In this document: positions 1 through 21,597 of the stretch, piece after piece
Layout of the letters: each line of letters starts with the position of its first letter
How positions within the stretch are numbered: position 1 is the stretch's first letter
Origin: a virus
DNA: 21,597 nucleotides
Reading direction: 5' to 3' (one strand)
Virus record (IMG/VR): IMGVR_UViG_3300027859_000091
Coordinates: 1-21,597 of that record
Notes under the pieces: model-generated
Database searches by the model: none
Told to the model about the DNA's origin: nothing
Seen by the model: the letters and a program-made list of their open reading frames with translations, nothing else
Made by a program: the position numbers and the translations under genes

Positions 1-1275
1 TATTAAGTCTTTTATACTTGAACAACCGATACGCTTAACTCTTCGAGTCATAGTAGCACCAAGCGCGTTAGCTTTAATACTTGATTCTACAAACATATTT
101 TCATATTCTAAATCATAATATAAACCATTACAAACAACAGCTCCCTGGTCATTACTTTCAATTACTACATAAGCTTTATTATAAGTATTTGCATATTTGT
201 ATATAATGTCCGGTAATAACATTGGAGATATATTATTATCTCTAAATACACAAACTTGTTCAAAAGGTGTTGTAGATACATCAATGACTGTGAATGTACT
301 ATAATCTTGATTACGACCTTTTGAAACATCAACTGTCATCACATATTCATGGTCTTTTACAGGTTGTTTATAAACCCATACATTTTCTTTAAAAAACTCT
401 GGGTCAACACTTACTTGAGCTAATAAATGATTAGCACTTATAAGAGTATTACCTCTTCCATGAAATGTATTACCAAACTCTTGTTCGAACTGTAATTCCG
501 ATGTATTTGCTACAGTTTCAGCTTTCCACTTATCGTCTCTTCCTGGAACATCCCACCAATCTACTCTAAATGGCTTAAACTCATTTGTCTTTTGTACTGC
601 ACCTTCCCATAGTTTATGGTATACATTACCTATACCATTTGCTGTAGATGTAATAATAATCTGTGTATCTTTACCAGCTGATACTACTGGATATGTAGAT
701 GTATAAAATTGAGCATCGTTTTCTACAAATGCAAACTCATCTAAGAACAATAAGTTAATAGATAAACCTCTTATTGAACTACCAGAAGTAGCTGATGCTA
801 TTATCTTACTATTATTACTAAACTCTATTGAACCTTTATTTAAAGCTTTACATCCTGGCTGCAAAAAGAATGGCAAGTTTTCTAGAGCTAGTGTAATACG
901 TGCGAGCATCTCTCTTGCCACCGCTCCTTTATTAGCTAATATTGCAATTGTTTTCTCTGGGTGAAAAACTGCGTACCATAAAAGGTATACAACAGAAGAT
1001 ATTGATTTACCACTTTGTCTACAAGCTAAAACAATACTAAAACGACTTGAATTAAAATGTTCAAACATTTTTTGTTGATATGGATATAAATCAAATGGAA
1101 CTAAACCTTCATCCAATGAAATAATCTTTATATAAGTACATGCAAAATATGCAGGGTCTTGCATACATTTGTGGTATTCTATTATTTGCTCTTTGCTAAA
1201 TTCAGTTTCTACTCCGTCTCTCTTGACGTTTGGATTACCTAAATAGCCGAACTCATTATTCTTTAACTTTTGCAT
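1..1275 (-). CDS. 17: Large terminase subunit, T4 gp17-like (3' end outside window)
   Basis: This is the DNA-packaging motor: an ATPase that pumps DNA into the prohead, joined to a nuclease that cuts concatemers. I translated it by hand because it has no stop in the window; 425 codons are visible. Motifs in order: Walker A RQSGKS (residues 86-91), Walker B LLFLDEF (175-181, with D179 and catalytic E180), coupling motif ITSTANG (208-214), first nuclease aspartate in TVDVSKGRNQDY (D316, with D324 downstream), and a second acidic residue in YVVIESNDQG (E373). These line up with T4 gp17 motifs; the last catalytic aspartate of the family would lie beyond position 1. The start is ATG at 1275, because a stop codon (TAG) is directly upstream in frame. 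It overlaps the small terminase gene by 20 bases and has only a weak ribosome site, so translational coupling is likely. Walker A lies nearer the N-terminus than in T4 gp17. Confidence 0.96.
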   Translation of the reverse strand, partial: MQKLKNNEFGYLGNPNVKRDGVETEFSKEQIIEYHKCMQDPAYFACTYIKIISLDEGLVPFDLYPYQQKMFEHFNSSRFSIVLACRQSGKSISSVVYLLWYAVFHPEKTIAILANKGAVAREMLARITLALENLPFFLQPGCKALNKGSIEFSNNSKIIASATSGSSIRGLSINLLFLDEFAFVENDAQFYTSTYPVVSAGKDTQIIITSTANGIGNVYHKLWEGAVQKTNEFKPFRVDWWDVPGRDDKWKAETVANTSELQFEQEFGNTFHGRGNTLISANHLLAQVSVDPEFFKENVWVYKQPVKDHEYVMTVDVSKGRNQDYSTFTVIDVSTTPFEQVCVFRDNNISPMLLPDIIYKYANTYNKAYVVIESNDQGAVVCNGLYYDLEYENMFVESSIKANALGATMTRRVKRIGCSSIKDLI

Positions 1276-1666
1276 CTATTACATTATCTTTATTTAATAA
1301 CATCCTTTGTAAGTCCGTCGTGCTTCCCACAAACATATTATTATTAGTCACTTGTTTTGCTTCTTCTTTTTCGTCTTTTTGTAAATCTTTTTTCTGTTTT
1401 TGTAAAGCCATAAGTTTCTCAGTTGTATCACCAATATTTTTATGGTTTTGAGAAAGTACTTCAAATGCTCTAGGATGTTCTGATTCTCTTGCTAATTCAG
1501 CAAGTACGTCCATTGACCTTGTACCTGTGTATATTAAATCTTTATAAGTTTTACGAGAAAACTCATAATCATCTTTTACATCTTTGTCTATTTTTATAGG
1601 TCTATTCTGTTTTATTTCAGGCAGATTTTTTTCTAGACTTGCTAGCATTTTTTCTTTTTTATCCAT
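1256..1666 (-). CDS. 16: Small terminase subunit, T4 gp16-like
   Basis: Probable small terminase (136 aa; T4 gp16 is 164 aa), the ring-forming regulator that recognises DNA and stimulates the gp17 ATPase. Residues 32-90 resemble the central T4 gp16 helices: a DDY start, a long helical stretch, then ESEHPRAFEVLSQ, which matches the T4 pattern ADSPRHMEVFA. Near the C-terminus MFVGSTTDLQRML (111-123) matches the T4 pattern VFMGSPTELMDE. A lysine/glutamate-rich segment (89-105) lies between them. Its ATG overlaps the stop of gp15 (TAATG), and its end overlaps the start of gp17 by 20 bases. Position between 15 and 17 is the T4 order. An AAGG is seven bases before the start. Similarity is clear but low, as usual for this fast-evolving family. 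Confidence 0.9.
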   Translation of the reverse strand: MDKKEKMLASLEKNLPEIKQNRPIKIDKDVKDDYEFSRKTYKDLIYTGTRSMDVLAELARESEHPRAFEVLSQNHKNIGDTTEKLMALQKQKKDLQKDEKEEAKQVTNNNMFVGSTTDLQRMLLNKDNVIDAKVKE

Positions 1667-2415
1667 TATCCGCCTTCAGTTTTTGTTGTAGTCACAGTGA
1701 AACTTGATTCTGTATCTGTATTACCTATAGTAAAGTCCATTTCTTCGAACATTCTAGCTGGATTATCTTTCTCATGGAAATCAAGATTAACTTCACGTAT
1801 AATTTTAGAATCTCCAGTAGGACCAAAGAACTTCATTTTCATGTTAAAGTCTAATTGATATACTAATACTCTTCTTTCTGTAAAATCACCCTCATATTGG
1901 TCATCAATAGCTACTGAACCTAGCACTACTGAAACATCTTGTTTGTAATCAAAACCATCAACTGGTTTTATAGTCACATTATATTCTGGCTGAAAGTATG
2001 GTAATATTTGTTCTACTATTTGTAGTCCATCATCTTGGTTTTTTGCCATTATATATAATGACATACCAATATCATATGCAGTATAATGTTTTATAGTTTT
2101 CTTTTTAGTAATATCTGAACCATGAGTTTCTGATATAGTATTTCTTTTTGCAAGTTTTTGTGTTTGGTCTAAAGTTAAACCAGTCATTTCAAATGCCATT
2201 CTTGGTAGTTTAATAGACATTTGAGCATCAAATCCAGTTGCAGAATCTAGCCTAGCTAAATATTTTTCTTTAGGTCCATACGCTAATGGTACTCTTATTT
2301 GATTAATAGTACTTCCATCTGCTTTTTTTCTTACAACAGAGATATTATTAAAAAGTGTACCAAAAACAGCCACTGATTTTCTCATTGTTGCGTGATAAAA
2401 ATGGTCACCAAACAT
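1666..2415 (-). CDS. 15: Tail sheath stabiliser and completion protein, T4 gp15-like
   Basis: Forms the ring that caps the tail tube and sheath and connects the tail to the neck. The 249 residues (T4 gp15 is 272 aa) open with FGDHFYHATMRK, followed by LFNNI and IRVPLAYGPKEKYLARL, which match the T4 start (FGYFYNSSFRR, LFSNI, IRVPITYASKEHFM). The strongest signature is QIVEQILPYFQPEYN (about residues 132-146), nearly identical in T4 gp15, followed by a conserved VVLGSVAIDDQYEGD-type segment and a late DFHE. The gene overlaps gp14 and gp16 by one base on each side (TAATG at both ends), so these genes are probably translated in a coupled way. A GGAG lies nine bases before the ATG. The T4 protein's proline-rich tail is missing here, which explains the shorter length. 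Confidence 0.95.
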   Translation of the reverse strand: MFGDHFYHATMRKSVAVFGTLFNNISVVRKKADGSTINQIRVPLAYGPKEKYLARLDSATGFDAQMSIKLPRMAFEMTGLTLDQTQKLAKRNTISETHGSDITKKKTIKHYTAYDIGMSLYIMAKNQDDGLQIVEQILPYFQPEYNVTIKPVDGFDYKQDVSVVLGSVAIDDQYEGDFTERRVLVYQLDFNMKMKFFGPTGDSKIIREVNLDFHEKDNPARMFEEMDFTIGNTDTESSFTVTTTKTEGG

Positions 2416-3359
2416 TAGTAAGTCTCCGATGGGTCGCCAAATGGATTAGCTTCTGAAAAATCTATAAATCCATCAGCTGTTATTTCAAAATCTATATTTT
2501 GAGCTTCTTCATCTGCACCCCATGATGTTCCAGTTGTATTTGTTAAATCACTATATATAGTAGCAATAGTACCTGTATATGTAGATGTAAGTCCAGTTAA
2601 TGTTCCGCCTACTGTGAAATCTTTTGCATCTGTTGAACCACTAGTTCCTATATTAGATATCCATAGTTTACTTAATATATTAGATGGTTTTGTTCTTTGT
2701 TGTACCTCACCAAATACTTTAACAGCTGGTGTATCACCGGATGCTGGAGTAAGTATTTGTTCTACTATTTCTCCAACTTCAAAATGATTACCACCCGATA
2801 TAGTGACATCAATTGGTAATTGATACGCTGCTTTTGCAGTTGCTGTATCTATAGTTTCTACGCCAGTCTCAAAGTCTTCATCATTGTATTCAAATAATGA
2901 ACATTCTAGTTTATAAACTGGTAAATTAGATAATTGATAAAATGGTTGTTCATCTTCTACAAAATTAATTTCAAAGAATGAATTTGTCATAGGTAAAAAT
3001 ACTAAATCACCTTCTGCAGGTTTAGGATTTGCTACCTGTGATGAGAAAGGACCAACTCTATCGTCCCATCTTCTTCTTGATACTATAAATGTTGCAGTGT
3101 CTTTTATTGATAAACCAAACTTAGAATATAAATCTCCTTCGCCTTCAAAGCCTTCAGTATTTTCAATAAACATTTCCATAAGGAATGCATCATCAAATGT
3201 AGAAGCAGGGTCTTCGTTTAAAACACTATCTCGATTTACTATAGTACGTGGAATGTAATAGACATCTTGTCCATATATCCCTAGTGATTCTATTATCAGG
3301 TCTTCGTAAAGATTCTGTTCAGATTTTACGGCCTGAGAAAAGTATACGTTTCTCGGCAT
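2415..3359 (-). CDS. 14: Neck protein, T4 gp14-like, with extra C-terminal region
   Basis: Head-completion neck protein acting with gp13 to join the filled head to the tail. The first 170 or so residues carry the family core: YEDLIIESLGIYGQDVYYIPR (about 18-38), EGFEGEGDLYSKFGL (69-83), SRRRWD (94-99) and EGDLVFLPMTNSFFEINFVE (116-135), the last closely matching [20 protein letters not shown] in T4 gp14. From about 185 onward the protein departs from T4, with two short beta-rich motifs, FEVGEIVEQ (193-201) and FTVGGTLTGLTS (248-259), then an acidic end. At 314 aa it is longer than T4 gp14 (256 aa). It starts three bases after gp13 ends, with AGGA seven bases before the ATG. The second motif resembles an insertion in the neighbouring gp13. 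Confidence 0.95.
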   Translation of the reverse strand: MPRNVYFSQAVKSEQNLYEDLIIESLGIYGQDVYYIPRTIVNRDSVLNEDPASTFDDAFLMEMFIENTEGFEGEGDLYSKFGLSIKDTATFIVSRRRWDDRVGPFSSQVANPKPAEGDLVFLPMTNSFFEINFVEDEQPFYQLSNLPVYKLECSLFEYNDEDFETGVETIDTATAKAAYQLPIDVTISGGNHFEVGEIVEQILTPASGDTPAVKVFGEVQQRTKPSNILSKLWISNIGTSGSTDAKDFTVGGTLTGLTSTYTGTIATIYSDLTNTTGTSWGADEEAQNIDFEITADGFIDFSEANPFGDPSETY

Positions 3360-3362
3360 GGT

Positions 3363-4337
3363 TTATCCTGTCATGAAGTCGACTGGCTGTTCCCAGTTCA
3401 ATCTAGCTTCTTCCTCTAATCTTGTAATTTCTTCATTTGCATCATCAAATAATTGACGTCCATTAAATGTTACGCCACCTGGCATTACCATTCCTTCAAA
3501 CTTTAATAAGTTTGTTCCCCATTGTCTTTTAATTAATGCTGTTGCATATCTCTTTAAAAAATAATCATTATATACATCAGTGTATGTATCAGGGTCGATA
3601 ACTCTATAACACTCTATTACTAAATAATCATCTTTATCTACTTCTTCGCTCCAATCCATAAAGATATCTAGTCTATTTTTATGTCTATCAAAGTTTATAT
3701 GTTTATCATCTGAATCTACAACAACATCTAATAAAGATAAAAATTGTCTAGACATTACATATTCAGTTAAATTACCCATAAAGCCGACTGAATGTATGTC
3801 ATTTAAATGTATTTGATATCTTATATCAAACATATCAGTTGAAGCTGCAGTATCTCTTATAGGCATAACTTTTACGACTTCTGTAATTAAATCGTTTAAA
3901 GGTAAATAACCATTTTCAATATCGCCTTTAGATATACCACTTGAAGCTATTGTTCCTGTAGCACCAGACGTTCCACCAGTAATTACATCACCGACAGCAA
4001 AAGCAACATTTGAATCTTCCAATGCGTTATATCTTAACTTAGTAGTGCTCGTAACTGATTCAATAACTGCTTTAGCGCCAGATGTTCCACCTGTAATAAT
4101 TTCTCCTTTTACAAATGTACCATTTGAAGCAGCTGCAGTAGTTAATTCTGAGTTTGTGACTTTATGTTTTAAATAAAATTTTTCAATTGAATCAGCATGA
4201 TAATGTTGATAAAACTGTAAAGCTTCATCTACTCTATCATCTAATTGGTCATCGTCAATGTTTATCTCAATTACTGGCGCACCTAAACTTCTTAAGCAGT
4301 AATCTTTAAACGTTTCTTTTGATGTTGGTTTCGCCAT
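3363..4337 (-). CDS. 13: Neck protein, T4 gp13-like, with internal repeat insertion
   Basis: Head-completion protein that, with gp14, seals the portal vertex after packaging and makes the tail-binding site. The N-terminus (residues 8-50; KDYCLRSLGAPVIEINIDDD and EALQFYQHYHAD) and the C-terminus (YATALIKRQWGTNLL, then MVMPGGVTFNGRQLFDDA) match T4 gp13 (YATALAKE..., MMLPGGVTIDGQRLIEEA). Length is 324 aa versus 309 in T4. Residues about 72-134 form an insertion made of two similar units, each holding a GxxITGGTSGA sequence (at 78-88 and 116-126). This is the first gene of its transcription unit: a TATAAATA late promoter ends 20 bases upstream of the ATG and AGGA is seven bases upstream. In T4 the gene before 13 is the whisker gene wac; here it is an S74 fibre gene. 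Confidence 0.95.
   Translation of the reverse strand: MAKPTSKETFKDYCLRSLGAPVIEINIDDDQLDDRVDEALQFYQHYHADSIEKFYLKHKVTNSELTTAAASNGTFVKGEIITGGTSGAKAVIESVTSTTKLRYNALEDSNVAFAVGDVITGGTSGATGTIASSGISKGDIENGYLPLNDLITEVVKVMPIRDTAASTDMFDIRYQIHLNDIHSVGFMGNLTEYVMSRQFLSLLDVVVDSDDKHINFDRHKNRLDIFMDWSEEVDKDDYLVIECYRVIDPDTYTDVYNDYFLKRYATALIKRQWGTNLLKFEGMVMPGGVTFNGRQLFDDANEEITRLEEEARLNWEQPVDFMTG
3936..4124 (-). repeat. Two-unit internal repeat in gp13
   Basis: Codons 72-134 of gp13 encode two units that share GEIITGGTSGAK (residues 78-89) and GDVITGGTSGAT (116-127), about 38 codons apart. The DNA copies near 3961-3990 and 4078-4106 are still visibly similar, so this is an imperfect direct repeat. T4 gp13 lacks this element; related VGxxxTGxTS motifs are in the gp14 tail. 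Confidence 0.7.
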
Positions 4338-4357
4338 TGTTTATTCCTATTATATTC

Positions 4358-4365
4358 TATTTATA
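4358..4365 (-). promoter_or_regulatory. T4-type late promoter for gp13-gp17
   Basis: Exact TATAAATA on the minus strand, in the 33-base gap between the 1012-aa fibre gene and gp13, followed by GAATATAATAGGAATAAACA and then the gp13 ATG. It is the only sizeable gap before five packed genes, so it probably drives the whole 13-14-15-16-17 unit. The box is followed by GA, as at the three other intergenic boxes in the window. The late sigma and clamp system it would need is encoded elsewhere in such phages. Confidence 0.8.
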
Positions 4366-4370
4366 AGAGT

Positions 4371-7300
4371 TTATCCTTCTAAATCTTTTATTCTTGCTTC
4401 TAATTCTTGTACTGTTTTAACTAAATAAGCTATTATACCAAATGGAGCTATACCTTTTTCACCGTCTACTCCATGAACTTCGTTTGGTAATACTGTTTCT
4501 AGTTCTTGAGCTATAAATCCTGCTACGCCAGTACCCATTCCATGTAGATGAGCATCTTCAAGTTCATCTTTTTTCCAATCAAAAGCTCTTGGCCTTAAAT
4601 CTTTTATTACACTCCATCCATCTGTAATATCTGTAATATTTTCTTTTCTACTTATATCTGAACTAAAACTTGGACCTGAAAAGTTTCGGTTTGTATACAA
4701 ATCATTCTGATTATGATTATACCTTATATAACCTGGGTCAGCTGAAGCTCCAGAAAAGCCATCAGCAAAGTTTAAATATCCGTATCCAGAAGAACTAGTT
4801 AATATTGTTAGTGTGGCATTGCCAGAAGTACTACCAAAAACTCCGTATGAAGGTGAACCTGAGCCAACAGATGCCATTTGACCTACTAATAAATGACCAT
4901 CTTCTGTAAGACACATTTTTTCTCTTGTATTACCAGCGCCTGTCACACTAAATCTTAATTGAGTTTTTTGATCACCGCCCGTATGGCTTACAAATCTTGC
5001 ATGCATTCCTGCTCTATGACCACTATTATCTTTGAATAATATCGCAGCCATATTATTATTTGTTGTGCCAGCATTTTGAACTGTTATACTTGGCACGTTA
5101 CCTGGTCCAATAGCTGTCCATAAATCTCCAGCCGAATTGTTAGTAGCTTTTACATGGAATTGAGTATCAGGTCCGCTAGCTGCACCAACCATTAATCCTG
5201 TATGATTTAAAAATGCTCTTACTGTACCACCAGTTGAAAACGCTAATTGACCACCATTTCCTTCAGTATCCTGTGCATTTATTTCCGCAGTACCACTATG
5301 TTGACCACCAGCTATATCGCTTCTTGACCTTATTTCTAATCCTCTTCCAGTTGTTCCTGTAAATACAGCATGTGAAATAGTGCCACTACCGGAGCCACCT
5401 CTTACATCTAATTCTTTAGTAGGTGAGTTTGTACCTATACCAACTCGCCCGTTAGTACCATCAACATAAATTCTATCATCACCACCAGCTCTTATTAGCC
5501 AAGCATCGGTTTGAAATCTCATATAAGTATTAGTATCATCATTGTGATAAATATATTCATTAACACCTATATCACCTGCAACATCTAATGTATATGTTGG
5601 AGAATTAGTTCCAATACCAACTTTACCATCACTTTGAATTTTCATTTTAGGTGGGGCGAATGCTACACCAAAATGTAAAGCACCATCACCATAGCCATGT
5701 CCACCACCAGTAGATGAAATATCCCATGCAACACCATTAGTAGCATCATTTTCAATAATTAAAGATACATTTGCTTGATCGCCTTGAAGCTTTATACCAT
5801 CAGTATTTGTTAAACCTGTTAAATGTAATTTATTTTGAGGATTATCAGTACCAATACCAACTCGTCCATTAACTAAATCAAAAATAACTCTATCAGCATC
5901 AGTATCGTATCTATTGGCAAAGTACATTTTTGCACCAGCTCCGCCGCCGGTCACTCTTATACTTGCTCCTTCTGTACTGTTGTTGTTGTAAAAGTTTATT
6001 CTTCCTGTTTGGTCACTTGCTGTAGCAAATGTAAGCGTTTCTGCATTGTCTGTATAATCACCTATTTGAAGCTCTGTTCCTGGATTAGTAGTTCCAATTC
6101 CAACTCTACCTTCTTTTAAAGTAAGTGTTTTAGTTTGAGCTCCTGCTGCATAAGTGTACATGTCTACAGAAGAATCTTCTGACCCATTACTTACATCAGT
6201 CATTTTACCTATAGCTAAAAAGGCCTCTGTAGCATTGCCTGCATCATCATCTCCATACATGTATATTCTACCTACTTCATCGTTATCTGCAGGTGAAGCT
6301 GAATCTTTTTTAAGTATTAAATATGGAGGAGTAGAATCAGCATTTGTATTTGTTATAGTTAATTTAGGTTTACTACTTGTTCCGCTAGTAAGAGTAATAT
6401 CTCCATCAACAGCTAAACCTGTGGAATCAAGGGTCATATAGTGGTCATTACTAGCCTGATTTGTAAATCTATGCGTATTAGTTTGATAATCCAATCTACC
6501 AGAGTTATTAGAACCTATTGAACCGTATGTTGTACTTCCATCATTACTCTTCCATTGAACAAAAAAGTGATTATCTGATGAACGTCCTTGTAATCGTAAC
6601 CCTGTAGTAATTCCAACTGGTTTTATCGTGAGTGCACCATCATTAGCAATACGCATCACCTCGTTAGTAGCAGTTTTAAAAGTTATAAGGTCACCTTGAT
6701 TTTGCCCAAATAAATTTATAGCTGTTCTGTCATTTGCTAAACCAGACGCGTTTAGTCTTAACCAACCATTTGCACCTGCACCGTTTAAATAAACAGCGTT
6801 ATTTGATGCATAGTAAGAAAGAGTAGCATCTTGATTATATATAGAAGTATTAACACCTAATTTTAAACCTGGTAATGTAGCTTGATGCGAAAAATCAAAC
6901 TCATCATTAGAAGCATCCCATAAAATAGTTGCGTCATTTGATGCATCAACAGCATCTTGTATTGTAATACCTGCTCCACCTGCATTAGATGAAGTATCAC
7001 TGGAAGCATGATAGTTAAGTGTTATGTTTTTATCTGTGACATTTAAATTTGTTGTATCTAATTCGGTAGTCGTTCCACTTACTGTGAGATTACCTGATAC
7101 TGCAAGATTACCTGTGACTGATGCACCAGTACTTGTTGTGGCTAGTTTTGCATCACCTGCATGGTAAAGAGTAGTAGCACCACCATCTGACATAGTGATA
7201 TAACTCTGTGAGCCATCAGCGTTATTTATATTAAAATTACCAGCACGAATAATTAAAAGTCCACTGCCTGATTCATATATGCGACTATGAGTTCCATCAC

Positions 7301-7409
7301 TGTAAATCTGTAGGTCATTGTCTGTACCTAAACGCAATCTTTCGTTATCAGCAAAGTCTACATGAGCTGATTTATCTAAAAAACTTGCTGGTATTTTTGT
7401 TAGTGCCAT
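4371..7409 (-). CDS. Tail fibre-like protein with C-terminal S74 intramolecular chaperone (1012 aa)
   Basis: Probable trimeric tail fibre or adhesin. The N-terminus differs from the other fibres here: it opens MALTKIPASFLDK, then a segment with RLRLGTDNDLQIYSDG and NLAVSGNLTVSGTTTE common in marine phage structural proteins. The shaft has four beads of the type VGIGTxxP...L. The last 96 residues form a Peptidase S74 (endosialidase-type) chaperone: SDISRKENI with the Ser917-Lys922 spacing of five seen in the self-cleaving dyad, GFIAQELETVLPNEV, and a C-terminal coiled coil (LVKTVQELEARIKDLEG). Known members trimerise the fibre and then cut themselves off before the serine, which would leave about 916 residues. 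It begins ten bases after the 94-aa gene, with AGGA seven bases before the ATG. The role is inferred from family; the receptor is unknown. Confidence 0.88.
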   Translation of the reverse strand: MALTKIPASFLDKSAHVDFADNERLRLGTDNDLQIYSDGTHSRIYESGSGLLIIRAGNFNINNADGSQSYITMSDGGATTLYHAGDAKLATTSTGASVTGNLAVSGNLTVSGTTTELDTTNLNVTDKNITLNYHASSDTSSNAGGAGITIQDAVDASNDATILWDASNDEFDFSHQATLPGLKLGVNTSIYNQDATLSYYASNNAVYLNGAGANGWLRLNASGLANDRTAINLFGQNQGDLITFKTATNEVMRIANDGALTIKPVGITTGLRLQGRSSDNHFFVQWKSNDGSTTYGSIGSNNSGRLDYQTNTHRFTNQASNDHYMTLDSTGLAVDGDITLTSGTSSKPKLTITNTNADSTPPYLILKKDSASPADNDEVGRIYMYGDDDAGNATEAFLAIGKMTDVSNGSEDSSVDMYTYAAGAQTKTLTLKEGRVGIGTTNPGTELQIGDYTDNAETLTFATASDQTGRINFYNNNSTEGASIRVTGGGAGAKMYFANRYDTDADRVIFDLVNGRVGIGTDNPQNKLHLTGLTNTDGIKLQGDQANVSLIIENDATNGVAWDISSTGGGHGYGDGALHFGVAFAPPKMKIQSDGKVGIGTNSPTYTLDVAGDIGVNEYIYHNDDTNTYMRFQTDAWLIRAGGDDRIYVDGTNGRVGIGTNSPTKELDVRGGSGSGTISHAVFTGTTGRGLEIRSRSDIAGGQHSGTAEINAQDTEGNGGQLAFSTGGTVRAFLNHTGLMVGAASGPDTQFHVKATNNSAGDLWTAIGPGNVPSITVQNAGTTNNNMAAILFKDNSGHRAGMHARFVSHTGGDQKTQLRFSVTGAGNTREKMCLTEDGHLLVGQMASVGSGSPSYGVFGSTSGNATLTILTSSSGYGYLNFADGFSGASADPGYIRYNHNQNDLYTNRNFSGPSFSSDISRKENITDITDGWSVIKDLRPRAFDWKKDELEDAHLHGMGTGVAGFIAQELETVLPNEVHGVDGEKGIAPFGIIAYLVKTVQELEARIKDLEG
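7223..7230 (-). promoter_or_regulatory. Possible internal late-promoter box
   Basis: Exact TATAAATA inside the 1012-aa fibre gene, about 180 bases after its start codon. It encodes ordinary residues (part of NINN). It is followed by AC rather than the GA of the intergenic boxes. In AT-rich DNA a few chance matches are expected in 21 kb, so this is probably not functional; it is the only intragenic minus-strand exact match I found by eye. Confidence 0.2.
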
Positions 7410-7418
7410 ATTTTATTC

Positions 7419-7703
7419 CTATGGTTTATTTGGCCATACTACTTCTGCTAAGTTATTGTATGATTTTGTTATGTCTCTTAATGCTTGTCTATATGTCTTC
7501 CAAGCATCTGTTATAGGATAATCTGAATTTGCCATAAAATCTGTTTCTGCTAATTTTCTATTTCTTTCATCTCTTAGTTGAGCCAAATCTTCTGCTGCTC
7601 TTAACTCAAAGAAAGCATATCTATCATCACCAGATAAATCTGTATCAGTTCCGTCTGGATTTGGAAACAATACTTGGTCGTTGTCTAATCTATGTTTTGC
7701 CAT
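7419..7703 (-). CDS. Small tail/fibre assembly chaperone-like protein (94 aa)
   Basis: Residues 41-79, with LRDERNRKLAETDFMANSDY followed by PITDAWKTYRQALRDI, have the pattern of the phage tail assembly chaperone family (Pfam Phage_tail_APC; typical form RDxxLxxTDWxxxxDxPLT...YRQALRD). These small proteins are common next to tail-fibre genes. The N-terminal 35 residues carry a short NPDGTDTDLSGDDRYA stretch. The ATG overlaps the stop of the 1038-aa fibre gene by one base (TAATG), with GGGGA eight bases upstream, so it is very likely translated together with that fibre. I infer that it helps fold or attach the 1038-aa fibre; that partner assignment rests on position only. It is not membrane-bound or secreted by any visible signal. 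Confidence 0.78.
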   Translation of the reverse strand: MAKHRLDNDQVLFPNPDGTDTDLSGDDRYAFFELRAAEDLAQLRDERNRKLAETDFMANSDYPITDAWKTYRQALRDITKSYNNLAEVVWPNKP

Positions 7704-10700
7704 TAACTCATCCCCGCTGCTGCAGCGTTCATTTCGCCACTAATTAATTCTGCTGCCGATGGTTGAGAACCATCAATTCTATATAATCTAGGGCATGCCC
7801 AATGTAATTCTGTTCCATCATTTGCACTTGGATAATATAAGTATGTTCTATGTTGAATGTTATGTGATTGGTTGGAAGAAGTACCAGCTCTGAATATATT
7901 TACACCACTAAATTGTCCAGAATGGTGTTGTAGTCTTGCTCCTGTATCTGTTCTAAATAATCCTTGATTTCCCATTGCTACATTTGATGTCATATGCCAT
8001 GCGTGAATTGGTTGTATATCTACACACCAAACATTTTGTGGAAGAGTTCCAGTACTGGCAATTGTCATATATGGATTACCAAGAGAATTTCCACTTGTGT
8101 CATGAACGCCACCAGTTCCATGATAATATGTGCCTGTATTAGCTGAGCTTACTCTTTTTACCCATAATACAAATAGGTATGAGTAATTATTATCAATAGA
8201 TATAGTACCTGTTCCCCAACCACCAGAACCGCCTGTGCTTCCTGCAGAGATACCAGCCCATAGCCATTCAGTACATCCACTTGGACCCTCACCTAGTTTC
8301 CATTTATTGGCAGATGAGTCGCCATTTAATCCATAAGATAGGCCATAAGCACTAGCAAAACCGGAAACACTGTCTCCATGTTGATAAGATGTATTACTTC
8401 TTGCTAAGTCCCATTCCATTACATTTGGTGTAGCTTTACCTGCTATCTTTCCTGACTTTTGAGTAGCATTAACACTACCCATAGTAGCACCTACTAAAAC
8501 AGATGAATCTGATTGGACTGATAAACCTCTTACACCTGCAGTTGATAATTCTATAGTATCTGCTGCAGGGCTATATAATCCAGTATTATCATCTCCCTGG
8601 AACGTATATACTGGACCTGCTGCTGTTGATGTATTCTTTGCTAAAACTCTGCCTGAATCTTCTACTTCTAAATAACTAGTACCACCACCATAGATATATG
8701 TATGATGACCACCGGTTGGAACTCCTAAACGAAGAGGTCCATTAAACCTTATTATTTCTCTCGTAACTGCTCCACCACTTGCTTTTGACATATTTACAGC
8801 AGTATCTCTACCTGTATGACCTATATCTAAACAATCGTCAACAACACTACTTGTACCAATAAATACTTTACCGTTTTCATTGATTTTCATTCTTTCTGTA
8901 GGAGTGAAAGCATCACCTGCTGTTTTGCTAGAAGCCGCATTTGTAAAGAATTGTATTATTCCACCATTGCTGCCTCCTCCTGTTCCATGTACACGTATTG
9001 CTGCAGCACCAAAAGTGCCTGTTGAACCTACTTTATACCCTGAAGCACCAGCATTTCCATAAAAATTACTACTAATCCATGTAGAAGCATTACTGTATTG
9101 AGAAAAAAGATTAGAGTAGTTAGTCCAAGTTAGTCCTCTTCCTTGAGTTGCAACTCCTAAATCAAGAGTATTTAAAGGGTCATCAGTTCCAATTCCGACT
9201 TGGCCAGTTTGTTGAATTCTCATTCTACGAGTTGGATTATAATCTGGATTATCAGCGTCTGTACCACCAGTAAAGAAATCTATGTTTGCATACGGTCCAG
9301 TTGATTGTCCATCATTTCTGTAATTTTTTATTTCTAAGTTAGCGTTACCATTACCCCAACCAATTGAAGCACCCTTTGCTCCATCACTGTCTCTATATAT
9401 TTCAAGACCGACATTATCATTTCCTGTATTTCTTACTTGTATACTTTGGTTTGTAGTTTTTACATGAAGTGGAGAGTTTGGATTAGTCGTTCCAATACCA
9501 ACATTGCCACCATCTTTAATAGTAAGTCTTGGACTTCCTGATGAAGCGTCCTCGTAAAAAGTAAAATCTGCTGCGCTGTTTCCTGAGTTTTTAGATAAAC
9601 CAATTCCCCATTTAACAGTCCCTTGGTCAGCAAACTTAACCCAACTTACGCCTGAACCGTTGCTTGTTGAATCTAATTTAAGAACACAATCGCCGCTTTT
9701 AGCATCTAAAAGTTCTTGAGGGTTGTTGTTTCCAATTCCAACAAGACCACTCTGATCGATACGCATATGCTCTGTACTACCAACTGTAATATTTCTACCA
9801 AAGACCAGCTCCCCACCAGCATCGTTAAAAATATGCCAATATGAAGATGAATCAGATGGTGTTAATACTATACCATAGTCACCACCACCTCCATATCCAC
9901 CAATTTGCATATTACCACCACGAATATCTAACTTCATTAATGGATTATCAGTTCCAATACCAACGTCGCCATTAGCTTCAATACGCATTTTTTCAGAGTA
10001 TCCACCTGAGCCTCTAGTATTAAATGCTATATCACCATAATGATTTGTATGGTCTCTATTATGTGAATTTATTGAAACTGTTTCTCCAGCTCCAGCTGAT
10101 TCAAAACTTAATTTAGTAAAATTATTTGCTGTATTATTTGCATTTTGTATAACTACTGATGGACCAGTACTTCCAATAGAAGTTTGTGTTCCATATCCTT
10201 TAAAGTAAGCTACTCTGCCATCTGTTCCATCTGTCTGCATTCCTTTAACTTGTAAAGTAAAATTGTTTGCTGAAGGAGTTTGTTTTATTCCTAACCTTCC
10301 TAAAGTATCGAGTGTCATTTGAGGCGCAGCATTATTCGTAGAAAATGCTAGGTCATGATTTGTAAATGTAAATATTTCTCCTCTTGGTCCATCACCAAGT
10401 GAATGCATTCTTAAATCAACTAAATTACCAGAAGAATCTTTCGATCGCAAGCTAAGTGCTGACCTTGTATTATTACCGGTAACGATAAGTTCTTGTATTG
10501 TTGTAGCTGAATTCGTAACTTGTATTTGGCCAGTAAAATCTGGATTTGCCAATGGTGCTTTTGATGCTATTGAGTTTGTGACAGTAGTATTAAAATCGGC
10601 ATCATCATTTAGAGCGGCTGCAATTTCATTTAGAGTATTCATTGTGCCTGGAGCGGAATCAATTAAAGCATTTATATGTGTATGTACAAAAGCGGTACTT

Positions 10701-10819
10701 GCAGCTGATGTATCATTATCAGTACTACTTTGTGTAGGTACTACAATACCTTGTACAGATAAATTACCATTTGCATCTGCTACTATTTCTGCTAATCTTC
10801 TATTTTTTGAATATGCCAT
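7703..10819 (-). CDS. Tail fibre-like protein with unassigned C-terminal domain (1038 aa)
   Basis: Probable long fibre or adhesin subunit. Residues 28-97 are the shared N-terminal domain (PTQSSTDNDTSAASTAF, then LIDSAPGTMNTLNEIAAAL), also seen in the 754, 758 and 920 aa proteins. The middle contains about five VGIGTxxP-type beads (for example DVGIGTDNP, NVGIGTTNP, QVGIGTDDP). The last 240 residues (about 799-1038) are different: rich in aromatic residues, Gly and His, with YLFVLWVKR, WCVDIQPIHAW, HNIQHRTYLYYPS and LHWACPRLYRIDGSQPS. I cannot assign this domain to a family; a receptor-binding role is inferred from its terminal position. There is no S74 chaperone; instead a small chaperone-like gene follows directly. 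A late-promoter box lies five bases before the ATG, and no good ribosome site lies between them. Confidence 0.82.
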   Translation of the reverse strand: MAYSKNRRLAEIVADANGNLSVQGIVVPTQSSTDNDTSAASTAFVHTHINALIDSAPGTMNTLNEIAAALNDDADFNTTVTNSIASKAPLANPDFTGQIQVTNSATTIQELIVTGNNTRSALSLRSKDSSGNLVDLRMHSLGDGPRGEIFTFTNHDLAFSTNNAAPQMTLDTLGRLGIKQTPSANNFTLQVKGMQTDGTDGRVAYFKGYGTQTSIGSTGPSVVIQNANNTANNFTKLSFESAGAGETVSINSHNRDHTNHYGDIAFNTRGSGGYSEKMRIEANGDVGIGTDNPLMKLDIRGGNMQIGGYGGGGDYGIVLTPSDSSSYWHIFNDAGGELVFGRNITVGSTEHMRIDQSGLVGIGNNNPQELLDAKSGDCVLKLDSTSNGSGVSWVKFADQGTVKWGIGLSKNSGNSAADFTFYEDASSGSPRLTIKDGGNVGIGTTNPNSPLHVKTTNQSIQVRNTGNDNVGLEIYRDSDGAKGASIGWGNGNANLEIKNYRNDGQSTGPYANIDFFTGGTDADNPDYNPTRRMRIQQTGQVGIGTDDPLNTLDLGVATQGRGLTWTNYSNLFSQYSNASTWISSNFYGNAGASGYKVGSTGTFGAAAIRVHGTGGGSNGGIIQFFTNAASSKTAGDAFTPTERMKINENGKVFIGTSSVVDDCLDIGHTGRDTAVNMSKASGGAVTREIIRFNGPLRLGVPTGGHHTYIYGGGTSYLEVEDSGRVLAKNTSTAAGPVYTFQGDDNTGLYSPAADTIELSTAGVRGLSVQSDSSVLVGATMGSVNATQKSGKIAGKATPNVMEWDLARSNTSYQHGDSVSGFASAYGLSYGLNGDSSANKWKLGEGPSGCTEWLWAGISAGSTGGSGGWGTGTISIDNNYSYLFVLWVKRVSSANTGTYYHGTGGVHDTSGNSLGNPYMTIASTGTLPQNVWCVDIQPIHAWHMTSNVAMGNQGLFRTDTGARLQHHSGQFSGVNIFRAGTSSNQSHNIQHRTYLYYPSANDGTELHWACPRLYRIDGSQPSAAELISGEMNAAAAGMS

Positions 10820-10824
10820 ATATC

Positions 10825-10832
10825 TATTTATA
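10825..10832 (-). promoter_or_regulatory. T4-type late promoter five bases before the 1038-aa fibre ATG
   Basis: Exact TATAAATA followed by GATAT and then ATG. In T4 the box covers about -13 to -6, so transcription would start at or next to the A of the ATG, giving a leaderless mRNA. The only purine-rich ribosome-site candidate (ATAGG) lies before the box, 13 bases from the ATG, and would be absent from an mRNA made from this promoter. It could still serve read-through transcripts. The extended form (TATAAATAGA) matches the boxes before gp13 and the 758-aa gene. Confidence 0.65.
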
Positions 10833-10833
10833 C

Positions 10834-11082
10834 CTATCCAGTTGGAACTTGCACACTTGTATCATCTGGATCGTTCATTCTATCATATATATCTTCCATT
10901 GTCACTGGTGTTATATTACCACCTACAAGTTCATATGTAAATGTTGTATCTAAATTCTCAACAGTTGTACATGTACTTCCAGCTAGATGTGCTCCCAATA
11001 ATTCATCACCATTATCTACTTCATTATTATAAATTGCAAGAATTGTGTTATCCTTTTTTATTATATGCGCGTATTGTGTCAT
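10834..11082 (-). CDS. Small protein of unknown function between fibre genes (82 aa)
   Basis: I do not recognise this 82-residue protein. It is acidic, has no signal peptide, membrane segment or cysteine motif, and contains an N-terminal strand-like segment (YAHIIKKDNTILAIYNN), a central GAHLAGSTCTT stretch, and an acidic end with DIYDRMNDPDD. It is well expressed by appearance: its ribosome site is TAAGGAG, the best in the window, five bases before the ATG and overlapping the stop of the 920-aa fibre gene. That placement suggests a product that works with the 920-aa fibre, such as an assembly factor or small fibre-associated protein, by analogy with the 94-aa chaperone-like gene after the 1038-aa fibre. 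It ends 14 bases before the next fibre gene. Confidence 0.75.
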   Translation of the reverse strand: MTQYAHIIKKDNTILAIYNNEVDNGDELLGAHLAGSTCTTVENLDTTFTYELVGGNITPVTMEDIYDRMNDPDDTSVQVPTG

Positions 11083-11087
11083 AGTTT

Positions 11088-11094
11088 CTCCTTA
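11088..11094 (-). promoter_or_regulatory. Strong ribosome binding site overlapping a stop codon
   Basis: TAAGGAG on the minus strand: the TAA is the stop of the 920-aa fibre gene, and GGAG sits five bases before the ATG of the 82-aa gene. It fixes the start of the small gene and implies reinitiation by ribosomes finishing the fibre gene. Confidence 0.8.
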
Positions 11095-13854
11095 AGATAC
11101 AAATTTTCCTCTACTTTCAGCAAGTGATATTGTTTTAAAATGATACTTACCACCATTAGTATATCCATCGACTGCAGATGCAGAAGTTCCAGAGCCATAA
11201 TATCTATTAGCTCCATAATTTACTTCTACCACTACATAATTTCTATAATATGCGCTAGTAGAATTAAAGGTTAATTCACATTTATAAATGCTTTGTCCTG
11301 CATGGTCTGTTCCAGTATCTGATACATTACCTTTAGTAATACTACCTGGAGCTGCACCCCAACTAGTATTATTACTGTAAGCAGTCACTTCACTTAAATA
11401 TGCTGTACCTGCTGTCATTCTAAATAAATATTCTCTATAACCACCATTAAAATATGTTGTATATAATCTAAACCTACATACTGGGTATTCACCCCAATGG
11501 CCTGAACTATAAACTGTTAAAAACTGTGTGCTCGCTCCTGCATTAGTAGGAGAAGTGACTGAAGGTGTTCTAAATATTGCATGAGTACCAAACCCAGCGC
11601 CATTTGCACCAAGATAACTTCCTCCACAATCAATTGCACCTGGTCCCATATCACTATGAATCTCTGAATATCTTGTTTTAACAACGTTTTGATGGTTAAC
11701 AACAACACCATTACCAGCTCCATTACCAAAAGAAATTGTATTATCATCCTGGTCAGCACCAGGACTTGCACTTATTCCGTGATAGGACAGTGTACCATTA
11801 TTTGCTTTTAGTTTAAATTGTTGATGAATTACATCACCATTACCATTGCCTTCAATTATTAATCCAGCAAGTGAATTTGTAGCTCCGTCAATATGCAACA
11901 TAGCATCTGGACTATTTTGTCTAATTCCAACTTTAGCACTTGCGCTTCCAAGTAATACAGTACCATAACCTTCTCCAACTTGAAGTGTACTTCCATCAAC
12001 TTGACCTTCTAAGGCTCTATGACTTGTGCCACCTTCAGTACCAAAATATAATCGTTTATTACTATTTGCAATTTTTACTCCGCCATCAACTGTTAGCTTT
12101 TCTTCTGGAGCATCACAATTAATACCAACGTTGCCAGCATTTGAAAGAAACATTGCGGTACTTAATTGGTCTCCAGTATTAACTTGAAATCTTAAGTCTC
12201 CTTTAGCCTGTCCACCATCAACAGCTTGTTGTGATAATATAGCAGCTCCGCTATTTCCATTTCCAAGAGCACTAGTTAAATCTCCACCACCAAATCGTAT
12301 AGCTATTAAATCATTATAATTCTCACCAACTATACCGAGAGTTGGGTTAGAATCTGCATGAACAATAAGTTCGTGTGCTGGTGTATTGGTTCCTATACCA
12401 ACTCCTGTACCATTTTTAATATATAAATCATTACCTGCAGAGCTATCAGTACCTGTTGTAAATCCTATATCTCCTGCAGCTTTACTATAAATTTGTCCTC
12501 TTAATGCTGTACCTGCGTTATTGAAAAATTGAAAAAAGGAATAATCATCAGCACTTCTTGCTCTCAGTGCAATAGCATTTGCGCCACTATCAGAAGTAAT
12601 AGTAAGAGGCTTATTTGGATTACTAGTAGCAATACCAACATTATTAGTACCACCATCAACAAATAGCATATGTGTATTACTATCAGACTCTACTCTAAAG
12701 TCTGCTGTAGTTCCATCTTCATTAAATACAGTTGCTGAACCTGCTAAACCTGAATTTAAAATACCATCAGTTATACGTGCTACTCCTGAAAGGTAGAGGT
12801 CTTTGAACTTTCTAAGTGAAGCACCAATATCAACAACACCATTAGATGCACCACCTGTGACTGTTGACATAGGCTGAATTACATTAGAACTAGCATTGAA
12901 TTCTAAAAATACATCTCCTCCTCCAACTGCTAAACTTCCTGCAACAACACCAATACTTCCAACTGTTGTATTGTCTTTTCTAAATAATGCAATATCTCCA
13001 TCACTGTTTCGTCTATTCAATCTTAGTGGATAAGTACCATCTGCTGTAGATTCAACTCTTGTGCCTAACTCTACACCATCTGTTGCAATATTTGAAGTAG
13101 TCTTACCCACAAGCAGAATACCGCTATTAGTAATACGCATTCTTTCTTGCCAACCACTATTATATACCTCAAATGCAATATTACCACTTGCAGTTTTTGC
13201 ACCAATTACAGCAGTTGTTTCGTCAGTTCTTCCTCCTAACCAAACACCACTTACGCTTCCTGAATTTGTTCTTCCAAAATCTGCTATTTGTCTTACATTA
13301 GTTGAACCAGAACCAGTTCCAGCACCTACAACTCTAAGTCCACCATAAGCACTACTTGTTGAATCTTCAATATGTAATGGTGCACTAGGATTACTCGTAC
13401 CAATTCCAACATTAAAATCATTAAAGTTTATTGTTCCAACTGAGCCAGTTCCTCCCATATCGAAGATAAACCCGTTAGAAGCATTGCCGTATATTTCTAA
13501 TCTATTATTATCAGCACTATCAAATATTTCTAGCTTATTAATTCCAGTAATATTATTATCGCCCATTATTATATTGCCGCTCATAGTACCACCAGCAAGT
13601 GGTAGTTTTGCTGCGATTGCATTAGTCGTTGTTGTTGCATAATTTGCATCATCGCCTAATGCGGCCGCTAATTCGTTTAAAGTATTTAATGTAGAAGGCG
13701 CTGAATCAGATAAATTTGCGAGTGCAGTAGTCACATAAGCTGTAGTAGCTATTTTTGTACTATTATCCGAAGCACTTTGTGTCGTGGTCGTAGCACTAGC
13801 TGGTAATGTTAAATCATCAGCTAATATATGTCCTTTTACTTTTGTTAGTGCCAT
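11092..13854 (-). CDS. Tail fibre-like protein with unassigned C-terminal domain (920 aa)
   Basis: Probable fibre or adhesin. Residues 21-93 are the shared N-terminal domain (TTQSASDNSTKIATTAYV, then DSAPSTLNTLNELAAALGDD), closest to that of the 754-aa protein. From about residue 243, LLVGKTT, LNRRNSDGDIALF and VDIGASLRKFKDLYLSG form a module shared with the 758-aa protein. Around five VGIxxxxP-type beads follow. The last 190 residues or so (about 729-920) have no beads and are rich in Tyr, Thr and Gly (FLTVYSSGHWGEYPVCRFRL, REYLFRMTAGTAYLSEV, KYHFKTISLAESRGKF); I cannot assign a family and infer a receptor-binding tip. It lacks an S74 chaperone and is followed by a small 82-aa gene. A variant late-promoter box (GATAAATA) stands just before the ATG. 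Confidence 0.82.
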   Translation of the reverse strand: MALTKVKGHILADDLTLPASATTTTQSASDNSTKIATTAYVTTALANLSDSAPSTLNTLNELAAALGDDANYATTTTNAIAAKLPLAGGTMSGNIIMGDNNITGINKLEIFDSADNNRLEIYGNASNGFIFDMGGTGSVGTINFNDFNVGIGTSNPSAPLHIEDSTSSAYGGLRVVGAGTGSGSTNVRQIADFGRTNSGSVSGVWLGGRTDETTAVIGAKTASGNIAFEVYNSGWQERMRITNSGILLVGKTTSNIATDGVELGTRVESTADGTYPLRLNRRNSDGDIALFRKDNTTVGSIGVVAGSLAVGGGDVFLEFNASSNVIQPMSTVTGGASNGVVDIGASLRKFKDLYLSGVARITDGILNSGLAGSATVFNEDGTTADFRVESDSNTHMLFVDGGTNNVGIATSNPNKPLTITSDSGANAIALRARSADDYSFFQFFNNAGTALRGQIYSKAAGDIGFTTGTDSSAGNDLYIKNGTGVGIGTNTPAHELIVHADSNPTLGIVGENYNDLIAIRFGGGDLTSALGNGNSGAAILSQQAVDGGQAKGDLRFQVNTGDQLSTAMFLSNAGNVGINCDAPEEKLTVDGGVKIANSNKRLYFGTEGGTSHRALEGQVDGSTLQVGEGYGTVLLGSASAKVGIRQNSPDAMLHIDGATNSLAGLIIEGNGNGDVIHQQFKLKANNGTLSYHGISASPGADQDDNTISFGNGAGNGVVVNHQNVVKTRYSEIHSDMGPGAIDCGGSYLGANGAGFGTHAIFRTPSVTSPTNAGASTQFLTVYSSGHWGEYPVCRFRLYTTYFNGGYREYLFRMTAGTAYLSEVTAYSNNTSWGAAPGSITKGNVSDTGTDHAGQSIYKCELTFNSTSAYYRNYVVVEVNYGANRYYGSGTSASAVDGYTNGGKYHFKTISLAESRGKFVS
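13576..13794 (-). repeat. Shared fibre N-terminal domain, copy in the 920-aa gene
   Basis: Encodes residues 21-93. It is similar in DNA and in protein to 16204-16422 in the 754-aa gene (long stretches such as the coding for TTAYVTTALANL and STLNTLNELAAALGDDAN are shared, with mainly third-base differences). More diverged copies are in the 758- and 1038-aa genes. It could serve as a target for recombination between fibre genes. Confidence 0.75.
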
Positions 13855-13859
13855 TTATC

Positions 13860-13867
13860 TATTTATC
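13860..13867 (-). promoter_or_regulatory. Variant late-promoter box before the 920-aa fibre gene
   Basis: GATAAATA, one base from TATAAATA, followed by GATAA and the ATG. The layout (box, GA, start codon five bases on) is the same as before the 1038-aa gene. An AAGGA overlaps the upstream edge of the box and could act as a ribosome site for transcripts coming from further up. A first-base T to G change may weaken the promoter, so this is a tentative call. Confidence 0.4.
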
Positions 13868-13878
13868 CTTCTAGTATC

Positions 13879-14169
13879 TTATCCGTTTGCTTCGTTTACT
13901 GCTTTTTTAGCATTCTTAACTGTTGTTGTCCAGACTGCTGCAGCTATGCCTTTAACCTCTGAACTTTCACCGGATACGTCTGTATCTGTATGTGTCCATT
14001 TACCATCTTCATCTTTTACAGATAATATGCATTCTAATGTGTGTCTATGAAAAGACCGTGTAAGTTCTACTCCATCTTCTTCAATAACAGTAGCTGTTCG
14101 CACCTGTATAGATTTGTAGTCTCCAACAATTTCTATTTTGTCTTCTTCTGTTCTTTTTGTTATTGCCAT
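13879..14169 (-). CDS. Conserved small protein of unknown function (96 aa)
   Basis: A 96-residue protein of a type I recall as a conserved hypothetical in marine phages near fibre genes, with no known function. Visible features: MAITKRTEEDKIEIVGDYKS at the start, IQVRTATVIEEDGVELTRSF (21-40), a conserved-looking FHRH (40-43), and a C-terminal helix-rich end (GIAAAVWTTTVKNAKKAVNEA). No signal peptide, membrane segment or metal motif is seen. Its ribosome site AAAGGAA lies nine bases before the ATG. It follows the 754-aa fibre gene after a 45-base gap and precedes the 920-aa gene by 24 bases. Position suggests a fibre-associated or assembly role for the 754-aa protein; this is inference only. 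Confidence 0.8.
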   Translation of the reverse strand: MAITKRTEEDKIEIVGDYKSIQVRTATVIEEDGVELTRSFHRHTLECILSVKDEDGKWTHTDTDVSGESSEVKGIAAAVWTTTVKNAKKAVNEANG

Positions 14170-14170
14170 T

Positions 14171-14209
14171 TTATTTTTTCCTTTGTCCGTGCCTATCTCC
14201 GATAGACAT
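14171..14209 (-). other. Gap with 12-codon mini-ORF and small hairpin
   Basis: The gap between the 754-aa gene and the 96-aa gene contains ATG plus 11 sense codons and TAA (MSIGDRHGQRKK), starting two codons and two bases after the fibre stop. Its first bases form a perfect five-base stem, CTATC-GGA-GATAG. There is no ribosome site before this ATG, and no U-run after the hairpin, so it is neither a clear gene nor a clear terminator. I keep it as an unexplained element. Confidence 0.25.
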
Positions 14210-14214
14210 AATTA

Positions 14215-16479
14215 TTAAACTCTATAAGTGCCACTTAGGTGTAGCTCAAATGTTGTATGGTCCATAGTATTATAAGTCCAATACGCTGTACTTCCACTAT
14301 TCAGATAGACTCCTTGTAATTCAGAGCCATTTGTTCTAAAATGCGCTCTTCCATTTGCATACCCACCTAATGCATAACAATCTCCTCCTATTACTATAAT
14401 TTCTCTTTGCCCCGTATCACTTGAATTTGTAGCTGAAAAGGGTAAGCCAGTTATCTTCCAGGTTGCTCCAGGTAATGAAGCTACTGTTGCAGTTATCTTT
14501 GCATGTATATGGACTAAATTACCAATCTTCGTATATATTCCGTATACACTTATTGAATTCGTTGTTATATTACTACCAAGGGCTGGAGTCCAAGTACCTT
14601 CTTCATAATCGTCAAGTAGTTCTGAAGTCATGCCACTTGCGTCTGAAGTAGCAGCAAAAGATATACCTTTACCTGATGTGCTAAAATTGAGATTTCCACC
14701 TGTTTTAATATTACCTGCTGCATAGATAGAATTTAGTGCACCACTATCTTGCATCACATTTAGTACAGTAAAGTTTTGGAAACTACCCGATATTCCATTA
14801 ATAGAACCTGAACCCGCTACTCTTACAGCCGAAGGATTACCAGAGTGGTTAGTTTTTACTTCAAAAGCATTGTTATCTATACCTGTGATTATATGCGACT
14901 TAGATGTAAGCACCCCAGTACTACTAATACGCATCCTTTCTACGCCAGTATAGTTACTATTTGAAGATTGAGTCCTAAATATAATTTTGTTGTTAGACCC
15001 AGTAGTATGACCTACGCAGTCAATATAAAGTCCATCTATTGCTCCGAATGTAGTTTGTTGAGAGTTTGTGCCATCAAGAACAACAGCGTTACTAGTTCCT
15101 CCTGCAATGTTTAAAAACTTATTCCAACCAGCACCACTTGAAGGATTGTTCGTTCCAAGTCCAACGTTACCAGTATCAGTAATATGAAAATCTCGCCTTC
15201 TTGTACCCATTGCACCAGCTGAATGGTAATTAATAGCATATATCTCATCACCTAGAAATATTTCAAACGCGCCTTTTGAATTATCATCAGCTTGATGTCC
15301 ACCGCTGTAATAGTAGTTATTTGAAATATAACCACCACCAACAAAGTTGCCCATATTAATATTAGTACTACCTGATGCTCCTTTAAGAACTATTTGATTT
15401 GTTCCACCATTACTAACTAAAAGTCTTCCAGAAGAATGTGGAGTCCCGCCAATACCAACATTGCCTGTGTCTGTAAGAGTCATTGTAATAAGAGATGCAT
15501 TTCTTCCAAACTTATGATTTAGAGCATAGTATTGCAGGTCTAATTGATTAACTCCTGCTTGGTCACTTCTTATTTCACTTCTGTTATTAGAATTGTCAAA
15601 TAATAAAGCTAATCCTTTTGTAGTAGTAGTTGCACCTTGTAGTCTAAGATGTCCTGAATCAGCTTTAATCTCAAGTTTATTAGTAGGACTATCGGTTCCA
15701 ATACCAACATTACCGGCACTTGTAATACGCATCTTTTCGTCATTTGCAAAAGTGACATTTGCGTCATCTCCGTTTGAGTCTAAAGCAAAAATTAGTGAGC
15801 CTATACCATAAGAACCTTCTCGTTTTAATCCTATAGCTGCTTTAGTTCTTCTTGTACCACCATGTACTCCAAAATATAAAGGAGCAATATCATTATTATA
15901 ACCCCTCACATTGTGTATCTTAATACCGCCTTCTTGACTACCTTCACCTGTAATACTAAAGTTAACGTCAAGTTTATTATCGGGGTCAACTTCTCCTATA
16001 CCAATATTATTCGAGTCACTAAAAGTAACGATTGGAGTAGTAACACCAGAATCATAAAAGTTTAAGTCTCCATTTGCATTAACGCCTAACTGCCATGTTT
16101 CTGTACCACTATTTTCTTCAATAGATATTGCGAAATGATTACTATCTGATTTTATATCTAAGGGTGAGTTAACAACTGAACCTTGATAACTACCTATATT
16201 AACACCACCTGTTAATGTTCCACCAGCGAGTGGTAGTTTTGTAGCAATACTATTAGTGACTGTTGTACTAAAATTAGCATCATCTCCTAAAGCTGCGGCT
16301 AATTCATTTAAAGTATTCAATGTACTTGGTGCGCTATCAGCCAGATTGGCTAACGCAGTCGTTACATAAGCTGTAGTTGCTACTTTTGTAGTATTATCTG
16401 AAGCACTTTGTGTTGTCGCAACTGAAGCGCTTGGTAATACTATATTATCATCTAAAAGTTTTACTTTTGTACTTGCCAT
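14215..16479 (-). CDS. Tail fibre-like protein with EEGTWTP-type C-terminal domain (754 aa)
   Basis: Probable fibre or adhesin. Residues 20-92 are the shared N-terminal domain (ATTQSASDNTTKVATTAYV, then LNTLNELAAALGDDANF). The shaft has about four beads (NIGIGEVDP, NVGIGTDSP, NVGIGGTP, NVGLGTNNP). The last 133 residues or so (622-754) begin DDYEEGTWTPALG and continue YGIYTKIGNLVHIHAKI and ITGLPFSA; this pattern recurs at the C-terminus of many phage fibre and tailspike proteins and is thought to be a beta-rich terminal domain. No S74 chaperone is present. It starts two bases after the 758-aa gene's stop, with AAAGGA inside the end of that gene serving as ribosome site, so the two are in one operon. 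The 96-aa gene follows. Confidence 0.85.
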   Translation of the reverse strand: MASTKVKLLDDNIVLPSASVATTQSASDNTTKVATTAYVTTALANLADSAPSTLNTLNELAAALGDDANFSTTVTNSIATKLPLAGGTLTGGVNIGSYQGSVVNSPLDIKSDSNHFAISIEENSGTETWQLGVNANGDLNFYDSGVTTPIVTFSDSNNIGIGEVDPDNKLDVNFSITGEGSQEGGIKIHNVRGYNNDIAPLYFGVHGGTRRTKAAIGLKREGSYGIGSLIFALDSNGDDANVTFANDEKMRITSAGNVGIGTDSPTNKLEIKADSGHLRLQGATTTTKGLALLFDNSNNRSEIRSDQAGVNQLDLQYYALNHKFGRNASLITMTLTDTGNVGIGGTPHSSGRLLVSNGGTNQIVLKGASGSTNINMGNFVGGGYISNNYYYSGGHQADDNSKGAFEIFLGDEIYAINYHSAGAMGTRRRDFHITDTGNVGLGTNNPSSGAGWNKFLNIAGGTSNAVVLDGTNSQQTTFGAIDGLYIDCVGHTTGSNNKIIFRTQSSNSNYTGVERMRISSTGVLTSKSHIITGIDNNAFEVKTNHSGNPSAVRVAGSGSINGISGSFQNFTVLNVMQDSGALNSIYAAGNIKTGGNLNFSTSGKGISFAATSDASGMTSELLDDYEEGTWTPALGSNITTNSISVYGIYTKIGNLVHIHAKITATVASLPGATWKITGLPFSATNSSDTGQREIIVIGGDCYALGGYANGRAHFRTNGSELQGVYLNSGSTAYWTYNTMDHTTFELHLSGTYRV
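16204..16422 (-). repeat. Shared fibre N-terminal domain, copy in the 754-aa gene
   Basis: Encodes residues 20-92, the best match to 13576-13794 in the 920-aa gene. The two copies lie about 2.6 kb apart in direct orientation, so recombination between them would delete the 96-aa gene and fuse the 754-aa body out, leaving one hybrid fibre. Confidence 0.75.
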
Positions 16480-16481
16480 TT

Positions 16482-18758
16482 TTATCCTTTAAGTGCTGCC
16501 ACTTCAGCCTCTAATGTTTCTATTCTTGTAATTGCTTCTTTTAATGCTTGAGTTAATACAGGAGTTAATTTTCCATAATCTACCATTTGTGGTTTTATAT
16601 GTGACCCTTGCTCAGTTGCATCTTTTTCTCCAAATACAGCTTCCGGTATTACTTCATCTAATTCATGAGCAATAAATCCATGTGTTAAAATACTATCTGG
16701 GTCAGATTTCCATGTAAAGTTTTTTGGTTGTAATAATTTAACTGTATTAATACCACCAGACATAGGTACAATATTTTCTTTTAATCTATAATCTGAAGTA
16801 CCTCCATAATTTGTAGTATTCGTCGTAGCATGTGAATTAATTTCACCACAAATATCGTTTGAGCCATCTATGAATCTCATCATATTGGCGCCACCACCTG
16901 TATCAGAATTTCTTAATACCATTACATGAGGTCCACCACCTTGTGAGTGAACATGTAATCCGCCGTCTCTATGGTCTGTTCCATTTAATGAAGTTGTTGT
17001 ACCTATGAAAACGGTTTGTCTATCTGAATCAATTCTCATAGCTTCTTGTAAATCAGTACCAAAAATTAAGTCACCATAGCTTGTAGGACCTGCAGTTTCT
17101 GTGACAATGTAAGCATCATAATCTCCAGCTGTAGAAAGCTTTTTATAGTCAGCATGTCTGGTTATGTGTACATGAAGTTGAGCCTGTGTACTATTAGAAC
17201 CACCCCTACAAGTAATACCTGATTTCCATAATCCACTATCCGGTGCTACCATATCTATCCATGGATGTGCATCAGTTAAACTTAACATTGGAGTAGTAGC
17301 AGTTTGAGTAGCTTTTAATTCCATGTGTTGAGTTCCACCAATTTCCCATCGATGGTCTGAACCTCCAGAATTATACATTAATACTGTATTAGAACCTCTT
17401 ATCCAATTTGAATTATTTGTTCCTGCAGTACCTTCGCTATTAATAGTAATTCTTGCATCAGTACTATTAGGTGCAACATCTAATCTATTATTTCTAATTT
17501 CTAAAGCGCCAGTGCCACTTGCTTGAAATCCAAATGAATTGGTATTATGTCTATATTCCATATAACCAGAATATCTATCTCCACCTGAAGTTGCATCACC
17601 AAAATATAACGCGCCTACAGAACTTGTTCCAGAATAAAATTGCATTGATGCATGACCAGTACCATCTCCTACTTGAATTTTTGGAGTACCACTTAAAACA
17701 TTTAAGTTTGTAGTAGTACCACCAACTAGTAAATCAAAATTGCTATCAATTGCGACTTTTACAGTACCACCACTATTTTTAAATGTATAATTAGTTGCTC
17801 TAAATCCCATTGTACCCCAAGCAGAACCTGGATTATTATATGCACCAATCTGTCCCACAACATCAAGGTTGCCGGCCATTTGTATATTGCCACTTAAGTA
17901 AGCATCTTTATATCGAAGACTTGGTAAACCAATATCTACTAGATTGTCTGTTGCAGTTCCAGAATTGTTTACAGGAATATAATATCCTTCTCCTAAACGT
18001 AGTCCTGTGTGATTTGCAGCAGTACTATACATCAGTATGTCATTTGTTCCTGCTATAGCAATACTTCCAATTACTGTGTCATCTTTTGCAAAATGAGCAA
18101 TGTCTCCCTCTGAGCTTTTTCTATTAAAATGAGCAGAATAATTACCATCTGCACAAAAGAAATTTCTTCCATCTGTTCTGATACTAGTACCTACTGCATT
18201 GCTGTTAGCTGTTGTTTGCCCAACTAATAAATTTCCTGTGAAAGTTGCTGCCTTAAAAGATATATCTCCATCACCTTCAATTTTACCAATAAGACCATTA
18301 CCATCGCTTCTTAATTGTAAGAAGTCAATTGAATCTGCACCTGTAGAATCTTTTCTAAGTGTTAAACTTGCATTGGATGTACTAGCACTTTTTAAATATG
18401 CGTAGTCTTGTCCTATCTGACTACCACCAGTTATATTGATGTCAGGCGTTGTTATTGTTGTAGTAAATGTTGGGCTATCTATAGGTGCTTTTAAAGCTAT
18501 ACTATCAGTGACAGTTGTACTAAAGTTTTCATCATCTCCTAAAGCTGCAGCTAATTCATTTAAAGTATTAAGTGCGCCAGGAGCCGAATCGACTAATGAA
18601 TTTAATTCTTGTTGAACAAAGGCTGTTGAAGCAATAGCCAATGAATTCGTACCAGATGATTGTGTAGTTGCAATTCCAGTAATAAGTCCAGTAGAAGTAA
18701 TACGCTCTACACCTGCTACTGTTAGACCATTTTTTATTTCGAAATTTTTATTTGCCAT
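16482..18758 (-). CDS. Tail fibre-like protein with C-terminal S74 intramolecular chaperone (758 aa)
   Basis: Probable trimeric fibre. Residues 30-96 hold the shared N-terminal domain (TTQSSGTNSLAIASTAFV, then SAPGALNTLNELAAALGDD). Residues from about 175 hold the module LLVGQTT, FNRKSSEGDIAHFAKDD and VDIGLPSLRYKDAYLSG, also in the 920-aa protein. Canonical VGIGTxxP beads are missing; only LLVGGTT and FIGTTT-like forms occur. The last 104 residues are a Peptidase S74 chaperone: SDYRLKENI with Ser655 and Lys660 in the spacing of the self-cleaving dyad, HGFIAHELDEVIPEAVFGE, and a coiled coil (ITRIETLEAEVAALKG). Cleavage would leave about 654 residues. First gene after a late promoter that overlaps the previous stop. 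GGAGAG is 12 bases before the ATG, a long spacing. Confidence 0.88.
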   Translation of the reverse strand: MANKNFEIKNGLTVAGVERITSTGLITGIATTQSSGTNSLAIASTAFVQQELNSLVDSAPGALNTLNELAAALGDDENFSTTVTDSIALKAPIDSPTFTTTITTPDINITGGSQIGQDYAYLKSASTSNASLTLRKDSTGADSIDFLQLRSDGNGLIGKIEGDGDISFKAATFTGNLLVGQTTANSNAVGTSIRTDGRNFFCADGNYSAHFNRKSSEGDIAHFAKDDTVIGSIAIAGTNDILMYSTAANHTGLRLGEGYYIPVNNSGTATDNLVDIGLPSLRYKDAYLSGNIQMAGNLDVVGQIGAYNNPGSAWGTMGFRATNYTFKNSGGTVKVAIDSNFDLLVGGTTTNLNVLSGTPKIQVGDGTGHASMQFYSGTSSVGALYFGDATSGGDRYSGYMEYRHNTNSFGFQASGTGALEIRNNRLDVAPNSTDARITINSEGTAGTNNSNWIRGSNTVLMYNSGGSDHRWEIGGTQHMELKATQTATTPMLSLTDAHPWIDMVAPDSGLWKSGITCRGGSNSTQAQLHVHITRHADYKKLSTAGDYDAYIVTETAGPTSYGDLIFGTDLQEAMRIDSDRQTVFIGTTTSLNGTDHRDGGLHVHSQGGGPHVMVLRNSDTGGGANMMRFIDGSNDICGEINSHATTNTTNYGGTSDYRLKENIVPMSGGINTVKLLQPKNFTWKSDPDSILTHGFIAHELDEVIPEAVFGEKDATEQGSHIKPQMVDYGKLTPVLTQALKEAITRIETLEAEVAALKG

Positions 18759-18791
18759 GTTACGATTTCACTCTCCATCGTTTTATTATTC

Positions 18792-18799
18792 TATTTATA
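18792..18799 (-). promoter_or_regulatory. T4-type late promoter for the 758-aa fibre gene
   Basis: Exact TATAAATA followed by GAATAATAAAACG, with the 758-aa gene's ATG 33 bases downstream. The TAA inside the box is the stop codon of the upstream fibre gene. It probably drives 758-, 754- and 96-aa genes, with read-through further on. Confidence 0.8.
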
Positions 18800-21597
18800 C
18801 AGGTATTGCCGTTGAAACTACTTTTACTGCCATACTTGTTGCACTTCCTGCAGTAATTTGTAGTAATATATTACCACCTGAAATTGACGCATTGAATGTA
18901 CCAAGTGAAGCATTATCGAATAATGTTCCATATTCTGTAATATAAACAGTCGTACCATCATGAATTAAATTAATCTCTGTTGAATGGTAATCTGTTCCTT
19001 GTGTACATTGTACTAAATATTTTACTGTTCTGTATGTTGCTGCGGCGTGTGATGCAATTGTTGTTGCGCTTGTCGATGCTACAGTTGTTGATGTTATCTC
19101 TGAAGCTTGTAAGCCACTAAACATATTAACATTATCAATTGAAGCAACAGCTGGTTGATTAACTTGAGCAACTTGTGGTGTGATAACTTCTATACTATGA
19201 CCGCTTGTTACGTTTGTATCAAATGTTAATGTTGTACCACTTACAGTATAAGTTGATTTTTCTTGATATACACCATCTAAATATACAAATGTATTATTTT
19301 CATTTAATGGCGTGACTGATAATGTATAAGCTGCTGTGCTACCATTTCCAGTAAATTCATCAACAACATGTCCAGCACCTACAACACCATTTTGGATTAT
19401 ATGAACAACAACTTCTTGACCAGAAGCCGGAGCAGAATCAAGTGTTAAAGTAGTTCCACTTAATGTATATGAATTTTTATTTTGATATACACCTTCAAGG
19501 AATACAATTAAATTGTCTTCACTTGGTGGTGTGACACTTAAAGTAAATGCTGTAGTACTTGCATTTGCTGTAGTAAAGAAATCTGTTGTGAATGGATTAA
19601 CTGAAGTTTGTCCAGTTAATGTAAGTGTATCTGTCCCAGCAGTTGTTGTGGCTGTAATACCACCTGCACCTACTATTGTAAGTGTATCATTTTCTTGTTC
19701 TGCAACTATATTTGTTTGGCCTGAAACAGCAATGGTTCCGAATGAATCTCCGCCACCGCCTATTTTACCCCATGCACCATCAGCGTATCCTTCAAACTCT
19801 GATGTAGTTGTATTATATCTTAATTGTCCTAAAGCTGCTGTTGGTCTTTGACCTGTTGTACCATTTGGAACTCTGATTGCATCTGTTTTAGAACCAACAT
19901 CTAAACCAACCGCAGGAGAAGTTGTTCCGATACCAACATTAGTTGATGATAGTATTATATCTCCTGATGCACCAGACTCTAAAGTTAAATCTTGACCAGA
20001 TGAAAAGTAGCTAGACCTAATTTTTCTTGCCGCTACCCCATCGCTAGAATCTACTCTGACTGCCCCGTTGACATGAAGTTGTAAAGCTGGTGAAGTCGTT
20101 CCGATTCCAACATTGCCTGAAGTATCTATGACTATCTCATCTGAACCTGAACCATTATAATTAAACCTAAAGGTGTCATCAGTATTAGTGTATAAAGACC
20201 AATAATTAGCTTGGTCATCATAAGTGTAATGTCTTGTTCCAGCATTAAAATACGCTTCACCACCAACATGAAGTGGAGCTGAAGGTGATGTTAAACCAAT
20301 TCCAACATTATGACCAGTATTAAACCAAGTATTACCTCCAGTGTCTATTCTTACATCTTCAACACTACCATCGAATAAAGATAATAAACCTTTATCTAAA
20401 TCTCCACCCGTGCCTCTTGGTATAATTCTTGCAATGTTAAAATCATCTGAATTTAATTTTATAAATTTACCATCACCAGTGACATTTAAATCACCATTGA
20501 CTGTTAAACCTTCTACATCATCAACAGTTACGTTTCTACTTCCAATAACAACTTCAATTGATGAACCATTTGGTGGAGCAGTACTAAATGTTAGAGTTGT
20601 TCCACTGATTGAATAAGTAGCTTTTTCCTGATATACACCATCAATATAAACTTGAGTATTATTTTCATGATTTGGGTCTGCTGCAATTGTAAATGCAGTT
20701 GTTGAACCATTACCTGATAATTCGCTTAATGAAGAATCTCCTGTACCTACAAGTTGTACAAAAGTAGAAATTTGTATACAATCACCGCTTCCAGCAGCAT
20801 TTACTAATACGACAGAAGTTCCATTTGTTGCTGTATAGTCTGTTGTTGGTTTTAATAATATACCATTAAGATATACTTTTATATAACCAACTGTGTATGA
20901 TAATGTATTACCATTTGCGTCAGAACCAGTAAATGTAGCTAATGTACTTGATGGATTATAAACATATTCTTTATAAATTGCAGATTGACTTGAACTGCCT
21001 GTTGAAGCAAATGTAATTGTATCACTACTAGCATTTGTAGTAAGAGTCATACCAGTTCCAGCAGCTAATGTAAGTGTATCAGTAGCTGAATCTGCTACAA
21101 CATCACTTTGTCCAGATACAGCAATTGTTTTAAATGCTTCTGATACTGAACCAGTACCTGATATTGTAATTGTTTTTGTAGCACCACTTCCAGTTGCCGT
21201 TACGCCTGAACCTACAAAGTTTAATGTTGTTGCTGCAGTGGATAATGCTGAACCTTCATCTTGTACTGTGACTTCACCGCCTGATGCAGCAATTGTAAGT
21301 GTATCGGTTCCAGCATTTGTTGTTAATGTTATATTATTACCAGCGGCAAAGGTAAGCGTATCAGTCACAGCATCTGCAACTATATCTGATTGTCCACTTA
21401 CTGCAATTGTTTCAAATAAGTTTTGGTTTGCAGCACCAGATAAATCTGCGGCTGGAGCCCAAGCTGAACCATTCCATTTTAATACTTGACCTGATGAAGG
21501 TGATGTAGTTGCTACATTAGATAAATCGCCTATATTATGATTAGATATACTAGAAACTGTACCTGTGACATTACCTGTGACATTACCTACAAGGTTT
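18795..21597 (-). CDS. Repetitive fibre-like structural protein (5' end outside window)
   Basis: The reading frame is open to the right edge, so at least 933 residues are coded here. A GTG at 21368 is not the likely start, because the frame continues upstream with coding-like sequence (NVTGNVTGTVSSISNHNIG, then GQVLKWNGSAWAP, FETIAVSGQSDIVAD). The protein is a chain of modules: three FxTIAVSGQS units, three units ending in a GVYQxKxxYxxSGTTLT pattern plus one diverged relative (VGYIKVYLNGILLKPTTDY), three VGIG..SP beads, and a GQLRYNTTTSEFEGYADGAW segment. The last 114 residues or so (YRTVKYLVQCTQGTDYHSTE, GTTVYITEYGTL, LGTFNASISGGNILL) match a C-terminal domain I recall from marine T4-like phage fibres. 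No S74 domain and no small gene follow. Likely a large tail fibre or baseplate-associated fibre; exact role unknown. Confidence 0.82.
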   Translation of the reverse strand, partial: NLVGNVTGNVTGTVSSISNHNIGDLSNVATTSPSSGQVLKWNGSAWAPAADLSGAANQNLFETIAVSGQSDIVADAVTDTLTFAAGNNITLTTNAGTDTLTIAASGGEVTVQDEGSALSTAATTLNFVGSGVTATGSGATKTITISGTGSVSEAFKTIAVSGQSDVVADSATDTLTLAAGTGMTLTTNASSDTITFASTGSSSQSAIYKEYVYNPSSTLATFTGSDANGNTLSYTVGYIKVYLNGILLKPTTDYTATNGTSVVLVNAAGSGDCIQISTFVQLVGTGDSSLSELSGNGSTTAFTIAADPNHENNTQVYIDGVYQEKATYSISGTTLTFSTAPPNGSSIEVVIGSRNVTVDDVEGLTVNGDLNVTGDGKFIKLNSDDFNIARIIPRGTGGDLDKGLLSLFDGSVEDVRIDTGGNTWFNTGHNVGIGLTSPSAPLHVGGEAYFNAGTRHYTYDDQANYWSLYTNTDDTFRFNYNGSGSDEIVIDTSGNVGIGTTSPALQLHVNGAVRVDSSDGVAARKIRSSYFSSGQDLTLESGASGDIILSSTNVGIGTTSPAVGLDVGSKTDAIRVPNGTTGQRPTAALGQLRYNTTTSEFEGYADGAWGKIGGGGDSFGTIAVSGQTNIVAEQENDTLTIVGAGGITATTTAGTDTLTLTGQTSVNPFTTDFFTTANASTTAFTLSVTPPSEDNLIVFLEGVYQNKNSYTLSGTTLTLDSAPASGQEVVVHIIQNGVVGAGHVVDEFTGNGSTAAYTLSVTPLNENNTFVYLDGVYQEKSTYTVSGTTLTFDTNVTSGHSIEVITPQVAQVNQPAVASIDNVNMFSGLQASEITSTTVASTSATTIASHAAATYRTVKYLVQCTQGTDYHSTEINLIHDGTTVYITEYGTLFDNASLGTFNASISGGNILLQITAGSATSMAVKVVSTAIPV
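19174..19358 (-). repeat. GVYQ module, copy 3, in the partial fibre gene
   Basis: Encodes EFTGNGSTAAYTLSV, then VYLDGVYQEKSTYTVSG and TLTFDTNVTSG. Other copies are at about 19395-19581 and 20545-20722. Limits are approximate and were read from the protein. Units are about 60 residues and look like beta-rich building blocks. Confidence 0.7.
19395..19581 (-). repeat. GVYQ module, copy 2, in the partial fibre gene
   Basis: Encodes FFTTANASTTAFTLSV, VFLEGVYQNKNSYTLSG and TLTLDSAPASG. It is the most diverged at its start (TANASTT instead of GNGSTT). Limits approximate. Confidence 0.7.
19612..19742 (-). repeat. TIAVSGQ module, copy 3, in the partial fibre gene
   Basis: Encodes FGTIAVSGQTNIVAEQENDT and then GGITATTTAGTDTLTLTG. 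It is separated from copies 1 and 2 by the bead region, which suggests duplication and later spread of the unit within the gene. Limits approximate. Confidence 0.7.
20545..20722 (-). repeat. GVYQ module, copy 1, in the partial fibre gene
   Basis: Encodes ELSGNGSTTAFTIAADP, VYIDGVYQEKATYSISG and TLTFSTAPPNG. Very close to copy 3 in protein (GNGST.AA/AF, GVYQEK.TY). Limits approximate. Confidence 0.7.
21004..21134 (-). repeat. TIAVSGQ module, copy 2, in the partial fibre gene
   Basis: Encodes FKTIAVSGQSDVVADSATDT and then GMTLTTNASSDTITFAS. It repeats copy 1 about 280 bases away in direct orientation. Limits approximate. Confidence 0.72.
21279..21416 (-). repeat. TIAVSGQ module, copy 1, in the partial fibre gene
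   Basis: Encodes FETIAVSGQSDIVADAVTDT and then NNITLTTNAGTDTLTIAASGG. This unit spans the GTG at 21368, which is why that GTG cannot be the true start of a folded module. Limits approximate. Confidence 0.72.

Follow-up and report, generated by a model that had tools for sequence, protein, structure and literature searches.

Small genes behind tail-fibre genes in a viral genome, and the pairing of the phrog_6228 family with one fibre-tip domain

Dedicated factors that act in trans, as alternatives to a chaperone carried by the fibre in cis, are an accepted idea in other phages (PMC7289586, PMC10579305, PMC9608196). In Pam3, the beta domain of gp25 binds the TNF-like domain of the fibre, and its C-terminal helices trimerise; this chaperone is not detected in the virion (PMC9608196). 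In the Alteromonas phages V22 and A5, the trans chaperones of the gp26-gp27 and gp8-gp9 pairs resemble intramolecular chaperone domains and are possible transient caps; the choice between cis and trans has been discussed for both pairs (PMC7289586, PMC10579305).

Five fibre genes and their neighbours

The stretch of DNA analysed here, called the window, comprises 21,597 nucleotides of the virus record IMGVR_UViG_3300027859_000091. It contains five tail-fibre genes, all of them open reading frames on the minus strand, as are all features located below. An earlier note had laid out that Peptidase_S74 ends the fibres of 758 and 1012 aa, while those of 754, 920 and 1038 aa lack S74 and are followed by genes for 96, 82 and 94 aa, and this layout was confirmed. 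The 758-aa fibre (16482..18758) carries its S74 domain at 16635-16796 (PF13884, 44.0 bits, E 2.8e-11) and the 1012-aa fibre (4371..7409) at 4473-4661 (48.9 bits, E 7.9e-13), against a curated Pfam cut-off of 22 bits. Both matches lie near the very C-terminus, and the SD...K motif is readable in the two domains (SDYRLKEN and SDISRKEN). A profile search of the whole record gave no third PF13884 match anywhere in the window, and the other three fibres showed none in Pfam up to E 1. Trimerisation and self-cleavage of the two S74 domains are presumed here from what the family does.

The 754-aa fibre (14215..16479), which matches tail fibres in PHROG and nothing in Pfam, begins 2 nt after the 758-aa fibre, with no small gene between them. 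Behind it lies the 96-aa gene (13879..14169). The 920-aa fibre (11092..13854) and the 1038-aa fibre (7703..10819), both without S74 by Pfam and PHROG searches, are followed by the 82-aa gene (10834..11082) and the 94-aa gene (7419..7703), respectively. Ribosome sites of the AAGGAG and AAAGGA types were seen for the 82- and 96-aa genes, in agreement with the earlier description of good sites, and the 1038-aa fibre gene ends in a stop codon that shares one base with the ATG of the 94-aa gene. The 1012-aa fibre is followed by a gp13-like neck gene. At the right edge, a repetitive structural gene outside the fibre/partner pairs (18795..21368, an 857-aa reading frame) is incomplete: its frame runs open to the window end, uninterrupted over 933 codons or more, so that its GTG start is an artefact and the gene is truncated.

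The T4-type late promoter octamer TATAAATA precedes the 758-aa gene (18792..18799) and the 1038-aa gene (10825..10832), and the late-promoter-like GATAAATA precedes the 920-aa gene (13860..13866). These octamers place every partner in one group with its fibre. A perfect split of two S74 and three non-S74 fibres by a small follower has, nevertheless, a chance probability of 1/10. The pattern of the window thus proves little by itself, and relatives were therefore surveyed.

Small families and fibre tips among relatives

The domain that matters for the 96-aa gene is the C-terminal ~130 aa of the 754-aa fibre (14218..14631), an 'LDDYEEGTWTP' domain described as TNF-like and shared with fibres upstream of the 96-aa family. 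Its motif runs LLDDYEEGTWTP ... YTKIGN.V ... GLPF ... Y near the end. In phage Dettilon, tailspike gp208 (PDB 6F7D/6F7K) has a related C-terminal domain, and more than 500 relatives of the domain of the 754-aa fibre occur in viral contigs among the matches listed. Among fibres found only by this tip domain, 71 of 87 have the 96-aa family directly next; in 10 of the remaining 16 it lies at another place within the locus as fetched, which leaves 6/87 with no homologue in the fetched stretch. The corresponding figure for fibres found only by S74 is 0/57 (Fisher p about 8e-26), and a comparison within the same contigs gave 57/64 against 0/22 (p 9e-15). Seen from the small gene, Pfam S74 occurs in only 1 of 146 reading frames upstream of the 96-aa family; in this lone exception, locus L216, an S74 gene stands between the tip-domain fibre and the 96-aa gene. 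An apparent second exception, the 'endosialidase' of S-B05 upstream of a 96-aa gene, was rejected, as it lacks S74 and carries the tip domain instead. None of the surveyed fibres combines the tip domain and S74 in one protein.

The other two small families behave alike, with S74 in 0/39 reading frames upstream of them, and none of the 57 S74-ascertained fibres is followed by any of the three families. The survey suggested in the earlier note thus found that the small families of the window avoid S74 and sit with fibres. The note had linked the small genes to fibres without S74; for the 96-aa family this was not supported as a general link, since the family tracks one C-terminal domain type instead. 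The pairing runs from the tip-domain type to its own partner family, and a strict exchange, in which just any small gene would take the place of S74, is not what the survey shows.

The earlier suggestion that the 94-aa protein belongs to Phage_tail_APC was borne out (PF16778, 57.2 bits, cut-off 26.6, E 1.5e-15; PDB 2KZ6, E 9e-8). The C-terminus of the 1038-aa fibre is 93% identical in L151 and L152 (the same contigs as L085 and L086), both with an APC gene next. The 82-aa protein has no significant match in Pfam or PHROG, nor by PDB sequence search. Its partner case rests on three copies: the two others in viral_contigs each lie 9 nt behind a fibre with the same C-terminus, and a three-row profile search found no further copies. 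The C-terminal 535 aa of the 920-aa fibre are 76% identical to the 1025-aa fibre of L083, itself trailed by an 82-aa homologue. For both fibres, C-terminus and partner are conserved jointly while the N-termini differ (920/82 against L083, 1038/94 against L085).

Residues 1-94 of the 96-aa protein align to positions 4-86 of 92 of the phrog_6228 profile, nearly its full length, at E 9.6e-23; the family is listed as function unknown. No relative was found in Pfam, NCBIfam or the PDB, and PDB sequence searches with the protein and with its profile gave nothing significant. Neither the 96- nor the 82-aa protein matches Tfa or any other curated Pfam family for fibre assembly, and profile comparison showed no relation among the small families. 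DUF7936 (PF25590) was ruled out as a relative of the 96-aa protein (hhalign probability 0.4%, no Pfam match). Homologues are present in 68 of the searched phage records, none of them from a Salmonella phage, and in about 90 viral contigs by a single-sequence scan; a scan of cellular genomes gave 4 contigs filed under MAGs. The literature search returned no paper naming phrog_6228 or DUF7936, and papers on P-SCSP1u and Melnitz had nothing on the small protein in the passages that were searched.

An AF2 model of the 96-aa protein (pLDDT 96.8) has five strands, then helices at 70-79 and 82-95. The predicted fold would thus offer the beta region and C-terminal helices expected of a trans-acting fibre chaperone, and the gene sits immediately downstream of its fibre, as the genes of such chaperones do. 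The model has no significant structural match to any solved chaperone. A weak match is I6NTM7 of phage AH2 (104 aa), which fits gp45, the gene right behind the tail fibre of that phage, with a hairpin-like segment and a coiled coil.

Readings of the pairing

It is proposed, with a probability of roughly 0.6, that the plan is modular, with a dedicated aid to maturation for every kind of C-terminal tip: S74 in cis for some, a small protein in trans for the others. The 758- and 1012-aa tips would use their intramolecular chaperone, and the 754-, 920- and 1038-aa fibres would each be served by a small gene that is probably co-transcribed with them. Adjacency shows that the 96-aa protein is paired with the tip domain, for which it is best read as a chaperone or cap acting in trans. 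It would most likely be a minimal chaperone or transient cap, whose strands may clasp the conserved domain root and whose C-terminal helices may help to hold three chains while the tip trimer forms. The APC protein would play a like role for the 1038-aa fibre, and the 82-aa protein would probably do so for the 920-aa fibre. A partner may be dispensable for the tip fold itself, because the gp208 relative was crystallised and the family is absent from the searched Salmonella phage records. The earlier idea of dedicated trans factors is supported in part; a strict replacement of the cis chaperone is not.

The literal rule, by which every fibre would have S74 or a small chaperone, never both and never neither, describes the five fibres of the window and its three small families. 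As a general statement it is contradicted, since 26 of the 57 S74 fibres have some gene of less than 150 aa next (DUF7936 in 15), and the 928- and 942-aa fibres of the close relative L085 have neither S74 by Pfam nor a small gene behind. Even the slot after the APC gene varies, being filled by an S74 fibre in the window, by a non-S74 fibre with a 96-family gene in L086, and by neither in L085. The 96-aa protein could also be a permanent part of the fibre tip that stays in the virion, an adhesin or clasp positioned like the gp38-type tip adhesins. Its frequent adjacency to the tip-domain fibre (71/87) and its small, stable predicted fold would suit such a part. We consider it unlikely: mean identity is 48% for the 96-aa protein and only 30% for the tip, the opposite of what an adhesin carrying specificity should show, and the protein has no glycine-rich loops. 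Furthermore, in 9 of the 12 locus pairs with partners at least 90% identical, the C-terminal halves of the fibres are less than 40% identical. Near-identical copies thus accompany unrelated tip halves, and the variable receptor face is therefore not what the partner is matched to.

The same exchange of tip halves fits hitch-hiking, in which the tip domain would travel with the stop codon and the small gene as one recombination cassette, with no contact between the products. Junctions are nearly identical where the fibre ends differ (L028, L044, L035, L164 and L016). A read-through model of tip, linker and 96-aa protein (stop codons as glycine, no trimer) gave pTM 0.51 and no confident docking; the 96-aa part folded well, the tip only partly, and their relative placement was uncertain. 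Partner and tip distances are not correlated in a mirror-tree test (Mantel r -0.02), which is expected for a generic partner but also if the two do not interact. Against this, the association spans records of podo-, sipho- and myoviruses whose hosts are Prochlorococcus, Synechococcus, Pelagibacter, Roseobacter and Methylophilales, and the two genes stay close despite an inserted gene in L169, L168, L202, L198 and L216. Such breadth and closeness suggest selection for both products, and mere hitch-hiking is accordingly judged improbable, somewhat more so than a permanent tip part. Returning to the chaperone or cap, a bolder version is put forward only tentatively: phrog_6228 may be a general-purpose trans clamp on the invariant LDDYEEG root, so that the variable half is freely exchanged while the chaperone is kept. 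Root and partner gene would then be the recombination anchors of a host-recognition cassette common to the podo-, sipho- and myoviruses that infect marine bacteria.

Comparison with known systems

The S74 ends of the 758- and 1012-aa fibres are ordinary members of the intramolecular chaperone family known from the K1F endosialidase and the T5 L-shaped fibre, with no apparent difference. The 94-aa protein resembles Phage_tail_APC (PDB 2KZ6) in sequence, above the cut-off, and differs in its N-terminal 40 residues, which lie outside the Pfam match. Relatives of V22 gp27 have a C-terminal DUF4376 region, to which the small proteins of the window have no Pfam match.

With its membership in phrog_6228, the 96-aa protein gives a widespread family of unknown function a specific, testable partner, namely one fibre-tip domain, and the data suggest that tips of very different kinds can share a single conserved partner. 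The receptors recognised by tips of SAR11 and picocyanobacterial phages are poorly known. Should the 96-aa protein prove to be a chaperone, it would point to what has to be co-expressed when the receptor-binding tips of these phages are produced and studied.

The Pam3 gp24-gp25 pair (PDB 7YPX) likewise joins a TNF-like fibre tip to its own chaperone, and the predicted plan of the 96-aa protein, strands and then C-terminal helices, appears to be that of gp25. Pam3 gp25, which is similar to Mu Tfa, is 162 residues long, whereas the protein of the window has 96 and matches no Pfam assembly family. The literature searched describes no pairing of phrog_6228 with a particular fibre-tip domain. Thus, the general idea of a trans factor in place of a cis chaperone is already known from such systems, and the pairing of the 96-aa family with this tip domain is new.

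Fibre island and small genes

The 21.6-kb virus record is that of a T4-like myovirus. The first gene on the minus strand is a repetitive structural one, truncated at the end of the window, and its frame stays open for at least 933 codons. Five fibre and three small genes follow it, and then gp13-, gp14-, gp15-, gp16- and gp17-like genes. The best matches of the gp15-type gene are from cyanophages (42% identity). In pelagimyophages, a variable fibre-containing island adjoining the neck genes is known as the 'host recognition cluster' (PMC7029224), and the fibre island of the window, beside its neck genes, is of this type.

As the earlier note had proposed, Pfam places S74 in two fibres only, those of 758 and 1012 aa, in each case at the C-terminal end. 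The 754-, 920- and 1038-aa fibres are without it, and each is followed by a small gene, encoding 96, 82 and 94 aa, respectively. The 94-aa protein was correctly assigned to Phage_tail_APC (Pfam match); 2KZ6 is a solved relative. The 96-aa protein has no family match in Pfam or NCBIfam and belongs to phrog_6228, listed as of unknown function. For the 82-aa protein, no family match and no copy in the phage records searched were found, and the viral contigs searched hold only two additional copies.

The octamer TATAAATA, which we take to be a late promoter as in T4-like phages, occurs four times in the window, each time on the coding strand. Three of these copies fall within short intergenic gaps on the minus strand, before the 758-aa gene (18792-18799), the 1038-aa gene (10825-10832) and the gp13 gene (4358-4365). 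The total is not above chance (4 seen, 4.6 expected); it is the placement of the copies, not their number, that is suggestive of promoters. A late-promoter-like GATAAATA precedes the 920-aa gene (13860-13866, minus strand). Late promoters would define the units 758-754-96, 920-82 and 1038-94-1012, and every small gene would share the transcription unit of its fibre.

Pairing of phrog_6228 with one fibre tip

The 96-aa family was found at 80 loci from the scan and in 68 phage records, whose hosts belong to Prochlorococcus, Synechococcus, Pelagibacter, Roseobacter and Methylophilales. A fibre-like ORF is nearly always upstream. In 57 of 72 nonredundant upstream ORFs, YEEGx[WYF] lies 105-145 residues from the C-terminal end. 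It begins the tip domain (the C-terminal ~130 aa of the 754-aa fibre), with conserved LDDYEEGTWTP, YTKIGN.V and GLPF. The half after these motifs is highly variable, and a Tyr near the C-terminus is almost invariant. In the PDB, the tip domain has significant sequence similarity only to the C-terminal domain of the tailspike gp208 from phage Dettilon (6F7D/6F7K). Foldseek matches extend to NMV_189 and, at a weak level, to receptor-binding heads of lactococcal phages and to adenovirus knobs; on this basis we read the tip domain as a probable TNF-like head.

When fibres were sampled from viral contigs by the tip domain alone (LDDYEEG required, best 80 matches kept), and thus without ascertainment by the small gene, a 96-aa family gene immediately followed 71 of 87 complete tip-domain fibres. 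Ten of the remaining 16 have the family elsewhere in the fetched stretch, some behind an inserted gene. It followed none of 57 fibres found by S74 alone (Fisher 8e-26), and within the same contigs it followed 57/64 tip-domain versus 0/22 S74 fibres (9e-15); both p-values are only indicative, as related sequences are phylogenetically non-independent. S74 in these counts was called with our own profile, based on relatives of the S74 of the 758-aa fibre; this profile overlooked the L216 case. With Pfam itself, S74 is present in 1 of the 146 ORFs that immediately precede a 96-aa family gene, in L216, where an S74 gene sits between tip-domain fibre and partner, and in 0 of the 39 that precede APC or 82-aa family genes. 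In L169, a 154-aa gene, HNH-endonuclease-like by eye (4434-4909), separates fibre and partner.

The earlier note held that a fibre has either S74 or a small partner, never both. This is true of the window's five fibres and fails elsewhere: a gene of <150 aa comes next after 26 of 57 S74-ascertained fibres; small followers of S74 fibres thus exist, from other families. DUF7936 (PF25590, phrog_7802, ~100 aa) accounts for 15 of them; its gene also comes next after the 96-aa gene in four loci, and it is possibly another fibre-associated family. The APC genes of L085 and the window share 88% identity, yet L085 has 928- and 942-aa fibres with neither S74 nor a small gene behind them. The slot after the APC gene holds an S74 fibre in the window, a non-S74 fibre with a 96-family gene in L086, and a fibre with neither in L085. 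In L086, a close relative, the 96-family gene (9407-9619) is divergent and overlaps the end of a non-S74 1025-aa fibre, in the slot of the window's 1012-aa S74 fibre. In L084, a 1081-aa non-S74 fibre is followed by a 65-aa gene (MKMVFKKETGEMVAYGTG..., 6799-6996) that matches no known family and may represent a further partner family. The presence of a small follower is set by the type of fibre tip, and the evidence, itself new, makes the S74-versus-small-gene pattern a by-product of this pairing. The proposal that small proteins substitute in trans for the cis chaperone is partly supported: the 96-aa, APC and 82-aa families do avoid S74 fibres, but tip type is the determinant.

Cassettes and junctions

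Over its last 535 residues, the 920-aa fibre shares 76% identity with a fibre in L083, and the 82-aa genes behind the two are 85% identical. The 1038-aa C-terminus and its APC gene are likewise kept as a pair in L085 and L086. As the N-terminal fibre parts differ from the window in all three loci, fibre ends and partner genes, judged by sequence, move together. ATAAATA is present in 19 of 140 fibre/partner junctions (at the fibre stop codon in 15) and absent from all control stretches. In five loci (L028, L044, L035, L164, L016) it contains the fibre stop codon, and the ~55-nt spacer before the 96-aa gene is near-identical while the fibre ends differ. This combination is suggestive of a recombination joint and of a late promoter belonging to the partner gene itself. 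In Pelagibacter phage HTVC119P (L159, 5164-8001), the tail-fibre region around KLDDYEEGTWTP is seemingly doubled. The annotated fibre stops in the first copy, and a copy in another frame continues through the full tip domain almost to the 96-aa gene; a duplication, a frame switch or an assembly error could account for this.

Likely role of the 96-aa protein

The 96-aa protein could be an adhesin that itself bears specificity. However, its conservation exceeds that of the tip (mean identity 48% versus 30%), and of 12 locus pairs whose partners are at least 90% identical, 9 have variable tip halves that are <40% identical; these sequence comparisons argue against such a role. AlphaFold2 predicts five strands and then two C-terminal helices (pLDDT 96.8), a fold with no significant match among solved structures. 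The third-best match among predicted viral proteins is weak (E 0.015): a 104-aa protein, I6NTM7, from Burkholderia phage AH2. It fits AH2 gp45, which alone among the products encoded in the 50 kb viewed has 104 aa. This gp45 combines a hairpin-like segment with a coiled coil, and its gene lies directly behind the tail fibre. A single-chain read-through model of tip domain and 96-aa protein (pTM 0.51) left their relative placement open.

The best reading is that the 96-aa protein is a candidate minimal trans chaperone or cap, which would contact the fibre. Its predicted plan resembles Pam3 gp25 in having a beta region and C-terminal helices; in gp25, the beta region grips a TNF-like fibre domain and the helices trimerise (PMC9608196). 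Transient capping has been proposed for trans chaperones that resemble intramolecular ones (PMC10579305), and chaperone genes usually lie directly behind fibre genes (PMC6116203), a position that the 96-aa gene shares. The choice between a cis chaperone and a trans partner is a general principle already known; the strong pairing of the uncharacterised phrog_6228 with one tip domain is new.
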